Source: Eubacterium sp.
GTDB lineage: Bacteria; Bacillota; Clostridia; Lachnospirales; Lachnospiraceae
Direction of reading: 5' to 3'
Assembly (NCBI GenBank): GCA_017477505.1
Contig: JAFUVQ010000042.1
Span: 1 to 64,000 of the forward strand
Length of the DNA: 64,000 bases
Shown here: positions 1 through 64,000 of the stretch, piece by piece
Layout: every line of letters begins with the position of its first letter
Position numbering within the stretch: the stretch's first letter is position 1
The notes under the pieces: model-generated
What the model was told of the DNA's origin: nothing
The model's input: only the letters and a program-made list of their open reading frames with translations
The model's database searches: none
Translations under genes and position numbers: made by a program

Positions 1-5
1 CTCAT
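1..5 (-). CDS. Start of a gene leaving the window on the left (partial)
   Basis: Read on the minus strand, an ATG at 5-3 is preceded by a good ribosome binding site, GAAAGGAG at 20-13, with 7 bases between. Only the first codon and two further bases are inside the window, so nothing can be said about the product. It would be divergent from the methionine-rich operon at 171. Existence rests on the RBS/ATG pair alone. Confidence 0.4.
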
Positions 6-100
6 ATAGCAACTCCTTTCAGGTTGGATATTTGGTTGATTGGTCTCTTCTAAGTATACCATATTTTGTGAGGGGTTGCTTCTTTTTATGCAATAAAAAA

Positions 101-138
101 TGCCGTATTTATGCGGCTTGCGGCGTTTCGCAAACGCC
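101..138 (+). other. Two small adjacent hairpins in the leader of the Met-rich operon
   Basis: GCCG (102-105) can pair with CGGC (114-117). A tighter hairpin follows: GGCGTTT (122-128), loop CGC, AAACGCC (132-138). Both lie between the divergent start and the RBS at 156-164. Neither is followed by a T run on the plus strand, so they are not plus-strand terminators. Read on the minus strand the first is followed by ATTTTTT and could stop antisense reading. Function unknown. Confidence 0.35.
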
Positions 139-170
139 TAAATAATATTAAATTTAAGGAGGGGCAAAAA

Positions 171-746
171 ATGGGTAACACAAACAACTTTTTTGAGGGG
201 TTCAATGCAATGAACCAGATGGGCAAACAGATGATGAACAATATGATGGGCGGCATGGCTCAAATGGGACAGATGAACCAGAACCAAAACCAAATGCAGG
301 GCTTCTGCAACCCTTCATTTTCATGTATGCCTGATATGACTAAGGTTATGGCGAATATGCAGCAGATGCATCATAAGGCTGCTGATATGATGCCTAATAT
401 TCCACAGATCAACCAGATGGTCAACACGATGATTCAGATGAATCTCATGGCACTTAATATGATGCAGAAAACAATTGATCAGAATACACAGATGATGAAT
501 CAGTATATGGAGCTTATAGTTGAATTAAACAAGAAAGCTATGAGAGACGCTGATAATAAGTGTTGCTGTGAGTGCTCTGAAGAAGATGATAAAGAAGCCG
601 TAAATGCGGAAGAAGATGAAGCAGTATCAGAGGCGGCAGAGGTAGAAGAGGCAGCTGAACCAAAGAAAACAACAAGAGCAAAATCAACCGGTACAAAGAA
701 AACCGCAGCCAAAAAGACAGCTGTGAAAAAGACTTCTGAAGAATAG
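171..746 (+). CDS. Methionine-rich protein with Lys/Ala/Thr-rich basic tail (phasin-like architecture)
   Basis: No family recognised. The start at 171 is chosen because AAGGAGGGG lies at 156-164; the ATG at 111 in the same frame has no such site. The 191-residue product has three parts. Residues 1 to about 125 hold 28 methionines with many Asn and Gln, and the second half of this looks like one long amphipathic helix. A short cysteine cluster (CCCEC) follows. The tail is first acidic (Glu/Asp/Ala) and then basic (repeated KKT and AKK). Amphipathic helix plus basic AKKT-type tail recalls PHA-granule phasins of the PhaF kind, but this is analogy, not homology. It is first in a tight four-gene operon, and the next RBS overlaps its stop. 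Alternatives: metal-binding or oxidation-buffering protein, or condensate scaffold. Confidence 0.85.
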   Translation: MGNTNNFFEGFNAMNQMGKQMMNNMMGGMAQMGQMNQNQNQMQGFCNPSFSCMPDMTKVMANMQQMHHKAADMMPNIPQINQMVNTMIQMNLMALNMMQKTIDQNTQMMNQYMELIVELNKKAMRDADNKCCCECSEEDDKEAVNAEEDEAVSEAAEVEEAAEPKKTTRAKSTGTKKTAAKKTAVKKTSEE

Positions 747-756
747 GAGTTAATGT

Positions 757-2625
757 ATGGTTGAAACAAATAATGATCAATGTGTATGGAAATACATTAA
801 AAGCAGAAACACCCGGAAACAATCACAGCTATGCAATACTGCTTTGATTGATTGCACCAGAGAATACACTTATGGTCAGATGTTTGTGGAATGGGAGCAT
901 TATGCACGTGTTTTTTCCGCTCTTGGTATAACAGGTGAGAATAATTCACGTGTTGCTCTTGCAGGTACAATATCTGTTGAACCTTTATTCTCGTTTTATG
1001 GACTCAATATAACAGGTGCTACAGTTTCTATGTTCTCATATCCGGACTTTCTCCCTACAGGACAGTGGAAAACGATGGTTGAAAAGGAGAACATTACCGA
1101 TCTTATACTTTCGGATATAATGATAAGTCCGGAAACCTGGCCGGAGATAGAAAAGGCCGGAAAAACTCTGGGACTCAGGAATATTATATTATTGCATTCA
1201 CTGCTTGGCGGACCATGCGCCGGACCTGCTGAACTCATTTATAATGAGTATAATTATCACAGGCTCAGGAAGATTCCCGGTGTGGTTTATATGGGAGATC
1301 TTCTGAAACAGTATGCGTCAGTACCCATAACATACGGTATGAATGATCCTGATCACCTTGCAATGATAACACATACTTCGGGCTCTACAAAGGGTACAAG
1401 AAAGCCACTGCCATATACAGAAAAGTCGCTGAATATAACAGCAACAGATTTTGGAAATGGTTTTCATGATTTTTCTGATAATAAAGGAAAAGTTCAATAT
1501 CGTCTTGCACCTAGCTTTGATTTCAGTTCGTATCTTTGTATGGGCGGTATAATCAATGCGGATCTGGCAATAGGAGATACGGTCATCCTTACATTTTTCG
1601 GATTCCTTCACCCTAAGTTTATAAGAGCAGTGGAATACTATAAACTTGATGTCCTGTTTACATCAGGCTTTATGGTCGACAGCTGGCTTAAACGTGATGA
1701 CATTGATGAAGTGGATTTTTCATCACTTAAGCTTTTCAGCTGCGGCGGTTCCTACCTGCCTGTTGAAAAAGTCAAAAAATATAATGAATTTGCCGCTAAA
1801 CATGGCTTTGATAAAGGGATAAGCCGCGGTTATGGTATGTCTGAAGCCGGAGGGGCGCAGCTTTATGTGCCTCCCGGTAATCTAGAGGATATACTGGGAT
1901 ATCCGTCTTCAAATGAATCTATTATCATCAAGGATGAAAATGATAGTAAATATTATACTTCAAAAGACGGAGTCAGAACCGGAACCATGTATATTGCGTC
2001 AGATTCATTATGCAGTAATGAACTTGACGGTGAGGTTCTTTTTGAATACACCGTGATAAACGGAAAAAATTACATTTGTACAAATGATCAGGTACGTGTT
2101 AATCCAAATGGCAGCATATCTTATGCCGGTCGTCTCGATAAGTTCTTCGTAAATAATGACGGGGTTCGTTTTGAGAGTGGAATCGTGGAAAATGAGATGG
2201 ATAAACAACCGGGAATTGATAAATGTGCTGTTGTTCCTGTGTTGGATAAACGTATACATGACACTGTCCCGGTATTATATATAATTCCCGAGAATAAAGA
2301 CGGTGATGTTTGTACGGATGTATTAAATGCACTTACCAGAATATTTATAGAAGATGGGCTGGATTCCTCATCGAGTCTTCCATCACAGTTCATAATTGTA
2401 GACAATATTCCATGTAATTCTAACGGAAAGATAGATGTATTCAGAATTACCAGAGAACGTCTGAAAGGAACTGCTTATAATATCATACCAAAAAGAGAAA
2501 ACGGAAAACTGACAAAGATAAATGCAGAATTTTCAGATAAGACCAGCAGCATCATCGGTGGCACACTTCCTGAGGGAATGGGAGGAGGCTCCGCATTTAA
2601 TCTTTTTGAACTATTCAATAACTGA
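757..2625 (+). CDS. Acyl-adenylate-forming synthetase (ANL superfamily), stand-alone copy
   Basis: An AMP-forming acyl/aryl-acid activating enzyme by its motifs. The ATP-binding loop A3 reads HTSGSTKGTRK at residues 206-216, a variant of TSGTTGxPKG. A5 is GYGMSE (358-363). A7/A8 are present as TNDQVR and GRLDKFFVNNDG. A10 is NGKID with the expected catalytic lysine at K558. At 622 residues it is about 70-100 longer than a minimal family member. The C-terminus ends in a hydrophobic motif (SAFNLFELFNN) beyond the enzyme fold. It is clearly paralogous to residues about 330-940 of the fusion protein at 3270. RBS AGGAG at 745-749 overlaps the previous stop. The acid substrate and acceptor (CoA, carrier protein or amine) cannot be read from sequence. 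Confidence 0.88.
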   Translation: MVETNNDQCVWKYIKSRNTRKQSQLCNTALIDCTREYTYGQMFVEWEHYARVFSALGITGENNSRVALAGTISVEPLFSFYGLNITGATVSMFSYPDFLPTGQWKTMVEKENITDLILSDIMISPETWPEIEKAGKTLGLRNIILLHSLLGGPCAGPAELIYNEYNYHRLRKIPGVVYMGDLLKQYASVPITYGMNDPDHLAMITHTSGSTKGTRKPLPYTEKSLNITATDFGNGFHDFSDNKGKVQYRLAPSFDFSSYLCMGGIINADLAIGDTVILTFFGFLHPKFIRAVEYYKLDVLFTSGFMVDSWLKRDDIDEVDFSSLKLFSCGGSYLPVEKVKKYNEFAAKHGFDKGISRGYGMSEAGGAQLYVPPGNLEDILGYPSSNESIIIKDENDSKYYTSKDGVRTGTMYIASDSLCSNELDGEVLFEYTVINGKNYICTNDQVRVNPNGSISYAGRLDKFFVNNDGVRFESGIVENEMDKQPGIDKCAVVPVLDKRIHDTVPVLYIIPENKDGDVCTDVLNALTRIFIEDGLDSSSSLPSQFIIVDNIPCNSNGKIDVFRITRERLKGTAYNIIPKRENGKLTKINAEFSDKTSSIIGGTLPEGMGGGSAFNLFELFNN

Positions 2626-2640
2626 CAAGGAGATACTACT

Positions 2641-3249
2641 ATGTTTGATTTATTTAACAGCCAGATGAATCCTTTTATGTCTATGATGAATTCATCTGAC
2701 AATACTGAGAATAATAACAATATGAATGGAATGGATATGACAGGTTTTATGAACATGATGGGCGGAATGAATCCGATGAATTGCATGAATCCGATGCAGT
2801 TCATGAACCCAATGAATTGCATGAATCCGATGCAGTTCATGAATATGAATAACGGCATGAACATGAACAATGGCATGGATATGAATAACTGCATGAATAT
2901 GAACAATGGCATGGATATGATGAATCCGATGCAATTAATGTTTTCTACTTTCATGATGCAGATGCAGATGATGCAGATGATGCAGAATATGTGTATGGTA
3001 CCGCTTCAGTTTATGCAGATGATGCAGAATAGTATGGACTCCTCAGACGAGAATTCAAACGAGAATTCAGATGTTGGGAAAATTGAAAACAATTCAAATC
3101 AGAACCAGGCAGGCTTCAAACTCGGTAATTTCTCGATTCCTCCTGAGATGATATCAAAACTAATGCAGATTGATATGTCGCCGGAAAACCTTAGCAAATT
3201 ACAGAAGTTTCTGGACTTTGTGTTTACTTTTGTACCTGAAAAAAAGTAA
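2641..3249 (+). CDS. Extremely methionine-rich low-complexity protein with internal repeats
   Basis: No family recognised. Of 202 residues 48 are methionine, with Asn, Gln, Pro and Phe filling most of the rest. It opens with MFDLFNSQMNPFMSMM, continues as tandem NPMNCMNPMQFM and NMNNGM units, then a MQM/MMQ stretch. It ends in a more ordinary segment of about 60 residues (Ser/Asp/Asn linker, then a helix-like SPENLSKLQKFLDFVF). RBS AAGGAG lies at 2626-2632. It sits 15 bases after one synthetase and 20 before the next. The NPFM and F-x-L-F motifs recur in the synthetase C-termini, which suggests the proteins assemble together (inference). It shares Met-richness but not layout with the protein at 171. 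Confidence 0.85.
   Translation: MFDLFNSQMNPFMSMMNSSDNTENNNNMNGMDMTGFMNMMGGMNPMNCMNPMQFMNPMNCMNPMQFMNMNNGMNMNNGMDMNNCMNMNNGMDMMNPMQLMFSTFMMQMQMMQMMQNMCMVPLQFMQMMQNSMDSSDENSNENSDVGKIENNSNQNQAGFKLGNFSIPPEMISKLMQIDMSPENLSKLQKFLDFVFTFVPEKK
2767..2910 (+). repeat. In-frame tandem repeats inside the Met-rich gene
   Basis: Two near-identical 36-base units occupy 2767-2802 and 2803-2838, each encoding MNPMNCMNPMQF. They are followed by four 18-base units at 2839-2910 with the pattern ATGAAY-ATGAAYAAYGGC, encoding M(N/D)MNN(G/C). The units preserve frame, so copy-number change would lengthen or shorten the protein without frameshift. Confidence 0.85.
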
Positions 3250-3269
3250 TAGCAATGGGGGATTATTAA

Positions 3270-6200
3270 ATGGCCAAGAAAAAGGACAGTATAGACAAAA
3301 AGATTAAAAGAGAACTTACCAGAGCCATGCTTGAACGTACACAGAGCATGGATATGAAGAAAATGATGAAAGTGTTCGGCTCAGCTGAACCTGTAACATA
3401 TGATGATGTAAAAGAGACTCTCAATGTTGCATATGTAAACAGAGATGAAGTGGCTCTTGCCATGGATATCTTTGAACCCGTTGTTGAAGATGGAACGGAA
3501 CTGCCTGTAATAGTAATACTTCATGGTGGCGGTCTTTTTATGGGTGACCGCGGACTGGAGCGACCATACAGCCGCCTTCTGGCACATAAGGGTTATCTTG
3601 TTTTTTCACTTGAGTACAGGCTTGCACCAAGGGCTACCATAGGCGAACAGCTGGATGATGTATGCGCAGGTATGGATCATGTCGGTCGTATGCTGGTTAA
3701 CTATGATGTTGATTTTGGTCGAATGTTCCTGGTGGCTGACAGTGCGGGAGCATATCTGGCAGCATATGTCGCAGCAATGCATGAATCTGAAAAACTCTGC
3801 AATGCTATAGGTTACAAACCTTCCAAGATGATTTATGCCGCTGTAGGCTTCCTTAGTGGAATGTTCTATACCAACAAAACTCTGCAGGATCAGATATACG
3901 GAGATAAGAGGGGTGACGAAAAATTCTTAAAATATATGAATATTGAGAATCCTGAGATCGTAAATAACTTACCTCCTGCATTCATGATGACAAGCTGCGG
4001 CGATACATTTAACAACTATTCGATAAAGTTTAACAAGGTTCTTAAGACTGCCGGAAAAACTTCAAAGCTTGTATATTTCGGTAATGAGGAGCTTCAGCAT
4101 GTCTTTCCTATTACAAATCCCGAGCATCCAAAGAGTATCGAGGGAACCGACAAGATGCTTGCCTGGTTTGAGGAACAGGCAACAATGAGATGTGAAAAGA
4201 GACAGCCGGATTCAGATTTGGCCAGGAAGAAAAAAGCTCTTAAAAAACGTATTGAAGATGGCAGTATAGCCAATCAGAAAGTATGGTCAGATCTTAAGGA
4301 GCAGGTGCTGGTTGATCCCGATAATGCGAATAAGATCGCCATTTATGATTGTACCCGTAGATATACATACGGAGAGATGTTCAATGAGTGGGACAGATAT
4401 GCAAAAGTATTCTCGGCATTGGGAATCACATCGGAAAACGGATCAAGAGTTGCTCTTGCAGGTACCATTACTGCTGAACCTCTCTTTGCGCTTTATGCTC
4501 TGAATATGACCGGAGCCGAAGTATCTCTCTTTTCATATCCTGATTTTCTTCCGAATGGTTTATGGAGGGATATGCTGGAGAAGGAGAATATAACAGATCT
4601 TATCATTTCCGATATTATGGTTACATCTGAAATGTGGGAGAAGATAAAGGCTGCTAAGGATGAATTATCCATAAGAAATGTCATTTTAATCCATTCACTT
4701 ATGGGCGGCCCGACAGTAGGTCCGGCTGAGCTGGTATACAATGAATTTAATTATCATAGTCTGAGAAGAAAACCGGACACGTTATTCATGAACGATCTTC
4801 TCGATAAATATAAAAATGAAGAGATAAAGTATGATGAGTCGGATGGCAGCAGACTTGCCTTCATAACACATACTTCGGGAACTACAAAGGGAACACGTAA
4901 AATGCTTCCATTTACTGATAAAGTATTCAATACTGCGGTAGAAGCGATTCCTGATGGTTACCGTGCATTTGTTCCGGCTAAAGATGCTGAAAAGCAGCTT
5001 ACAACTCTCCTGGTATTTGACTTCAGTTCCATCATGGCGCTGAGCGGAATGGTTCACAGAAATCTTTTATCAGGTGATATTATAGTAATGACATTCTTTG
5101 GATTCATGCATCCGAAGTTTGTTCGTGCAATTGATTATTATAATGTCAGTCTGATAACGCTGACCGGATTTATGATTGATAAATGGCTTGATTCTCCTTT
5201 TGCACAGGATCTTGACTTTTCATCACTCAGATCGGTGGGAATTACCGGAGGATATATTTCACCGAGTAAAATGTCTCAGTATAAAGAGTTTTTCACTTCG
5301 CATGGTTATAAATACGATTTTATAACAGGTTATGGAATGTCTGAGACCGGAGGAAAGATTCTCTTTAATACCTTTAGTTCAAAAGATGAGACGGAGACTG
5401 CCGATATACTTGGGTATGTAAAGGATATGGAAGGGGCTCTCATTAAAGATGATAATGACGGTAAATTCTATAAGCTCGATGACGGTCCTCGTACCGGCGT
5501 GCTTTATGTGACCTCCGATAATCGACCTGACAATAAGATTGACGGAAAAGTGATCTTCGAATATACGAATGTAGACGGAAAAGATTATGTATGTACGAAT
5601 GATCTTGTACGTATAAATGAAGATATGAGCATTTCTTATGCCGGAAGGAAAGATAATTACTTTGTAAATAACGAAGGGAAAAAATTTGAAGCGGGTGTCG
5701 TTGAAGCGGGTATTGCTTCATATCCGGAGATAAAGGAATGTGCAGTTGCGCCTGTGATGGAAAAGAGAATTCACGATACTGTACCTGTACTTTACGTGGT
5801 TCCTGCAGAAGAAAATGCTAAAACTCCTGAATTAATACGTAAGCTTTTGGTGGATGCATATATAAGCGAAAAGAAGATTCCGTCTGATAATATACCTACT
5901 CAGTTCATAATAGTGGATATAATTCCGTTGAATGCAAATGGTAAGATTGATATCTACAGACTTACCAGAGAAAGACTGGATGGTGATGCATATAACATTG
6001 AAGCAGTTTATGACGGAAAAAAACTGGTTGATATTAATATTAAGCATGTAACCAAAGTAAACAGCATGACCGCAGGTACGCTGCCTCATGGCATGGAAAA
6101 TAATTCTGCATATAATGCGTTTGATTTCTTTACTGCAGCATCATCTCAAAGTCCGACGCAATCGGGAGGATTCTTTGATATATCCAAATTTAATCCGTTT

Positions 6201-6362
6201 ATGCCCTGGAAGATGTTCATGCCGGATATGCCGGATATTAAGAGTAAGATCAAGATGCCGCAGGTACCTGAAAATGTTACAAAGGCTGTCCTGAAATATG
6301 GTAACAGGATCACAAGCCTTCCAAACGGAAGAAAACATATTACACATGATTTTGAAGAATAA
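3270..6362 (+). CDS. Fusion: alpha/beta-hydrolase (HSL-type esterase) + acyl-adenylate-forming synthetase + hydrophobic tail
   Basis: A 1030-residue fusion. Residues 1 to about 310 are an alpha/beta-hydrolase of the hormone-sensitive-lipase/acetyl-esterase kind: oxyanion motif HGGG at 85-88, nucleophile motif DSAG at 157-160 (Ser158), and a candidate catalytic His near 275 (LQHVFP). Residues about 330-940 are an adenylation enzyme with HTSGTTKGTRK from H534, GYGMSETGG and NGKID (Lys892). It is very similar along its length to the neighbouring gene at 757, so one arose by duplication. The last 70 residues form an extra tail rich in Phe, Met and Pro (FNPFMPWKMFMPDMPD), then a basic end. RBS GGGGG precedes the ATG by about 10 bases. 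Hydrolase plus activating enzyme in one chain suggests acyl release and re-activation, or editing of mis-activated acid. Substrate unknown. Confidence 0.88.
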   Translation: MAKKKDSIDKKIKRELTRAMLERTQSMDMKKMMKVFGSAEPVTYDDVKETLNVAYVNRDEVALAMDIFEPVVEDGTELPVIVILHGGGLFMGDRGLERPYSRLLAHKGYLVFSLEYRLAPRATIGEQLDDVCAGMDHVGRMLVNYDVDFGRMFLVADSAGAYLAAYVAAMHESEKLCNAIGYKPSKMIYAAVGFLSGMFYTNKTLQDQIYGDKRGDEKFLKYMNIENPEIVNNLPPAFMMTSCGDTFNNYSIKFNKVLKTAGKTSKLVYFGNEELQHVFPITNPEHPKSIEGTDKMLAWFEEQATMRCEKRQPDSDLARKKKALKKRIEDGSIANQKVWSDLKEQVLVDPDNANKIAIYDCTRRYTYGEMFNEWDRYAKVFSALGITSENGSRVALAGTITAEPLFALYALNMTGAEVSLFSYPDFLPNGLWRDMLEKENITDLIISDIMVTSEMWEKIKAAKDELSIRNVILIHSLMGGPTVGPAELVYNEFNYHSLRRKPDTLFMNDLLDKYKNEEIKYDESDGSRLAFITHTSGTTKGTRKMLPFTDKVFNTAVEAIPDGYRAFVPAKDAEKQLTTLLVFDFSSIMALSGMVHRNLLSGDIIVMTFFGFMHPKFVRAIDYYNVSLITLTGFMIDKWLDSPFAQDLDFSSLRSVGITGGYISPSKMSQYKEFFTSHGYKYDFITGYGMSETGGKILFNTFSSKDETETADILGYVKDMEGALIKDDNDGKFYKLDDGPRTGVLYVTSDNRPDNKIDGKVIFEYTNVDGKDYVCTNDLVRINEDMSISYAGRKDNYFVNNEGKKFEAGVVEAGIASYPEIKECAVAPVMEKRIHDTVPVLYVVPAEENAKTPELIRKLLVDAYISEKKIPSDNIPTQFIIVDIIPLNANGKIDIYRLTRERLDGDAYNIEAVYDGKKLVDINIKHVTKVNSMTAGTLPHGMENNSAYNAFDFFTAASSQSPTQSGGFFDISKFNPFMPWKMFMPDMPDIKSKIKMPQVPENVTKAVLKYGNRITSLPNGRKHITHDFEE

Positions 6363-6411
6363 GACTGATTTGTTACGCTTTTGTTGTATGGTAGATTCTT
6401 AGAGGCAATAT

Positions 6412-7080
6412 ATGAAACAAAATGTTGTTATGATACTAGCTTCAGGTTCTCCCCGCAGAAAAGCTCTTCTGGAGCAGGCGGGGCTTGAATTTGAAGTGAT
6501 AGTAAGTGATATGGATGAAGTGATCACAAAAACATTTCCGGAAGAGGTTGTTTTGGAGCTTTCCATGCAGAAATGTGGGGCAGTTACTGAAATTCTTAAG
6601 GAAAGCGCCCCAAACAGTATCAGTAACGTGAGTGGTTATGTTACTGGTACAGATACCGGGATTCTTGTTATAGGAGCAGATACTGTTGTTTCATTGGATA
6701 AAAAAATCCTGGGCAAACCTCAGGATACGAAGGATGCCCTTAAAATGCTTATGAATCTTTCGGGCAGATCCCATGAGGTTTACACAGGTGTAACCTGTAA
6801 ACTTATAAAATATGATTTGTTTACAGATAAAATGCTCGAAACTGACAGCTTTTCATTTTTTTCTGAAACAAAGGTAAATATGTATCCTTTTGATGAATAT
6901 GAAGCATTGGACTATATAGCTACCGGAGAGCCTATGGATAAGGCCGGAGCATATGGGATTCAAGGTATCGGCGAACGCCTTGTAGAGTCAATAAATGGTG
7001 ACTATAACAATGTAGTCGGTCTTCCTCTTAGTAAACTTATGAAAGAATTGGCCGTAAGAGAATATATAGTTTATAAATAA
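6412..7080 (+). CDS. maf: Maf family nucleotide pyrophosphatase
   Basis: Hydrolyses non-canonical or methylated nucleoside triphosphates to monophosphates; the family is linked to house-cleaning and septum control. The N-terminus has the family's ASGSPRRKALLEQAG signature, and GADTVVSLDKKILGKP follows. Further conserved blocks are GRSHEVYTGV and MDKAGAYGIQG. At 222 residues it is about 25 longer than usual because of an insertion near residues 60-80 (around NSISNVSGYVTGTD). It follows the Met-rich operon by 49 bases, with RBS AGAGG, and is closed by a terminator. None of the usual mreB/radC partners is nearby. Confidence 0.93.
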   Translation: MKQNVVMILASGSPRRKALLEQAGLEFEVIVSDMDEVITKTFPEEVVLELSMQKCGAVTEILKESAPNSISNVSGYVTGTDTGILVIGADTVVSLDKKILGKPQDTKDALKMLMNLSGRSHEVYTGVTCKLIKYDLFTDKMLETDSFSFFSETKVNMYPFDEYEALDYIATGEPMDKAGAYGIQGIGERLVESINGDYNNVVGLPLSKLMKELAVREYIVYK

Positions 7081-7103
7081 TAATATGTTCATAAGAATAC
7101 ACA

Positions 7104-7137
7104 GGAGCTTCAGCCTCATTTCATAGCTCCGATTTTT
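7104..7137 (+). terminator. Rho-independent terminator after maf
   Basis: GGAGCT (7104-7109) pairs with AGCTCC (7125-7130) and is followed by GATTTTT. It separates maf from the manganese operon. Confidence 0.65.
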
Positions 7138-7138
7138 C

Positions 7139-7166
7139 TTGACACGATATTATTATTTATGATAAT
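7139..7166 (+). promoter_or_regulatory. Sigma-A promoter of the manganese-riboswitch operon
   Basis: A perfect TTGACA -35 (7139-7144) is followed by a 16-base spacer and GATAAT (7161-7166). Transcription would start about 7173, just before the aptamer. Confidence 0.75.
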
Positions 7167-7172
7167 ATCTGA

Positions 7173-7316
7173 TTCGATATAGACAAGGGAGTAGCTTCCA
7201 ATCAGTATATCAGATACCTGATTGGTTACATGAATCGTCATCACGATTTAATTCCGGTTATGTAGTAAATATGCGAGACTTGAACTATAGGTAACTATAG
7301 TATCGGTCTCGCTTTT
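7173..7316 (+). ncRNA. yybP-ykoY (manganese) riboswitch
   Basis: A cis-regulatory RNA sensing Mn2+. The two conserved loop sequences of the family are visible: GGGAGTAG at 7187-7194 and CGTCATCACG at 7236-7245. A stem between them is CCAATCAG (7198-7205) with CTGATTGG (7218-7225). The closing helix P1 is TATAG-A-CAAG (7178-7187) with CTTG-AA-CTATA (7279-7289). The 3' strand of P1 is also needed for the terminator at 7273-7312, so the two folds exclude each other. Mn2+ binding would hold P1 and allow read-through (an ON switch). The gene three positions downstream encodes an MntP-type exporter domain, the classic target of this riboswitch. Confidence 0.88.
7273..7316 (+). terminator. Riboswitch-controlled terminator
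   Basis: GCGAGAC (7273-7279) pairs with GTCTCGC (7306-7312). Inside, CTATAG (7285-7290) pairs with CTATAG (7295-7300) across a GTAA loop, and TTTT follows at 7313-7316. It uses bases 7279-7289, which also form the 3' side of the aptamer's P1 helix. The RBS of the next gene begins 7 bases after the T run. Confidence 0.75.
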
Positions 7317-7337
7317 CTATTTAAGGAGGTGATTCTG

Positions 7338-8210
7338 GTGGGGCTGAATGAAAAAATGAACAGACTGGAAGCTTTAAAATCCAGAATTTCGCTCGGTGGT
7401 ATACTGATCGGAAGTGGATGTATTGTTTTTGCAATAGGAATGCTGTCAAATACAGTGAGTGAGAAAGTCGGTTCCGGCGGATTTTTGATTTTGGTTTTCC
7501 TGATGATAGGGATTGGGGTTTACCTTATCAATGGCTCAACTAAAAGATATAAATCGCTGTATAAAGAACTATTTGTGGAAGAACCCTTACGGCAGAATTT
7601 TGACAATGTATTTTATTCACCAAACGCCGGTTTTTCTGAGGACGAAGTAAAAGGCTTTAATCTGATTCCTTCATGGAACAAATTTAAAACAGAAGATTAT
7701 CTGAAAGCCACATACAGGAATATTGATTTTCAGATGGCGGATTTTGTTATAGAACGCACCAGCGGAAAATCAACGGTTCTTATTTTTAAGGGACGGATCA
7801 TAGTCTTTGACTTCCCTTCAAAGTTTATAATGTCCACATATATTTTTACAAAAGATGAGTTGTATTCCAATAAACCCCGGAGGGGCATCGGCGAAAAGAT
7901 TGAAATGGAAAGCGTTGAATTTAACAGGACTTTCAATGTTTATTCCGATATGCCCCACGACAGCTTCTATCTTCTGACCCCTCATTTCATGGAAAAACTT
8001 ATGAAAATGAAGAAACTATATCCAGGGTTTGCGATAAATTTTCAGGGAAACAGGGTCATAGTTGCACTGAATGAAAGAAGCAACAATGCATTTGACAATA
8101 ACTACATTCAGAAAGATCTCAGTTATCCTGAGGAGATACAGAAGATACAGGGTGATATCGACGATATCAAGAAAATTATAGAAATAGTAGATTCATTGGA
8201 AGATGAATAG
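7338..8210 (+). CDS. DUF3137-like membrane protein
   Basis: A 290-residue protein with two hydrophobic segments near residues 15-37 and 45-63, then a soluble domain with the pattern of DUF3137 proteins (cytoplasmic, role unknown). The GTG at 7338 is chosen as start: AAGGAGG at 7323-7329 then has normal spacing, whereas the GTG at 7329 overlaps it. The C-terminus is a charged helix (IDDIKKIIEIVDSLEDE). DUF3137 genes are commonly paired with lemA, as here (15 bases apart). First gene after the Mn2+ riboswitch, so expression should follow manganese. Family call is by pattern and context. Confidence 0.72.
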   Translation: MGLNEKMNRLEALKSRISLGGILIGSGCIVFAIGMLSNTVSEKVGSGGFLILVFLMIGIGVYLINGSTKRYKSLYKELFVEEPLRQNFDNVFYSPNAGFSEDEVKGFNLIPSWNKFKTEDYLKATYRNIDFQMADFVIERTSGKSTVLIFKGRIIVFDFPSKFIMSTYIFTKDELYSNKPRRGIGEKIEMESVEFNRTFNVYSDMPHDSFYLLTPHFMEKLMKMKKLYPGFAINFQGNRVIVALNERSNNAFDNNYIQKDLSYPEEIQKIQGDIDDIKKIIEIVDSLEDE

Positions 8211-8225
8211 GAAAGGAGAATTACT

Positions 8226-8765
8226 ATGAATATTCTTATCGGTGTTATTTTATTACTTATTGTTTGTGTGGTTGGCTGGTATATTGGTACATCCAACAGC
8301 ATTAGAAAATCAGAACTTAAGATTAACGAAGCATTATCAGGTATTGATGTTGCTCTTACAAAAAGATATGATGTGCTTACAAAAATGCTTGATGCAGTAA
8401 AAGCATTTCAGAAATATGAAACAGATACTCTTTCCAATATAGTTAATCTACGTATGGGGATGACAATGCAGGAGAGAAGTGAGGCTGACAGAAGCATGGA
8501 TAAGCTTTCTTCGGAGCTTCGTTTAGTTGCTGAGAATTATCCGGAACTTAAGTCCAGTGAAAATTATGCTGAGCTTCAGAAAAGCATAGTGGATGTAGAA
8601 GAGCATCTGCAGGCCGCAAGAAGACTTTATAATGCAAATGTTACTGCATATAATAATTATCTTATTACTTTCCCGAGCAACATAGTTGCAAATTCAATGG
8701 GTGCAGTAAGTAAGCCTTTCTATGAGGCTGATTCAGTTAAACGTCAGGATGTAAAGATTTACTAG
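8226..8765 (+). CDS. lemA: LemA family protein
   Basis: A 179-residue LemA protein with one N-terminal membrane segment (residues 2-21) and then long helices. The family hallmarks are visible: NSIRKSELKINEALSGIDV, KRYDVLTKMLDAVKAF and NANVTAYNNYLITFPSNIVA. LemA proteins are membrane-anchored helical bundles of unclear function, often with DUF3137 or TPM-domain partners. RBS AAAGGAGA precedes it. It lies between DUF3137 and the manganese transporter, and the transporter's RBS overlaps its stop codon. Confidence 0.93.
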   Translation: MNILIGVILLLIVCVVGWYIGTSNSIRKSELKINEALSGIDVALTKRYDVLTKMLDAVKAFQKYETDTLSNIVNLRMGMTMQERSEADRSMDKLSSELRLVAENYPELKSSENYAELQKSIVDVEEHLQAARRLYNANVTAYNNYLITFPSNIVANSMGAVSKPFYEADSVKRQDVKIY

Positions 8766-8775
8766 GAGCAAAAAA

Positions 8776-10140
8776 TTGGGTTTATTTGAATTATTTCTTT
8801 TATCAATAGGTCTTGCGATGGATGCTTTTGCAGTATCCATCTGCAAAGGCCTGGCTGTAAAAAAAATAACTGCTAAAGAATATCTTCTCTGTGGAATCTG
8901 GTTCGGTACATTTCAGGGATTAATGCCACTCATCGGATATTTTGTAGGCTCACGTTTTGAAAGATTTATCAATATGGTGGCCCCGTGGGTGGCTTTTATA
9001 CTGCTCAGCCTTATCGGCGGAAATATGATCAAGGAAGCGTTTTCACCTCCTGAAGAAGTAAAGCCGGAGTTCGATGTAAAAACCATGTTCATGATGGCAG
9101 TAGCAACCAGTATTGATGCCCTTGCCGTTGGTATCACATTTGTTGCGGTACCTGTTAAGGTGCTTCCATCCGGAGCTGTAAGCAACGTTCTGCTTGCAGT
9201 ATTAATGATAGGTATTATTACCTGTATTATTTCAATGATAGGAGTAAAAATCGGACATATTTTCGGAATCCGTTATAAATCGGGTTCTGAGATCATGGGT
9301 GGAACGATACTGATATTCATTGGACTCAGATCCCTTATCACACACCTTGATAAATCCAAAGCTTTATCCGATACGGATATCATTTTCGGAATGCTGATAC
9401 CTCTGATCGGAACACTGGTAGGTTCGGCTATTGTATATGCAAAGAAGGTAAAGCTTTCTGAAAGTGTTAAAAGGATACTTTTTGGACTTAGTTCAGGTAT
9501 AATGGTTTCAATTGCAGTCTGGGGAATGATAGAACCGGCTGTATCAGGTCTGAAGGAAATCTTTAAATACGGAATAATCCCTGTTGCCGCATGCTTCTGT
9601 GGCGGCGTTTTGTTCCAGTATATACTTGATAATGTGGTCCCGCATACTCATGCATATTCAAATATAACTGAAGGACCTAAGAATAAGCTGGGTTCGGAAA
9701 TCAGGGTGATGCTTACAGAAGTCATCCATCATATTCCCGAAGGAATTGCAATCGGCGCAGTCTATGCAGGTCATTTCCTTAAAATAGAATGGATATCGGC
9801 TTCAATGGCTTTGGTTCTGGCAATAGCAATAGCAGTTCAGAATATCCCGGAAGCGCTCTTTGTTTCAATGCCGTTAAGAGAGACCGGGACAAATACAGGT
9901 AAATCATTCTTCCTTGGTATTATATCAGGGGTTCCTATACCGCTTTTTGGAATAATAACTGTTATAGTTTCTTTACTCTTTACGAACGTTCTGCCATATG
10001 TTATGGCGCTTGCGGGCGGTGCACTCATATACACCACTATAGAAGAAATACCACTTCTCGGTTCAAAGGAAGATAATGACAAAGGGGTTCTTTCTGTTGT
10101 AGCCGGCTTTGTGATAGTAATGCTTATGATTTATCTTTGA
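8776..10140 (+). CDS. MntP-type Mn2+ exporter fused to a ZIP-family metal transporter
   Basis: A 454-residue membrane protein with two transporter families in one chain. Residues 1 to about 190 match MntP (YebN): the signature MDAFAVSICKG is near residue 15 and the internal-repeat counterpart TSIDALAVGITF follows, within six hydrophobic segments. From about 203 to the end it is a ZIP transporter. Its metal-site motifs are HHIPEG at 318-323 in TM4 and QNIPEA at 355-360 in TM5, followed by MPLR; the usual HNIPEG is altered to Q...A. The start is TTG with AGGAG at 8764-8768 overlapping the lemA stop. Position under the yybP-ykoY riboswitch supports manganese as substrate. MntP exports and bacterial ZIPs usually import, so the direction of the fused protein is open. 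Confidence 0.88.
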   Translation: MGLFELFLLSIGLAMDAFAVSICKGLAVKKITAKEYLLCGIWFGTFQGLMPLIGYFVGSRFERFINMVAPWVAFILLSLIGGNMIKEAFSPPEEVKPEFDVKTMFMMAVATSIDALAVGITFVAVPVKVLPSGAVSNVLLAVLMIGIITCIISMIGVKIGHIFGIRYKSGSEIMGGTILIFIGLRSLITHLDKSKALSDTDIIFGMLIPLIGTLVGSAIVYAKKVKLSESVKRILFGLSSGIMVSIAVWGMIEPAVSGLKEIFKYGIIPVAACFCGGVLFQYILDNVVPHTHAYSNITEGPKNKLGSEIRVMLTEVIHHIPEGIAIGAVYAGHFLKIEWISASMALVLAIAIAVQNIPEALFVSMPLRETGTNTGKSFFLGIISGVPIPLFGIITVIVSLLFTNVLPYVMALAGGALIYTTIEEIPLLGSKEDNDKGVLSVVAGFVIVMLMIYL

Positions 10141-10183
10141 TACATGGTGTTTTATCTTAATTTAAAAACGAAACGGAGCAGGC

Positions 10184-11305
10184 ATGATATATAAAAATGC
10201 TGTTATTTATTATCAGGAACATTTTATAAAAGGATGGTTTAAAGTAGAGAAAGACAGGTTCACTCAGGTTTCCGAAGGTGTTACCGATGAAGAAGGCGTT
10301 GATCTTCAGGGGCTATGCGTTATACCGGGACTTGTGGATATACATACTCATGGGTGCATGGGAAATGATTTTTCTGATGGAAATTTAGACGGACTTATGG
10401 ACATGGGGCGATATTATGCCAAAAACGGCATCACCTCATTTGCACCTGCATCAATGACACTTGGATATGATACTCTGGATAAAGCATTTAGGACAGCAAA
10501 GGATTATAGGGATGCTGAAATCCCGGGCAGAGCAAGACTTACCGGTATCCATATGGAGGGGCCGTATCTTTCATATGAAAAAAGGGGAGCACAGAATCCT
10601 GCTTATCTGAGAAAACCCGACTTTGATGAGTTTATGAAACTTTATGACGGCTGCGGCAAACTGATCCGTATTGTTGATATAGCTGCGGAACTGGAAGGTG
10701 CAGTGGATTTTGCTAAAAATGCATCAAATATATGTACTGTTTCCCTGGCGCACAGCAATTGCAGTTATGATGAGGCTGCATCTCTCTATAATGCCGGTTG
10801 CAGTCATCTGACACATATGTACAATGCTATGCCATCATTGCAGCATAGAGAACCGGGTCCCATAGGAGCGGCATCGGAAAGAGATAATGTTACCGCTGAA
10901 CTGATATGTGACGGATATCATGTTCATCCAAGTGCTGTTCGTGCCGCATTTAAACTTTTCCCTCACAGGATATGTCTTATATCTGATTCACTCAGATGCT
11001 GCGGAATGCCTGATGGTGAATATATTCTCGGAGAACAGCAGGTATATCTTAGAGAAGGGGTTGCCAGACTGGAGAACGGAACCATAGCCGGTTCCGCTCA
11101 AAATCTATATGAATGTATGCTAAATGCTATACGTTTCGGAATATCAAAGGAAGAAGCTTTATACGCAGCAACACTGCTTCCGTCAATGGTAGTTCATGAT
11201 AAAAACATAGGTGCGATAGAAGCGGGACGGTATGCTGATTTTATCATTTGTGATGAAAATCTCCTTCCAAAAGAAGTATACCTCGGTGGTGAAAAAAGCT
11301 TATAA
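10184..11305 (+). CDS. nagA: N-acetylglucosamine-6-phosphate deacetylase
   Basis: Amidohydrolase that deacetylates GlcNAc-6-phosphate in amino-sugar catabolism and cell-wall recycling. Metal and catalytic motifs are present: VDIHTHG near residue 52, HMEGPYL near 125, LAHSNCSYDEA, THMYNAM and the late Asp in LISDSLRCCG. Length of 373 is normal. RBS ACGGAG precedes the ATG. No nagB or sugar transporter is adjacent, and it follows the manganese transporter by 43 bases with no clear terminator, so some read-through is possible. Confidence 0.94.
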   Translation: MIYKNAVIYYQEHFIKGWFKVEKDRFTQVSEGVTDEEGVDLQGLCVIPGLVDIHTHGCMGNDFSDGNLDGLMDMGRYYAKNGITSFAPASMTLGYDTLDKAFRTAKDYRDAEIPGRARLTGIHMEGPYLSYEKRGAQNPAYLRKPDFDEFMKLYDGCGKLIRIVDIAAELEGAVDFAKNASNICTVSLAHSNCSYDEAASLYNAGCSHLTHMYNAMPSLQHREPGPIGAASERDNVTAELICDGYHVHPSAVRAAFKLFPHRICLISDSLRCCGMPDGEYILGEQQVYLREGVARLENGTIAGSAQNLYECMLNAIRFGISKEEALYAATLLPSMVVHDKNIGAIEAGRYADFIICDENLLPKEVYLGGEKSL

Positions 11306-11397
11306 GTAAAGGCTAAAAGAGTGTTTTCAGACTATAATAAGTATGATAAAATGATGATATATGACTTTTACTAAGGCACAACAAGGAGGTGAAAATC

Positions 11398-11730
11398 ATG
11401 AAATATCTGGAATTAAATGATCTTGCCAGGGCAGTTGCCATCAAAGCCGGTTGCAGTCTTGAAAATGCCATCAGATTTCTGGATACTCAGGATCTGTACT
11501 TTGACATGATCGGTGTAAATACAGTTTCTGATGATGAAAACGTCGTTACTGATAAAGTAGTTATAAATGATGCAGAAATGATGAAATATATTATTGAACG
11601 TACCGGAATGTCAGAAAATTTTGCCCGCCGTCTGGCAGATTCTGAATGGGAATACATGAAAGAACAGGGTATAATTAACAGCAAGGGTGAATTTGAGCCT
11701 TTTACTAAAAAAAGATTTACAAATAATTAA
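11398..11730 (+). CDS. Small protein of unknown function
   Basis: Not recognised. The ATG at 11398 is chosen because AAGGAGGTG at 11383-11391 spaces correctly to it, while the GTG at 11389 lies inside that site. The 110-residue product is acidic-to-neutral and looks helical, with no signal peptide, cysteine cluster or membrane segment. A possible promoter is TTTTCA (11324-11329), 17 bases, TAAAAT (11347-11352). It may pair functionally with the next unknown gene, 82 bases away. Real gene by RBS and codon pattern; function unknown. Confidence 0.75.
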   Translation: MKYLELNDLARAVAIKAGCSLENAIRFLDTQDLYFDMIGVNTVSDDENVVTDKVVINDAEMMKYIIERTGMSENFARRLADSEWEYMKEQGIINSKGEFEPFTKKRFTNN

Positions 11731-11812
11731 TCTGTTGCTCTTTTGTTGCGTGTTATGCTTTATACTGAGTCTGTTGTTTTAAATTGATCTATGTTTAAGA
11801 GAGGCAATGATT

Positions 11813-12652
11813 ATGAAAGATTATGAAGTTATAGCACAGGCTGATGAGAAATTCAGATCATATATTGAGGCTCATACCGGTAAGGAACTTGCAAAGAAGA
11901 AGCCGAGAGAGAAGATTGATACCCTCGCAAAGGCGGCCACAGCTCACATGATGATGAAGGCTCATACCAGGACCTTTAATGAGAATGTCATTAACAGAAA
12001 GGCTGAAAAAATAAAGCAGACTCTTGATCTTGATGATCTTCATGAGGTTGAGATAGATGCAATGCTCAGTTCTCCTGAGAAGCTGAATAAAGGAGTTAAC
12101 CATCAGCTTAATACTCTTTATGCGCCAAAGGAGAATATTAAGGATTATGTAGATAAGATGAAGGTCCTTGCTGATAATATGCCTGTAAATGACAATAAAT
12201 ATACACAGTATAATACTATGGCTAATTGTATCAGAGAGGTTGCTGCAATCGACCCCGCTACTACTAGCAAGGATAAGATCATTATTAAGAATTACAAGCT
12301 CATGCAGAGTGTAGAGAAGAATATACAGGGTAAGGAAAGAGTAAGAAGGACCAATGCGGGAATAGATAATTTCAACACTGCGCTGGATGCACTTTCTATC
12401 ATGAATGACCATAATCCTGCACTCAATGACAAAACTAATTCTTTGGTAGATAAGATCAATTATACCCGTGGAGCAGAGCATACCAATCATAAGGATCATA
12501 TTAATATCAAGGAGTTCGGAGCAGCCCGTTCCATAGAAGCAAAGAAGGCTCGTGCCCAGAGGGCAAAGGAAAGACGTCTTGAGAGAACACTTGATCAGGA
12601 TAAGCTTAAGAATAAGAAGATGGAGCATCAGCATCCGACAATGGGAATGTAA
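11813..12652 (+). CDS. Charged helical protein of unknown function
   Basis: Not recognised. The ATG at 11813 is preferred over the ATG at 11807 because AAGAGAGG (11797-11804) is then 8 bases away. The 279-residue product is strongly helical and Lys/Glu/Asn-rich, without signal peptide or membrane segment. Its C-terminus is very basic (KARAQRAKERRLERTL) and ends in a His/Met-containing tail, which could bind nucleic acid. Codon use is like a well-expressed gene. It ends at a bidirectional terminator. Confidence 0.78.
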   Translation: MKDYEVIAQADEKFRSYIEAHTGKELAKKKPREKIDTLAKAATAHMMMKAHTRTFNENVINRKAEKIKQTLDLDDLHEVEIDAMLSSPEKLNKGVNHQLNTLYAPKENIKDYVDKMKVLADNMPVNDNKYTQYNTMANCIREVAAIDPATTSKDKIIIKNYKLMQSVEKNIQGKERVRRTNAGIDNFNTALDALSIMNDHNPALNDKTNSLVDKINYTRGAEHTNHKDHINIKEFGAARSIEAKKARAQRAKERRLERTLDQDKLKNKKMEHQHPTMGM

Positions 12653-12676
12653 TCTTCAGATTGATTCTGTATATAG

Positions 12677-12714
12677 AAAAAAGAAGTTCGACTATATGGC
12701 CGAACTTCTTTTTT
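12677..12714. terminator. Bidirectional terminator between convergent genes
   Basis: AAAAAAGAAGTTCG (12677-12690) pairs with CGAACTTCTTTTTT (12701-12714) across a 10-base loop. The A run on the left serves as the T run for the minus strand, so it ends both the unknown gene at 11813 and the oadB/oadG-like operon. Confidence 0.9.
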
Positions 12715-13008
12715 TTATAAATCCTGCGATATCTCATATTCATCAGACTCTTCAAGGAAATCTTTCTTTTCCCTGTCTCTGAAAAGGTCCATTGCAGATT
12801 CCTTTTTTGCGTTTTGATTTTTAGTATAATTCTGGTCAACCTTTTTCTCATCCAGCGGAGCGGTAGCAGCCGGTTCCGGACTCTTTGAAGTCAGAGCTTT
12901 TAATATATAAATACCGATAATTATAACAATTGTAACTATAAATATTCCGAGCAGTCCGACGCCCATAATCGGAAGGGACTGTAAAAATGCATTTGTATCT
13001 ATCTTCAT
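12715..13008 (-). CDS. OadG-like small membrane subunit of a Na+-pumping decarboxylase
   Basis: A 97-residue protein with one membrane segment (about residues 14-38, rich in Ile/Val/Gly) and a charged, probably cytoplasmic tail. Size, topology and position directly after the beta-subunit gene fit the gamma subunit (OadG/sodium pump decarboxylase gamma), which anchors the complex. Sequence conservation in this family is poor, so context carries the call. RBS AGGAGG overlaps the end of the upstream gene, with a 12-base gap. Confidence 0.7.
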   Translation of the reverse strand: MKIDTNAFLQSLPIMGVGLLGIFIVTIVIIIGIYILKALTSKSPEPAATAPLDEKKVDQNYTKNQNAKKESAMDLFRDREKKDFLEESDEYEISQDL

Positions 13009-13020
13009 GAGTAAGACCTC

Positions 13021-14154
13021 CTATCTGGGTATCAGGTTAAGAATAAGACCACCGGCTATTACGGAAGCTATCTGACCTGATACATTTATACCTATTGTAT
13101 GTGTGAGCAGGAAGTTGGAGCTGTCCTCCTCAAGACCGAGTTTATGAACTACTCTTGATGACATAGGAAATGCTGAAATACCTGCTGCACCTATCATAGG
13201 ATTGATTTTTTTCTTTGCAAAGATATTTATAATCTTTGCAAAAATTACTCCGCCGGCTGTATCAAATATAAATGCAATAAGTCCGAGTCCGAGAATCAAA
13301 AGAGTCTGAGGATTCAGGAAAGCATCTGCCTGCATTTTTTCAGCGATTGTAATACCAAGAAAAAGAGTAACCAGATTAGCAAGATCTGACTGTGCTGTCT
13401 CTGACAAAGATTCCAGAACACCACATTCTCTTACAAGATTACCAAACATAAGGAAACCTATAAGTGCTACCGCATTCGGTGCAACAATTCCTGTAAGGAT
13501 TGTAACAAATATAGGGAAGATTATCTTAGTAGTCTTTGATACATTTCCCGGTTTATATTCCATCTTTATCATTCGTTCTTTTTTAGTAGTAAGAAGTTTT
13601 ATGATAGGCGGCTGTACTATAGGCACAAGCGCCATATATGAGTATGCGGCAACAATTATCGCGCCTATATACTTGGTTCCGAAATAGTTGGCCACGAAAA
13701 TGGATGTCGGACCGTCTGCAGCACCGATTATTGCTATTGAAGCAGCATCTCGAAGCTCAAATCCAAAAAGTGAAGCAAGGCTGAGTGTGAAGAATATACC
13801 GAACTGAGCTACAGCACCGAATATCATAAGTTTAGGATTGGAAAGAAGCGGTCCGAAATCTATCATTGCGCCAATTCCTACAAAGAGAAGAAGTGGAAAA
13901 AGCTCATTTGCTATACCGCTTTCAAAAAGAATTGATATAGGACCTTCCTGGGTTATATCGCCGATTACCTGTGTTATAGCTCCTGACATGGGCAGATTGA
14001 CAAGAATGGCTCCAAAGCCTATGGGTAGCAGAAGAGTAGGTTCCATCTTCCTTTTGATGGCAAGATAAATAAGAATACCTCCTATTATCCACATTATCAG
14101 CTGCTTGATGTCAAGATTCTGAACATTTGAAAAGAGTGTCGATAGCACTTCCAT
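13021..14154 (-). CDS. oadB: Sodium-ion-translocating decarboxylase beta subunit
   Basis: Integral membrane subunit (OadB/GcdB/MmdB type) that couples decarboxylation of carboxybiotin to Na+ export. The 377-residue chain is almost all hydrophobic segments and contains the family motif AADGPTSIFVANY and a second conserved block, GAAGISAFPMSSRVVHK. RBS GAAAGGGG precedes the ATG. Only the OadG-like gene follows. No carboxyltransferase (alpha) or biotin-carrier gene is in the window, so substrate specificity (oxaloacetate, methylmalonyl-CoA or glutaconyl-CoA) cannot be assigned; the symbol denotes the family. Confidence 0.9.
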   Translation of the reverse strand: MEVLSTLFSNVQNLDIKQLIMWIIGGILIYLAIKRKMEPTLLLPIGFGAILVNLPMSGAITQVIGDITQEGPISILFESGIANELFPLLLFVGIGAMIDFGPLLSNPKLMIFGAVAQFGIFFTLSLASLFGFELRDAASIAIIGAADGPTSIFVANYFGTKYIGAIIVAAYSYMALVPIVQPPIIKLLTTKKERMIKMEYKPGNVSKTTKIIFPIFVTILTGIVAPNAVALIGFLMFGNLVRECGVLESLSETAQSDLANLVTLFLGITIAEKMQADAFLNPQTLLILGLGLIAFIFDTAGGVIFAKIINIFAKKKINPMIGAAGISAFPMSSRVVHKLGLEEDSSNFLLTHTIGINVSGQIASVIAGGLILNLIPR

Positions 14155-14573
14155 ATTGTTTCCCCTTTCAGTTGGATGTGAATTTAAGTGGATTTATTAT
14201 AGCATTATTATGGTTAATTAACAATTAACATATTAGATTATGTCCCGGTTCGGGAGTTTGTGAAAATTTAGTGATATATTTGTAAACTAAATGTAAATTA
14301 AACTGGCAAATTTTGTCTAAATTTTAAATAAATTATTTAGGTAAATTAAAGGTAATTTCCTTAAAATTTCGTCAGTATGTACAATATGCACAACCAAATA
14401 GATACATTTTACATAAAATATAGCAATATGTCACTTGAAAAAGTTAACAATTAAATATATAATATGAACGAAATATGAACAAGTTTTGAACAAAAGCTGT
14501 TTTTTGTGAACATATTGTTAGAGGTTAAGAAGTATCTGTTGTCCATTTGATTACTCTGGGGGAGGAAAAAGAT
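14155..14573. other. AT-rich divergent intergenic region
   Basis: 419 bases without a gene, between the divergent oadB and pilin genes. It is very AT-rich. It holds the pilin promoter (14435-14463) and four TGAAC direct repeats downstream of it (about 14465, 14475, 14484 and 14508). TAAATTAAA-like repeats lie further left. No ORF, RNA gene or terminator was recognised. Confidence 0.6.
14435..14463 (+). promoter_or_regulatory. Sigma-A promoter of the pilin gene
   Basis: TTGAAA (14435-14440), 17-base spacer, perfect TATAAT (14458-14463). It leaves a leader of about 105 bases containing the TGAAC repeats. Confidence 0.8.
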
Positions 14574-15257
14574 ATGATCAAAAGTGGAAGAAGCAGTAAC
14601 AACAAAGGTTTTTCTCTTGTCGAACTCATTATTATTATTGCTATACTGGCAATACTGGCCACTACTGTATTGTTATCAATTATGAGTTACCTTGAAAAAG
14701 CTAGATGTTCAAAAGATGTATACAATGCAGGATTAATCAAGAATGCTCTTGCCTGCTATGATTACCCAAGTGATTTCCAGGGCAGGAATGTTTACTATAC
14801 CGATCCTGATACCGGTGAGACAGAAGTTTATGAAAGAGGATGGGTATATGTTGATAAGGATGAGATAAGATGTTCAGATCAGAGTACAGCTCTTGCAATG
14901 ATCAGATTCGGACTTGTTGTAGTCAGCCCTGAGACAGAAAGTATGCTTGAAGAGCATGAACAGGATCCTAAGAGATGGTTCCCAAGCGGCCCTGATATTG
15001 ATTATGTAAGAAGATCCGGTATTGATGAATATGTATTCAAGAACAATATAAAGGTTCATTCAAAGAGTACATGGAATACATATCAGCTTGACGTTTATAT
15101 GGATCCTGATGATGGATTATGCATGGGTGCAAGCGCATCTAACGCAATCAGAACAAACGGTCATGCCAAGGATGCGAATACAGCAAAGTTTTTCAATGAG
15201 CAGCTTGGATTTACCAATGCTAAAGTTACACCTATCGGTGAGCAGTACAGACCTTAA
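14574..15257 (+). CDS. Type IV pilin / pseudopilin-like protein
   Basis: The prepilin signature is clear: a short basic leader, then G-FSLVELIIIIAILAIL, with cleavage expected between Gly and Phe and the conserved Glu at position 5 of the mature protein. The hydrophobic helix is followed by a polar globular domain of about 190 residues. The ATG at 14574 sits behind GGGGGAGG (14558-14564). At 227 residues it is longer than many major pilins. No prepilin peptidase, PilB/PilC/PilM or other pilin is adjacent, so the assembly machinery must be elsewhere. It has its own strong promoter and terminator. Confidence 0.85.
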   Translation: MIKSGRSSNNKGFSLVELIIIIAILAILATTVLLSIMSYLEKARCSKDVYNAGLIKNALACYDYPSDFQGRNVYYTDPDTGETEVYERGWVYVDKDEIRCSDQSTALAMIRFGLVVVSPETESMLEEHEQDPKRWFPSGPDIDYVRRSGIDEYVFKNNIKVHSKSTWNTYQLDVYMDPDDGLCMGASASNAIRTNGHAKDANTAKFFNEQLGFTNAKVTPIGEQYRP

Positions 15258-15289
15258 TTATAATATAATATAAATAAAACCCAAAAACC

Positions 15290-15330
15290 GAATGCCTGCA
15301 GATTTATGATCAATCTGCAGGCATTCTTTT
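15290..15330 (+). terminator. Terminator after the pilin gene
   Basis: GAATGCCTGCAGATT (from 15290) pairs perfectly with AATCTGCAGGCATTC (15312-15326), followed by TTTT. It also lies at the 3' end of the minus-strand YczE remnant. Confidence 0.9.
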
Positions 15331-16056
15331 ATGATTCTTTATTTTTAGCCGGTTCATCAGTCTCTTTTGATTCACCGCTTTCATCCGGTTTATCTTTCTT
15401 TTTGTATATACGTGCAAACACTTTCATTAACAAAGATATGCACTGGCCGCCGAAAAGGACTGTCACCGGTGTCAGAACTCCTAAACTTCCGCCAAGAAGA
15501 AATCCTATTATAACAAGAATAAGGTCAAATAAAGCTTTTACTATAGGCATTGTTCTGCCTGTAATATCACATATCCAAAGAACGATTCAGTAAAAACATC
15601 AACGCCGATATTTATCGTAATAAAGATGGCAAGCCCTGAATAGAGTATGAGCAATCCAAGTAATGCTATCAGGATGGCTGTAACTATTCCTTCTTTGGGA
15701 TTTATATATTCCCATAAAGATGTACCGAGATTTGCTGACATTCCATAGAATACTATATATATCAGGCTGCCGAAGCTTACATATTTTCTGGCTGCAAACC
15801 AAAGGAATACCGAGAGGACAAAACAGACTATATAAGAGGCATATCCGATCTGAGCAGGAGATAAATGAAGGACATTTCTGATTCCATCATACAGAATTCC
15901 TATGGCATCCATACCCAGTGATGAATAATTTACGAAGCCTACTCCCATACCGCATAGAACCGCAGCCAGAATTGCAAGAAGAATATCTTTTATTGAAGGA
16001 AACCTAAAACGTATCCGTTTTTTATCATTAGTAGCATTTTCAGTTGTTTTATTCAT
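15329..16056 (-). pseudogene. Frameshifted YczE/YitT-like membrane protein
   Basis: Two overlapping minus-strand frames make up one family protein. The 5' part (16056-15541, 171 residues) has a charged N-terminus and membrane segments typical of YczE proteins (NYSSLGMDAIGILYDGI, then NIGVDVFTESF), after which it runs into non-homologous sequence and stops. The 3' part (15550-15329, 73 residues) continues the family pattern (FDLILVIIGFLLGG). It has a plausible upstream extension in its own frame (ICDITGRT) back to about 15570. Loss of one base near 15563-15580 explains the break. RBS CGGAGG is intact. Either a genuine inactivated gene, a sequencing error or, less likely, programmed frameshifting. 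YczE proteins are membrane proteins of poorly known role. Confidence 0.75.
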
Positions 16057-16104
16057 GTAAGCCTCCGAAATAAAAAGAGAATAGCTTTAACAATTAATGC
16101 ATTA

Positions 16105-16110
16105 ATTATA
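16105..16110 (-). promoter_or_regulatory. Extended -10 promoter for the YczE-like gene
   Basis: On the minus strand TGGTATAAT is present, with TATAAT at 16110-16105, about 50 bases before the ATG. The -35 region is poor (TACAAT), which the TGn extension may offset. Confidence 0.5.
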
Positions 16111-16288
16111 CCATACACATTCATATTATTGTATTTTATATTTATCCTAAACATAGTATAATTAATCCATATAGAGATGTGATCACTTATTCTTTGAATA
16201 CAACTCCGGATGTGTTAGAATTAAAATTGCAGTTATAACTATAAAATCTTATATTTGTGAGAGATTTGTTTTATATGAGGGTTTATCG

Positions 16289-18445
16289 GTGCTTAGATTT
16301 AAACGCTTAAAAAAGATGGTATTCTTTTCCATTATAGTGTCTTTGATATTATCCGTTTTATTTCCTCTCGCTTCATTTGCAAAGGAAGATGTAGAAGAGG
16401 AGAAGAAGGTTGTAAGAGTCGGATGGCATGAGCCACCGTACTTCATTACAGATGAAAATGGCAGAAAATCTGGTTATTCCTATGAATATCAGCGTAAAGT
16501 CGCGGCTTATACAGGCTGGGAGTATGAATACGTTGAGGGTACATGGCATGACCTTATGGAAAAGCTCAAAAAAGGTGAAATTGACCTGATGAGCGATGTT
16601 TCCTACAAAGAAGAACGTGCCAAAGATATACTCTATACTTCGATTCCTATGGGTACTGAGGTTTATTATATTTATGTTTCTCCTGAAAACAAGGAGATTT
16701 CTGCTGATAACCTTTCTTCATTAAATGGAAAGAAGATAGGCGTTACTACGGGTAGTATTCAGAAGGATTTTCTCGTAGACTGGATGAAGGTTCATCAGAT
16801 AGAAGCTGATGTTATAGAGTATAACTGTACGGGAGATGAAGGCCTTGCAATGCTTGACTCTGAGATAGATGCTTTTGCTACCATGGATGTTTACGGTACT
16901 CCTGAGACAGCAGTACCGGTTTCTAAGATCGGTTCTTCTGATTTCTATTTTGCTGTTAACAAAAACAGGCCTGACCTGCTTTCTGAACTTGATGCTGCTT
17001 TAAACAGTATTCAGGATGAAAATAAATATTATGATCAGCTTCTCCATGATAAATATCTCAAAAGCTCGGAGACAAATAAATTCCTTAGTAATTCCGAAAT
17101 TATTTGGTTATCTAACCATGGAAAGATACGCATTGGATATCAGGATGATTATCTTGCTTTTTGTGCTGCCGACCCCGAGACAGGTGAGCTTACAGGCGCA
17201 TTAAAGGATTATCTGGACTTAGCAGCCGCTTCATTTGAAAATGCCAGAATTGATTTCGAAGCTGTTTCTTATCCGACTTCCGGCGCAGCCATTGAAGCTC
17301 TTAGAAAAGGAGAAGTTGACTGTGTATTCCCTGCAAATCTTACTGCTTTTGACGCTGAGAATCTTGGCCTTGTAATGTCTCCGACCATAATACGTTCTGA
17401 GATGGATGCTGTAGTTCGTGAATCGGATCAAAAAAAATTCTCTCATAAAAATGATATTATTGCTGCTGTAAATGAGGGAAATACCAACTATGATCTTTTT
17501 CTTGATGAAAACTTCCCGGCATGGCAGAAGTCTTTTTTTCCGAATACTTCTGCAGGTTTAAATGCTGTTGCTGAAGGAAAGGTTGATTGTGTTGTTATAA
17601 GTGGATACAGATACAGCAATATTTCCAAACAATGTGAGAAACTTCATCTCACAACTGTATATACAGGGGTGGATATGGATTACAGCATAGCGCTTCGTGC
17701 AGGAGACACCGAGCTTTATTCCATAGTTGCAAAATTTACCGGTAATATTCCGAGCGCAACAATCCATACAGCCCTTACTTATTATTCGACAGAGGATGTC
17801 AAAACCAGCTTTGGTGATATAATCAAACGATACTTATTCGTTATTTTGGTTTCAATATCAATCATTCTTTTTGTTATTCTGATTCTTTTATTTGGAAGCA
17901 TTTCAGCACAGAAGAAACTCAGAGAAGAAGAAAAAATGCTGAAGGTTTTGAATAAACGGGTCTTTGTTGATGCCCTTACTTCTGTACGTAACAAGGGAGC
18001 ATACAATGAGTATATACAGAAAATTCAAGAAAAGCTGGAAAATGGTGAGGATTTAAATTTTGCAATAGCAATGTTTGATTGTAATGACCTTAAGTCAATC
18101 AATGATAAATATGGTCACGATAAAGGTGATATATATTTAAAAAAAGCATGTCAGCTCATATGCAAAGTTTTTGAGCACAGCCCTGTATTCCGTATAGGCG
18201 GTGATGAATTTGTGGTTGTACTCCTTAATGAAGATTTTGAAAAAAGAGAAGAACTTGTTAAATGCTTTGAAACCAGAAGACTGGAAATGTGCCAAGCAGC
18301 TAAACATAAATGGGAAGAGGTTCATATGGCGTTCGGTCTGGCTGATTATGATTCTGTACTTGATAAATCTGCCAATGAAACAGCACATCGTGCTGACAAA
18401 AAAATGTACGATAATAAACGCCTTATAAAGTCTAAGAATGAATAA
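16289..18445 (+). CDS. Membrane diguanylate cyclase with two extracellular solute-binding sensor domains
   Basis: Sensory enzyme expected to make c-di-GMP from two GTP. Residues 1-31 are a signal/anchor segment. Two tandem family-3 periplasmic-binding-protein folds follow, at about 40-265 (beginning VRVGWHEPPYFITDENG) and 275-505 (beginning IRIGYQDDYLAFCAADPETG). A membrane segment lies at about 515-540 and a GGDEF domain at the C-terminus. The active-site motif GGDEF is intact at 637-641 and there is no RxxD inhibitory site before it. The start is GTG at 16289 behind a weak AGGG; the alternative ATG ten codons later would trim the basic N-terminus. Likely ligands are amino acids or other small solutes (family inference). 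It overlaps the next gene by 8 bases. Confidence 0.9.
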   Translation: MLRFKRLKKMVFFSIIVSLILSVLFPLASFAKEDVEEEKKVVRVGWHEPPYFITDENGRKSGYSYEYQRKVAAYTGWEYEYVEGTWHDLMEKLKKGEIDLMSDVSYKEERAKDILYTSIPMGTEVYYIYVSPENKEISADNLSSLNGKKIGVTTGSIQKDFLVDWMKVHQIEADVIEYNCTGDEGLAMLDSEIDAFATMDVYGTPETAVPVSKIGSSDFYFAVNKNRPDLLSELDAALNSIQDENKYYDQLLHDKYLKSSETNKFLSNSEIIWLSNHGKIRIGYQDDYLAFCAADPETGELTGALKDYLDLAAASFENARIDFEAVSYPTSGAAIEALRKGEVDCVFPANLTAFDAENLGLVMSPTIIRSEMDAVVRESDQKKFSHKNDIIAAVNEGNTNYDLFLDENFPAWQKSFFPNTSAGLNAVAEGKVDCVVISGYRYSNISKQCEKLHLTTVYTGVDMDYSIALRAGDTELYSIVAKFTGNIPSATIHTALTYYSTEDVKTSFGDIIKRYLFVILVSISIILFVILILLFGSISAQKKLREEEKMLKVLNKRVFVDALTSVRNKGAYNEYIQKIQEKLENGEDLNFAIAMFDCNDLKSINDKYGHDKGDIYLKKACQLICKVFEHSPVFRIGGDEFVVVLLNEDFEKREELVKCFETRRLEMCQAAKHKWEEVHMAFGLADYDSVLDKSANETAHRADKKMYDNKRLIKSKNE

Positions 18446-19331
18446 TAATGCTATGGACAAAAAGAAGAGTAATATTTTTGACAGAATAAATATCTTATTA
18501 AGAGTCCCGGTGGTAGTTTTAGCATCTTTTATTTTTGCGCTCAACATTAAAACCTTCGTCCATACAGCGGGGTTGATTCCGGGCGGTGCATCGGGACTCA
18601 CACTTCTTATTCAGGAAATCTTTCTTCATTTTTTTAATCTTAAGGTTCCGTATACTCTTGTAAATATACTTATCAATGCGATACCTGTTTATATAGGCTT
18701 TAAGTTTATCGGAAAGAAATTCACAGCACTTTCATGTCTTGTTATAATTCTTTCAAGTATTCTTACTGATTTTATTCCTTCTTATACTATCACTAAGGAT
18801 ATTCTCCTTATATGCATATTTGGAGGAATCATCAATGGTGTTGCGATAAGTATGTGCCTTATGGCAGATGCTACCAGCGGCGGAACGGACTTCATATCCA
18901 TCTATCTATCTGAAAAAAACGGAATTGACTCATTCAATGTGATACTGTTAATAAATGCCTTTATACTTGTTATAGCAGGAGCTCTTTTCTCCTGGGATAA
19001 AGCTCTTTATTCTATCATTTTCCAGTATTGTTCAACTATGACTATACATGTTCTGTATCGTAAATATCAGCAGACAACTCTATTTATCATCACGAAAGAA
19101 CCGGATAAGATATGTGAGTTGATCTTCAGCCTTACTCATCACGGGGCCACAGTAATAGATGGCGAGGGTTCTTATGAACATGACGAAAGAAAAATAATCT
19201 ATTCTATAGTATCAAGTCATGAAGCCAACAGAGTAGTGGGTGCAGTAAGGAATGTCGATCCGGATGTTTTTATAAATGTACTTAAGACGGAACGTGTAAG
19301 CGGAAAATTCTATCGTGTTCCAAAAGATTAG
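18438..19331 (+). CDS. YitT family membrane protein with C-terminal DUF2179
   Basis: A 297-residue protein with five or six hydrophobic segments containing the YitT motif IPGGASGLTLLI and the block MADATSGGTDFISIYLS. A soluble C-terminal domain of DUF2179 type starts at about 205 (LFIITKEPDKI). Function is not established for the family. The ATG at 18438 lies inside the end of the GGDEF gene, implying translational coupling; an ATG five codons later is also possible, and neither has a strong RBS. The related but distinct YczE-like gene nearby is broken. Confidence 0.88.
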   Translation: MNNNAMDKKKSNIFDRINILLRVPVVVLASFIFALNIKTFVHTAGLIPGGASGLTLLIQEIFLHFFNLKVPYTLVNILINAIPVYIGFKFIGKKFTALSCLVIILSSILTDFIPSYTITKDILLICIFGGIINGVAISMCLMADATSGGTDFISIYLSEKNGIDSFNVILLINAFILVIAGALFSWDKALYSIIFQYCSTMTIHVLYRKYQQTTLFIITKEPDKICELIFSLTHHGATVIDGEGSYEHDERKIIYSIVSSHEANRVVGAVRNVDPDVFINVLKTERVSGKFYRVPKD

Positions 19332-19336
19332 GATTA

Positions 19337-19365
19337 TTGAAACGACAGAATAATTGTGTTATATT
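19337..19365 (+). promoter_or_regulatory. Probable promoter of cmk
   Basis: TTGAAA (19337-19342), 17-base spacer, TATATT (19360-19365), just after the stop of the YitT gene. Confidence 0.5.
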
Positions 19366-19430
19366 ATAGACTCGGGCGGCACAAAAAAACGTTCGTATAC
19401 TTTTAAATATTTGATATTACGGGGGCAGTT

Positions 19431-20090
19431 ATGAATATAGCTATCGATGGTCCTGCAGGAGCAGGAAAAAGTACAATTGCAAGACTTGCAGCTAAAGAAC
19501 TTGGTTTCATTTATGTAGATACAGGAGCTATGTATAGGGCTATCGCTCTTTATCTTCTTGATTCAAAGACGGATATAGAGAATATTGACGCAGTTAAACA
19601 GGCTCTTGATAACATAAATATTAATATTGTTTATGACAAGGGCGTTCAACATGTTTTCCTGAATCTTCAGGATGTTTCAGCTGAGATAAGAAGTGAGAAG
19701 GTCGGAAATATGGCTTCCAGGTCATCCGCCATCAAAGAGGTACGAGAAAAACTTCTTTCCCTTCAACGTGACATTGCTGAGAAAAATGATGTCATCATGG
19801 ACGGCCGAGATATAGGAACTAACATTCTTCCGAATGCAGAACTGAAGATTTATCTTACGGCCTCAGCTGACGTAAGAGCAAAGAGAAGATTTGACGAGCT
19901 TAAGAATGCCGGTGAATGGCCTGATTTCGAAAAGATTAAAGCTGATATCATTAATCGTGATGAGCAGGATATGTCCAGAGAAATCGCTCCTCTCAGGCAG
20001 GCAGATGATGCAGTTCTGGTAGATAGTTCCGATATGAGTATAAGTGAAGTTGTTGACAGTATAGTTGCTCTTGCAAATGAGAGAAGATAA
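19431..20090 (+). CDS. cmk: Cytidylate kinase
   Basis: Phosphorylates CMP and dCMP with ATP. The P-loop GPAGAGKST is near residue 7, followed by the family motif GFIYVDTGAMYRA. The substrate block DGRDIGTNILPNA and the lid RxxDxxR-like NRDEQDMSREIAPLR are present. Length of 219 is normal. RBS is GGGGG. It overlaps the start of ispH-S1 by one base, the conserved Clostridia order cmk-ispH-rpsA. Confidence 0.96.
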   Translation: MNIAIDGPAGAGKSTIARLAAKELGFIYVDTGAMYRAIALYLLDSKTDIENIDAVKQALDNININIVYDKGVQHVFLNLQDVSAEIRSEKVGNMASRSSAIKEVREKLLSLQRDIAEKNDVIMDGRDIGTNILPNAELKIYLTASADVRAKRRFDELKNAGEWPDFEKIKADIINRDEQDMSREIAPLRQADDAVLVDSSDMSISEVVDSIVALANERR

Positions 20091-22117
20091 TGGAAGTTAT
20101 TGTTGCAAAAAAAGCAGGATTTTGTTTCGGAGTGGAAAAAGCAGTAAGTACTGCTTTTTCTTCGTGTGAAGAATATAAAGCTAAAGGTATCCCGGTTTAT
20201 ACATACGGACAGATCATTCACAACGAGGAAGTCATAAAAAGGCTTGAGAATTCGGGTGTCGGGATGCTGGAATCTCTGGATGAACTGGAAAATATATCTG
20301 AATGTGCAGTTATAATCAGATCCCATGGAGTATCGCGTGCTGAAATGGAAAGGATTACCGCCAGCGGAAATATTGTTATAGATACTACATGTCCATTTGT
20401 TTCTCATATTCACAAAATAGTTGATGAAAAGAGCAGTGACGGCGGTATTATAATCATAATCGGTAGCCATAATCATCCGGAAGTAGAAGGTACCAAAGGG
20501 TGGTGTAACAGCGAACCATATATCATTTCCGATGAATCTGAAATAGAAAATCTTCCCGATTTTGGAGATAAAAGTATAACTGTAGTGGGACAAACTACAT
20601 TTAGTCTTCAAAAATTTCAATATTTAGTTGAATTATTGCAAAAAAAATATTATAATGTCAATGTTTGTAAAACTATCTGTAATGCTACTGAGGAGAGACA
20701 GCAGGAAACGGCTGATCTGGCTAAAACCGTTGATGCTATGATTGTAATCGGTGGCAGGAATAGTTCAAACACACAAAAATTATACGATATAAGCAGATCA
20801 ATTTGTAAAAATACTTACTATATACAGACACTTGTAGACTTGGAAGAGACTTCGTTCGAATCCTTTCGTAGGGTAGGTATTACTGCTGGGGCATCTACCC
20901 CGAACTATATTATCAAGGAGGTTTTGACGCGAATGTCAGAGATGAGTTTTGAGGAAATGTTAAATAGCCAGGAGGAGGTTCAGATCAGAACCGGCAGCAG
21001 AGTAGAAGGTACTGTTGTCAGTGTTAAGCCTGATGAGATTATCGTGGATATCCACTATAAGTCAGAAGGTGTTATCACTAGAAATGAATTTTCAAGCCAG
21101 CCAAATCTTGATCTTACAACAGTTGTAAATGTAGGTGATCCTATATCAGCTAAGGTAATCAAGACAAATGATGGAGAAGGTCAGGTTCTTCTTTCAACAA
21201 AGCGTATTGAGGCTGAAAAGGCTTACACAAAGCTTGAAGAAGCTTTCAACAGTGGAGAGATTCTTTCAGGAAAGGTAGTACAGGTTCTGTCAGGTGGTCT
21301 TGCAGTACAGGTTGATGCATGTAGAGTATTTATCCCGGCAAGTCTTGTATCAGATAATTTCGAGAGAAATCTTGATAAGTATCTTGATCAGGAAGTAGAG
21401 TTTAAGCTTATCGAATGTGATACTACAGGTAGAAAGAAGAGAATCATAGGCGATAGAAAGCAGATTATCTCAAAGAAGAAGGCTGAGGCAGCAGAAGAGC
21501 TCTTCAGCAGAATAGAAGTAGGTCAGGTTGTTGAAGGTACTGTAAAGAACGTTACAGACTTTGGTGCTTTCATAGATCTCGGCGGAGCAGACGGACTCCT
21601 TCACATTTCAGAGATGTCATGGGGAAGAGTTGAAAGCCCTAAGAAGATATTCAAGGTTGGTGAGACAGTAAGATGTTTCATCAAGGATATCAATGGTGAG
21701 AAGATTGCTCTTTCACTTAAGTTTGAGGATCAGAATCCATGGCTTAAGGCTGAAGAGAAGTATGTTAAGGGTTCAGTTGTTACAGGTAAGATTGCCAGAA
21801 TGACAGATTTCGGAGCATTCGTAGTTCTTGAGCCTGGTATCGATGCACTCCTTCATGTATCTCAGATTTCAAATGAAAGAGTTGAGAAGCCATCAGATGT
21901 TTATAAGATCGGCGATACTGTAACAGCAAAGGTTGTTGACTTCAAGGCAGCTGATAAGAAGATCAGCCTTTCAGTAAGAGCACTTCAGAATGATACTGAA
22001 GAAGATGCTGCAGAAGAAGCAGCTCCTGAGGCAGTTGAAGAGGAAGCTCCTGCAGTAGAAGAAGCAGCTGAAGAAGTTACAGAAGAAGCTCCTGCAGAGG
22101 AGACTGTTGAGGAATAA
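20090..22117 (+). CDS. ispH: IspH (HMBPP reductase) fused to ribosomal protein S1 domains
   Basis: A two-function fusion known in Clostridia. Residues 1 to about 283 are IspH, the 4Fe-4S enzyme of the last MEP-pathway step. It carries KAGFCFGVEKA, TCPFVSHIHK and a third conserved Cys (VCKTICNAT), giving the three cluster cysteines, plus TAGASTPNYIIKEV. From about 300, four S1 RNA-binding repeats follow (for example GTVVSVKPDEIIVDIHYKSEG and GTVKNVTDFGAFIDLGG). The acidic Glu/Ala tail is unstructured. Codon use shifts in the S1 half to that of highly expressed genes. The S1 part would supply mRNA binding in translation. Length is 675. Confidence 0.95.
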   Translation: MEVIVAKKAGFCFGVEKAVSTAFSSCEEYKAKGIPVYTYGQIIHNEEVIKRLENSGVGMLESLDELENISECAVIIRSHGVSRAEMERITASGNIVIDTTCPFVSHIHKIVDEKSSDGGIIIIIGSHNHPEVEGTKGWCNSEPYIISDESEIENLPDFGDKSITVVGQTTFSLQKFQYLVELLQKKYYNVNVCKTICNATEERQQETADLAKTVDAMIVIGGRNSSNTQKLYDISRSICKNTYYIQTLVDLEETSFESFRRVGITAGASTPNYIIKEVLTRMSEMSFEEMLNSQEEVQIRTGSRVEGTVVSVKPDEIIVDIHYKSEGVITRNEFSSQPNLDLTTVVNVGDPISAKVIKTNDGEGQVLLSTKRIEAEKAYTKLEEAFNSGEILSGKVVQVLSGGLAVQVDACRVFIPASLVSDNFERNLDKYLDQEVEFKLIECDTTGRKKRIIGDRKQIISKKKAEAAEELFSRIEVGQVVEGTVKNVTDFGAFIDLGGADGLLHISEMSWGRVESPKKIFKVGETVRCFIKDINGEKIALSLKFEDQNPWLKAEEKYVKGSVVTGKIARMTDFGAFVVLEPGIDALLHVSQISNERVEKPSDVYKIGDTVTAKVVDFKAADKKISLSVRALQNDTEEDAAEEAAPEAVEEEAPAVEEAAEEVTEEAPAEETVEE

Positions 22118-22122
22118 TATTC

Positions 22123-22896
22123 ATGCCTGATACATACGAATCATTTAAACGTGAATTCCTCAGATTATCAGGTCTTGATCTTAACTCATATAACGAAAAA
22201 CAAATGAAAAGACGCATCGATGCTTTTATCGACAGGTCTGATTATAATAGTTATTATGATTTTATTAAAGGAATGAGACAGGACCTGAGCCTGTTTCATT
22301 CCTTTATTTCTTATCTGACTATAAATGTATCGTCTTTTTTCAGGAATCCGGAACAGTGGAAGGTTTTTGAGGAGTTGATCATACCCAGATTGAAGAGCAA
22401 AAGAAAAACTGTTCATCTGTGGAGTGCAGCCTGCTCCAGAGGAGAAGAAGCATATTCTCTGGCTATGAGTCTTACAGGAAATGCATTTCCGTCAAAATAT
22501 GATATTTTGGCTACTGATTTTGATGAAACAGTTCTTTCCGATGCAAAAAATGCCATTTATACAGAATCGGATATAAAAACTATTCCTGAGAATTTCAAGA
22601 ATAAATATGTATTTGAAAGAGATGGTAAATATATGCTCCGCGGGAGTATAACCGGAAATGTCACTTTCAAAAGACATGATCTTCTTTCAAAGATATATCC
22701 TACAGGCTTTGATTTCATTGCCTGCAGAAATGTTACTATTTATTTTACAGATGATGCCAAGGATTATATTTATAAGAAGCTGAGTGACTCGCTTGTTAAA
22801 GATGGAGTGCTTTTTATAGGTAGTACAGAGCAGATAAAACACCCGGAAAATTATGGTTTTGAGCGCTTAAAATCATTTTTCTATGTAAAAGTGTAG
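22123..22896 (+). CDS. cheR: CheR-type chemoreceptor methyltransferase
   Basis: S-adenosylmethionine-dependent glutamate methyltransferase of chemotaxis receptors. An N-terminal helical domain precedes the catalytic domain. Visible motifs are TINVSSFFRNPEQW, the SAM loop SAACSRGEEAYSLAM, LATDFDETVLSDA and FIACRNVTIYF. Length of 257 is typical. It begins 6 bases after the ispH-S1 stop with no good RBS, so coupling is likely. No other che gene is near. Confidence 0.93.
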   Translation: MPDTYESFKREFLRLSGLDLNSYNEKQMKRRIDAFIDRSDYNSYYDFIKGMRQDLSLFHSFISYLTINVSSFFRNPEQWKVFEELIIPRLKSKRKTVHLWSAACSRGEEAYSLAMSLTGNAFPSKYDILATDFDETVLSDAKNAIYTESDIKTIPENFKNKYVFERDGKYMLRGSITGNVTFKRHDLLSKIYPTGFDFIACRNVTIYFTDDAKDYIYKKLSDSLVKDGVLFIGSTEQIKHPENYGFERLKSFFYVKV

Positions 22897-22904
22897 AAAC
22901 TTAC

Positions 22905-22932
22905 TTGACAAGTATCGTTTCTATGATATAAT
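22905..22932 (+). promoter_or_regulatory. Consensus promoter of rpsU
   Basis: Perfect TTGACA (22905-22910), 16-base spacer and perfect TATAAT (22927-22932), as expected for a ribosomal protein gene. Confidence 0.92.
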
Positions 22933-22984
22933 TAGTCAGTGCTAATTCACAGATTCCATGACCGGAGGGAGGTTTGGGTAGTAG

Positions 22985-23161
22985 ATGTCAAGCGTTGTTG
23001 TAAAAGAGAACGAGACTTTAGATTCTGCACTTCGCAGATTCAAGAGAAATTGCGCTAAAGCAGGTATACAGCAGGAGATCCGCAAGAGAGAGCATTACGA
23101 GAAGCCATCTGTAAAGCGTAAGAAGAAGTCAGAAGCTGCTAGAAAGCGTAAATTCAAATAA
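22985..23161 (+). CDS. rpsU: 30S ribosomal protein S21
   Basis: A 58-residue basic protein reading [19 protein letters not shown] at the start and ending in a Lys/Arg-rich segment ([10 protein letters not shown]), the normal S21 pattern. S21 helps mRNA base-pair with the 16S anti-Shine-Dalgarno. The RBS region GGAGGGAGG (about 22965-22973) is strong. It forms its own transcription unit between a consensus promoter and a terminator. Confidence 0.97.
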
Positions 23162-23170
23162 ATCTATTAC

Positions 23171-23203
23171 AGAAACCTTCTGATCAGGAAGGTTTCTTTT
23201 TTT
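23171..23203 (+). terminator. Terminator after rpsU
   Basis: AGAAACCTTC (23171-23180) pairs with GAAGGTTTCT (23188-23197), followed by a run of seven T. The phoH RBS begins right after it. Confidence 0.93.
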
Positions 23204-23218
23204 GGAGAAAAGTTTTTT

Positions 23219-24217
23219 ATGAATAAAGCTCTAACTATAGAAAACAGCTTAATGCAGCAGGTTTTCGGCGAATATGATGTAAACATCAAAAAGATTTCAA
23301 GAACCTTTGATGTGGATTATGTTATCCGACATGATGAACTGATTCTTTCCGGGAACGAGAGTAATGTGGCAAAAGCTGAAAGATGCATTGAGGGAATAAT
23401 GGATACTATAAGTAATGGCGCACCGGTTACTGAACAGGCTGTCAATTATATAATAGGTCTTACGGAGGCTGAAAGTCAGGACAGAATTTCCGATCTTGGA
23501 AATGATATCATCTGCCATACTATTCAGGGTAAGCCTATAGTTGCGAAAACCTTCGGACAGAAATCATATGTTGAAGCCATTGATAAGAAGATGATAGTAT
23601 TCGGAATCGGTCCTGCCGGAACAGGCAAGACTTATCTGGCCATGGCAAAAGCCATAACAGCATTTAAAAGAAATGAAGTTAACAGGATAATTCTTACAAG
23701 ACCTGCTATTGAAGCAGGAGAGAAGCTGGGTTTTCTTCCCGGTGATATGCAGAGCAAGGTAGATCCTTATCTCAGACCTTTATATGATGCTCTGTATGAG
23801 ATAATGGGTTCAGAACAGTTTCTTAAGAATATGGAAAAAGGCCTTATCGAAGTCGCACCACTTGCTTATATGAGAGGACGTACACTTGATAATGCATTTA
23901 TAGTTCTTGATGAGGCTCAGAATACTACTCCTGCACAGATGAAAATGTTTCTAACCCGTATAGGCTTCGGGTCCAAGGCTATAATAACCGGTGACCGTTC
24001 TCAGAAGGATCTTCCGAAAGGTACCAAATCAGGCCTTGATAATGCACTGACCGTTCTTAAGAATATTGATGATATAGGCATTTGTGAACTTACGAGTAAA
24101 GATGTTGTAAGACATCCTCTGGTTCAGAAAATAGTAGAAGCCTATGACAGTTATGAAAAGAAAAACGGACGTCGTGAGGCCAGGTTTGAAACAAAATCAC
24201 GCAGGAAGTTGAATTAA
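23219..24217 (+). CDS. phoH: PhoH family ATPase
   Basis: Cytoplasmic P-loop ATPase linked to RNA metabolism. An N-terminal KH-like segment (residues about 1-65) is followed by the PhoH core, with Walker A GPAGTGKT near residue 131, TRPAIEAGEKLGFLPGD, Walker B FIVLDEAQNTTPAQMKMFLTR and the sensor block ITGDRSQKDLP. Length of 332 is normal. It stands immediately upstream of ybeY, the usual order. Confidence 0.95.
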   Translation: MNKALTIENSLMQQVFGEYDVNIKKISRTFDVDYVIRHDELILSGNESNVAKAERCIEGIMDTISNGAPVTEQAVNYIIGLTEAESQDRISDLGNDIICHTIQGKPIVAKTFGQKSYVEAIDKKMIVFGIGPAGTGKTYLAMAKAITAFKRNEVNRIILTRPAIEAGEKLGFLPGDMQSKVDPYLRPLYDALYEIMGSEQFLKNMEKGLIEVAPLAYMRGRTLDNAFIVLDEAQNTTPAQMKMFLTRIGFGSKAIITGDRSQKDLPKGTKSGLDNALTVLKNIDDIGICELTSKDVVRHPLVQKIVEAYDSYEKKNGRREARFETKSRRKLN

Positions 24218-24237
24218 TACTGTTTTTATTGTAAAAT
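24209..24237 (+). promoter_or_regulatory. Possible promoter of ybeY
   Basis: TTGAAT (24209-24214), 17-base spacer, TAAAAT (24232-24237). The -35 overlaps the end of phoH, so ybeY may have both read-through and its own start. Confidence 0.5.
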
Positions 24238-24276
24238 AGTAAGCTGTATTTCATATGTATATGATGGAGTAAACAA

Positions 24277-24780
24277 ATGACTATATATGTTGAAACGGAA
24301 ACTGAAAATGTTCCTGATGAATATATAAGCATTTCAAAAGATATAGCTGAGTTTTCAGCAGATTATCTTGAATGCCCATATGAATGTGAGCTTGAAATCA
24401 TCTTTACTGATGATGCGGGAATCAGAGAGCTGAACAGAGAGCACAGAGGTCTGGATAAACCGACGGATGTTCTTTCATTTCCTATGCAGGATTATCCTGC
24501 TCCATGTGACTTCAGTCTTGTGGAGGAAAGTATCAGCGATTCATTTAATTCCGAAACAGGTGAGATGCTTCTGGGCAGTATAGTTATCTCGGTTGAGAGA
24601 GCCAGGGCACAGGCAGAAGAATATGGACATAGTATAAAGAGAGAAATTGCTTTTCTTACAGCACACAGTATGCTTCATCTTTTCGGTTACGACCATGAAA
24701 CTGATGAAGAGCGTATAGTGATGGAAGAAATACAGGAAAAGATTTTAAATGAGAAAGGAATAACCAGAGATTATGTTTAA
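24277..24780 (+). CDS. ybeY: YbeY endoribonuclease / rRNA maturation factor
   Basis: Zn-dependent single-strand endoribonuclease acting in 16S rRNA 3' maturation and ribosome quality control. The metal motif HSMLHLFGYDHETDEE (H-x3-H-x5-H) is intact near residue 130, with the upstream family block LNREHRGLDKPTDVLSFPM. Length of 167 is normal. It follows phoH and overlaps the next gene by 8 bases. Confidence 0.96.
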   Translation: MTIYVETETENVPDEYISISKDIAEFSADYLECPYECELEIIFTDDAGIRELNREHRGLDKPTDVLSFPMQDYPAPCDFSLVEESISDSFNSETGEMLLGSIVISVERARAQAEEYGHSIKREIAFLTAHSMLHLFGYDHETDEERIVMEEIQEKILNEKGITRDYV

Positions 24781-25891
24781 GAGAAAACTAGTTGCAGGAA
24801 TTCTTTGTACATGTATGATGGCCACTGCACTTTCAGGATGTGGCAAAAAGGAAGAAGTTACAACAGCAGATACTCAGGGAATATCAGAAAAGGTATATGA
24901 GATAAGTTCAAATACTGATTCAATGGTTGAAACACCTGAGGAAGATGTGACAGTTACTAAGGACGGAATGGTAAGACATGACCTTACAGGAGCATGGATC
25001 ACTCCCGAAGAAGCCGAGAAAAGATATATAGCTATCATGGTTAACAATATCGCGGCAGCTATGCCACAGTCAGGTATAGAGAATGCTGATGTTATCTATG
25101 AAATGCTTGAAGAAGGCGGAATTACACGTCTTATGGTATTCTTCTCCAATTATGAAGACATTCCAAAGATCGGACCTGTAAGAAGTGCAAGAGATTATTA
25201 TCAGATCAAAGCTCTTGAATACAATGCAATTCTTACTCATTGGGGTGCTTCTGTATATGCAGAGGAATACTGGACACAGCATCCTTCAGTAAGCCACGTT
25301 GACCTCAACGGAAAAGACAACCGTTCTGCATTCCGTGTTCAGAGACCGGGATATGCCCTTGAACATACAGGATATACATCAGGAGAGCTTATCAACAAGT
25401 CAATCGAAGCTGACGGTTATGTAACAAAGAAGGAAGACAGTTATACAAGAATGTTTGACTTCAATGATACAGAAAAGGCTCCTGATAATGGCAAGGATGC
25501 CACAAAGATTCATACCAACTATAATGCAAGCAGAACACCTTGGTTTGAGTATGATTCAGAAACAAAGCTGTACAAGAGATTCCAGTACGGAGTACCTCAG
25601 ATTGATGATGAAACCGGCAATCAGCTTACATTCAAGAATGTAATAGTTCAGTTTGCTCCTCATGCATCAAGAGAGGATGATATAGGAAGTATCAATATCG
25701 ATCTTCTTGGTTCAGGCAAAGGTTACTACGCATCTGACGGAAAGATCATCCCTATCAAATGGGAAAAGACTGAATTTTTCGGAGTTACAAAGTTCTATAC
25801 CGAAGATGGTGAGAAGCTTAAACTCAACCCCGGAAAGACATGGGTAACAGTATTCCCTGACACACAGGTCAGCGATATTGTCATAGAGTAA
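24773..25891 (+). CDS. DUF3048 (YerB-like) lipoprotein
   Basis: Exported lipoprotein. A signal peptide with lipobox LSGC places the lipidated Cys at about residue 23. The body matches DUF3048: MVNNIAAAMPQSGIENADV, IPKIGPVRSARDYY and the later GKGYYASDGKIIPIKW. YerB-type proteins have no established biochemical role. Length of 372 is normal. Its ATG overlaps the end of ybeY, so it is probably translated by coupling. Confidence 0.9.
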   Translation: MFKRKLVAGILCTCMMATALSGCGKKEEVTTADTQGISEKVYEISSNTDSMVETPEEDVTVTKDGMVRHDLTGAWITPEEAEKRYIAIMVNNIAAAMPQSGIENADVIYEMLEEGGITRLMVFFSNYEDIPKIGPVRSARDYYQIKALEYNAILTHWGASVYAEEYWTQHPSVSHVDLNGKDNRSAFRVQRPGYALEHTGYTSGELINKSIEADGYVTKKEDSYTRMFDFNDTEKAPDNGKDATKIHTNYNASRTPWFEYDSETKLYKRFQYGVPQIDDETGNQLTFKNVIVQFAPHASREDDIGSINIDLLGSGKGYYASDGKIIPIKWEKTEFFGVTKFYTEDGEKLKLNPGKTWVTVFPDTQVSDIVIE

Positions 25892-25898
25892 TGTATTT

Positions 25899-27113
25899 AT
25901 GAGTGAAGATGAAATAAAAATCTATGATGTTTGTATTATAGGTGCAGGCGCCTCCGGTCTTGCTGCAGCGATATCCGCAGCAAGAAGAGGCAAAAGCTGC
26001 ATTATTATAGATAAGAATAAGAAATGCGGTCAGAAGTTATACGCAACAGGGAACGGCAGGTGCAATATTGCAAATGCCGTTCTTCGTGCGGATAGCTTCT
26101 TTTTTAATGAATTCGCTAATGCGGTCATGACTGATGAAAATGTAAAGGCTTTTTATGATTTCTTCGAAAGCCTCGGAATTCCATTTTCAGAGAAAGATAG
26201 TTACCTTTATCCGGTTTCAATGCAGGCCTCTGCAATTGTATGGGCACTGAAAGATGAATTAAAACATCTCGGTGTAGTATTACTGGAGGGCGAAGCAGTT
26301 AAGGATATCAGTTTTTCTCATGGCAGATTCCAAAGTATCACTGAAAAAAGAAGAATATTATCAGACAAGCTGATACTTGCCACCGGAAGTCCTGCAGCAC
26401 CTAAATGCGGCGGCACTGATGAAGATACCATTTATGGGTTATACAAAAAGCTTGGACTTAAGTTCAATCCTTACAGACCTGTTCTGACACCGCTTAAGGC
26501 TGAATCCATCGTAGAAGAGCTTCACGGTGTCCGTGTAAAAGCTACAGCGAAAACAGAGTCATACGGAAGAACTGTTGAGGAATCCGGAGAACTGCAGTTA
26601 GTTACAGGATATCTCTCCGGAATCATGATTTTCAATCTGTCATATTATATAAGAAATAAAAGTACCATAAAGCTGGATTTAATACCTAATATGACAGAAG
26701 AAGAGATAATTAAGCTTATCAGAGATGCCTGGGTTAATATCAAAGACAGGAAAACAGAAGGAATACTTAATGCGTTTATTCCTGATAAACTCGCTGCATA
26801 TTTCACTTCTCATTTCACATCCGATTCAGAAAGAGCCGAAACAGTTGATACAAAAATCAAAGAGATAAGTTCAATTGTGCACAAGATGAAAAACTGGGAA
26901 GTAACAGTAACTCCTGCTGATAACTATGATAAGGCTCAGTCGGCTGCCGGAGGAGTTAAGACTGATTTGATCAGTCCTGAAAATATGAGAGTGACCGGTA
27001 CGATTGAAGGCTTGTATGTAACCGGAGAAGCTGCTGATGTAACAGGAAAATGCGGCGGTTATAATCTCATGTGGGCCTTTATAACGGGAATGAAGGCAGG
27101 AAACAGTATATGA
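25899..27113 (+). CDS. HI0933/YhiN-like NAD(P)/FAD-dependent oxidoreductase
   Basis: Flavoprotein of the BaiN/HI0933 family. The dinucleotide-binding motif GAGASGLAAAISAARRG is at residues about 14-30, followed by the family signature CGQKLYATGNGRCNIAN, and a C-terminal FAD block contains GEAADVTGKCGGYNLMWAF. Length of 404 is normal. Substrate is unknown; some family members act on bile-acid intermediates, others have no known role. Its stop overlaps the start of the next flavoprotein (ATGA). Confidence 0.9.
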   Translation: MSEDEIKIYDVCIIGAGASGLAAAISAARRGKSCIIIDKNKKCGQKLYATGNGRCNIANAVLRADSFFFNEFANAVMTDENVKAFYDFFESLGIPFSEKDSYLYPVSMQASAIVWALKDELKHLGVVLLEGEAVKDISFSHGRFQSITEKRRILSDKLILATGSPAAPKCGGTDEDTIYGLYKKLGLKFNPYRPVLTPLKAESIVEELHGVRVKATAKTESYGRTVEESGELQLVTGYLSGIMIFNLSYYIRNKSTIKLDLIPNMTEEEIIKLIRDAWVNIKDRKTEGILNAFIPDKLAAYFTSHFTSDSERAETVDTKIKEISSIVHKMKNWEVTVTPADNYDKAQSAAGGVKTDLISPENMRVTGTIEGLYVTGEAADVTGKCGGYNLMWAFITGMKAGNSI

Positions 27114-28774
27114 TAAGAATTTCAAATTTAAAATTGCCTATAGGCTATAATAATGATGTTTTAAGGAAGCGGGCTGAAAGAATCCTTCATCATAATAGTC
27201 TTACTGAAGTGAAGATAGTAAGAAGATCTCTTGATTCCAGGAAAAAGGATAATATTCATTATGTTATAACACTGGATGTTACCACAGGTGATGATAAAAG
27301 GGACAAAAACATAGTTTCGGGACTTAATAAGAAGGATATAGTAATTGCAGAACCCAAAAAGTATTCATTTCCTTATAGCATCAAAGATAAAGAACTGACA
27401 CACAGACCTGTGATAGTCGGTACAGGACCTGCCGGATATTTTGCGGCATATATGCTGGCTAAGGCAGGAGTTAAACCCATAGTGCTTGAAAGGGGTTATG
27501 ACGTAGACCGCAGGAAGAATGATGTAGAGGCTTTCTGGAACGGAGGCCCGCTTGATCCGGAAAGTAATGTAAGTTTCGGTGAAGGCGGTGCCGGTACATT
27601 TTCTGACGGAAAGCTTTTTACGGGAAATAAAGATAAGACAGGCGTTATACGTAAAGTAATGAACATCTTTCATGAAATGGGAGCAGATGAAAGCATTACC
27701 TATGATGCCAAACCTCATATTGGAACAGATGTGCTCCATGAGGTAATGAAGAATCTGAGGAACTGCATTGAAAGTGAAGGCGGTGAAGTCAGATTCGGAT
27801 GCAGACTTGATGATATCGAAGTTTCGGAAAGTGCTTCCGACGCGGATAAAACACTATATAAATTAACCATAAATAATAGTAATAAAAATGAAAAGCCGGC
27901 AGCAACCGAATTTATATATACGGATGCTCTGATCCTGGCTGTAGGTCACAGTTCAAGAGATACTTTTCATATGCTGAAGCAAAGAGGCTTCTCCATGGAA
28001 CGTAAGCCCTTTGCCATGGGACTGCGTATTGAGCACAGGAGAGAGGATATTGACAATGCACAGTACGGCACCGGTCATGACGAAAGACTCCCCGCGGCTG
28101 ACTATAAGATGACCTATCACAGCAAAAACGGCAGAAATGTTTTCTCTTTCTGTATGTGTCCCGGTGGCTATGTGGTAAACGCGTCATCAGTACCCGGGTG
28201 CATGACAGTTAACGGAATGAGCTACAGTAAAAGAGATTCTGATAATTCCAACAGCGCTATAGTTGTAAATGTAATGCCGGAAGATTTCGGAGAGGGCGAC
28301 GAACTCAAAGGATTAGAATTTCAACAGAATCTGGAAGAGACATTTTACAAAGCAGGGGACGGTCTTATCCCTGTACAGCGTTTTGGAGATTTTAAGGCGG
28401 GAATCCCTACAACTTCATTCGGAACGGTCACTCCTGTCATGAAGGGAAAATATACATATGCTGATTTAAAAAGGTGTTTGCCACAATATATAGTAAATGC
28501 TATAATCGAGGGAGTGGATTTTTTCGGAGGAATCATCCCTTGTTTCAACAGCGATGACAGCCTGCTTTCCGGAATAGAAAGCCGAACTTCCAGTCCGGTC
28601 CGCATAATCCGCGAAGCCACTTTGATGGCACCGGAATTTCCCGGTATCTTCCCGTGCGGTGAAGGTGCAGGCTACGCCGGAGGTATAACTTCGGCTGCGG
28701 CTGACGGAATCAGGTGTGCAGAAGCTTTAATGCAGTATTTATTGGAATTGGAGAATTATGAATTACAGAGATGA
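27110..28774 (+). CDS. FAD-dependent dehydrogenase of unknown substrate (COG2509 type)
   Basis: A second flavoprotein, of 554 residues. The start at 27110 (ATGA overlap with the previous stop) is preferred over an in-frame ATG at 27071, which would lie inside that gene. A short N-terminal domain of about 90 residues precedes the dinucleotide motif GTGPAGYFAAYMLAKAG. Later blocks are SFGEGGAGTFSDGKLFTG and, at the end, PCGEGAGYAGGITSAAADG. This matches uncharacterised FAD-dependent proteins common in Firmicutes. It overlaps proB by 17 bases. Confidence 0.88.
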   Translation: MIRISNLKLPIGYNNDVLRKRAERILHHNSLTEVKIVRRSLDSRKKDNIHYVITLDVTTGDDKRDKNIVSGLNKKDIVIAEPKKYSFPYSIKDKELTHRPVIVGTGPAGYFAAYMLAKAGVKPIVLERGYDVDRRKNDVEAFWNGGPLDPESNVSFGEGGAGTFSDGKLFTGNKDKTGVIRKVMNIFHEMGADESITYDAKPHIGTDVLHEVMKNLRNCIESEGGEVRFGCRLDDIEVSESASDADKTLYKLTINNSNKNEKPAATEFIYTDALILAVGHSSRDTFHMLKQRGFSMERKPFAMGLRIEHRREDIDNAQYGTGHDERLPAADYKMTYHSKNGRNVFSFCMCPGGYVVNASSVPGCMTVNGMSYSKRDSDNSNSAIVVNVMPEDFGEGDELKGLEFQQNLEETFYKAGDGLIPVQRFGDFKAGIPTTSFGTVTPVMKGKYTYADLKRCLPQYIVNAIIEGVDFFGGIIPCFNSDDSLLSGIESRTSSPVRIIREATLMAPEFPGIFPCGEGAGYAGGITSAAADGIRCAEALMQYLLELENYELQR

Positions 28775-29612
28775 ATTAAAAAACAAAAAGCGAATAGTAG
28801 TGAAGATCGGTTCTTCTTCCCTGATCCACAAAGAAACCGGGGATATCGACTTTCTAAAGATGGAGAAGCTGGTAAGGATACTCAGTGATCTTAAAAATCA
28901 GGACAAGGATGTGGTTCTTGTTTCCTCAGGTTCAATTTCAGTAGGCTGCAAAGCTCTCGAGCTTAAGAAACGACCTGAGCTTCTTCCTATGAAGCAGGCC
29001 TGTGCGGCACTTGGACAGGGACAGCTCATGATGATATACCAGAAGCTTTTCCTTGAGTATAATCATAAGGCAGCACAGGTTCTCCTAACATTTGATGTTA
29101 TTACATCCAACGAAAGAAGAGTAAATGCGGAGAATACTCTGAAACAGCTTCTGGATCTGGATATAATACCTGTAGTAAATGAAAATGATACTGTTGCTAC
29201 TGATGAGATAGATTTCGGAGATAATGATACCCTTTCGGCTATCGTTTCCACACTTATCGATGCCGATCTTCTTATTCTGATCACGGATATAGACGGTTTC
29301 TATACGGATGACCCTCATTCTAATCCTGATGCAGTAAGACTTTCCGTAATCGAAAAGATTGATCATAATCTTAAAAGCATGGCCAAGGGAAGCAGCACTA
29401 CTCACGGAACCGGTGGAATGGCAACCAAGATTGCTGCAGCAAGAATCGTTACCAAAACCGGAGCTGATATGGTTATCATGGATTCTTCTGATCTTGAGAA
29501 TATTCCTCGTATCATGGATGGTGAAGATATAGGAACGCTTTTCGTTGCCAATCCAAACAGTGACATTGATATAACTGATTATATTGTCAACAAGAAATAT
29601 ATACATAAATAG
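28758..29612 (+). CDS. proB: Glutamate 5-kinase
   Basis: First step of proline synthesis: ATP-dependent phosphorylation of glutamate. Motifs visible are [40 protein letters not shown] and [14 protein letters not shown]. At 284 residues it has the amino-acid-kinase domain but no C-terminal PUA domain, as in several Firmicutes. It starts within the upstream flavoprotein gene and is followed by proA after 10 bases. Confidence 0.96.
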
Positions 29613-29622
29613 GGAGAAATAT

Positions 29623-30870
29623 ATGTACGATCTGAATTCTGTTTTAGAAAAAGCAAAAACTGCAAAACCGGTCATCTCCAGACTTGGTACTGATGACAAG
29701 AATAATGCTCTTATTGCTGTTGCTGAGCATCTGATCAAATGTAAAGATGAGATAGTTAAAGCCAACAGGATAGACATAAGCAAGGCTGAAGAAAATGGTA
29801 TGAGCCCGGCTCTTATCGACAGACTCCGTCTTACAGACGAAAGAATAGCCGGAATGGCAGAAGGCGTCAAAGAGGTAGCTGCTCTTCCTGATCCTGTAGG
29901 AGAAGTCCTCAGTATGTGGAAAAGACCTAACGGCCTTACCATAGGTGAGAAAAGAGTTCCTATGGGTGTTATCGCTATCATATATGAGTCAAGACCGAAT
30001 GTAACAGTCGATTCATTTGCACTTACTTTTAAGGCAGGAAATGCCGTAGTGCTCCGAGGCGGAAGTGATTCTATTAATTCCAATCTAGCTCTTGTCAGGA
30101 TTATCAAAGAAGCTCTTTCGGCATCAGGAGTAACAGAGGATGCCATAAGCCTTGTTGAAGACACTGACAGACAGTATGCTGAAGCCCTTATGAAGGCAAA
30201 CGGATATGTAGACCTTCTTATACCCAGAGGCGGTGCGGGACTCATCAGGAGCGTTGTAATGAATGCTACAGTTCCTGTTATTGAGACCGGTACAGGTAAC
30301 TGCCATATCTTCGTTGATGAGACAGCTGATATCAATATGGCCGTAAGGATAATCAGAAATGCAAAGCTTCAGAGACTCGGTGTATGTAACGCATGTGAGT
30401 CCCTTGTAATTCATAAGAATATTGCGGATGAAGCTATACCGATAATAGCATCCGACCTTGCAAGTGATGAGGTTGAGATCAGAGGAGATGAGACTGCTCA
30501 GGCAATATCTCAGGTTATAGTACCTGCTACTGAAGAGGATTATGGCACTGAATATCTTGCCAAGATTATATCCGCAAAGGTTGTGGACAACATCGACGAG
30601 GCTATAGCTCATATCAATAAATACTCAACAGGTCATTCAGAGGCTATTATTACAAATGATTATAATAATGCCCAGAAGTTCCTTGAAGAAGTTGATTCTG
30701 CCGCAGTATATGTAAATGCATCAACCAGATTCACAGACGGTTTCATGTTCGGCTTCGGCGCTGAGATAGGAATCTCTACCCAGAAGCTTCATGCAAGAGG
30801 ACCTATGGGACTTAAGGCTCTTACATCTACAAAGTATATTATTTATGGAAATGGACAGGTGCGTGATTAA
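29623..30870 (+). CDS. proA: Glutamate-5-semialdehyde dehydrogenase (gamma-glutamyl phosphate reductase)
   Basis: Second step of proline synthesis, NADPH-dependent. The ATG at 29623 follows GGGAG correctly; an earlier in-frame ATG at 29584 lies inside proB. Family blocks are [26 protein letters not shown], the catalytic-Cys region [13 protein letters not shown] and STGHSEAI. Length of 415 is normal. It overlaps the MoxR-type gene by one base. Confidence 0.97.
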
Positions 30871-31694
30871 TGAATACATCTAATACAAAGTTTACCGGAT
30901 CAAGAGAGTATGTTGCATCAGAAGATCTTATGAAAGCAGTTGATGTGGCTATAGCTCTTGAGAAACCTCTTCTCATTAAGGGTGAACCCGGCACGGGTAA
31001 AACCATGCTTGCTGAAGCTATAAGTGAAAGTCTTGGAAAGAAACTGATCATCTGGAATATCAAATCAACTACAAAGGCTCAGGACGGCCTTTATGTTTAT
31101 GATACCATTCAGAGACTGTATGACAGTCAGTTCGGCGTTGAAGGCGTAGATGATATAGGAAAATATATTAAGCTCGGAAAGCTTGGAGAAGCCTTCAGCA
31201 GTGATGAACAGGTAGTTCTTCTTATCGATGAGATCGATAAGGCAGATCTTGAGTTCCCGAATGACCTTCTCTGGGAGCTTGATAAGATGGAATTCTATAT
31301 CCATGAAACCAAGGAACTGGTTAAAGCCAAAACCAGACCTATAGTTATCATCACTTCAAATGCGGAGAAGGAGCTTCCGGATGCATTCCTTCGTCGATGC
31401 ATTTTCCATTATATTGCCTTCCCGGAGCAGGAAGAGATGCAGGAAATCGTTAACGTACATTTTGAGAATCTGGATGAAAATCTTCTCAAATACGCCATGG
31501 ATACATTTTACTGGATCAGAAGTGTTAAAGGGGTAAGGAAGAAGCCAAGCACCAGCGAGCTTATTGACTGGCTTCAGGCCCTTATTCTCGGTGCACAGGA
31601 TCCGGAACTTATCAAGAAGGAACTTCCGTACCTTGGAGTACTCATTAAGAAGGATGAGGATATAGAGGTTGTAAAGAAAGAGAGAACATACTGA
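30870..31694 (+). CDS. MoxR-type AAA+ ATPase
   Basis: Chaperone-like AAA+ ATPase of the MoxR group, which works with VWA-domain partners to mature metal- or redox-containing complexes. Walker A is GEPGTGKT near residue 37; Walker B is VVLLIDEIDKADLEFPNDLL; the sensor block is PIVIITSNAEKELPDAFLRRC. Length of 274 is normal. The VWA partner follows directly. What the pair matures is not evident here. Confidence 0.92.
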   Translation: MNTSNTKFTGSREYVASEDLMKAVDVAIALEKPLLIKGEPGTGKTMLAEAISESLGKKLIIWNIKSTTKAQDGLYVYDTIQRLYDSQFGVEGVDDIGKYIKLGKLGEAFSSDEQVVLLIDEIDKADLEFPNDLLWELDKMEFYIHETKELVKAKTRPIVIITSNAEKELPDAFLRRCIFHYIAFPEQEEMQEIVNVHFENLDENLLKYAMDTFYWIRSVKGVRKKPSTSELIDWLQALILGAQDPELIKKELPYLGVLIKKDEDIEVVKKERTY

Positions 31695-31695
31695 T

Positions 31696-32895
31696 TTGTT
31701 TACTGAATTCTTTTATGTCTTAAAGGATAAAGGCCTCAAGATTTCAATGACTGAATGGATCACATTCATGGATGCCCTTGATAAGGATCTTGCCCATTCA
31801 AGTCTTGAGGAACTGTATTCTCTCGGACGAATGATACTTGTTAAAACTGAATCGGATTTCGATAAATACGATCTGGCCTTTGCTGAGTATTTCAAGAATA
31901 TCAAACATGACGATGATATTCCTGCCAATATCAAAAAATTCCTGGATAAAGAAGATATGGAGCAGTCCCAGCAGAACATAGATCTCTATGCCTACGAGAC
32001 TAAACGTGACGCTGAAGAAACCAAGCGTCTTCTTCGTGAGCGTATAAATGAGCAGCAGACAGAGCATAACGGTGGTAACTACTGGATAGGTACCAGCGGC
32101 GGTTCAGCCTTCGGTCACAGCGGTCGTAACAAAGGAGGTATCAGAATCGGCGGAAAGAGCGGGTTCCAATCTGCTTTTATGGTAAATGGGGAGCGCAGAT
32201 ATCAGGACTTCAGACATGATAAGACTCTTGATATAAGACAGTTCCAGATTGCCTTCAGAAAGCTTCGTCAGTATTCCGCCCGTATTGATGTTCCGGAAAC
32301 AGAGCTGGATCTTCCCAAGACTATAGATTCTACCTGTAATAACGGCGGATATCTTAAGATAGAATATCAGAAACCGAGAAAAAATACTGTAAAGCTTCTT
32401 TTGTTCTTTGACTGCGGAGGAACTATGTATCCTTTTATGGAGCTCTGTAATTCACTGTTCCAGGCAGTTTATAAGGCAAATCATTTTAAAGATGTTAAAA
32501 CATATTATTTCCATAACTGCATTTACAGCAAGGTATACAAGACTGCCGAATGCGAGTATGGCGACTGGATAAGTCTGGAAGAGGTTTTCAGGCTTACGGA
32601 TAAGGACTATAAGGTTATCATAGTAGGAGATGCCCAGATGGCTCCCGAGGAGCTGTTTGATATCAATGGCAATTACAGAGGACCTAATGATGGCAAGTCC
32701 GGTTATGAATGGAATAAAATGCTCAGCAAGAAATATCGCAAGGTTATCTGGCTGAATCCGCGAATGCATGGAGCCATGACCAAGCGCTATGCCTGGATGG
32801 AAGCAGAAGATACTCTGGCTGAGATTTATAAAATGTTCCCGCTTACGGTGGACGGGCTTAAAGAGGGGATTAAGCTCCTGATGGCACCGAGGTAA
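31696..32895 (+). CDS. VWA-domain (CoxE-like) partner of the MoxR ATPase
   Basis: A 399-residue protein with a helical N-terminal half, a Gly-rich linker (SGGSAFGHSGRNKGG) and a C-terminal von Willebrand A fold. The metal-site motif, normally DxSxS or DVGGSM, reads DCGGTM here, so the adhesion site is altered but keeps Asp and Thr. The start is TTG at 31696, two bases after the moxR-type stop, with only a weak purine stretch before it, so translation is probably coupled. Function follows from the pair: substrate recognition for the AAA+ motor. Confidence 0.87.
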   Translation: MFTEFFYVLKDKGLKISMTEWITFMDALDKDLAHSSLEELYSLGRMILVKTESDFDKYDLAFAEYFKNIKHDDDIPANIKKFLDKEDMEQSQQNIDLYAYETKRDAEETKRLLRERINEQQTEHNGGNYWIGTSGGSAFGHSGRNKGGIRIGGKSGFQSAFMVNGERRYQDFRHDKTLDIRQFQIAFRKLRQYSARIDVPETELDLPKTIDSTCNNGGYLKIEYQKPRKNTVKLLLFFDCGGTMYPFMELCNSLFQAVYKANHFKDVKTYYFHNCIYSKVYKTAECEYGDWISLEEVFRLTDKDYKVIIVGDAQMAPEELFDINGNYRGPNDGKSGYEWNKMLSKKYRKVIWLNPRMHGAMTKRYAWMEAEDTLAEIYKMFPLTVDGLKEGIKLLMAPR

Positions 32896-32965
32896 GAATT
32901 ATTGCATTTGAGACAAATATATGTCCGGATCTGCAGTTGTTGTGATTATTGGGGAGGTATGAAAT

Positions 32966-33991
32966 ATGGGAGGAAATGAATTTGACTTTAGAGAAGTAAG
33001 TGACGAGCAGACTAAAGACTTCCGTGAAGTAACTTATAACAATCCGATCAGTACAGAAGCTGACCCGATTGAAGCATTCAAAGGCAAAAAAGGCCTGGTA
33101 CTCTGTGGTGGCGGAGCAAAAGGCGTATTCCAATGCGGTGTTCTACGTATCCTTAAGGAAAAAGGCCTTCTCGACAATATCGGAGCTATATCAGGTGTTT
33201 CCATAGGTGCCATTAATTCCGTGCTTTATATGATGGATGATATGGATGGCATGGATAAAGTGTGGGATGATATGGATCCCGAGAATGTCATTTCCATAGA
33301 TAATCTTGAGATAGGTGAAAACGGATTATATTTTTCCAGAAGCAAAGTCACAAAAATACTTACTGACTATCTTGACTTTGATAAGATCAGAAATTCAGAT
33401 ATAAAGCTTTATGCCGGGGTATCAAAGATTCTAGGCCCTGATACTTATGTTGCTGAATATCTGACACTGAACGGGAAAAGCGATACTGAGATAAAAGATA
33501 TCATAACTGCCTCTTCATCACTTCCCGTAATATATGAACCGGTTAAGATAAACGGAGCTCTTTATATGGATGGAGGTCCTACCGACAATGAACCGGTCAA
33601 GCCTCTTTATGACGCCGGAATCAGAGATTTTATCGTAATAGGCATGACCTATGGTAAGAAATTTGACGAAACAAAATATCCCGGAGCTCATTTTGAAGTG
33701 ATATATCCTTCACTTGATCTGGGCGGACTTTTATCCGGAACACTTAATTTCTATGATTCAAATAAAGAATTTGTAAGAAAACTCGGCAGGAAAGACGCCG
33801 AACGATATATAAAGATACATATTGAAATGGATGAAAGCTATATAGCCATGGAACAGACTCTTAAGGAAATCGATCAAAGGTCTGTCATAAATGATGCCAG
33901 GGCAACAAACGCTTACAATACATTTCATAGCCGTATATCCTCATCTATGGATTATATTAAAAATCTGGATGAGAAATATAAGGATTATTAA
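32966..33991 (+). CDS. Patatin-like phospholipase
   Basis: Serine acyl hydrolase with a Ser-Asp dyad. The oxyanion motif CGGGAKGVFQCGVL is near residue 48, the nucleophile motif GVSIG near 76 and the Asp motif DGGPTDNEPV near 207. There is no signal peptide, so it is likely cytoplasmic or membrane-associated. Length is 341. RBS GGGGAGG precedes the ATG. It is followed by the phosphoesterase after 2 bases, so the two are co-expressed. Confidence 0.92.
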   Translation: MGGNEFDFREVSDEQTKDFREVTYNNPISTEADPIEAFKGKKGLVLCGGGAKGVFQCGVLRILKEKGLLDNIGAISGVSIGAINSVLYMMDDMDGMDKVWDDMDPENVISIDNLEIGENGLYFSRSKVTKILTDYLDFDKIRNSDIKLYAGVSKILGPDTYVAEYLTLNGKSDTEIKDIITASSSLPVIYEPVKINGALYMDGGPTDNEPVKPLYDAGIRDFIVIGMTYGKKFDETKYPGAHFEVIYPSLDLGGLLSGTLNFYDSNKEFVRKLGRKDAERYIKIHIEMDESYIAMEQTLKEIDQRSVINDARATNAYNTFHSRISSSMDYIKNLDEKYKDY

Positions 33992-33993
33992 AA

Positions 33994-34845
33994 ATGAAAA
34001 TATTACTATACGTATTGGTAGCTCTGGTTATTATTCTGCTGTTTATAATATTTGAGAGCATGAGAGAGATAAAATCTGTAAAGAAAAAGTCCTACAGACT
34101 CAGCTTTCCAAAGTATAAGGGAAGCCTCAGGATTGCATTCATTTCGGATTATCACTGTGCAAATAATGGCAAAAATAACAGAAAGATAGAAGCGCTGATA
34201 AAAGGTGAAAAACCGGATATGATCATTTCAGCAGGAGACATGGTCATTGGGAACAGTGACATGTATGAACTGAAGGCTACAGCCATCGACCTTCTGAATA
34301 ATCTTTCCGATATAGCACCTTTATATATGTCAAACGGAAATCATGAGTTGAAATTACGAAGATATAATCCCGGAGTAAGGGATGAATATCTTAATGCACT
34401 TTCAGACAAGATCATCTGGCTCAATAATAAGACCTTTGATTTTGATGAACATACTACGATTTTCGGCTTTGATGAGGACGACAGCTATTATTCAAGGTTT
34501 GAAAGAAAAAAGATGGAGACATCTTATCTTGAAGAATCCTTCGGAAAGAAGCCCGATCAATCGAAACTGAATATCATGATCGCTCATGATCCCGAATATT
34601 TCCCGACTTACGCAGACTACGGTGTAGACCTGGTATTATCAGGACATTATCACGGTGGGCTGGTAAGGCTGCCATTACTCGGCGGAGTTATATCCCCAAG
34701 GTTCAGACTGTTTCCGAAGTATGATTACGGAGAATTTATATCAAATGACAGCCATATGATACTTACGAACGGCCTCGGATCACATTCAATCAAACTTAGA
34801 CTTTTTAATACACCTGAAGTTGTAATAGTAGAAATAAACAAGTAA
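33994..34845 (+). CDS. Membrane-anchored metallophosphoesterase (YkuE-like)
   Basis: Calcineurin-like phosphoesterase. One N-terminal membrane segment (residues 2-20) precedes the metal motifs: SDYHC, AGDMV, GNHE and GHYHGG, with AHDP between. Length of 283 is typical of the YkuE group, proposed to act on lipid-linked or nucleotide substrates outside the membrane. It is coupled to the patatin gene and followed by a cell-wall enzyme, so a role in envelope turnover is plausible. Confidence 0.9.
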   Translation: MKILLYVLVALVIILLFIIFESMREIKSVKKKSYRLSFPKYKGSLRIAFISDYHCANNGKNNRKIEALIKGEKPDMIISAGDMVIGNSDMYELKATAIDLLNNLSDIAPLYMSNGNHELKLRRYNPGVRDEYLNALSDKIIWLNNKTFDFDEHTTIFGFDEDDSYYSRFERKKMETSYLEESFGKKPDQSKLNIMIAHDPEYFPTYADYGVDLVLSGHYHGGLVRLPLLGGVISPRFRLFPKYDYGEFISNDSHMILTNGLGSHSIKLRLFNTPEVVIVEINK

Positions 34846-34867
34846 AAACGAAAGAGGTTTTAAAAAA

Positions 34868-36244
34868 GTGGATAAGTTCCTTAAAGCTTTTCTCATCACA
34901 TTTTTTTCTATTATAGTAGTTGTTTACGGTGCATTTACTGTACTGAACTATCTGTATTTTGCTCCGGGAACCGTTGTAAACGGAATGGATCTTTCATTTA
35001 AATCCGTTGAAAAAGCAGAAGCAATACTTGACTATACAGAATTTCAGACCGAAGTAATCTTCAGGGACGGTTCCATGTCTGTATATGGCAAGGATATTGA
35101 TTTTTCCGCTAAGGTGGATACCGAACTAATGAAACTGAAGAATGAGCAGAATCCTTTCCTTTGGTTTATGTTCTGGGACAGAAAGCCGGTTTCTTTTGAT
35201 TTTACTGTGGATCTGAGTGATTCAAAGCTCAGATCTGTACTTAAAGCCAGCCGTTTTCTTGATGAAACCAAAGAGAAGAAACCTGAAAATGCTTCGGTTA
35301 TCGTAAATGACAATACCGTTTCAATAAATGAAGGCGATCCCGGTACGACCATAATCGAGGACAGACTTGTAAATGAGCTGTATGATTCTATAAAGAATCT
35401 TCAGAGAACCTATTATGTTTCCGAAGAATGCTATGAAAAACCCATGTATGCATCTGACAGTGAAAAGGTTCAGAATTGTTTTAAGGAAGTAAATGAATAT
35501 CTTGAACTGGATATCAAATATATATTCGGCGATTTTGCATATCCTCTTACCAAGGATCAGCTTTACAGTATGGTAAGTATTTCCGATAATTATCAGGTTA
35601 CCATCAGGCGTGATGTGGTTCAGAAATTTGTGGAGGATTTTGCTGCAGAACATAATACATTTGGGAATTCGAAAAGACGTTTTAAAACTCACAGCGGACG
35701 TACCGCAGTTATAGATGGTTCCAATTACGGATGGGAGATAGATGTAGAAGCTGAAACAGAAGAGCTTTACAGATTGATTTCCAATAAATTTTCAGCCGAC
35801 AGAATCCCTTCATTTACACATAAAGCTTTTACTTATGGATATAACGGAGATGATATAGGCGGAAACTTTGTTGAAGTGGATCTTGGAAACCAGCACGTCT
35901 ATGTATATAAAGACGGCAAGGTTATCATCGACTGTGACTGTGTATCCGGAAATATGGCTCAGGGACACGGAACCCCTTCAGGAGTTTATGCTATAAGGGC
36001 CAAGCTCAGTCCTACGATACTCCGTGGCGATGACTATGAATCACCTGTTGATTACTGGATGCCATTTTATGGCGGTATAGGTCTCCATGACGCAAACTGG
36101 AGAGGAAGATTCGGCGGTGAGATTTATAAAACAAACGGTTCACATGGATGTGTAAATCTTCCTCCGAGCATAGCAGGTGACATTTATAGAAATGTAACTG
36201 TAGGAACTCCTGTTGTACTTTACTGGAACAGCGATCTGGAATAA
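34868..36244 (+). CDS. L,D-transpeptidase (YkuD) with peptidoglycan-binding-4 type region
   Basis: Cell-wall enzyme forming 3-3 cross-links or attaching proteins. One membrane segment lies at residues about 6-28. Two repeated extracytoplasmic segments follow (about 35-190 and 190-315). The C-terminal YkuD domain begins GNFVEVDLGNQHVYVYKDGK and has the catalytic motif SHGCVNLP near residue 426, with upstream HD at GIGLHDANW. The start is GTG at 34868 behind GAAAGAGG. Length is 458. Confidence 0.93.
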   Translation: MDKFLKAFLITFFSIIVVVYGAFTVLNYLYFAPGTVVNGMDLSFKSVEKAEAILDYTEFQTEVIFRDGSMSVYGKDIDFSAKVDTELMKLKNEQNPFLWFMFWDRKPVSFDFTVDLSDSKLRSVLKASRFLDETKEKKPENASVIVNDNTVSINEGDPGTTIIEDRLVNELYDSIKNLQRTYYVSEECYEKPMYASDSEKVQNCFKEVNEYLELDIKYIFGDFAYPLTKDQLYSMVSISDNYQVTIRRDVVQKFVEDFAAEHNTFGNSKRRFKTHSGRTAVIDGSNYGWEIDVEAETEELYRLISNKFSADRIPSFTHKAFTYGYNGDDIGGNFVEVDLGNQHVYVYKDGKVIIDCDCVSGNMAQGHGTPSGVYAIRAKLSPTILRGDDYESPVDYWMPFYGGIGLHDANWRGRFGGEIYKTNGSHGCVNLPPSIAGDIYRNVTVGTPVVLYWNSDLE

Positions 36245-36284
36245 TACCGTACAGAACTATATATGCTTTGGGAGGTGGAACAAT

Positions 36285-37100
36285 ATGACCTATAATGAAA
36301 TTGTAAATGTATATAACAGCATAAAGGACAGAGTTCCGTTCACACCTTCGGTAGGACTGATCCTCGGATCTGGACTCGGAGCTTTTGCCGAAAAATATGA
36401 ATCATCAGCTGAGATTCCTTATAACGAGATTGAAGGTTTTCCTGTTTCGACTGTAGAAGGTCACGATGGCAGATTTATATTTACAAAGATTCATGATGTT
36501 CCTGTTGTGATGATGAAAGGCAGAGTCCACCTTTATGAAGGATACTCTCCGGAAGAAGTGGTTCTTCCAATCAGAGTCATGAAACTTATGGGAATTGAGA
36601 AGCTTGTTATCACAAATGCTGCAGGTGGTATCAACACGGGATTTACCCCCGGAACTCTAATGGTTATAAAAGACCAGATAACTTCATTAGTTCCGTCTCC
36701 CCTTATAGGTAAGAATATTCCTGAATTTGAAACAAGATTCCCCGATATGTCATCGGTTTATGATCCGGCACTTTTTGAAACTGTCATAGAGACAGCGGCA
36801 CGTAAACAGATTTCAGTCCGGGAAGGCGTATATATACAGACTACCGGTCCGAATTACGAGACGCCTGCAGAGATACGAGCATTCAGAACCCTTGGCGCTG
36901 ATGCCGTGGGAATGAGTACGGCCATAGAGGCGATGGTGGCAAATGCCATGGGTATTAAGGTATGCGGTGTATCCTGCATATCAAATATGGCATCAGGTAT
37001 TACTTCTAAGCCCCTTACACATAAAGAAATCAGTGAGGTTGCCGCTAAGGTATCAGAATCCTTCGAGACACTTATTGATGAGGTTATCGGGGTATTGTGA
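36285..37100 (+). CDS. punA: Purine nucleoside phosphorylase
   Basis: Trimeric type-I PNP, splitting guanosine, inosine and deoxy forms with phosphate in purine salvage. The ATG at 36285 follows GGGAGG; an upstream in-frame ATG at 36213 is inside the transpeptidase gene. Motifs are GLILGSGLGAFAE, GRVHLYEGYSPEEVVLP, TNAAGGIN and GADAVGMSTAIEAMVA. Length of 271 is normal. Confidence 0.94.
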   Translation: MTYNEIVNVYNSIKDRVPFTPSVGLILGSGLGAFAEKYESSAEIPYNEIEGFPVSTVEGHDGRFIFTKIHDVPVVMMKGRVHLYEGYSPEEVVLPIRVMKLMGIEKLVITNAAGGINTGFTPGTLMVIKDQITSLVPSPLIGKNIPEFETRFPDMSSVYDPALFETVIETAARKQISVREGVYIQTTGPNYETPAEIRAFRTLGADAVGMSTAIEAMVANAMGIKVCGVSCISNMASGITSKPLTHKEISEVAAKVSESFETLIDEVIGVL

Positions 37101-37148
37101 CAGATTCCGGAAGGCATACGGAAGCATTGTGATGGATTGTGGTAAGTG

Positions 37149-37176
37149 TTGACATTAATCATGTTTATGATAAAAT
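37149..37176 (+). promoter_or_regulatory. Promoter of ilvH-ilvC
   Basis: Perfect TTGACA (37149-37154), 16-base spacer, TAAAAT (37171-37176). The remaining leader of about 45 bases is too short for a T-box or leader-peptide attenuator. Confidence 0.75.
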
Positions 37177-37228
37177 AACAAGAGTGCAGTTTTATCCTGA
37201 CAAAAGAACCTAGGAAAGGGGAATATAC

Positions 37229-37705
37229 ATGAAAAAAACAGTTCTTTCACTTTTAGTTGATAATACTTCCGGTGTACTCAGCCGAGTATCCGGAATGTTC
37301 AGCAGAAGAGGATATAATATAGACAGTCTTTCAGTTGGTGAGACAGAGAATCCTAAGTATTCAAGAATGACTGTTGCAGTAACAGGTGATGACAGAGTAA
37401 TCTCTCAGATCAAGAATCAGCTCAATAAGCTGGAGGACGTTGTCGAAGTTACCGAGCTTAAGGACGGTCTCAGCGTTCACCGTGAGTTAGTACTTGTAAA
37501 GGTTAAATGTGACGCAGCCGAAAGGCCTCAGATAATCGCTGTGGTTGATGTATTCAGAGCTAAGATTGTTGATGTATCACCTGAATCAGTGATGATAGAG
37601 CTTACAGGTAATACAAATAAGATAGAAGCATTCATAAGCCTTCTTTCTGATTTCACTATTGATGAGTTTGTAAGAACAGGTCTTACAGGACTTATTAGAG
37701 GTTAG
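37229..37705 (+). CDS. ilvH: Acetolactate synthase small (regulatory) subunit
   Basis: Valine-sensing ACT-domain subunit for acetolactate synthase. The N-terminal ACT domain reads LSLLVDNTSGVLSRVSGMFS and RRGYNIDSLSVGETE, and the C-terminal domain is complete at 158 residues. RBS GGAAAGGGG. The catalytic subunit ilvB is not in the window, so it must be encoded elsewhere. ilvC follows after 57 bases. Confidence 0.95.
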   Translation: MKKTVLSLLVDNTSGVLSRVSGMFSRRGYNIDSLSVGETENPKYSRMTVAVTGDDRVISQIKNQLNKLEDVVEVTELKDGLSVHRELVLVKVKCDAAERPQIIAVVDVFRAKIVDVSPESVMIELTGNTNKIEAFISLLSDFTIDEFVRTGLTGLIRG

Positions 37706-37750
37706 TTTTAAAGTATCCATAAAACGGTACATTTTATAAATAATTTTTAG

Positions 37751-38788
<1,038 letters not shown>

Positions 38789-38810
38789 TCATTATTAAGA
38801 TTCTTAAGAT

Positions 38811-38841
38811 TACCACCGGCCGGATATTCCTGTCGGTGGTA
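38811..38841 (+). terminator. Terminator after ilvC
   Basis: TACCACCGGC (38811-38820) pairs with GTCGGTGGTA (38832-38841), one G-T pair included, followed by a T/A-rich tail rather than a clean T run. Confidence 0.65.
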
Positions 38842-38902
38842 TTTCATATAATTTATTATACAGATATATGCCCTTATTAAAATGAGTATAAGGAAATAAA
38901 TC

Positions 38903-39490
38903 ATGAACCATATAGAGGCGCAATCTCTTATAACTGCATTTATCGATAACAAATTACCTTCTGACAAACAGGAGGATTTTGTTACGCATATGAAGAACTG
39001 CCCTGACTGCCATAAAGAGCTGGAGATTTACTATACTCTTCTTGTAGGTATGAGGCAGATAGATAATGGTGAAGAGCTTTGCGAAGACTTTGACGAGGAT
39101 CTGGATAAGAATCTGGACAGACTCAGAGGCCGGTCCAGCGGTCGAAGAAGAGTCATCATGTCCACATTTACACTTATAATGATAGGTTTAATAGGGTTTA
39201 TGGTCTTTTTCTATATTCAATCCCTCGGAAGGGTCTATAACTATGAACAGCGGTCGAAGGCTGCCATGCAGGGCACGACTTACTTCTATAGGGAACTGGG
39301 AAGCTTTCTTAATACAAGAAATGTTCTTCTGAATGAAGTTGAAGTTGCTCCCGAGCAAACTGAAGGTGAAAAGTTTTATCAGAAAATCCACACCATGAAC
39401 AGTGTATTTAATGCTAATGATAAGCTGCTGAGTATAGGGCTCAGTATTGACGAAAAGGAGGTACAGGATGAAAAGACTGCTTCTCATTGA
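38903..39490 (+). CDS. Anti-sigma-factor-like membrane protein with zinc-finger domain
   Basis: A 195-residue protein with an N-terminal zf-HC2 motif (HMKNCPDCHKEL near residue 30, H-x3-C-x2-C), an acidic linker, one membrane segment (about 83-105) and an extracytoplasmic tail. This is the layout of anti-sigma factors for ECF sigma factors, but no sigma-factor gene is adjacent. It overlaps the start of polA by 23 bases, and polA's RBS lies inside it, so the two are co-transcribed. The partner is unknown. Confidence 0.8.
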   Translation: MNHIEAQSLITAFIDNKLPSDKQEDFVTHMKNCPDCHKELEIYYTLLVGMRQIDNGEELCEDFDEDLDKNLDRLRGRSSGRRRVIMSTFTLIMIGLIGFMVFFYIQSLGRVYNYEQRSKAAMQGTTYFYRELGSFLNTRNVLLNEVEVAPEQTEGEKFYQKIHTMNSVFNANDKLLSIGLSIDEKEVQDEKTASH

Positions 39491-42101
39491 TGGTAACAGT
39501 ATAATGAACAGAGGCTTCTTTGCGCTGCCTTCCAATCTTACGAATTCAAAAGGACTCCATACAAATGCTCTTTTAGGATTTCTGAACATTTTCTATAAGA
39601 TATACGGGGAAGAAAATCCTGATGGAATAGCAGTTGCTTTTGATGTACATGAGCCCACTTTCAGACATAAGGAATATGCTGAGTATAAGGCAGGCAGAAG
39701 GTCTATGCCCGACGAACTCAGGGAACAGTTTCCTGTTATTAAAGAAATCCTTGCATCCATGGGCATTAAATGTATCGAGCAGGGTGGCATAGAGGCTGAT
39801 GATATCATCGGAACTCTTGCCGTAAACGGAGAAAGTGACGGATATGCCGTGACTGTTCTTTCCGGTGACAGAGATCTTCTGCAGCTGGCAAGTGAAAAGG
39901 TAATGGTCCGGATTCCGAAAACGAAAGCAGGAAAGACTGTTATGGAGGATTATGATGCCGATGGAGTTATGAAACTTTACGGCGTTACTCCTACTGAGTT
40001 TATCGATATGAAAGGGCTTATGGGGGATTCTTCCGATAATATCCCCGGAGTAAAAGGAATTGGTGAGAAAACTGCAGCCAGGCTCATATCAACATATCAT
40101 TCTATAGAGGGAATATATGAGCATATAGATGAAATCATGCCTGCAGGTGTAAAGAGCAAACTTGAGGCAGGAAAAGATGATGCTGTTTTCTCCAGATGGC
40201 TTGCAACCATAAAGACTGATTGCGAACTGGGCATCAAACCGGATGATATAGCAGTGACAAAGGATGTTCTTTTCGGTTCTTCGGCACGTGATATGCTTAC
40301 AGAACTGGGTCTAAGGAGCATACTTTCAAGATTTGACTTTGCAGATTCAGAGAAGAAAGAGTTTGTTCCTGAAATAGTTGATATTTCAGATATAAATGAT
40401 ATTGTATCCGAAGCAGATTCCATGTCAGACAATCTCAGCATAGGAATATATCCGGCTGAAGCTGACGGCGAACTTCTCTTTACAACCTTTGCAATTGGAG
40501 ATAAATGCTATCTTGCTCCGGCCTCAGATATAAGTTCAAAGGATGTTTCCGGCCTTATAGAGAAGTTTATAAAGGCAGGAATATTCGTTTCATTTTTAAA
40601 TCTAAAAGAAAATGTAGGTTTATTCGAACTGTCTGAATCAGATAAACTCTTTGATTCAACCCTTGCAGCTTATCTTATAAAATATCGTAAAGAATTCAGC
40701 TACGATACCTTGGCAGAGGAGTATCTCGACATAATAATGCCCGATGAAAAAACTCTGAAAGGAAAGAAGGAACTCACTGCATTTTCATCTGCTGACCCTG
40801 ATATAAGAAAACTGTTTGCCTATAAAGCATATACAGCAGCTAAACTCTGTCCGATACTTCGTGACAGACTTAAGACTGACGGACTTTATGATTTATACTA
40901 TAAAATTGAGCTTCCCTGTGTTTTTGTTCTGTATGACATGGAGCATTACGGAATAAGAACTGACAGAAATGTTCTGCTTTCCTACGGACAGGCGCTGTCT
41001 GACAGGATAAATGAACTGACGAAGGAAATATATGAGCTTGCGGGAGAGGAGTTTAATATCAACTCCACCAAACAGCTTGGTATGATTCTCTTTGAAAAGC
41101 TGCATCTTTCCTCCGGTAAGAAAACCAAGACAGGGTACTCAACTAATGCTGATGTGCTTGCTAAGCTTAAGGACGAGCATCCTATCATAAATCTCATACT
41201 TGAATACAGAAGCCTTACAAAACTTCTCTCAACCTATGTTGAAGGGCTGACGGAATGTATATCGGCTGACGGAAGGATACACAGCAAATTTAATCAGACC
41301 ATAGCAGCTACAGGAAGACTCAGTTCAACCGAGCCTAATCTGCAGAACATTCCAATGCGTTCTGAACTTGGCCGTGAGATAAGAAAGGCTTTTATTCCGG
41401 AAGAAGGCTATACATTTATAGATGCCGATTATTCGCAGATAGAGCTTCGAGTAATGGCTCATCTTTCAAAGGATCAGGCACTTATCGATGCATTTAACCA
41501 GGGAGATGATATACATGCCATAACGGCAGCAAATGTATTCAAAGTTCCGCTCGAAGAAGTGGACAGCAATATGCGTAGGAGTGCCAAGGCTGTAAACTTC
41601 GGTATTATATACGGAATAAGTTCATTTGGCTTAGGAGAGGATCTCGGGCTCTCAAGAAAAGAAGCCCAGGGATATATAGATGAATACTTTGAAACCTATA
41701 AAGGTGTTAAGATATTCCTCGATGCAGCTGTAAGCAAGGCAAAACGTGTCGGCTACGTAAGAACTATGTTCGGTCGTAAAAGAGAAATCCCGGAGATCAG
41801 TTCATCAAACTTTATGCAGAGGCAGTTTGGTGAAAGAGTTGCCATGAATTCTCCTATACAGGGGACAGCTGCAGATATCATTAAAATTGCCATGATCAAC
41901 GTCAGAAGAGCTCTTAATGAGAAAGGACTCAAGTCAAGGCTTATCCTTCAGATACACGATGAGCTGCTTATAGAAGCCAAAGCTGAAGAAGCTGATACAG
42001 TCAAAGAACTGCTGAAGGATGCCATGATGAATGCTACAAAGCTCAGTGTGCCGCTGATCATAGATATGCATCAGGCAGATGATCTGTATGATGCGAAATA
42101 G
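39468..42101 (+). CDS. polA: DNA polymerase I
   Basis: Repair and Okazaki-fragment polymerase. The ATG at 39468 follows AAGGAGG (39455-39461); an earlier in-frame ATG at 39447 lacks an RBS. The 877-residue chain begins with an intact 5'-nuclease domain (LLIDGNSIMNRGFF, GIEADDIIGTL, GDSSDNIPGVKGIGEKTA). The middle 3'-5' exonuclease fold lacks the DxE metal residues, so proofreading is probably lost, as in Bacillus and Thermus enzymes. The polymerase domain is complete: DADYSQIELRVMAHLS, RRSAKAVNFGIIYG and QIHDELLIEA. Confidence 0.96.
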   Translation: MKRLLLIDGNSIMNRGFFALPSNLTNSKGLHTNALLGFLNIFYKIYGEENPDGIAVAFDVHEPTFRHKEYAEYKAGRRSMPDELREQFPVIKEILASMGIKCIEQGGIEADDIIGTLAVNGESDGYAVTVLSGDRDLLQLASEKVMVRIPKTKAGKTVMEDYDADGVMKLYGVTPTEFIDMKGLMGDSSDNIPGVKGIGEKTAARLISTYHSIEGIYEHIDEIMPAGVKSKLEAGKDDAVFSRWLATIKTDCELGIKPDDIAVTKDVLFGSSARDMLTELGLRSILSRFDFADSEKKEFVPEIVDISDINDIVSEADSMSDNLSIGIYPAEADGELLFTTFAIGDKCYLAPASDISSKDVSGLIEKFIKAGIFVSFLNLKENVGLFELSESDKLFDSTLAAYLIKYRKEFSYDTLAEEYLDIIMPDEKTLKGKKELTAFSSADPDIRKLFAYKAYTAAKLCPILRDRLKTDGLYDLYYKIELPCVFVLYDMEHYGIRTDRNVLLSYGQALSDRINELTKEIYELAGEEFNINSTKQLGMILFEKLHLSSGKKTKTGYSTNADVLAKLKDEHPIINLILEYRSLTKLLSTYVEGLTECISADGRIHSKFNQTIAATGRLSSTEPNLQNIPMRSELGREIRKAFIPEEGYTFIDADYSQIELRVMAHLSKDQALIDAFNQGDDIHAITAANVFKVPLEEVDSNMRRSAKAVNFGIIYGISSFGLGEDLGLSRKEAQGYIDEYFETYKGVKIFLDAAVSKAKRVGYVRTMFGRKREIPEISSSNFMQRQFGERVAMNSPIQGTAADIIKIAMINVRRALNEKGLKSRLILQIHDELLIEAKAEEADTVKELLKDAMMNATKLSVPLIIDMHQADDLYDAK

Positions 42102-42117
42102 TATTATGAATGATTAA

Positions 42118-42177
42118 TCTGAAATCTGGAATTCTGAAATTTGGAATTCTGAAATTTGGAATTCTGAAATTTGGAAT
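42118..42177 (+). repeat. Four tandem 15-base repeats between polA and coaE
   Basis: Unit TCTGAAATTTGGAAT occurs at 42118-42132 (one mismatch, AATC for AATT), 42133-42147, 42148-42162 and 42163-42177. Each unit contains the palindrome AAATTT and each junction forms GAATTC, so short palindromes alternate. It is not in a gene and not CRISPR-like (no spacers). Confidence 0.92.
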
Positions 42178-42216
42178 TGTTCAGTTTGAATCAAATGTAA
42201 AAATCAGGTATAAAAT

Positions 42217-42810
42217 ATGAAAATAATCGGCATTACAGGAAAGATAGGAGCCGGCAAATCACTTGTTCTGGGATATCTTGAAGCTATGGATGGCAGCTTT
42301 GTTCTGGAAAGTGACGTTCTGGCCAAAAGTCTTTATCAGAAAGGATATTCAGTTTATAAAAGGGTGGCGGAAGTCTTCGGGTCTGATATTCTGGATACTG
42401 AAACAAAGGAAATTGATAAAATAAAGCTTTCTTCCCTGGTATTCGCGGACAGTGCAAAACTTGAAACACTTAACAGCATAGTTCATCCTGCTGTCAAAGA
42501 AGAGATCCTGAGACTTATCGAAGAGAAGAGATCTGAAGGCATTTCTGTCTTCTTTATCGAAGCCGCATTACTTATACAGGATGGATACAGGGAAATATGT
42601 GATGAGATCTGGTTCATAAAGGCAGACGAAGAAACACGCATAAAAAGACTTATGTCCAGCCGGGGATATTCATTTGAAAAATGTCAAAGTATCATTCAAA
42701 ACCAGCCTGATGATGATTACTATGAAAAGAATTCAGACAGGATTTTCGATAATACCAAAGATGTTTTATCAGTATTTGAAGAGATTGATAAGGCATTGGC
42801 ATTAATATGA
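42217..42810 (+). CDS. coaE: Dephospho-CoA kinase
   Basis: Last step of coenzyme A synthesis. P-loop GITGKIGAGKS is at residues about 5-15, followed by the block VLESDVLAKSLYQKG; the later LNSIVHPAVKEEI and the lid region with RIKRLMSSRGYS complete the family pattern. Length of 197 is normal. The RBS is weak (AGG). It follows polA across the 15-base repeats and ends in a strong terminator. Confidence 0.93.
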   Translation: MKIIGITGKIGAGKSLVLGYLEAMDGSFVLESDVLAKSLYQKGYSVYKRVAEVFGSDILDTETKEIDKIKLSSLVFADSAKLETLNSIVHPAVKEEILRLIEEKRSEGISVFFIEAALLIQDGYREICDEIWFIKADEETRIKRLMSSRGYSFEKCQSIIQNQPDDDYYEKNSDRIFDNTKDVLSVFEEIDKALALI

Positions 42811-42852
42811 ACAAAAAAGCATGTTGCACCTTGATGTGACGTGCTTTTTTGT
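42811..42852 (+). terminator. Terminator after coaE
   Basis: ACAAAAAAGCATGT (42811-42824) pairs with ACGTGCTTTTTTGT (42839-42852); the T run lies inside the 3' arm. Confidence 0.88.
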
Positions 42853-42880
42853 TGATTATTATTATATGATACTATATAAT
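42852..42880 (+). promoter_or_regulatory. Promoter of the membrane diguanylate cyclase
   Basis: TTGATT (42852-42857), 17-base spacer, perfect TATAAT (42875-42880), starting at the end of the coaE terminator. Confidence 0.8.
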
Positions 42881-42911
42881 ATAGTGTGGTTTTGGGGGGA
42901 AGGAAATACTT

Positions 42912-44651
42912 ATGACACAGGATTTTTCGGAAAAATATTCTAAAAGATTTCTGCTGATGCATAGGTTTATGTATGCATTTGTAATCTTTCTTGTTGTCCT
43001 GCTTTATATAGCCGGTATCAACAAGTCTGTTTTTCTTACCCTTTATTATGGTATTATTACTATAGCATTCATAGCTGTAGATGAATATTTTTTCAAACGC
43101 AATTATGCAATATCTCAGAAATTTGGTGAGATCAAGTCTTTTATTCAGCTTGGTCTTCTTTCTTTGGGATTTTTTAACAGAGGTTCTAGTCCGCTTCTTT
43201 TCCTGGCAGTTTTATTCCTGCAATTTATCATAGCCTATGAATTCATCGTATTTAATGACATTTTCTATGAAAGTCAGCTGACCAACAAGCGACTTATTGC
43301 AACAGTTACTATGATAGTCGGTATTATAGGCTATTTCTGGGGAACCTTCAGTACAGAATGGGTACTTACATTTTTTGTACTGGCAGTGATTGTATTTGCC
43401 GGTCTTCTTATGGTTACCGATTATTATTCAAAATCTGTTCTCGAGTATAATTATCAGGTCACAAATCTTTATTTTGCCGGTGAGAAACTGGAAGAGGATA
43501 AGACTGCACTTATCGAATATCAGGAAAAAGTCAAGTCAGTAAATACTGAGCTGAATTTCCAGAGGATAAAGCTTGCAAAGCTTAATTCCGATCTTGAAAC
43601 AAGTACCAACGAGATGAGCGCTCTTGTTGATATCATGAAGGAGTTTTCTTCAAGCTTCGATGTTAAGAAGAGTATGAACATCATGATGGATAAGATTGTG
43701 GAAGTTAAGCATCCGGATGTCATTTCATTTTTCATTGATAAAAATGTATTTAATAATAAAGATTATGCCATCTGTACCAGAGCATCCGAAAAAGACTTTG
43801 ATTTCTTTAACGGAATCATGAAAGATATGTTCGATATTCTTAAAGAAGATGAAGTGACCGATCCGGTAATTCTATCCGGAGCCTCTGTTCTCAGACACGA
43901 AGCATTTCAGGATAAACCATATACCGAAGTCGTTCTTTTCCCTGCATATAATCAGGATGAGATATATGGCGTTATGCTCTGTGCATCAAAGAAAGTGGAT
44001 TTCTTCTACAACGGATATACGTTCTACGAGTCCGCACTTATCGATTTCTCCTCAGCCCTGACTAATACGAGACTTTATATACGTATGGAAGAGATGGCGA
44101 ATATTGACTCGCTTACAGGACTGTATAACAGATTCTATTTCAACAGAATATTCCCGAAGCTCTGCAAGGATTCTGTTGAAAATGAAACTCCTTTCTCGGT
44201 TGCGCTTATCGATGTAGATAAATTCAAATCTATAAATGATACCCACGGGCATCTCGCCGGTGATAAGGTTCTTAAGACAGTCACATACATAATGAAGGAA
44301 TTCGCCGAATCCAGTAATGGTATGGCTGTTCGATACGGTGGAGAGGAATTCCTCATAATCCTTCCTGACAAACGTGAGCAGGAAGCTTTTGAAATCCTTA
44401 AACAGATACAGCAGAAGATCAAATCAACAGCAATCGACCATTCAGGAAAGATCATAAAGATAAATGTAAGTATAGGACTTGCAATCTATCCGGATACCTG
44501 TCAGGACATCAACAGACTTGTTGATTCAGCCGATGAGACCATGTACTACAGTAAGGAACATGGCAGAGGCATGGTTGTCGTACAGGGCAAGGAAGAAGAG
44601 TATGAGAAACTCTTTAAGTCCGACCCTGATTATGTAAGTATTGATGATTGA
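42912..44651 (+). CDS. Membrane diguanylate cyclase (multi-TM, coiled coil, GAF-like, GGDEF)
   Basis: Second c-di-GMP synthase of the window. Residues about 15-175 hold five or six membrane segments with no large extracellular loop. A coiled coil follows (about 180-235), then a GAF-like region (about 235-390) and a GGDEF domain. The active-site motif GGEEF is intact at 476-480 (RYGGEEFLIILPD), and no RxxD inhibitory site precedes it. Length is 579. It has its own promoter. The membrane part could sense a membrane-soluble or energetic signal; this is inference. Confidence 0.9.
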   Translation: MTQDFSEKYSKRFLLMHRFMYAFVIFLVVLLYIAGINKSVFLTLYYGIITIAFIAVDEYFFKRNYAISQKFGEIKSFIQLGLLSLGFFNRGSSPLLFLAVLFLQFIIAYEFIVFNDIFYESQLTNKRLIATVTMIVGIIGYFWGTFSTEWVLTFFVLAVIVFAGLLMVTDYYSKSVLEYNYQVTNLYFAGEKLEEDKTALIEYQEKVKSVNTELNFQRIKLAKLNSDLETSTNEMSALVDIMKEFSSSFDVKKSMNIMMDKIVEVKHPDVISFFIDKNVFNNKDYAICTRASEKDFDFFNGIMKDMFDILKEDEVTDPVILSGASVLRHEAFQDKPYTEVVLFPAYNQDEIYGVMLCASKKVDFFYNGYTFYESALIDFSSALTNTRLYIRMEEMANIDSLTGLYNRFYFNRIFPKLCKDSVENETPFSVALIDVDKFKSINDTHGHLAGDKVLKTVTYIMKEFAESSNGMAVRYGGEEFLIILPDKREQEAFEILKQIQQKIKSTAIDHSGKIIKINVSIGLAIYPDTCQDINRLVDSADETMYYSKEHGRGMVVVQGKEEEYEKLFKSDPDYVSIDD

Positions 44652-44681
44652 TATAAAAACTACAAAGATGGAGGCATATAA

Positions 44682-45809
44682 ATGAAAGTACTTATAATTA
44701 ACAGTGGTTCAACAACTTTAAAGTATCAGCTCATCGATTCAGATACTGAGCAGGTACTTGCAAAAGGTAATTGTGAGAGAATCGGTCAGGATCCCAAATT
44801 CCCGACACACAAAGAAGCATTTGAATTTGTTATAAAGACACTTCTTGACGGAACCATCTCATCACTTGAAGAGATAGATGCTGTAGGTCACAGAGTGGTA
44901 CATGGTGGTGAATATTTCAGCAGTTCAGTTGTAGTTGATGATGATGTGATTGCAAAGATTGACGAACTGTCAGATCTTGCTCCGCTTCATAATCCTGCAA
45001 ACCTGCTTGGAATCAAAGCATGCATGAATCTTATGCCCGGTGTACCAAATGTGGCAGTATTTGATACCGCATTCCATCAGACAATGGAAGATAAGGCTTA
45101 TATCTATGGCATTCCTTATGAATATTATGATAAATATAAGCTTAGAAAGTATGGATTCCATGGAACAAGCCACAGCTTCGTATCCAAGAGATCCATAGAA
45201 CTTCTCGGCAAACCTGCCGAAGATACAAAGATTATCGTATGTCACCTCGGTGGCGGCGCAAGTATCAGTGCTGTTAAGGGCGGCAAATCTGTTGATACAT
45301 CCATGGGACTTACACCTCTTGAAGGACTTATAATGGGAACCAGAAGCGGAAGCATCGATCCTGCGGTAGTTCAGTACATTGCCGATAAAGAAAATAAGTC
45401 CATAGATGAAGTACTTACAATACTTAACAAAAAGTCCGGAATCTACGGTCTTTCAGGAGTATCTGCAGACTTCAGAGATATTGAAGCCGGCTACATAGAC
45501 GGAGATCCAAAGTGCACACTTGCATTTAAAGCATTCTGCTATCAGATAGTAAAGACAGTCGGCGGATATATCGCAGCCATGAACGGCGTAGATATGATAA
45601 GCTTTACAGCCGGTATAGGAGAGCATGATACACTGGTACGTAAAGAGATACTTTCTTACTTCGGATATCTCGGAATCGAACTTGACGAAGAAGCAAACGA
45701 GAAAAACGGTGAAGTTATGATCTCAACACCGGATTCCAAAGTGAAGGTATATGTAATCCCGACTAACGAAGAACTGGCAATCTGCAGAGAGACAGTTGCT
45801 TTGGTTTAG
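44682..45809 (+). CDS. ackA: Acetate kinase
   Basis: Makes ATP and acetate from acetyl phosphate, the energy step of acetogenic fermentation. Motifs: NSGSTTLKYQLIDSD at the start, VGHRVVHGGE, FDTAFHQTM, YGFHGTSHSFVS, HLGGGASISAVKGG and FTAGIGEHD. At 375 residues it is about 25 shorter than the usual 400, by a compact N-terminal region after residue 30. RBS GGAGG. No pta gene is adjacent. In relatives ackA leads the rpmF-plsX block, but here two surface genes and an ATPase intervene. Confidence 0.95.
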   Translation: MKVLIINSGSTTLKYQLIDSDTEQVLAKGNCERIGQDPKFPTHKEAFEFVIKTLLDGTISSLEEIDAVGHRVVHGGEYFSSSVVVDDDVIAKIDELSDLAPLHNPANLLGIKACMNLMPGVPNVAVFDTAFHQTMEDKAYIYGIPYEYYDKYKLRKYGFHGTSHSFVSKRSIELLGKPAEDTKIIVCHLGGGASISAVKGGKSVDTSMGLTPLEGLIMGTRSGSIDPAVVQYIADKENKSIDEVLTILNKKSGIYGLSGVSADFRDIEAGYIDGDPKCTLAFKAFCYQIVKTVGGYIAAMNGVDMISFTAGIGEHDTLVRKEILSYFGYLGIELDEEANEKNGEVMISTPDSKVKVYVIPTNEELAICRETVALV

Positions 45810-45875
45810 GTTTATAAACGTCAGGTACGTTCATTATAATATAGGTTGATACTATTTAGGATACATTTTCTATAT

Positions 45876-45956
45876 AAACCATCAATTGAGTATATGTTAT
45901 TATAAACTTTAGTTTATAGCTGTTCGGAAAGATAAATGCTCAATTGATGGTTTTTT
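45876..45956 (+). terminator. Long-range hairpin with T run after ackA
   Basis: AAACCATCAATTGAG (45876-45890) pairs perfectly with CTCAATTGATGGTTT (45939-45953), with a T run to 45956. The 48-base loop holds its own hairpin, TATAAACTTTAGTTTATA (45901-45918). It probably ends ackA transcription, though the loop is unusually long for a simple terminator. Confidence 0.7.
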
Positions 45957-46019
45957 AAGATATAGTTCATTTCAGACGGTGAAGCTTTTATCGTATTCAT
46001 TTGAATGAGGAAGTAATTT

Positions 46020-49000
46020 ATGAAGAAGTTAGCAATTTTTCTTACATTTTTAATCATCCTGATGATTTCATTTAATTCATATGCTGCAGAGGATGAGAAT
46101 CCCTTTACAGATGTACAGGAAGGCTCAAATTATTACAAGGAAGTACTATGGGCTGTAAATACAGATCCTCAGATAGTCCAGGGTATAACAAAAGACAAAT
46201 TCAAACCATTTACTACATGTAACAGAGCCCAGATGGTTACATTTTTATGGAGAATGAAAGGCTGTCCGGAACCGGAAACTACTAAAAATCCATTTAAAGA
46301 TGTAAAAACCACAGACTTTTTCTACAAACCTGTTCTCTGGGCTTCTGAGAATAGTATTACCTCCGGTAAGGCTAAGGATAAGTTTGCTCCACTTGATTCA
46401 TGTACAAGAGCGCAGTTTGTTACATTTCTCTGGAGAATGGAAGATGAGCCGGAAGTAAGATGCGATGAAAACCCATTTGTAGATGTTTCTTCAGATGCAA
46501 TGTATACTCCTGCAGTACTCTGGGCAAGCAGATATAAGATAACCAGCGGAAAAGACAGCACTCATTTTGCTCCTAACAACATCATAAACCGTGCCCAGAC
46601 TGTTATGTTCCTCTATAGACTTAATCAGTATGAGCAGGGTGAATTTGACGACGCCACAAGAGACGTTTATATTGCCGATAATGTCGCCAATCTCGTTCGA
46701 GTAATATATGCACCCGGCGATTATGAAGACTCTGTAATAAATGACCTCACTCTTAATACAGAATTTGAAGGTGTAAATGTATCATGGAGCAGTAGTGATA
46801 CAACTATAGTTTCAAACAACGGAAAAGTAACCAGACCTGATGGTGCAAATAAGACTGTTACACTTACAGCCACAGTGAAAGTAAACCAGGCTGTTGCCAA
46901 GAGAACATTTACGGTTAAGGTTATAAGGAATAAGAATATAGATGTAAATGCACTGCAATCATATACTGTTGAGGATATTAGGAATATCAACAAGGACAAA
47001 AAGAATTTCTTTATTGAGTATAATAACTCTGTAATGGAAACTTCTGTAGATGAAGAAGGTATCTATAGCGTTGATTGTCCTTTGTCAGCCATAAATGGTA
47101 AATTCAGTGATATTATCATTGAATCTTCTGAAGATGCTATTGTTGCATTATATGGGATTAATGAAATCTTAAAATTAGATGATCCAAAATCCGAACTGGA
47201 AATTGCCTGTGTCAACTACAGTGAATATGGAACACATTATACTTTTAATCAAATATTTTACGGAATAGAAGTATATGGAAGACACTTAACATTATCTGCT
47301 GACAATTATGGAAATGTTACTTCCGTTACTTCAAGTTGTTACTCGATTGACAAGTATTATTCCATTAAATCTGAAACACAAATATCTGTTGAAGATGCAT
47401 TAAGTATTGTTTATCAATCCTGTCCAAATAATGAATACAATGTTTTTCTCTATAAGACAGTTATTTATAATCTTGATGAGTTTGAGGACAATCCAATATT
47501 TGCTTATATTATTAGTGCAGAACCTTTTGATGATTATGGGGAAACTCCATATACATTTATAATTAATTCTATAGATGGAACAATTATTTTTGAAGGAAAT
47601 AACCAACATAGTATTACAGGAAAGGGACATGACGAAATTGGAAAGCTTCTGGATGATCCTATTCTGGCTCAACCAGGGAGAGTTTTCGAATTCCCCGTTG
47701 AGTATGATTGGTCCGGTCCATTCACAAAAACATACTACATGAAAGATTCAACAAGAAATATACAAGTTTATATTGAAAAGAAAACTAATGAGTACTGTGA
47801 TAAAAACAATACATGGGACGATCCAACTGCTATATCTGCGTATAATAATGTTATTAAAACATTTGATTGGTATAATAAAACACTTAATCGTTTTTCTATT
47901 GATGGTAACGGAGCTAAAATTCCTGTTGTTATACATGCTATAGATTATTATCGTGATAAAAATGATAATTATAAAAAAAAGAGAATGTATGATAATGCAT
48001 ATTGGAATGGTAAATCCATAAGCTACTTTGATAATACCGATAAGAGTTTACCGACAACTGCAAATGGATTTGATATAGCTGCACATGAGTATACACATGC
48101 AGTTGCAAGTTATATTACTAATGATGGTTTTGATCATAGTCATACTAATGGACATATAGTATATGCAATAGACGAAGCCTATGCTGATATCTTTGGCTGT
48201 TTTGCTGAAGGAGATTTTAAAATTGCAGAAGATTGGTTATCATTAAATAATATGAATTGTTTAAGAGACATTGAAACTCCTGAAAACTGTGATTGTCCTT
48301 CTAAATATGAAGGTACATATTGGTGTTATGATACGGATGATATAGAAACATATGCTCACACTAATTCTACTGTAATATCACATGCTGCTTACCTAATGTC
48401 TAAAGGTCTTGCGGGATATGGTTGCCCTTCAATTTCTAAGGATAAACTAATACTTCTTTGGTATCATTCTTTAGAAAATAACTATGATTCCACTTCAGAC
48501 TACTGGACAGTAAGAAGAAATGTTTTATTATCTGCTGATTATCTTGGATTCTCAGATTCTGAGATTGCAACTATTAATAAAGCGTTTGATATTGTAGGAA
48601 TAAGTTCGGATCGTTATTATTCAACCTATGATGATTATATAAAGAATGTCTTAATTTCAACATATGGGATATATGATCCGACGAAGACAACATTTGTATT
48701 TCCACCAAATGTAGTTGAAAATCAATACTCATATTCAGGAAATGGAGGAATTATATGTACTCGAAGCATTTCATATAGTTATCTCTATGGATATGATGAA
48801 TCCAAACGTGATCATTACCGAGAAATAAACGCTGATTTATCGGGTATTTATTATACTGAAATAGGTGATTTTAATTACGATTCAATATCAGACTTGCTAG
48901 TTATAAGATCAGAATCAAAAATTCCTATGGCAGATGATGAAATTCTACAAAAATACTATGTTATTGTTGAATTATATCAAAAGTATTGTAATGTTATTTT

Positions 49001-49433
49001 GCCTATAAGAAGAATAATGCTTCAAGCTGATAATATTTCTATTTCTGACTTCACAGGTTATAATGGAAATCCAGAAAGATGTCTTACTATAGTGAATAAT
49101 GATAGACCTGAGAAATATGTTACATATAACTCTGCCTATGTCGATACTTCCATAAAAGAATCAAATGAAGAAATATTTGTAATCTCATTAAATAATTTCA
49201 AATGTACTAAGTCATGTCATTATAACGGAAAGACTGGTGAACCTACTTATGTTACAATAACAGAAAATGGAAACTCGACAGAAAAAACACTGCTAGATGA
49301 TGGTTATTTCTTATTTATGGATGGAAAAAATAAAACAGATTATGGATTGTTGGGAAAGAATGAAGAAATACTATTTAGATTCTACGGTGGAATAGCCAAT
49401 AGTTTCCAACGAGAATACTTATTTGATCAGTAG
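46020..49433 (+). CDS. SLH-anchored M4 (thermolysin-like) metalloprotease
   Basis: A secreted surface protease of 1137 residues. A signal peptide (1-23) is followed by three S-layer-homology modules (about 27-200, each with NPF.DV...WA...RAQ.V.F.WR). A bacterial Ig-like domain follows (about 210-305), then a propeptide-like region (about 310-560) and an M4 peptidase domain. The zinc motif HEYTH is at 689-693, with the third ligand Glu719 in EAYADIFG. The last 250 residues are a further domain, perhaps with FG-GAP-like repeats (IGDFNYDSISDLLVI). From about 47.0 kb the gene is visibly more AT-rich than its SLH part. It lies between ackA and rpmF, away from other surface genes apart from the SLH protein at 50997. 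Confidence 0.92.
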   Translation: MKKLAIFLTFLIILMISFNSYAAEDENPFTDVQEGSNYYKEVLWAVNTDPQIVQGITKDKFKPFTTCNRAQMVTFLWRMKGCPEPETTKNPFKDVKTTDFFYKPVLWASENSITSGKAKDKFAPLDSCTRAQFVTFLWRMEDEPEVRCDENPFVDVSSDAMYTPAVLWASRYKITSGKDSTHFAPNNIINRAQTVMFLYRLNQYEQGEFDDATRDVYIADNVANLVRVIYAPGDYEDSVINDLTLNTEFEGVNVSWSSSDTTIVSNNGKVTRPDGANKTVTLTATVKVNQAVAKRTFTVKVIRNKNIDVNALQSYTVEDIRNINKDKKNFFIEYNNSVMETSVDEEGIYSVDCPLSAINGKFSDIIIESSEDAIVALYGINEILKLDDPKSELEIACVNYSEYGTHYTFNQIFYGIEVYGRHLTLSADNYGNVTSVTSSCYSIDKYYSIKSETQISVEDALSIVYQSCPNNEYNVFLYKTVIYNLDEFEDNPIFAYIISAEPFDDYGETPYTFIINSIDGTIIFEGNNQHSITGKGHDEIGKLLDDPILAQPGRVFEFPVEYDWSGPFTKTYYMKDSTRNIQVYIEKKTNEYCDKNNTWDDPTAISAYNNVIKTFDWYNKTLNRFSIDGNGAKIPVVIHAIDYYRDKNDNYKKKRMYDNAYWNGKSISYFDNTDKSLPTTANGFDIAAHEYTHAVASYITNDGFDHSHTNGHIVYAIDEAYADIFGCFAEGDFKIAEDWLSLNNMNCLRDIETPENCDCPSKYEGTYWCYDTDDIETYAHTNSTVISHAAYLMSKGLAGYGCPSISKDKLILLWYHSLENNYDSTSDYWTVRRNVLLSADYLGFSDSEIATINKAFDIVGISSDRYYSTYDDYIKNVLISTYGIYDPTKTTFVFPPNVVENQYSYSGNGGIICTRSISYSYLYGYDESKRDHYREINADLSGIYYTEIGDFNYDSISDLLVIRSESKIPMADDEILQKYYVIVELYQKYCNVILPIRRIMLQADNISISDFTGYNGNPERCLTIVNNDRPEKYVTYNSAYVDTSIKESNEEIFVISLNNFKCTKSCHYNGKTGEPTYVTITENGNSTEKTLLDDGYFLFMDGKNKTDYGLLGKNEEILFRFYGGIANSFQREYLFDQ

Positions 49434-49440
49434 CATTGTC

Positions 49441-49527
49441 AAATTATCAAAAAAATGATAAACTATAATATAGTATAATGAATTATAAAATACTATCAAG
49501 CATTATCAAAAATAATCAAAATTATCA
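49441..49527 (+). repeat. AT-rich region with repeated TATCAA/ATCAAA motifs before an ATPase gene
   Basis: Between the protease and the ATPase gene the motif (T/A)ATCAA recurs at least five times (in ATTATCAAAA, TACTATCAAG, CATTATCAAA, AATAATCAAA and ATTATCAGAT), with one inverted copy (TGATAA). The spacing is irregular. It could be an operator or protein-binding array. Similar ATCAAA repeats reappear after the gene at about 50650-50675. Confidence 0.55.
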
Positions 49528-49547
49528 GATGGAATGAGGTGTTTTTC

Positions 49548-50612
49548 ATGAACAGAGAACAAAATCCATTTACACATTCATATGGTAGTGCAGGACAGGC
49601 TTATATAAATATGAACTGGGCAGATAAGGCCATAGATAATTATAGTTTTGAGAATCCCTCTGAATATGTATATAAGATTATCGGAGTAAGAGGCAGTGGA
49701 AAAACCGTCGTACTTTCAGATATTATCAAGTATTTCAGAGAAGATGATTCCAAAAAAAAAGGTTGGATAGTATATGATCTCTCATCTGCCAGGAATCCGC
49801 TCCATACATTGGTTTCTTATCTTGCAAATGAAGACTTTTTGCAGGATAGTAAGAAAAAACTTAAAACCACTATAGGTGCATCTATTGGACTGATAACTGC
49901 TACAATAAACACTGATAACTCTGCAAATGCTTTTTATTATGATGATGAAGTTGAATTAGACAAACTACTTAACAGGGCATTTGAAAAAGGTAAAAAGATT
50001 CTAATATGCATTGACGATATTTCTAAAACAGATGACACAGTTGCATTCTGTTCTGTTTATGCGAAATATATACGAGCAGCGAAGCCTATTTACTTCATTT
50101 GCACAGGTCTCTTTTCTAATATGGAATCACTGGGAAGAGTACGTAATCTTACTTTTTTCAGGCGGGCTGATACAATTGAAGTAAGGTATCTGTCTGATGT
50201 ATCCGTAACTACTAAGTATAAAAAGCTTTTGAATGTAGATATTGAAGAAGCCAGAAAGCTTGCAATAGAAACAAAAGGATATGCTTATGCATATCAAGTA
50301 TTGGGCAGCCTTTACTTTAATAAAAAACCTTCTGAAAGTTTAGAAGATCTAATTGATGAATATGATGAAATACTCTTTACCGAATCCTACGAAAAAATAT
50401 GGGAAGAGCTTACTGAAGGAGAGCGAAATCTTATTAGAATTATTTTAGAACATAAAGACAGAGCAACCATTCTGGAACAAATGGAAAAACCCAAGAATTA
50501 TTCAGAGTTAAGAAGTTCTCTTATAAAAGGTGGAATTATTAGAGAAACCAGCCGGGGAAAGGTTGATTTCGCCCTTCCTCACTTTGAAGAATACGTAAAA
50601 TACTATTGTTAA
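49548..50612 (+). CDS. Orphan P-loop ATPase (Orc1/Cdc6-like AAA type)
   Basis: A 354-residue ATPase not assignable to a known pathway. Walker A is GVRGSGKT near residue 49 and Walker B ILICIDDISKTDD near 150; a sensor-like segment follows (IYFICTGLF) and the C-terminus looks like a winged-helix domain (about 280-350). The ATG at 49548 follows GAGG with about 8 bases; the GTG at 49539 overlaps that site. The layout resembles small Orc1/Cdc6- or STAND-like ATPases found with mobile or defence loci, but no partner gene is present. It sits where relatives usually carry the DUF177 (yceD) gene before rpmF. Confidence 0.82.
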   Translation: MNREQNPFTHSYGSAGQAYINMNWADKAIDNYSFENPSEYVYKIIGVRGSGKTVVLSDIIKYFREDDSKKKGWIVYDLSSARNPLHTLVSYLANEDFLQDSKKKLKTTIGASIGLITATINTDNSANAFYYDDEVELDKLLNRAFEKGKKILICIDDISKTDDTVAFCSVYAKYIRAAKPIYFICTGLFSNMESLGRVRNLTFFRRADTIEVRYLSDVSVTTKYKKLLNVDIEEARKLAIETKGYAYAYQVLGSLYFNKKPSESLEDLIDEYDEILFTESYEKIWEELTEGERNLIRIILEHKDRATILEQMEKPKNYSELRSSLIKGGIIRETSRGKVDFALPHFEEYVKYYC

Positions 50613-50675
50613 TTCTATTGGAAAGCATTGTATTACTAACATGCAAAAATAATTCAAAAATCATCAAAAAAATCA

Positions 50676-50704
50676 TTGACAATAATGTACTACATAAGTA
50701 TAAT
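50676..50704 (+). promoter_or_regulatory. Perfect consensus promoter of rpmF
   Basis: TTGACA (50676-50681), 17-base spacer, TATAAT (50699-50704): a full sigma-A consensus at optimal spacing. Confidence 0.94.
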
Positions 50705-50749
50705 TACGAAAGTGTGATTTTTCGAGATTTTTCCGAGGAGGTGGAAATA

Positions 50750-50929
50750 GTGTCAATCTGTCCAAAGGGTAAGATATCTAAAGCAAGAAGAGATAAGAGA
50801 AGAGCAAACTGGAAGATGAGTGCTCCAAATCTTGTTAAGTGCAGCAAGTGCGGCGAGCTTATGATGCCACACAGAGTTTGCAAGAACTGCGGATCTTACA
50901 ACAAGAAAGAGATCGTTGCAGCTGATTAA
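50750..50929 (+). CDS. rpmF: 50S ribosomal protein L32
   Basis: A 59-residue zinc-type L32: basic start (ISKARRDKRRANWKM), then SAPNLVKCSKCGEL and HRVCKNCGSYNKKE with the four zinc cysteines as CxxC pairs. The start is GTG at 50750, 8 bases after GAGGAGG (50735-50741). The upstream open frame from 50606 is untranslated leader and promoter. It is transcribed alone between a perfect promoter and a strong terminator. Confidence 0.96.
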   Translation: MSICPKGKISKARRDKRRANWKMSAPNLVKCSKCGELMMPHRVCKNCGSYNKKEIVAAD

Positions 50930-50949
50930 TTTGAAGTGATTATGAGAAG

Positions 50950-50977
50950 GCCTTGAAGTTTCTTCAAGGCTTTTTTT
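50950..50977 (+). terminator. Terminator after rpmF
   Basis: GCCTTGAAG (50950-50958) pairs with CTTCAAGGC (50962-50970), followed by seven T. It uncouples rpmF from plsX. Confidence 0.93.
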
Positions 50978-50996
50978 CAGTATTTAATTAGGTTAC

Positions 50997-52589
50997 ATGA
51001 TGATTATTAACAGAAGCATGAAAAAGTTCATAATTATAACTCTGATCACGGCTATTCTTGCTATGTCTATAAATTATGTCATGAGTCCACTGTGTGTTTA
51101 TGCCGGTACAGTTCCGAACGACCTTCTTCATTCTTTGTCCGATGCTGTCCATACAGCTACGGATTCTGATGCTGAAGGCTTCACAGATATCAATGAAAGT
51201 GATTTCTTCTATGATTCTGTAATATGGGCATATAGTGGACGTGAGCCTCAGATTGTATCCGGCGTTTCAAAAAATGAGTTTAAGCCATATAATATCTGCA
51301 ACAGGGCTCAGGTGGTTATATTTCTCTGGCGTTACTTCGGATGTCCCGAACCCAAAAGCATAAATAATCCATTTTCTGATGTATCAGCCGGTGACTTTTA
51401 CTACAAGCCTGTTCTCTGGGCTTATGAAAACGGTATATCCTCCGGTATAAAGAAGAATATCTTCGGAATACTTAATCCTTGTTCCAGGGCTCAGTTTGCT
51501 ACCATGCTCTGGAGAGCAGCAGGAAAACCTGAACCGGCAAGTCTGAAGAATCCATTTGCAGACATCCCTCAGAATTCACTTTATGCTGATGCTGTTTTAT
51601 GGGCGTATGAGAAGAGGATTACATCCGGTAAAAATGCCACTCATTTTAATCCAAATGCATCTATTAATCGTGCCCAGGCTATAGTATTCATTTATAATTA
51701 CTATAACCCGTCAGGACTTCATCAGACCATACTCGACGGAACCGACTACAAGGATGTATATGATTATGAATACTACTCATCCCATAATTCTGATGTAGTT
51801 ATAAATTACGGAGATGATGAGGGAAGAGTACTGAGGCATTTTGTTGATTATGGTATGTATGAAGGAAGACGCGGTTCTGTAGAATTTAATGTCTTTAATT
51901 ATATATGCCGCTACAGCGATCTGCATAACAGCTATAAGTATGAGTATAAATACTATTACATTCATTATATGAGATTTGGTAAAGCTGAAGGACGTATTGC
52001 AAACGGAAATTCCACACAAAGTGAAGCCAAGGATGCTATAAAGGCAACAACGGGTGTCAGCTACATTGATGAGGAACCACTTTATGCAAATGACAAATTT
52101 GTCTTTATCGGTGACTCCAGAATGTTCAGAATGGAAAAGCTTTTTGGTGACCGGGGCGGAACCTATATAGCACAGAGTTCCCTCGGCCTGGACTGGATGA
52201 AATCTCAGAAAGACAGATACTTAGGTCTTAAAGACAAATACATCATCATGAATATGGGTGTAAATGACATGTATAATGTAGATAAGTATCTTGAATTCTA
52301 CAGGACACTGCCTGCTGATTTTGTTGCCAATAATAAGGTAATAGTCCTCTCTGTTAATCCTGTGGAAGACGGCAAAGACTTTGCTCTTGAATATGAAAAG
52401 TATAATGCAGATGTTGATGCCTTCAACAGGAAGATCAAAGAGAACCTTCCAAAGAATCTGATTTATATGGATTCAAATACATATCTTAAAACTAAAGGGT
52501 ATGTAACCTATGACGGACTTCACTATGATGACAACACTAATATTAAGCTTTATAATTTTATGATCAGGTCATGTAATGCACTGAAATAA
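50997..52589 (+). CDS. SLH-anchored SGNH/GDSL-type hydrolase with Tyr-rich repeats
   Basis: A secreted surface esterase of 530 residues. A signal segment (about 6-36) is followed by three SLH modules (about 60-235, the same variant as the protease at 46020). Two Tyr-rich repeats follow (about 245-335), each ending YG(M/K)xEGR-like, a module common in Lachnospiraceae wall proteins. The C-terminal SGNH fold has block I FIGDSRM, block III MGVNDMY and block V DGLHYDD, giving the Ser-Asp-His triad. A likely role is de-acylation of wall or host glycans (inference). The RBS is weak, and an ATG one codon downstream is also possible. Confidence 0.9.
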   Translation: MMIINRSMKKFIIITLITAILAMSINYVMSPLCVYAGTVPNDLLHSLSDAVHTATDSDAEGFTDINESDFFYDSVIWAYSGREPQIVSGVSKNEFKPYNICNRAQVVIFLWRYFGCPEPKSINNPFSDVSAGDFYYKPVLWAYENGISSGIKKNIFGILNPCSRAQFATMLWRAAGKPEPASLKNPFADIPQNSLYADAVLWAYEKRITSGKNATHFNPNASINRAQAIVFIYNYYNPSGLHQTILDGTDYKDVYDYEYYSSHNSDVVINYGDDEGRVLRHFVDYGMYEGRRGSVEFNVFNYICRYSDLHNSYKYEYKYYYIHYMRFGKAEGRIANGNSTQSEAKDAIKATTGVSYIDEEPLYANDKFVFIGDSRMFRMEKLFGDRGGTYIAQSSLGLDWMKSQKDRYLGLKDKYIIMNMGVNDMYNVDKYLEFYRTLPADFVANNKVIVLSVNPVEDGKDFALEYEKYNADVDAFNRKIKENLPKNLIYMDSNTYLKTKGYVTYDGLHYDDNTNIKLYNFMIRSCNALK

Positions 52590-52609
52590 AACGTAAAGTT
52601 GTTTATAAT
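52581..52609 (+). promoter_or_regulatory. Probable promoter of the plsX operon
   Basis: CTGAAA (52581-52586), 17-base spacer, perfect TATAAT (52604-52609), with the -35 overlapping the stop region of the SGNH gene. Confidence 0.55.
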
Positions 52610-52690
52610 TTAGAGATGTGTTAAAATCAACTCTATCTGTGGACTAAAGACAAAGTAGCATATTATTACTTATAAGAGGTGCATAAAAAA

Positions 52691-53713
52691 ATGAAAAATA
52701 TCAATATTGCTATTGATACACTTGGTGGAGATAATGGCCTTGTAACAGTAGTTAAGGGCGCAGTTACGGGAGTTAATCAGAATAAAAATGTATATGTTCA
52801 TCTGTGTGGCCCGGAGAATGCTATCAAGAAACAGCTCAGCGAATATGAATATGATAAAAACCGGATTATAGTTGTAAATGCAACTGAAGAAATAACAACT
52901 CATGATCACCCGGTAGAAGCCGTAAGAAATAAGAAGGATTCTTCCATGGTCGTAGCTCTCAGCCTGGTAAAAGACGGCACCTGTGATGCATTTATCTCAT
53001 CAGGTAATTCAGGAGCCATTCTTGCAGGTGGTCAGTTTGTAGTAGGCCGTGCCAAAGGAGTGAAGAGAACACCTCTAGCGCATATGCTTCCAACAAGTAA
53101 AGAACCGTCACTTCTTCTTGACTGCGGTGCAAATGTAGATGTTAAGCCTGAAGTTCTGGTCCAGTTTGCCAAGATGGGTTCTATATATATGGAAAATGTA
53201 GTCGGCAAGAAAAAACCGACTGTTGCCATAGTTAATATCGGAACTGAAGAAGAAAAGGGCAATGCTCTTGTAAAGGCTACGATTCCTCTTCTTAAGGAAT
53301 GTAAGGATATTAATTTTATAGGCTGCATCGAATCACGTGAGATTCCGAACGGAAAAGCAGATGTTATAGTTGCTGAAGGTTTTGTCGGAAATACTATAAT
53401 CAAGCTTTATGAAGGACTTTCCAAAATGCTCCTTAAGGAAATCAAGGGAGCCATGATGAGTAACTTCTCCAGCAAGATAGGTGCGCTTCTTATTAAAAAG
53501 TCACTCAAAAATACATTATCACGTTTCAATGCCCGCGAAGCCGGCGGAGCACCACTTCTCGGACTTAAAGGTCTTGTTGTAAAGATACACGGTAATTCCA
53601 AAGAGGATGAAGTTATCTCAGCTATCAAGCAGTGCGTAGAATTCGTTGAAAAAGACGTAAACGGAAAGATTATTGAAGGTATAGCAGAAGAGTCAAAAGA
53701 GGAAACAGTATGA
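52691..53713 (+). CDS. plsX: Phosphate acyltransferase PlsX
   Basis: Converts acyl-ACP to acyl phosphate at the start of phospholipid synthesis. The ATG at 52691 is preferred: AAGAGGTG at 52673-52680 fits it, whereas the GTG at 52679 is part of that site. Motifs: NIAIDTLGGDNG, ISSGNSGAILAGG, RTPLAHMLPT, LLDCGANVDVKP, VAEGFVGNTIIKLYEG and EAGGAPLLGLKG. Length of 340 is normal. It overlaps rnc by 4 bases; the acpP gene that often lies between them is absent. Confidence 0.95.
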   Translation: MKNINIAIDTLGGDNGLVTVVKGAVTGVNQNKNVYVHLCGPENAIKKQLSEYEYDKNRIIVVNATEEITTHDHPVEAVRNKKDSSMVVALSLVKDGTCDAFISSGNSGAILAGGQFVVGRAKGVKRTPLAHMLPTSKEPSLLLDCGANVDVKPEVLVQFAKMGSIYMENVVGKKKPTVAIVNIGTEEEKGNALVKATIPLLKECKDINFIGCIESREIPNGKADVIVAEGFVGNTIIKLYEGLSKMLLKEIKGAMMSNFSSKIGALLIKKSLKNTLSRFNAREAGGAPLLGLKGLVVKIHGNSKEDEVISAIKQCVEFVEKDVNGKIIEGIAEESKEETV

Positions 53714-54405
53714 CATACAGTACAAATGATTATACAGAGCTTGAAGAGAAGCTGGGTTATAAGTTTAAGGACCCAGACCACTTAGACACAGCATTCACTC
53801 ACAAGTCATTTGCAAATGAATACAGACTTGCAAAGGTTGTATCCTACGAAAGATACGAGTTTCTGGGTGATGCGATACTTGAGTTTCTGTCAAGCAGGGA
53901 ACTTTTCAAGCGTTATCCTGAAATGCCTGAAGGTGAAATGACCAAACTTCGTGCCAGCCTCGTATGTGAATTATCTCTTTCACAGATATCAAGAGAACTG
54001 GGGTTCGGTGCTTATCTCTATCTGAGTAAAGGCGAAGAGCTTACAGGGGGAAGAGACAGGAATTCAATTCTCTGTGACCTTTTTGAGTCAGTTCTCGGTG
54101 CTATTTATATTGATGGCGGTATCAGACCTGCAGGGAAATTCGTTAATCGTTTTCTGCTGAATGATATTGATAAGACCAGTGCATTTTATGATGCAAAAAC
54201 AGTTCTTCAGGAATATGCTCAGAGGAATAATCTTCCTCTAAAATATGATCTGATAAATGTAACAGGACCTGATCACAATAAAACATATACCGTAAGCGTA
54301 GTTCTTGGCGATAAGACATATGCCACGGCTTCCGGTCATACCATAAAGTCTGCGGAGCAGCTTGCTGCACACAGCACGATAACAGAAATAAACGATAAGG
54401 ACTAA
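53710..54405 (+). CDS. rnc: Ribonuclease III
   Basis: Double-strand-specific endoribonuclease for rRNA and mRNA processing. The catalytic signature YERYEFLGDAILEFLSSREL is near residue 40; the later ESVLGAIYIDGG carries the second acidic pair. A C-terminal dsRNA-binding domain runs from about 155. Length of 231 is normal. ATGA overlap with plsX; smc follows after 7 bases. Confidence 0.96.
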   Translation: MTYSTNDYTELEEKLGYKFKDPDHLDTAFTHKSFANEYRLAKVVSYERYEFLGDAILEFLSSRELFKRYPEMPEGEMTKLRASLVCELSLSQISRELGFGAYLYLSKGEELTGGRDRNSILCDLFESVLGAIYIDGGIRPAGKFVNRFLLNDIDKTSAFYDAKTVLQEYAQRNNLPLKYDLINVTGPDHNKTYTVSVVLGDKTYATASGHTIKSAEQLAAHSTITEINDKD

Positions 54406-54412
54406 ACTTCGA

Positions 54413-57400
54413 ATGTATCTTAAAAGTATTGAGGTAAATGGATTCAAATCATTTGCCAACAGAATGATTTTTAAATTTGATAAAGGTATTACAGGTATCG
54501 TAGGCCCAAACGGTTCAGGTAAAAGTAATGTTGCTGATGCCGTAAGATGGGTTCTGGGTGAGCAGAGTGCCAAGAACCTCCGTGGTGCCAAGATGGAGGA
54601 TGTAATTTTCTCCGGTACAGAGAACAGAAAACCTCAGGGATCGGCATATGTAGCCATAACCCTCGACAATTCTGACCATCACCTTCCTATAGATTATAAC
54701 GAGGTAACCGTTGCAAGACGTGTATACCGCTCAGGTGAAAGTGAATATCTAATAAATGGAAATGTAAGCCGTCTTAAGGATGTCAACAGACTTTTCTTCG
54801 ATACAGGTATCGGTAAGGAAGGATATTCAATTATCGGACAGGGTAAGATCGAACAGATTCTTTCAGGAAAACCTGATGACAGAAGAGAGCTTTTCGATGA
54901 AGCTGCAGGTATTGTTAAATATAAGAAAAACAAAATTGCAACTGAAAAACAGCTCGAACAGGAGCATATCAATCTTAATCGTATAAATGACATAGTAAGA
55001 GGTCTTGAAGAAAGAATTGAACCTCTCCGTGAGCAATCCGAAACAGCCAGGCAGTATCTTCTTCTCAAAGAAGAACTTAAGAAGCTGGAAGTCGGATCAT
55101 TTCTGATGGAGATAAAGAGCATCGAAGATAAGATTGAACAGGATCAGAAGAAGTATGATATTGTAAATGATGACAAGGAACGCCTTGAAAAAGAATTCGA
55201 GGATACCAAGTCAAGATATGAAGAGCTTGAAGAATCCATGGCAACTCTTGACAGAACCATGGAAGAGATCAAGGAACTCATAAATGCCAGAAATCTTGAG
55301 AATGAGCGTGCTGAAGGTAAGATAAATGTCTTCAACGAAAGAATCGCTTCAGCAGATCAGAACAGAAAGTCTGTAATTCTGGAGATTGAAAGAGTAGAGA
55401 AAGAGAAAAACCGTCTTGCCAAGGACCTTGCCGAAAAGGAAAACAGCAAGAAAGAAATAGGCGAAAAGCTTAAGGCGGAAGCCGATAAAGAGGCAAAGCT
55501 CAAAGTTAAGGCTGACAAATTCGAGAAGGAACTGAATACCACTGAAACCGATATTGATAAAGCCAAGGGTGATATCATTGATTTCCTCAATGAAGGCGGT
55601 GAGATAAAGGAAAAGGTGGCAAGATACGATGCCATGCTTGAAAGTATAGGTCTCCGTAAGACTGAGCTGCAGAGTATCTTCCTTCAGAACAAATCCGACG
55701 AGGTCAGAGAGACAAACGAAAAAGAAAAGCTCACCTTAAACCTCAAGTCGGTTGAGGAATCTGTTTCCGACAACAAAAAGAAGCTTGGCAAGGCAGAGGC
55801 CGATCTTCGTGAAAAAACTGAAAAATACGATAAGATAAAGACTGATATCCAAAGATTCAATCAGGATATCATAAGTCTCAAATCAAAATATGAATCTCTC
55901 AGAAACCTTACCGAAAGATACGAAGGCTACGGAGTATCCATCAAAAAGGTAATGGAGAAAAAGCAGAGTGCTAAAGGTATAGTCGGCGTAGTTGCTGATA
56001 TCATCAAGGTTGATCAGGACTATGAAACAGCTGTTGAAACCGCACTAGGCGGAAGTATTCAGAATATTGTTACAAAAGACGATAAAACTGCCAAGGATAT
56101 GATTTTCTATCTTAAGCAGAATAAACTTGGCCGCGCTACATTTCTTCCTGTATCATCTGTTGTGGGAAGAGGTCATGTTGATAAGGAAGTTCTGGATGAA
56201 TCAGGCATAATCGGTATTGCTTCACAGCTTGTAAAGACTGAAGATACCTATAGAAATATCATAGAAAGCCTTCTCGGACGTACCGTTGTTGCTAAAGATA
56301 TAGATACTGCAACCAGAGTTGCAAAGAAATATCATCAGTCACTCCGTATCGTTACACTTGAAGGAGAATTGATAAGTCCCGGCGGTTCCATGACCGGTGG
56401 TGCCTTCAGAAACAAGAGTAATCTTCTCGGACGTAACAGAGAGCTTGAGGAGATTCAGAAGGAGATAGGCGAAGTAAGCCGTAAGTATCAGAAGGCCAAG
56501 GAAGAAGAAGCTTCTCTCAAGATGAAGAGAGATTCTCTCAAAGAAGAGATAGAGAGGATCAATTCAGCACTCCATAAGCTTTCTATCGAAAAGAACACTG
56601 TTACTCTCGGTCTTTCATCAGTAGAAGAAAAGCTGGCAGCTATACAGACTTCATTTGCAAGAATCAAGAAAGAAAATGAAGAGCTGGAAACCCAGACTAA
56701 GGACATCACTCAGAATAAACAAGAGCTTTATGACAGTGAGAAACAGCAGGAAAAGGCTATAGAAGAGCGAAAGAAAGCTATTGAAAAGCTTGAGAAAACT
56801 CTCGATGCAAAAAGAACTGAGAAAAGAAGTATCGATGATGAGATTTCCGGCGTTGTACTTCGTTCCAGTTCCATAAAGCAGGAGCTCTCATATGCGGAGA
56901 ATGACATATCCCGTATAAATGGCGATATTGAAAGATATGAGCTTGAGAAAAAGGGATATGAAGAGAGACTTGGCAGTCAGGACAAGGAAGAAAAACAACT
57001 TTCTAAGGATATAGAAGAAACCAGAAAGAATATAGAATTAAATAACCGCATAATTAAAGAGAGATCAGAAAAACTTGATGAACTCTCAGCAAAGAAAAAG
57101 AATATAAATGAAGAGCATAAAGACTTCATCGGCAGAAGAGAAGAGCTTTCCAAAGAGATCAACGGACTGGACAAATCCTCATTTACCCTTGCTGCAGCTA
57201 TTGAAAAACAGCAGGAGAAGAAGGATGAGCTTCTTAATTACATGTGGGATGAATATGAGCTTACTGAAAGCAGCGCCGAGGAGCTGAATGTCAAACTGGA
57301 CAAGACACTTCCGGAGACAAAGAAAGAAATCGGTGGAGTACGTTCAAAGATCAAGGCTCTCGGAGATGTAAATGTGAAGTCCATCGAGGAGTATAAAGAA

Positions 57401-57970
57401 GTATCCGAAAGATATGAATTCCTCAGCGGTCAGAGAGACGATATAGTCAAGTCTGAAGAGAACCTCAGGGATATCATTGCAGGTCTTGATAAGGCCATGA
57501 AAGATACATTTACAGAGAAATTTGCTGAGATTCAGAATATGTTCAGCAAGGTATTCAAGGAGCTGTTCGGTGGCGGTAAAGCGAGCCTCAGCCTGGTTGA
57601 TGAGGAAGATATTCTCGAAACGGGTATCATTATCAATGCACAGCCGCCCGGAAAGAAGCTTCAGAATATGATGCAGCTTTCGGGTGGTGAGAAGTCACTT
57701 ACAGCTATAGCACTTCTCTTTGCTATACAGAGCCTTAAGCCTTCACCGTTCTGTCTTCTTGACGAGATTGAAGCGGCTCTGGACGATCCGAACGTAAAGA
57801 GATTCGCCAAATATCTCGGAAGACTTACAAAGGATACGCAGTTCATAGTTATAACACATAGAAAAGGAACCATGGAATGCGCTGACGTTCTGTACGGAAT
57901 CACAATGCAGGAGAAGGGTGTTTCGACACAGGTATCCGTAAGCATGATTGAAGAAGGTCTGGCAGGTTAG
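54413..57970 (+). CDS. smc: Chromosome segregation protein SMC
   Basis: Condensin ATPase of 1185 residues. The N-terminal Walker A reads GPNGSGKSNVADAVRWVLGE. A long coiled coil (about 165-500) leads to the hinge (about 510-670, beginning EGYGVSIKKVM), a second coiled coil (about 675-1010) and the C-terminal head with signature LSGGEKSLTAIALLFAIQ and Walker B FCLLDEIEAALDDPNV. ScpA/ScpB are not in the window. Conserved order rnc-smc-ftsY. Confidence 0.98.
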   Translation: MYLKSIEVNGFKSFANRMIFKFDKGITGIVGPNGSGKSNVADAVRWVLGEQSAKNLRGAKMEDVIFSGTENRKPQGSAYVAITLDNSDHHLPIDYNEVTVARRVYRSGESEYLINGNVSRLKDVNRLFFDTGIGKEGYSIIGQGKIEQILSGKPDDRRELFDEAAGIVKYKKNKIATEKQLEQEHINLNRINDIVRGLEERIEPLREQSETARQYLLLKEELKKLEVGSFLMEIKSIEDKIEQDQKKYDIVNDDKERLEKEFEDTKSRYEELEESMATLDRTMEEIKELINARNLENERAEGKINVFNERIASADQNRKSVILEIERVEKEKNRLAKDLAEKENSKKEIGEKLKAEADKEAKLKVKADKFEKELNTTETDIDKAKGDIIDFLNEGGEIKEKVARYDAMLESIGLRKTELQSIFLQNKSDEVRETNEKEKLTLNLKSVEESVSDNKKKLGKAEADLREKTEKYDKIKTDIQRFNQDIISLKSKYESLRNLTERYEGYGVSIKKVMEKKQSAKGIVGVVADIIKVDQDYETAVETALGGSIQNIVTKDDKTAKDMIFYLKQNKLGRATFLPVSSVVGRGHVDKEVLDESGIIGIASQLVKTEDTYRNIIESLLGRTVVAKDIDTATRVAKKYHQSLRIVTLEGELISPGGSMTGGAFRNKSNLLGRNRELEEIQKEIGEVSRKYQKAKEEEASLKMKRDSLKEEIERINSALHKLSIEKNTVTLGLSSVEEKLAAIQTSFARIKKENEELETQTKDITQNKQELYDSEKQQEKAIEERKKAIEKLEKTLDAKRTEKRSIDDEISGVVLRSSSIKQELSYAENDISRINGDIERYELEKKGYEERLGSQDKEEKQLSKDIEETRKNIELNNRIIKERSEKLDELSAKKKNINEEHKDFIGRREELSKEINGLDKSSFTLAAAIEKQQEKKDELLNYMWDEYELTESSAEELNVKLDKTLPETKKEIGGVRSKIKALGDVNVKSIEEYKEVSERYEFLSGQRDDIVKSEENLRDIIAGLDKAMKDTFTEKFAEIQNMFSKVFKELFGGGKASLSLVDEEDILETGIIINAQPPGKKLQNMMQLSGGEKSLTAIALLFAIQSLKPSPFCLLDEIEAALDDPNVKRFAKYLGRLTKDTQFIVITHRKGTMECADVLYGITMQEKGVSTQVSVSMIEEGLAG

Positions 57971-57980
57971 GAGGTTACAT

Positions 57981-58961
57981 ATGGGATTTTGGGATAAACT
58001 CAAAGCAGGTCTTACAAAGACCAGAGACAGTTTTGCAAATGTTTTTAAAGCTAGTGAGATTGATGAGGATTTCTACGACCAGCTCGAAGAAACTCTGATC
58101 ATGTCCGATATGGGCTTTGAAACAACTGAAGCTGTTATAAATGATGTTAAAGAAAAAGTTAAAAAGCTTCATATCAAGGATGCCAACCAGTGCCGTGAGC
58201 TTATCATCAATAATCTGAGAGATCAGATGAATGTTGAAGATAATGCTTATGACTTTGAAGAGAAGAAGTCTGTTATCCTGGTTATCGGTGTTAATGGAGT
58301 TGGAAAAACAACTTCCATAGGAAAACTTGCATACCAGTACAGAAAACGCGGCAAGAAGGTTCTTATCGCTGCAGCAGATACCTTCAGAGCTGCTGCTATA
58401 GACCAGCTAAAGACATGGGCTGACAGAGCAGAAGTGGATATCATAGCTCAGGGTGAAGGCTCTGATCCTTCAGCTGTAGTATTTGATGCTGTCTCAGCTG
58501 CAAGAGCAAGAAAGACAGATATTCTTCTTATTGATACGGCAGGACGTCTCCATAACAAGAAGAACCTTATGGATGAGCTTGGTAAGATGAGACGAATCAT
58601 TTCCAAAGAATATCCTGATGCAAATGTGGAGACACTCATCGTTCTCGACGGTTCTACCGGACAGAATGCGCTTCAACAGGCCCGTGAATTTGGAAATGTA
58701 ACCGAGATTAACGGTATAATCCTTACAAAACTTGACGGAACAGCCAAGGGCGGTGTTGCCATAGCTATCGAATCCGAGCTTTCTGTTCCGGTTAAATATA
58801 TAGGCGTGGGCGAAAGCCTGGATGACCTTCAGAGATTTGATCCTAATGCCTATATCACAGCGCTTTTTGCTGATTTTACATTAGACAGTGATATGGACAA
58901 ACTTATAAACGCAGATATCGAGCAGATGCCAAAGGATGATGATCTGTTTGATATTGACTGA
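57981..58961 (+). CDS. ftsY: Signal recognition particle receptor FtsY
   Basis: GTPase that docks SRP-ribosome complexes at the membrane. The ATG at 57981 follows TAGGAGG; an upstream in-frame start at 57948 is inside smc. The short N-terminus (GFWDKLKAGLTKTRD) lacks the long acidic A domain. The NG domain has GVNGVGKTTSIGKLA, DTFRAAAIDQLKTWA, DTAGRLHNKKNLMDEL and TKLDGTAKGG. Length of 326 is normal for Firmicutes. Confidence 0.97.
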   Translation: MGFWDKLKAGLTKTRDSFANVFKASEIDEDFYDQLEETLIMSDMGFETTEAVINDVKEKVKKLHIKDANQCRELIINNLRDQMNVEDNAYDFEEKKSVILVIGVNGVGKTTSIGKLAYQYRKRGKKVLIAAADTFRAAAIDQLKTWADRAEVDIIAQGEGSDPSAVVFDAVSAARARKTDILLIDTAGRLHNKKNLMDELGKMRRIISKEYPDANVETLIVLDGSTGQNALQQAREFGNVTEINGIILTKLDGTAKGGVAIAIESELSVPVKYIGVGESLDDLQRFDPNAYITALFADFTLDSDMDKLINADIEQMPKDDDLFDID

Positions 58962-59003
58962 TACCGGTAATTTGCCGCTCTAACCGGCAATAAAGGAGTA
59001 ACC

Positions 59004-60227
59004 ATGAACGAAATAACGATAGAAAAATGTGAACAGGCCTATGAGATAGTCTCCAAGGTAGTTGCCAAGACAGGGCTTGTTGAATCTGAATATCTTTCTA
59101 AACAGACAGGTAACAAGGTTTACCTTAAGCCTGAGAATATGCAGGTAACCGGTGCATATAAGATAAGAGGTGCTTATTACAAGATAAGTCAGCTTACCCC
59201 TGAGGAAAGAGCCAAGGGACTTATAACAGCGTCCGCCGGCAATCATGCACAGGGTGTTGCATATGCTGCCAGAGAATACGGTGTCAAAGCTGTTATCGTA
59301 ATGCCTGTAACAACCCCTCTGATAAAGGTTAACCGCACCAAGTCTTACGGAGCTGAAGTAATCCTCCAGGGAAATGTATATGATGAATCCTGTGAGTATG
59401 CTCTTAAGCTTGCCGAAGAAGAAGGATATACATTTATACATCCATTTGATGACCCTGATGTAGCTACAGGTCAGAGTACCGTAGCCATGGAGATTATCAA
59501 AGAGCTTCCATTTGTGGATACAATACTTGTACCTATAGGAGGAGGCGGACTTGCAACAGGAGTTTCAACCCTTGCAAAGATGCTGAATCCAAAGATAAAG
59601 GTTATAGGTGTTGAACCTGCAGGTGCCAACTGTATGCAGGTTTCTCTTGAGAAGGGTGAGGTTACGACACTTCCTACTGTAAATACCATAGCAGACGGTA
59701 CTGCCGTAAAGACCCCGGGTGAAAAGATTTTCCCATATATCAGAGACAATATAGATGAGGTTATAACCGTTGAAGACAGCGAGCTCATCGTTTCATTTCT
59801 CGATATAATTGAGAATCATAAAATGATAGTTGAGAACAGCGGCCTGCTTACGGTTGCGGCTCTTAAGCACCTTAAGCCCGAAGGCAAGAAAGTAGTAAGT
59901 ATACTTTCCGGCGGAAATATGGACGTTATAACACTTTCATCAGTAGTTCAGCACGGACTTATCGCCAGAAGCCGTATATTTACTGTTTCTGTACTTTTAC
60001 CGGATCTTCCGGGACAGCTTATGAAGGTATCAAGTCTTCTTGCAGAGCAGAATGCAAATATAATTAAGCTTGAACATAATCAGTTTGTTTCTCTTAACAG
60101 AAATGCTGCCGTTGAGCTTGTCATAACAATGGAAGCCTTCGGTCCGGAACATAAAGAAGAAATCATGAAGGTTCTTGAAGAAAACGGCTACCGTCCTTTA
60201 GATAAGAGTCCTAAGGCTAAGCTTTAA
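59004..60227 (+). CDS. ilvA: Threonine ammonia-lyase (threonine dehydratase)
   Basis: PLP enzyme making 2-oxobutanoate from threonine, the entry to isoleucine synthesis. The PLP lysine lies in MQVTGAYKIRGAYYKI near residue 54, followed by TASAGNHAQGVAYAA and the glycine loop VPIGGGGLATGVS. At 407 residues it carries one C-terminal ACT domain (about 330-400), the single-ACT form. A 6-bp hairpin TTGCCG/CGGCAA (58972-58990) lies just before its RBS (AAAGGAG). Confidence 0.93.
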   Translation: MNEITIEKCEQAYEIVSKVVAKTGLVESEYLSKQTGNKVYLKPENMQVTGAYKIRGAYYKISQLTPEERAKGLITASAGNHAQGVAYAAREYGVKAVIVMPVTTPLIKVNRTKSYGAEVILQGNVYDESCEYALKLAEEEGYTFIHPFDDPDVATGQSTVAMEIIKELPFVDTILVPIGGGGLATGVSTLAKMLNPKIKVIGVEPAGANCMQVSLEKGEVTTLPTVNTIADGTAVKTPGEKIFPYIRDNIDEVITVEDSELIVSFLDIIENHKMIVENSGLLTVAALKHLKPEGKKVVSILSGGNMDVITLSSVVQHGLIARSRIFTVSVLLPDLPGQLMKVSSLLAEQNANIIKLEHNQFVSLNRNAAVELVITMEAFGPEHKEEIMKVLEENGYRPLDKSPKAKL

Positions 60228-60242
60228 AGAGAGGGACAGCAT

Positions 60243-61052
60243 TTGAAACTTATGAATATAGCATCCGGGAGCAGTGGCAACTGTACTTATGTAGGAACAG
60301 ATGATGCTGCAGTACTTGTAGATGCAGGAATAAGCATGAAGAGAGTCGAGGCAGGGCTTAACAGCATTGATATGACCTTGAAGGATATCGACGGAATCTT
60401 CATAACTCATGAACATTCAGATCATATAAAAGGGCTGAAAGCCATTTCCCGTAAATATGAGATTCCCATATATCTTACGGAGGGTACAGCTCAGGCACTT
60501 ATATACAGCAGTGTTACAAAGGACATAGATACAGACCTTTTTACTGTCATAGATTCTGACGGAAGTATGGAACTGAGAGATTTGATCATTAACAGTCACT
60601 CAATATCACATGACGCCGCAGAACCTGTATGTTACAGCTTTAATAACGAAAGTTCCAAGATATCTATAGCAACGGATCTTGGAATGTATGACAGGGAACT
60701 TATAGAATTTCTTACGGATTCGGATATAATTCTTCTTGAATCCAATCATGATGTAAGAATGCTCGAAACCGGTCCCTATCCGTATTATCTGAAAAGGCGT
60801 ATTCTCGGCAACAGAGGACATCTTTCCAACGAGGCCAGCGGAAAACTCCTGAAGGAGCTTCTGAATGACCACATGAAAGCAGTGATACTCGGGCATCTTT
60901 CCAGGGAGAATAACTTCCCTGAACTCGCCTATGAAACGGTCAGGCTTGAGATAGCTGACAACCCGTTTACATCTGATGTACGGGATTTCAACCTGAGCGT
61001 GGCCAAGAGAGATGAATGTGACATGATATATTATACGAACGGCAACATTTAA
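60243..61052 (+). CDS. Metallo-beta-lactamase-fold hydrolase (YycJ/WalJ-like)
   Basis: A 269-residue MBL-fold protein of the YycJ group. It starts MKLMNIASGSSGNCTYV, typical of the group, and has the metal motif THEHSDHIKGL near residue 56; later ligands are in HSISHDAAEP and ILGHLSRENN. Family members are linked to DNA processing and cell-wall coordination. The start is TTG at 60243, 6 bases after GAGAGGGA. No walRK genes are nearby. Confidence 0.9.
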   Translation: MKLMNIASGSSGNCTYVGTDDAAVLVDAGISMKRVEAGLNSIDMTLKDIDGIFITHEHSDHIKGLKAISRKYEIPIYLTEGTAQALIYSSVTKDIDTDLFTVIDSDGSMELRDLIINSHSISHDAAEPVCYSFNNESSKISIATDLGMYDRELIEFLTDSDIILLESNHDVRMLETGPYPYYLKRRILGNRGHLSNEASGKLLKELLNDHMKAVILGHLSRENNFPELAYETVRLEIADNPFTSDVRDFNLSVAKRDECDMIYYTNGNI

Positions 61053-61090
61053 GATATTATGAAATAAAGAATAAATGAAAGGATTTTAAC

Positions 61091-61363
61091 ATGGACAGAA
61101 CTATCATTACAGTTATCGGCAAGGATACCGTAGGTATCATAGCAAAGGTATGTAACTACCTTGCAGGTAATAACATAAATATTCTTGACATCACCCAGAC
61201 TACAATGCAGGGTTATTTCAACATGATGATGCTTGTAGATACCTCTGCTACAGTTAAATCTCACGATGAGATGGCTGCTGAACTTACATCAATCGGTCAT
61301 GAGATAGGTGTTGAGATCAGAACACAGAAGGAAGAAATCTTCAATATGATGCACAGGATTTAG
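61091..61363 (+). CDS. ACT-domain protein, UPF0237 type
   Basis: A 90-residue stand-alone ACT domain beginning DRTIITVIGKDTVGIIAKVC and matching UPF0237. Such proteins probably sense an amino acid or nucleotide. It is almost always next to a DUF711 gene, as here (12 bases downstream). The ligand is unknown. Confidence 0.93.
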   Translation: MDRTIITVIGKDTVGIIAKVCNYLAGNNINILDITQTTMQGYFNMMMLVDTSATVKSHDEMAAELTSIGHEIGVEIRTQKEEIFNMMHRI

Positions 61364-61375
61364 GGAGGACTATCC

Positions 61376-62740
61376 ATGATAACTCTTAATGAGGTACTTG
61401 AGACAAATGAAATGGTCCGCAGGATGAACCTGGATGTCAGGACCATAACCATGGGTATAAGTCTTCTCGACTGCATAGGCAGCGATGTTGCTTCTACCTG
61501 TGATAATATTTATAAGAAAATTACGGAATCTGCAAGGGATCTTGTTTCAACAGGAAATGAGATTTCTAAAATGTATGGCATTCCAATAGTTCATAAAAGA
61601 ATTTCAGTTACACCTATAGCATTGGTCGGTGGTTCTGTATGTAAGACTACAGATGATTTTGTTGAAATTGCAAAAACTCTGGACAGAGCAGCATCTACCG
61701 TAGGTGTCAACTTTATAGGCGGTTATTCCGCCCTGGTTTCAAAGGGAATGACAGAAGCCGATAAACTTCTTATCGAGTCTATCCCGAAGGCTCTTTCGGT
61801 AACTAATCTTGTCTGCAGCTCCGTAAACTGTGGTTACACCAAGACAGGAATAGATATGGACGCAGTTAAACTTATCGGTGAGAAGATAAAGGAAACTGCC
61901 GAACTTACCAAAGAACATGACTCCATAGGCTGTGCAAAATTCGTTGTATTCTGTAATGCACCTGATGACAATCCATTTATGGCCGGTGCCTTCCACGGAG
62001 TTACGGAGGGTGACAGAGTTATAAATGTAGGCGTAAGCGGCCCCGGAGTTGTTAAAGCTGTTCTTGAAGGAATGGAGAAAGAATCATTTGAAGTTCTTTG
62101 TGAGACCATCAAGAAAACAGCATTTAAAATTACCAGAGTTGGTCAGCTTGTTGCAAAAGAAGCTTCAAAACGCCTTGGCATTCCATTTGGCATAGTTGAT
62201 CTTTCACTTGCACCGACACCTGCCGTAGGTGATTCAGTTGCGGATATACTCTGTGAGATAGGTCTTGAATATGCCGGTGCACCGGGAACAACAGCGGCTC
62301 TTGCACTTCTGAATGATCAGGTTAAGAAGGGCGGTATCATGGCTTCATCATATGTAGGCGGTCTTTCAGGTGCATTCATACCTGTAAGCGAAGATCAGGG
62401 CATGATAGATGCCGTTAAAGCAGACGCACTCAGCATAGAGAAGCTTGAAGCCATGACCTGTGTATGCTCTGTCGGTCTTGATATGATAGCTATTCCGGGA
62501 GATACAAAGGCTACAACCATTTCAGGTATTATAGCAGATGAGATGGCTATAGGAATGATCAACCAGAAGACAACAGCAGTACGAGTTATCCCTGTTGTTG
62601 GTAAGACAGTAGGAGATGAGGTAGAGTTCGGAGGACTTCTCGGAAGTGCACCGATCATGAAGGTTAACCCTTATTCCTGCGATACATTTGTAAACAGAGG
62701 CGGTAGAATACCTGCTCCTGTACATAGTTTCAAAAACTAA
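61376..62740 (+). CDS. DUF711 (UPF0210, PFL-like) family protein
   Basis: A 454-residue cytoplasmic protein of the UPF0210 group. Recognisable blocks are [18 protein letters not shown] at the N-terminus, [30 protein letters not shown] and [21 protein letters not shown] structural relation to glycyl-radical enzymes has been proposed for the family, but no glycyl-radical motif is visible. It is paired with the UPF0237 ACT protein. Function unknown. Confidence 0.93.
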
Positions 62741-62762
62741 GGGATCAAAAAGGTAAAGACAA

Positions 62763-63434
62763 ATGCAGGATTACGATGCATCCATTTATGAAAAAATGTC
62801 AGTTGCTGTCGATCTTATTACATTTACTATAGAAGATGACAGACTTAAAGTACTTGTTATCAACAGAGAAGAGGAGCCCTTTGACGGGATGAATGCTCTT
62901 CCCGGAGTCTTCGTAGGTATTGATGAGACTCTTGATGCTGCCGTAAAACGTGGTATCAATGAAGAGACAGGTCTTAAGGATATTTATTATGAGCAGCTAT
63001 ATACCTTCGGTGATGTAGACAGAGATCCCCGAATGAGGATCATTTCCGTAGCTTATATGGCTCTGGTGCCTCTTGAAAAGCTTAAGTTTAAAGCAGGGAA
63101 AAGAACCAGAAGTGTTATGCTGATGGATGTCGAAGATTTTATCAGCTCCGATGAGGAGCTGGCATTTGATCATAAAAAAATAGTTGAATATGCCAGATGG
63201 CGTCTTGCAAACAAGACTATGTATACTGATATAACATTTCATCTTGTGGAAGATAAATTTACACTTCCTGAGCTTCAAAAGGTATATGAGATTCTTCTTG
63301 GAAAGAAGCTGTATAAGGCGAACTTCCGTAAGAAGGTTATGGATATGATCGAAGAAACAGAATTTATGACTTCCGGTGATGCCCATAGACCTAGCAGATA
63401 CTATACAAGGATTAAAGAAAAGCCTGTCAAATGA
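62763..63434 (+). CDS. Nudix/winged-helix protein (NrtR-like), Nudix box degenerate
   Basis: A 223-residue protein with an N-terminal Nudix fold (about 10-145) and a C-terminal winged helix (about 150-220), the layout of NrtR regulators of NAD metabolism. The Nudix box reads VFVGIDETLDAAVKRGINEE, then TGL: the first Gly of G-x5-E is Val and the Glu of REU is Gly, so hydrolysis is probably lost, as in regulatory NrtR proteins that bind ADP-ribose. No nad gene is beside it. The next transcription unit encodes an SPFH-like protein. The terminator stem begins inside its last codons. Confidence 0.85.
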   Translation: MQDYDASIYEKMSVAVDLITFTIEDDRLKVLVINREEEPFDGMNALPGVFVGIDETLDAAVKRGINEETGLKDIYYEQLYTFGDVDRDPRMRIISVAYMALVPLEKLKFKAGKRTRSVMLMDVEDFISSDEELAFDHKKIVEYARWRLANKTMYTDITFHLVEDKFTLPELQKVYEILLGKKLYKANFRKKVMDMIEETEFMTSGDAHRPSRYYTRIKEKPVK

Positions 63435-63474
63435 GGGACATAATTGTCCCCCGGATTTGACAGGTTATTTTTTT
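63423..63474 (+). terminator. Nested-stem terminator overlapping the stop codon
   Basis: CCTGTCAAAT (63423-63432) pairs with ATTTGACAGG (63455-63464). Within it GGGACA (63435-63440) pairs with TGTCCC (63445-63450). A T-rich tail follows to 63474. The left arm includes the last codons and the first base of the TGA. Confidence 0.85.
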
Positions 63475-63476
63475 AC

Positions 63477-63505
63477 TTGACATAGTAGCAAAAGTATACT
63501 AATAT
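63477..63505 (+). promoter_or_regulatory. Promoter of the SPFH-like gene
   Basis: Perfect TTGACA (63477-63482), 17-base spacer, TAATAT (63500-63505). TAGTAGC occurs in the spacer (63483-63489) and again shortly downstream, a possible operator. Confidence 0.65.
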
Positions 63506-63552
63506 AGCCATAGATAGTAGCTAATAGATACTAACATGAAGGAGGCGTTATT

Positions 63553-64000
63553 ATGGCAATAGTTTATAAAAAATTTCAAAACAGTGATTATGTAATACTT
63601 GTAAAAAAGGGAAAAGTTATTAATGAAGGTAAGGGACTTACAGTTCTTTGTGATGATATGAGAACAAATATAGAAGTAGTTCCGGCTATTGCATATGATG
63701 GTGCATTTGGCTTTGAGGATATTATCACAGCCGATTTTCAGAGTGTATTTGTTCAGGGAGTCATAACTTATATCATCAATGATTTCATGAAAGCAGCAAA
63801 TACCTTTGACTTTGGATTTAACAGAAATTATGAGAACAAGAAAACAGTAAATATGGATCTTATCTGTAAGCGTATAAATAATGTAATCAAGGCTATAGTG
63901 ATAAGAGAGGTCGGTTCCAGAAATATACGTGATATCATACGCCTCGCAGATGAGATGTCCCTCCTTATTACAAACGGACTTAAAGAGGATGAGGTTATAG
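63553..64000 (+). CDS. SPFH/band-7-like protein (partial, runs off the window)
   Basis: An open frame from the ATG at 63553, behind AAGGAGGCG, stays open to the end of the window (149 codons). The product begins MAIVYKKFQNSDYVILVKKG and contains FVQGVITYIINDFMKA, which fits the edge strand and helix of SPFH (stomatin/prohibitin/flotillin) domains. There is no N-terminal membrane segment, so it would be a soluble SPFH protein like those paired with zinc-ribbon or virion-core-like proteins. Family call is moderate because the C-terminal half is missing. Confidence 0.65.
   Translation, partial: MAIVYKKFQNSDYVILVKKGKVINEGKGLTVLCDDMRTNIEVVPAIAYDGAFGFEDIITADFQSVFVQGVITYIINDFMKAANTFDFGFNRNYENKKTVNMDLICKRINNVIKAIVIREVGSRNIRDIIRLADEMSLLITNGLKEDEVI

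Follow-up and report, generated by a model that had tools for sequence, protein, structure and literature searches.

A Lachnospiraceae operon of adenylate-forming enzymes, an esterase-type hydrolase fusion and Met-rich low-complexity proteins: a possible scaffolded assembly

The window analyzed here is a stretch of 64,000 nucleotides, positions 1 to 64,000 of contig JAFUVQ010000042.1 from a Eubacterium sp. of the Lachnospiraceae. Near its start lie four genes on the forward strand with intergenic gaps of 10, 15 and 20 bp (Table 1), in agreement with the tight spacing described in the initial annotation of this DNA. Two of the four products had been called Met-rich, and this was borne out. P0001 contains 28 Met in 191 residues (14.7%, binomial tail 1e-11) and P0003 contains 48 in 202 (23.8%, 3e-28) against a baseline of 3.1%, which was calculated from window frames of at least 150 aa with P0001 and P0003 included. 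The four-gene picture itself is in part the artefact of an insertion.

Table 1. Features of the operon and its upstream edge in the window
Feature	Position	Strand	Basis or remark
Insertion-element end, multi-copy; contig edge	1..140		Matches elsewhere in own genome
13-bp target-site duplication AATAATATTAAAT	141..153		Second copy at G000:C34:139-151
Shine-Dalgarno sequence AAGGAGGGG	156..164	+	Precedes the tail's ATG; same place within the fused gene of L030
P0001, 191 aa, Met-rich, helical, Lys-rich end	171..746	+	C-terminal tail cut off from adenylating enzyme A1
P0002, adenylate-forming enzyme A2, 622 aa	757..2625	+	AMP-binding E 1.4e-22; motifs
P0003, Met/Asn-rich, 202 aa, conserved C-terminal segment of ~40 residues	2641..3249	+	Sequence comparison
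Tandem 18-bp units, hexapeptide repeats within P0003	2767..2920	+	Sequence
P0004, A3, hydrolase-adenylation fusion, 1030 aa	3270..6362	+	PF07859 at 81-273, AMP-binding at 353-748
HSL-type alpha/beta-hydrolase domain of A3, residues 81-273	3510..4088	+	PF07859; HGGG, ADSAG, Asp and His motifs
A3 adenylation domain, residues 332-956	4263..6137	+	Profile match
A3 C-terminal tail, residues 930-1030, predicted disordered	6057..6359	+	pLDDT <50 at 930-1000 and 1002-1030
C-terminal tag HDFEE of A3, residues 1026-1030	6345..6359	+	Acidic-aromatic tag pattern

Position 1 of the window is a contig edge and lies within a multi-copy insertion element. Its positions 1-142 are found at 7 places in the same genome, itself included, at 99-100%. 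Four other copies of the element were inspected, and all of them lie at contig ends; two further copies begin near a contig start, at base 1 in one and base 62 in the other. The enzyme part of A1 is located on another contig of this genome (G000:C34:137-2047, minus strand), where the 13-bp sequence at the cut is present a second time, and a shared word of this length was seen in 2 of 2000 shuffles. In three relatives (L030, L031 and L032), the counterpart of P0001 is fused to the A1 adenylating enzyme. Since it is fused in relatives and an insertion element and a 13-bp duplication mark the cut, we reject P0001 as a native free-standing gene. It was annotated as a gene of its own, with its Met-richness correctly noted, but it is the C-terminal part cut off from a third adenylating enzyme, which had gone unrecognized. 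A helix is predicted in it at residues 77-130, of which only about 81-120 reach a usable confidence, in a weak structure prediction from 4 sequences (mean pLDDT 55.7). The AKKT-like basic tail is present in the sequence.

The Met-rich proteins were compared with their counterparts in L030. The dN/dS values are 0.14 for P0001 and 0.08 for P0003, and Met is retained at 25 of 26 and 40 of 47 sites, respectively. Judged by this comparison, both proteins are under purifying selection. Against L031, Met of P0001 is retained at only 15 of 21 sites, which counts against the explanation we favor below.

PF00501 matches the two adenylating enzymes in the window with E values of 1.4e-22 and 6.8e-25. The ANL motif columns (ATP, hinge and A10 lysine) are invariant across 16 aligned sequences, confirming by alignment the intact motifs claimed for both enzymes. 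By fold and motifs, A2 and A3 are adenylate-forming (ANL) enzymes. Fold comparison places aryl-acid adenylating enzymes nearest (whole-model alignments, rmsd near 9). The fold and the catalytic motifs are shared with aryl-acid adenylating enzymes and 4-coumarate-CoA ligases (CahJ, EntE, 4CL) and with DltA; identity is 14-20% among the 50 fold matches listed, and the tails and the esterase fusion set the present enzymes apart. At the position of the FDxS motif usual in amino-acid-activating domains, A2 and A3 carry FDFSS in the alignment. These two had been described as paralogous adenylation enzymes; the motifs are as stated, but in the 1030-aa protein the adenylation domain is fused to a hydrolase, and this esterase part had been missed. 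By Pfam (PF07859, E 9.8e-18) and motifs, its N-terminal domain is an HSL-type alpha/beta hydrolase. It also matches HSL-type esterases such as esterase B (4n5h, E 2.3e-22), with HGGG and [AG][DE]SAG in common; unlike in those esterases, the hydrolase here is joined to an adenylating enzyme or encoded next to one. All 15 hydrolase rows compared show the HGG(G/A) oxyanion, [AG][DE]SAG nucleophile, Asp and His motifs; the oxyanion motif reads HGGM in the L092 fusion and HGGA in two rows.

Divergent members of the family also have low-complexity tails, of differing makeup: Met/Asn, Met/Pro, GYGQNP, a Q-rich coil and Lys/Ala/Pro types were found, and some tails are rich in Gln/Tyr, Gly/Gln or Lys/Ala rather than Met. 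Of the AMP-binding frames outside the family, which also include longer ones, seven are 561-601 aa and have no room for a tail. In nine fused genes, four of which form one close group, the internal sites were ranked by Shine-Dalgarno pairing. The ATG that begins the tail comes first in six of them, 2nd in one and 8th and 15th in two others, and K-G and K-E-G codons alone resemble a Shine-Dalgarno site. Because of this pairing in 6/9 genes, a free tail is probably produced besides the fused enzyme from a predicted internal start. An acidic-aromatic tag ends 8 of 23 family enzymes compared with 1 of 168 other proteins, the tag pattern, like the tail ATGs, having been picked after the sequences were inspected. 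The sole tagged protein among the 168 is a hydrolase of the same system.

The order of A1 with its tail, A2, the Met-rich protein and the esterase-A3 fusion is intact in L030, L031 and L032, and the Met-rich sequences stay beside the synthetases in these relatives with the full unit; their not doing so had been named beforehand as an outcome that would speak against the scaffold. Family members were found at 16 loci in 13 genomes, and their distribution is patchy: one genus has carriers in 6 of 61 genomes and another in 6 of 79. The gene cluster is rare and occurs in some Lachnospiraceae. Eight other genomes in one family and order scan were matched by the hydrolase only. Since the matches listed had no more than 2-3 scored candidates for any genome, absences in these scans are soft. 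Viral contigs gave 19 pattern stretches, none of them a relative, and plasmids gave 118 records with generic adenylation domains at 20.6-26.4% identity among the best 20 of 118. Anti-phage defence was considered and rejected, as PADLOC gave no match for the four operon proteins.

We tentatively favor, with somewhat less than even confidence, a scaffolded and perhaps condensate-like esterase/acyl-activating assembly as the best reading of this operon. The intact operon would provide three adenylate-forming enzymes, each equipped with a tail or accompanied by a small protein: A1 with a fused low-complexity tail, A2 followed by a separate Met-rich protein, and A3 with a fused esterase-type hydrolase and a putatively disordered tail ending in the tag. 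The tails would act as a scaffold, in which Met/Asn-rich stretches and amphipathic helices bind each other or a hydrophobic phase. Through the Lys-rich end, the assembly may be tethered to DNA or some other polyanion. The internal ribosome-binding site of the A1 gene would yield free tail along with full-length enzyme, such that scaffold could outnumber enzyme. The esterase would release a carboxylic acid within the assembly, where the adenylating enzymes would catch it and activate it before it could be lost. The gene anatomy, motifs, conservation, purifying selection and tag are read from the sequence itself and the internal starts are predicted; self-association, condensation, polyanion binding, the coupling of both reactions, the substrates and the product are what we infer from them. 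The scaffold, already suggested in the initial annotation by a phasin comparison that holds as analogy only, is supported because the unit order is kept in three relatives and the Met-rich proteins are under purifying selection, as well as by the varied low-complexity tails, the internal Shine-Dalgarno sites and the enrichment of the tag. The esterase/adenylation assembly is supported because the hydrolase is fused or adjacent in 11 of 16 loci with its catalytic residues kept. The explanation is weakened because the hydrolase is absent from 4 of 16 loci, A2 has no long tail, and the G813b fusion, outside the 16-sequence alignment, has a degenerate adenylation domain.

It is further weakened because five of the 16 loci (G457, G781, G813 twice and G830) point toward NRPS chemistry: NRPS genes adjoin them, with both condensation and carrier domains found there. 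Conceivably, these are natural-product enzymes: the acyl groups for making a peptide or amide would be supplied, tailored or released by the hydrolases together with the adenylating enzymes, and the tails and the tag would serve for docking instead of forming condensates. The patchy distribution fits this, as do nearest folds from siderophore and related pathways. A known secondary-metabolite pathway had been raised beforehand as an outcome that would speak against a scaffold, yet the four loci with the A1-A2-Met-rich-A3 arrangement, the window and its three intact relatives, have no NRPS neighbor in the stretch read, and no carrier protein was seen in the operon. Condensation domains are few in the genomes of these loci (1 in the own genome, 1 in NE2001, 2 in RUG14112 and 3 in LC3010). 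Genome-wide, they give a weak signal, being present in all 12 carriers tested and in 6 of 10 non-carriers as well. On balance, we consider such a role rather unlikely.

In an alternative we regard as very improbable, the tails would be a phasin-like coat of a polyester or lipid storage body, with the hydrolase mobilizing the store and the adenylating enzymes re-activating the released acids. According to PMC5658603, Pseudomonas PHA granules have the acyl-CoA synthetase ACS1, the depolymerase PhaZ and the phasins PhaF and PhaI co-located. The present system likewise has helices with Lys/Ala-rich, histone-like ends, which resemble PhaF, alongside a hydrolase of the esterase type and an enzyme for acyl activation. 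Here, unlike in those granules, tails are fused to enzymes and contain Met/Asn-rich stretches. Phasin models matched three of ten relatives' tails (Phasin_2 two, E 0.056 and 0.081; PhaP_Bmeg one, E 0.18), all below cut-off, and neither P0001 nor P0003. PhaC_N (PF07167) had no match in the own genome although it matched the Caulobacter control, and TIGR01836 had none in 12 carriers over its cut-off of 365 bits, of which the Caulobacter control also falls short; G019 had a weak match of 32 bits. A PHA granule was rejected, no synthase having been found with these two models. Amphipathic helices of the tails and the A3 N-terminus might instead bring the enzymes to the cell membrane without a separate body, which is also quite unlikely, if marginally less so. 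The best 18-residue hydrophobic moments at P0001, P0003 and the A3 ends (0.44-0.51) exceed the window's 95th percentile of 0.43, but these are scan bests set against single stretches and all are below the 99th percentile of 0.52; the Lys-rich and repeat-rich tails are left unexplained. Finally, Met contents of 15-24% would suit chemical buffers for oxidant scavenging, Met storage or copper binding that merely share the operon. This is the least probable reading, as one Met-rich protein is covalently joined to an enzyme in relatives, other family tails are not Met-rich, and the conserved unit has no metal or oxidative-stress gene.

The favored scaffolded assembly has partial counterparts elsewhere, which speak for it; the Pseudomonas PHA granules with ACS1, depolymerase and phasins in one place are one of them. 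The short form of CcmM in beta-carboxysomes arises from an internal start. Long and short isoforms (CcmM58 and CcmM35) are described in PMC11973430, and condensates of the short form with Rubisco in PMC9312465. As may be the case here, one gene gives rise to a form with an enzyme-like domain and a tail-only scaffold form. There is no shell in the present system and its short form is predicted only; the likeness is in the way of working, and no sequence relation is claimed. The Pbp1/ataxin-2 domain shares a Met-rich, aromatic-poor low-complexity stretch, and PMC8394241 describes oxidation-sensitive assembly, with Met-rich droplets melted by oxidation. Pbp1/ataxin-2 is a eukaryotic RNA-binding protein, and for the proteins of the operon assembly is a proposal. 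A more specific proposal, which we hold to be doubtful, is a bacterial metabolic condensate of a new kind in an anaerobe: several adenylating enzymes and an esterase would be held by Met-rich low-complexity tails, some joined to an enzyme and others made free from an internal start. Met oxidation might tune the condensate when oxygen enters, and the acidic-aromatic C-terminal peptide would recruit the hydrolase.

A search of literature listings gave no precedent for an esterase fused to an adenylation domain that is accompanied by Met-rich proteins and carries a conserved tag at its C-terminus, and this combination is noteworthy even if the operon is a biosynthetic enzyme set. If the favored reading is true, it would be a compact bacterial case of metabolic enzymes bearing their own low-complexity scaffold, with natural swaps of Met/Asn, GYGQNP, Gln-rich and Lys/Ala/Pro tails around one enzyme family. 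These variants would provide a comparison set for what such tails require and for whether Met oxidation governs assembly in an anaerobe.

Four genes separated by gaps of 10, 15 and 20 bp make up the window operon. Its two Met-rich products have 28 Met in 191 residues (P0001) and 48 in 202 (P0003), versus 3.1% Met across the window frames that reach 150 aa or more, both included. In a comparison of 57 frames, P0003 has the highest Met fraction and P0001, taken from an upstream ATG, the second highest. An 18-bp unit is repeated inside P0003. Frame coordinates and counts bore out the close packing and Met numbers of the initial annotation. Its two adenylating enzymes were also recognised, but the hydrolase domain of P0004 had been overlooked; this domain matches PF07859 in Pfam (E 9.8e-18), with esterase B 4n5h as its top solved relative (E 2.3e-22). 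Elsewhere in the window, a 454-aa fusion joins manganese efflux pump Mntp (E 7e-42) to a ZIP zinc-transporter domain (E 7.9e-11).

Coordinates of the operon genes and of features in the window and related loci
Sequence	Position	Strand	Feature
Window	171-746	+	P0001, Met-rich, 191 residues
Window	757-2625	+	P0002 (A2), AMP-binding enzyme
Window	2641-3249	+	P0003, Met-rich, 202 residues
Window	3270-6362	+	P0004, N-terminal alpha/beta-hydrolase, then AMP-binding domain (A3)
Window	1-153		Insertion element
Own-genome C34 locus (L034)	1-151		Insertion element
Window	141-153		13-bp direct repeat
C34	139-151		13-bp direct repeat
Window	8776-10140		Mntp-ZIP fusion
G457 locus (L058)	6594-6998		134-aa protein
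G781 locus (L090)	1379-2626		STAS-APH-type kinase fusion
G781 locus (L090)	4942-6678		MATE transporter-HATPase_c_2 fusion
G781 locus (L090)	10015-11796		Beta-lactamase-family protein
G830 locus (L092)	5884-9801		Hydrolase-adenylation fusion
G813b locus (L093)	7678-10122		Degenerate hydrolase-adenylation fusion
G000:C41 (own genome)	26513-27880		Stand-alone condensation-domain protein

A third adenylating enzyme, A1, carries P0001-type sequence as its C-terminal part in RUG14112 (L030), NE2001 (L031) and Butyrivibrio sp. LC3010 (L032), whose longest A1 frames are 816, 848 and 930 aa, respectively. In the own genome (3.22 Mb, 76 contigs; the window is C3:1-64000), the enzyme part of A1 lies on contig C34, points toward the first base of that contig and ends at HNNIK, and its in-frame continuation is present in the window immediately upstream of P0001. 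P0001 is thus the severed tail of A1 rather than, as initially annotated, a gene in its own right. The C3 and C34 edges at the break are insertion-element ends. Window bases 1-142 have seven matches in the own genome, self included, at 99-100% identity; of the others, the four inspected are at contig ends, and two more begin at base 1 and base 62 of their respective contigs. Besides itself, C34:1-135 recurs in three copies at 100%, two of which begin with the first base of a contig; there are also one match at 86% and some short partial ones. A 13-bp direct repeat flanks the break, and an equally long shared word arose in 2 of 2000 shuffles. We infer that C34 and C3 join through one insertion element. 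This element is multi-copy and occurs at many contig edges of the genome; its inverted ends are imperfect, and it appears to have duplicated a 13-bp target.

The four-gene order, which the initial annotation had suggested seeking in relatives, was intact as A1-tail, A2, Met-rich protein and hydrolase-A3 in L030, L031 and L032, with Met-rich sequences beside the enzymes. In UBA1764 (L033), pieces of A1 flank a run of N; the locus also has a 65-aa frame and hydrolase-A3, followed by a Met-rich protein of 283 aa. The A1, A2 and A3 groups repeat one species order in the tree with strong support, consistent with joint inheritance of the three enzymes as one unit. A profile built from 16 adenylation domains matched the own genome alone among 397 family and 392 order genomes, few candidates being scored per genome. 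P0004 matches were found in 6 of 61 genomes of the own genus (own included) and profile matches in 6 of 79 of LC3010's genus (LC3010 included); carriers total 13 genomes, UBA1764 counted in. A hydrolase of P0004 type is fused or adjacent in 11 of 16 loci and absent from four (G019, G820b, G781 and G813a, named by genome); at G468, the gene is cut by a contig end and the hydrolase is not scorable.

Against L030, dN/dS was 0.14 for P0001 and 0.08 for P0003, compared with 0.08-0.10 for the enzymes, dS being high or saturated in several comparisons. Met was retained at 25 of 26 (P0001) and 40 of 47 (P0003) aligned sites, versus non-Met identities of 66% and 69%; against L031, P0003 retained 43 of 47 and P0001 just 15 of 21, other residues being 55% identical in both, although gap placement can bias such counts toward shared Met. 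As judged from their sequences, P0001 and P0003 are real, constrained proteins.

The low-complexity tails after the adenylation domain reach 370 residues and vary widely in composition. The A1 tail is Met/Asn followed by Lys/Thr/Ala, and those of G019, G820a and G847 are Met/Pro, then Lys/Ala. The LC3010 second-locus tail has GMGMPGMG and MPQGGMGCANN repeats, that of G830 eight copies of GYGQNP, and those of G781 and G813a a Gln/Tyr-rich stretch with a Lys/Ala/Pro N-terminus. The A2 tail has ~21 residues, with P0003 next as its own gene, and the A3 tail ~95. The Lys-rich end of L031 A1 matches histone H1-like PF07382 below cut-off (E 4e-6). The P0001 model (mean pLDDT 55.7) contains a helix at 77-130, with block means of 76-86 over about 81-120; the A3 model averages 79.8 and drops below 50 at residues 930-1000 and 1002-1030. 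The GYGQNPMQ-type repeats of the bacterial fusion L092 recall eukaryotic FUS-like low-complexity domains. The G457 locus begins with a helical-looking protein with a Lys/Ala/Pro-rich end and no Pfam match of weight.

A Shine-Dalgarno-like sequence precedes the first tail Met in fused genes, and K-G and K-E-G codons alone favor such a site. Among internal in-frame ATGs, the tail ATG, picked by homology and appearance rather than pairing strength, had the top anti-Shine-Dalgarno pairing in six of nine genes (L030, L031, G019, G468, G820a and G820b). All nine genes cannot be counted as independent, G019, G468, G820a and G847 being close. The tail ATG ranked 2nd in G847, 8th in L032 and 15th in LC3010b; for L032 and LC3010b, too, the internal site that pairs most strongly falls within the tail. 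Six more family genes, with no tail ATG picked, served as background only. Internal initiation is predicted as the likely source of a free tail form, and in the own strain the insertion has in effect turned this short form into a separate gene. CcmM35 arises from an internal start. Published precedents are the two isoforms of CcmM (PMC11973430) and an M35-Rubisco condensate (PMC9312465).

A C-terminal tag (one of Y/F/H/D; Y or F; E; D/E/Q; within the last eight residues) is present in 8 of 23 family enzymes, namely the seven hydrolase-A fusions and the LC3010b enzyme. Among 168 further proteins (150 aa or longer, from 16 sequences), it recurs once, in the separate hydrolase at the G457 locus; the pattern was derived from the same sequences and the contrast is descriptive. 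This suggests that each locus carries one recruiting peptide, usually on the hydrolase. The 814-aa fusion L093 has lost the ATP motif from its adenylation half and retains the tag.

Catalytic residues are retained in the family except in the degenerate adenylation domain of G813b. Among the best 50 matches listed, A3 comes closest in fold to aryl-acid adenylating enzymes and to 4-coumarate-CoA ligases (14-20% identity); for the adenylation profile, 4-coumarate-CoA ligase and D-alanyl carrier protein ligase rank as the top solved relatives. The initial annotation likened the operon to PHA granules. That comparison has a precedent in ACS1, placed with phasins and a depolymerase on such granules (PMC5658603), but no synthase was found, and phasin models run against 10 tails gave no match over the cut-off and three below it. 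The hydrophobic-moment scan was biased.

A secondary-metabolite pathway, named initially as the reading opposed to a condensate, fits some relatives: NRPS genes, with condensation domains located, adjoin 5 of 16 loci (G457, G781, G813 twice and G830). It does not fit loci of the window operon type, and genomes with the four-gene unit have few condensation domains (own 1, NE2001 1, RUG14112 2, LC3010 3). At least one occurs in 12 of 12 carriers and also in 6 of 10 non-carriers (22 genomes). The own-genome C41 protein is a 479-aa frame, and similar-sized condensation-domain frames match in several other genomes tested. The Butyrivibrio-type NRPS locus L090 is resembled in sequence by the G813 locus L091. 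A further published precedent is Met-rich Pbp1, whose droplets are disrupted by oxidation (PMC8394241). A putative scaffolded assembly of hydrolase and acyl-activating enzymes is the best-supported reading of the operon and its family.
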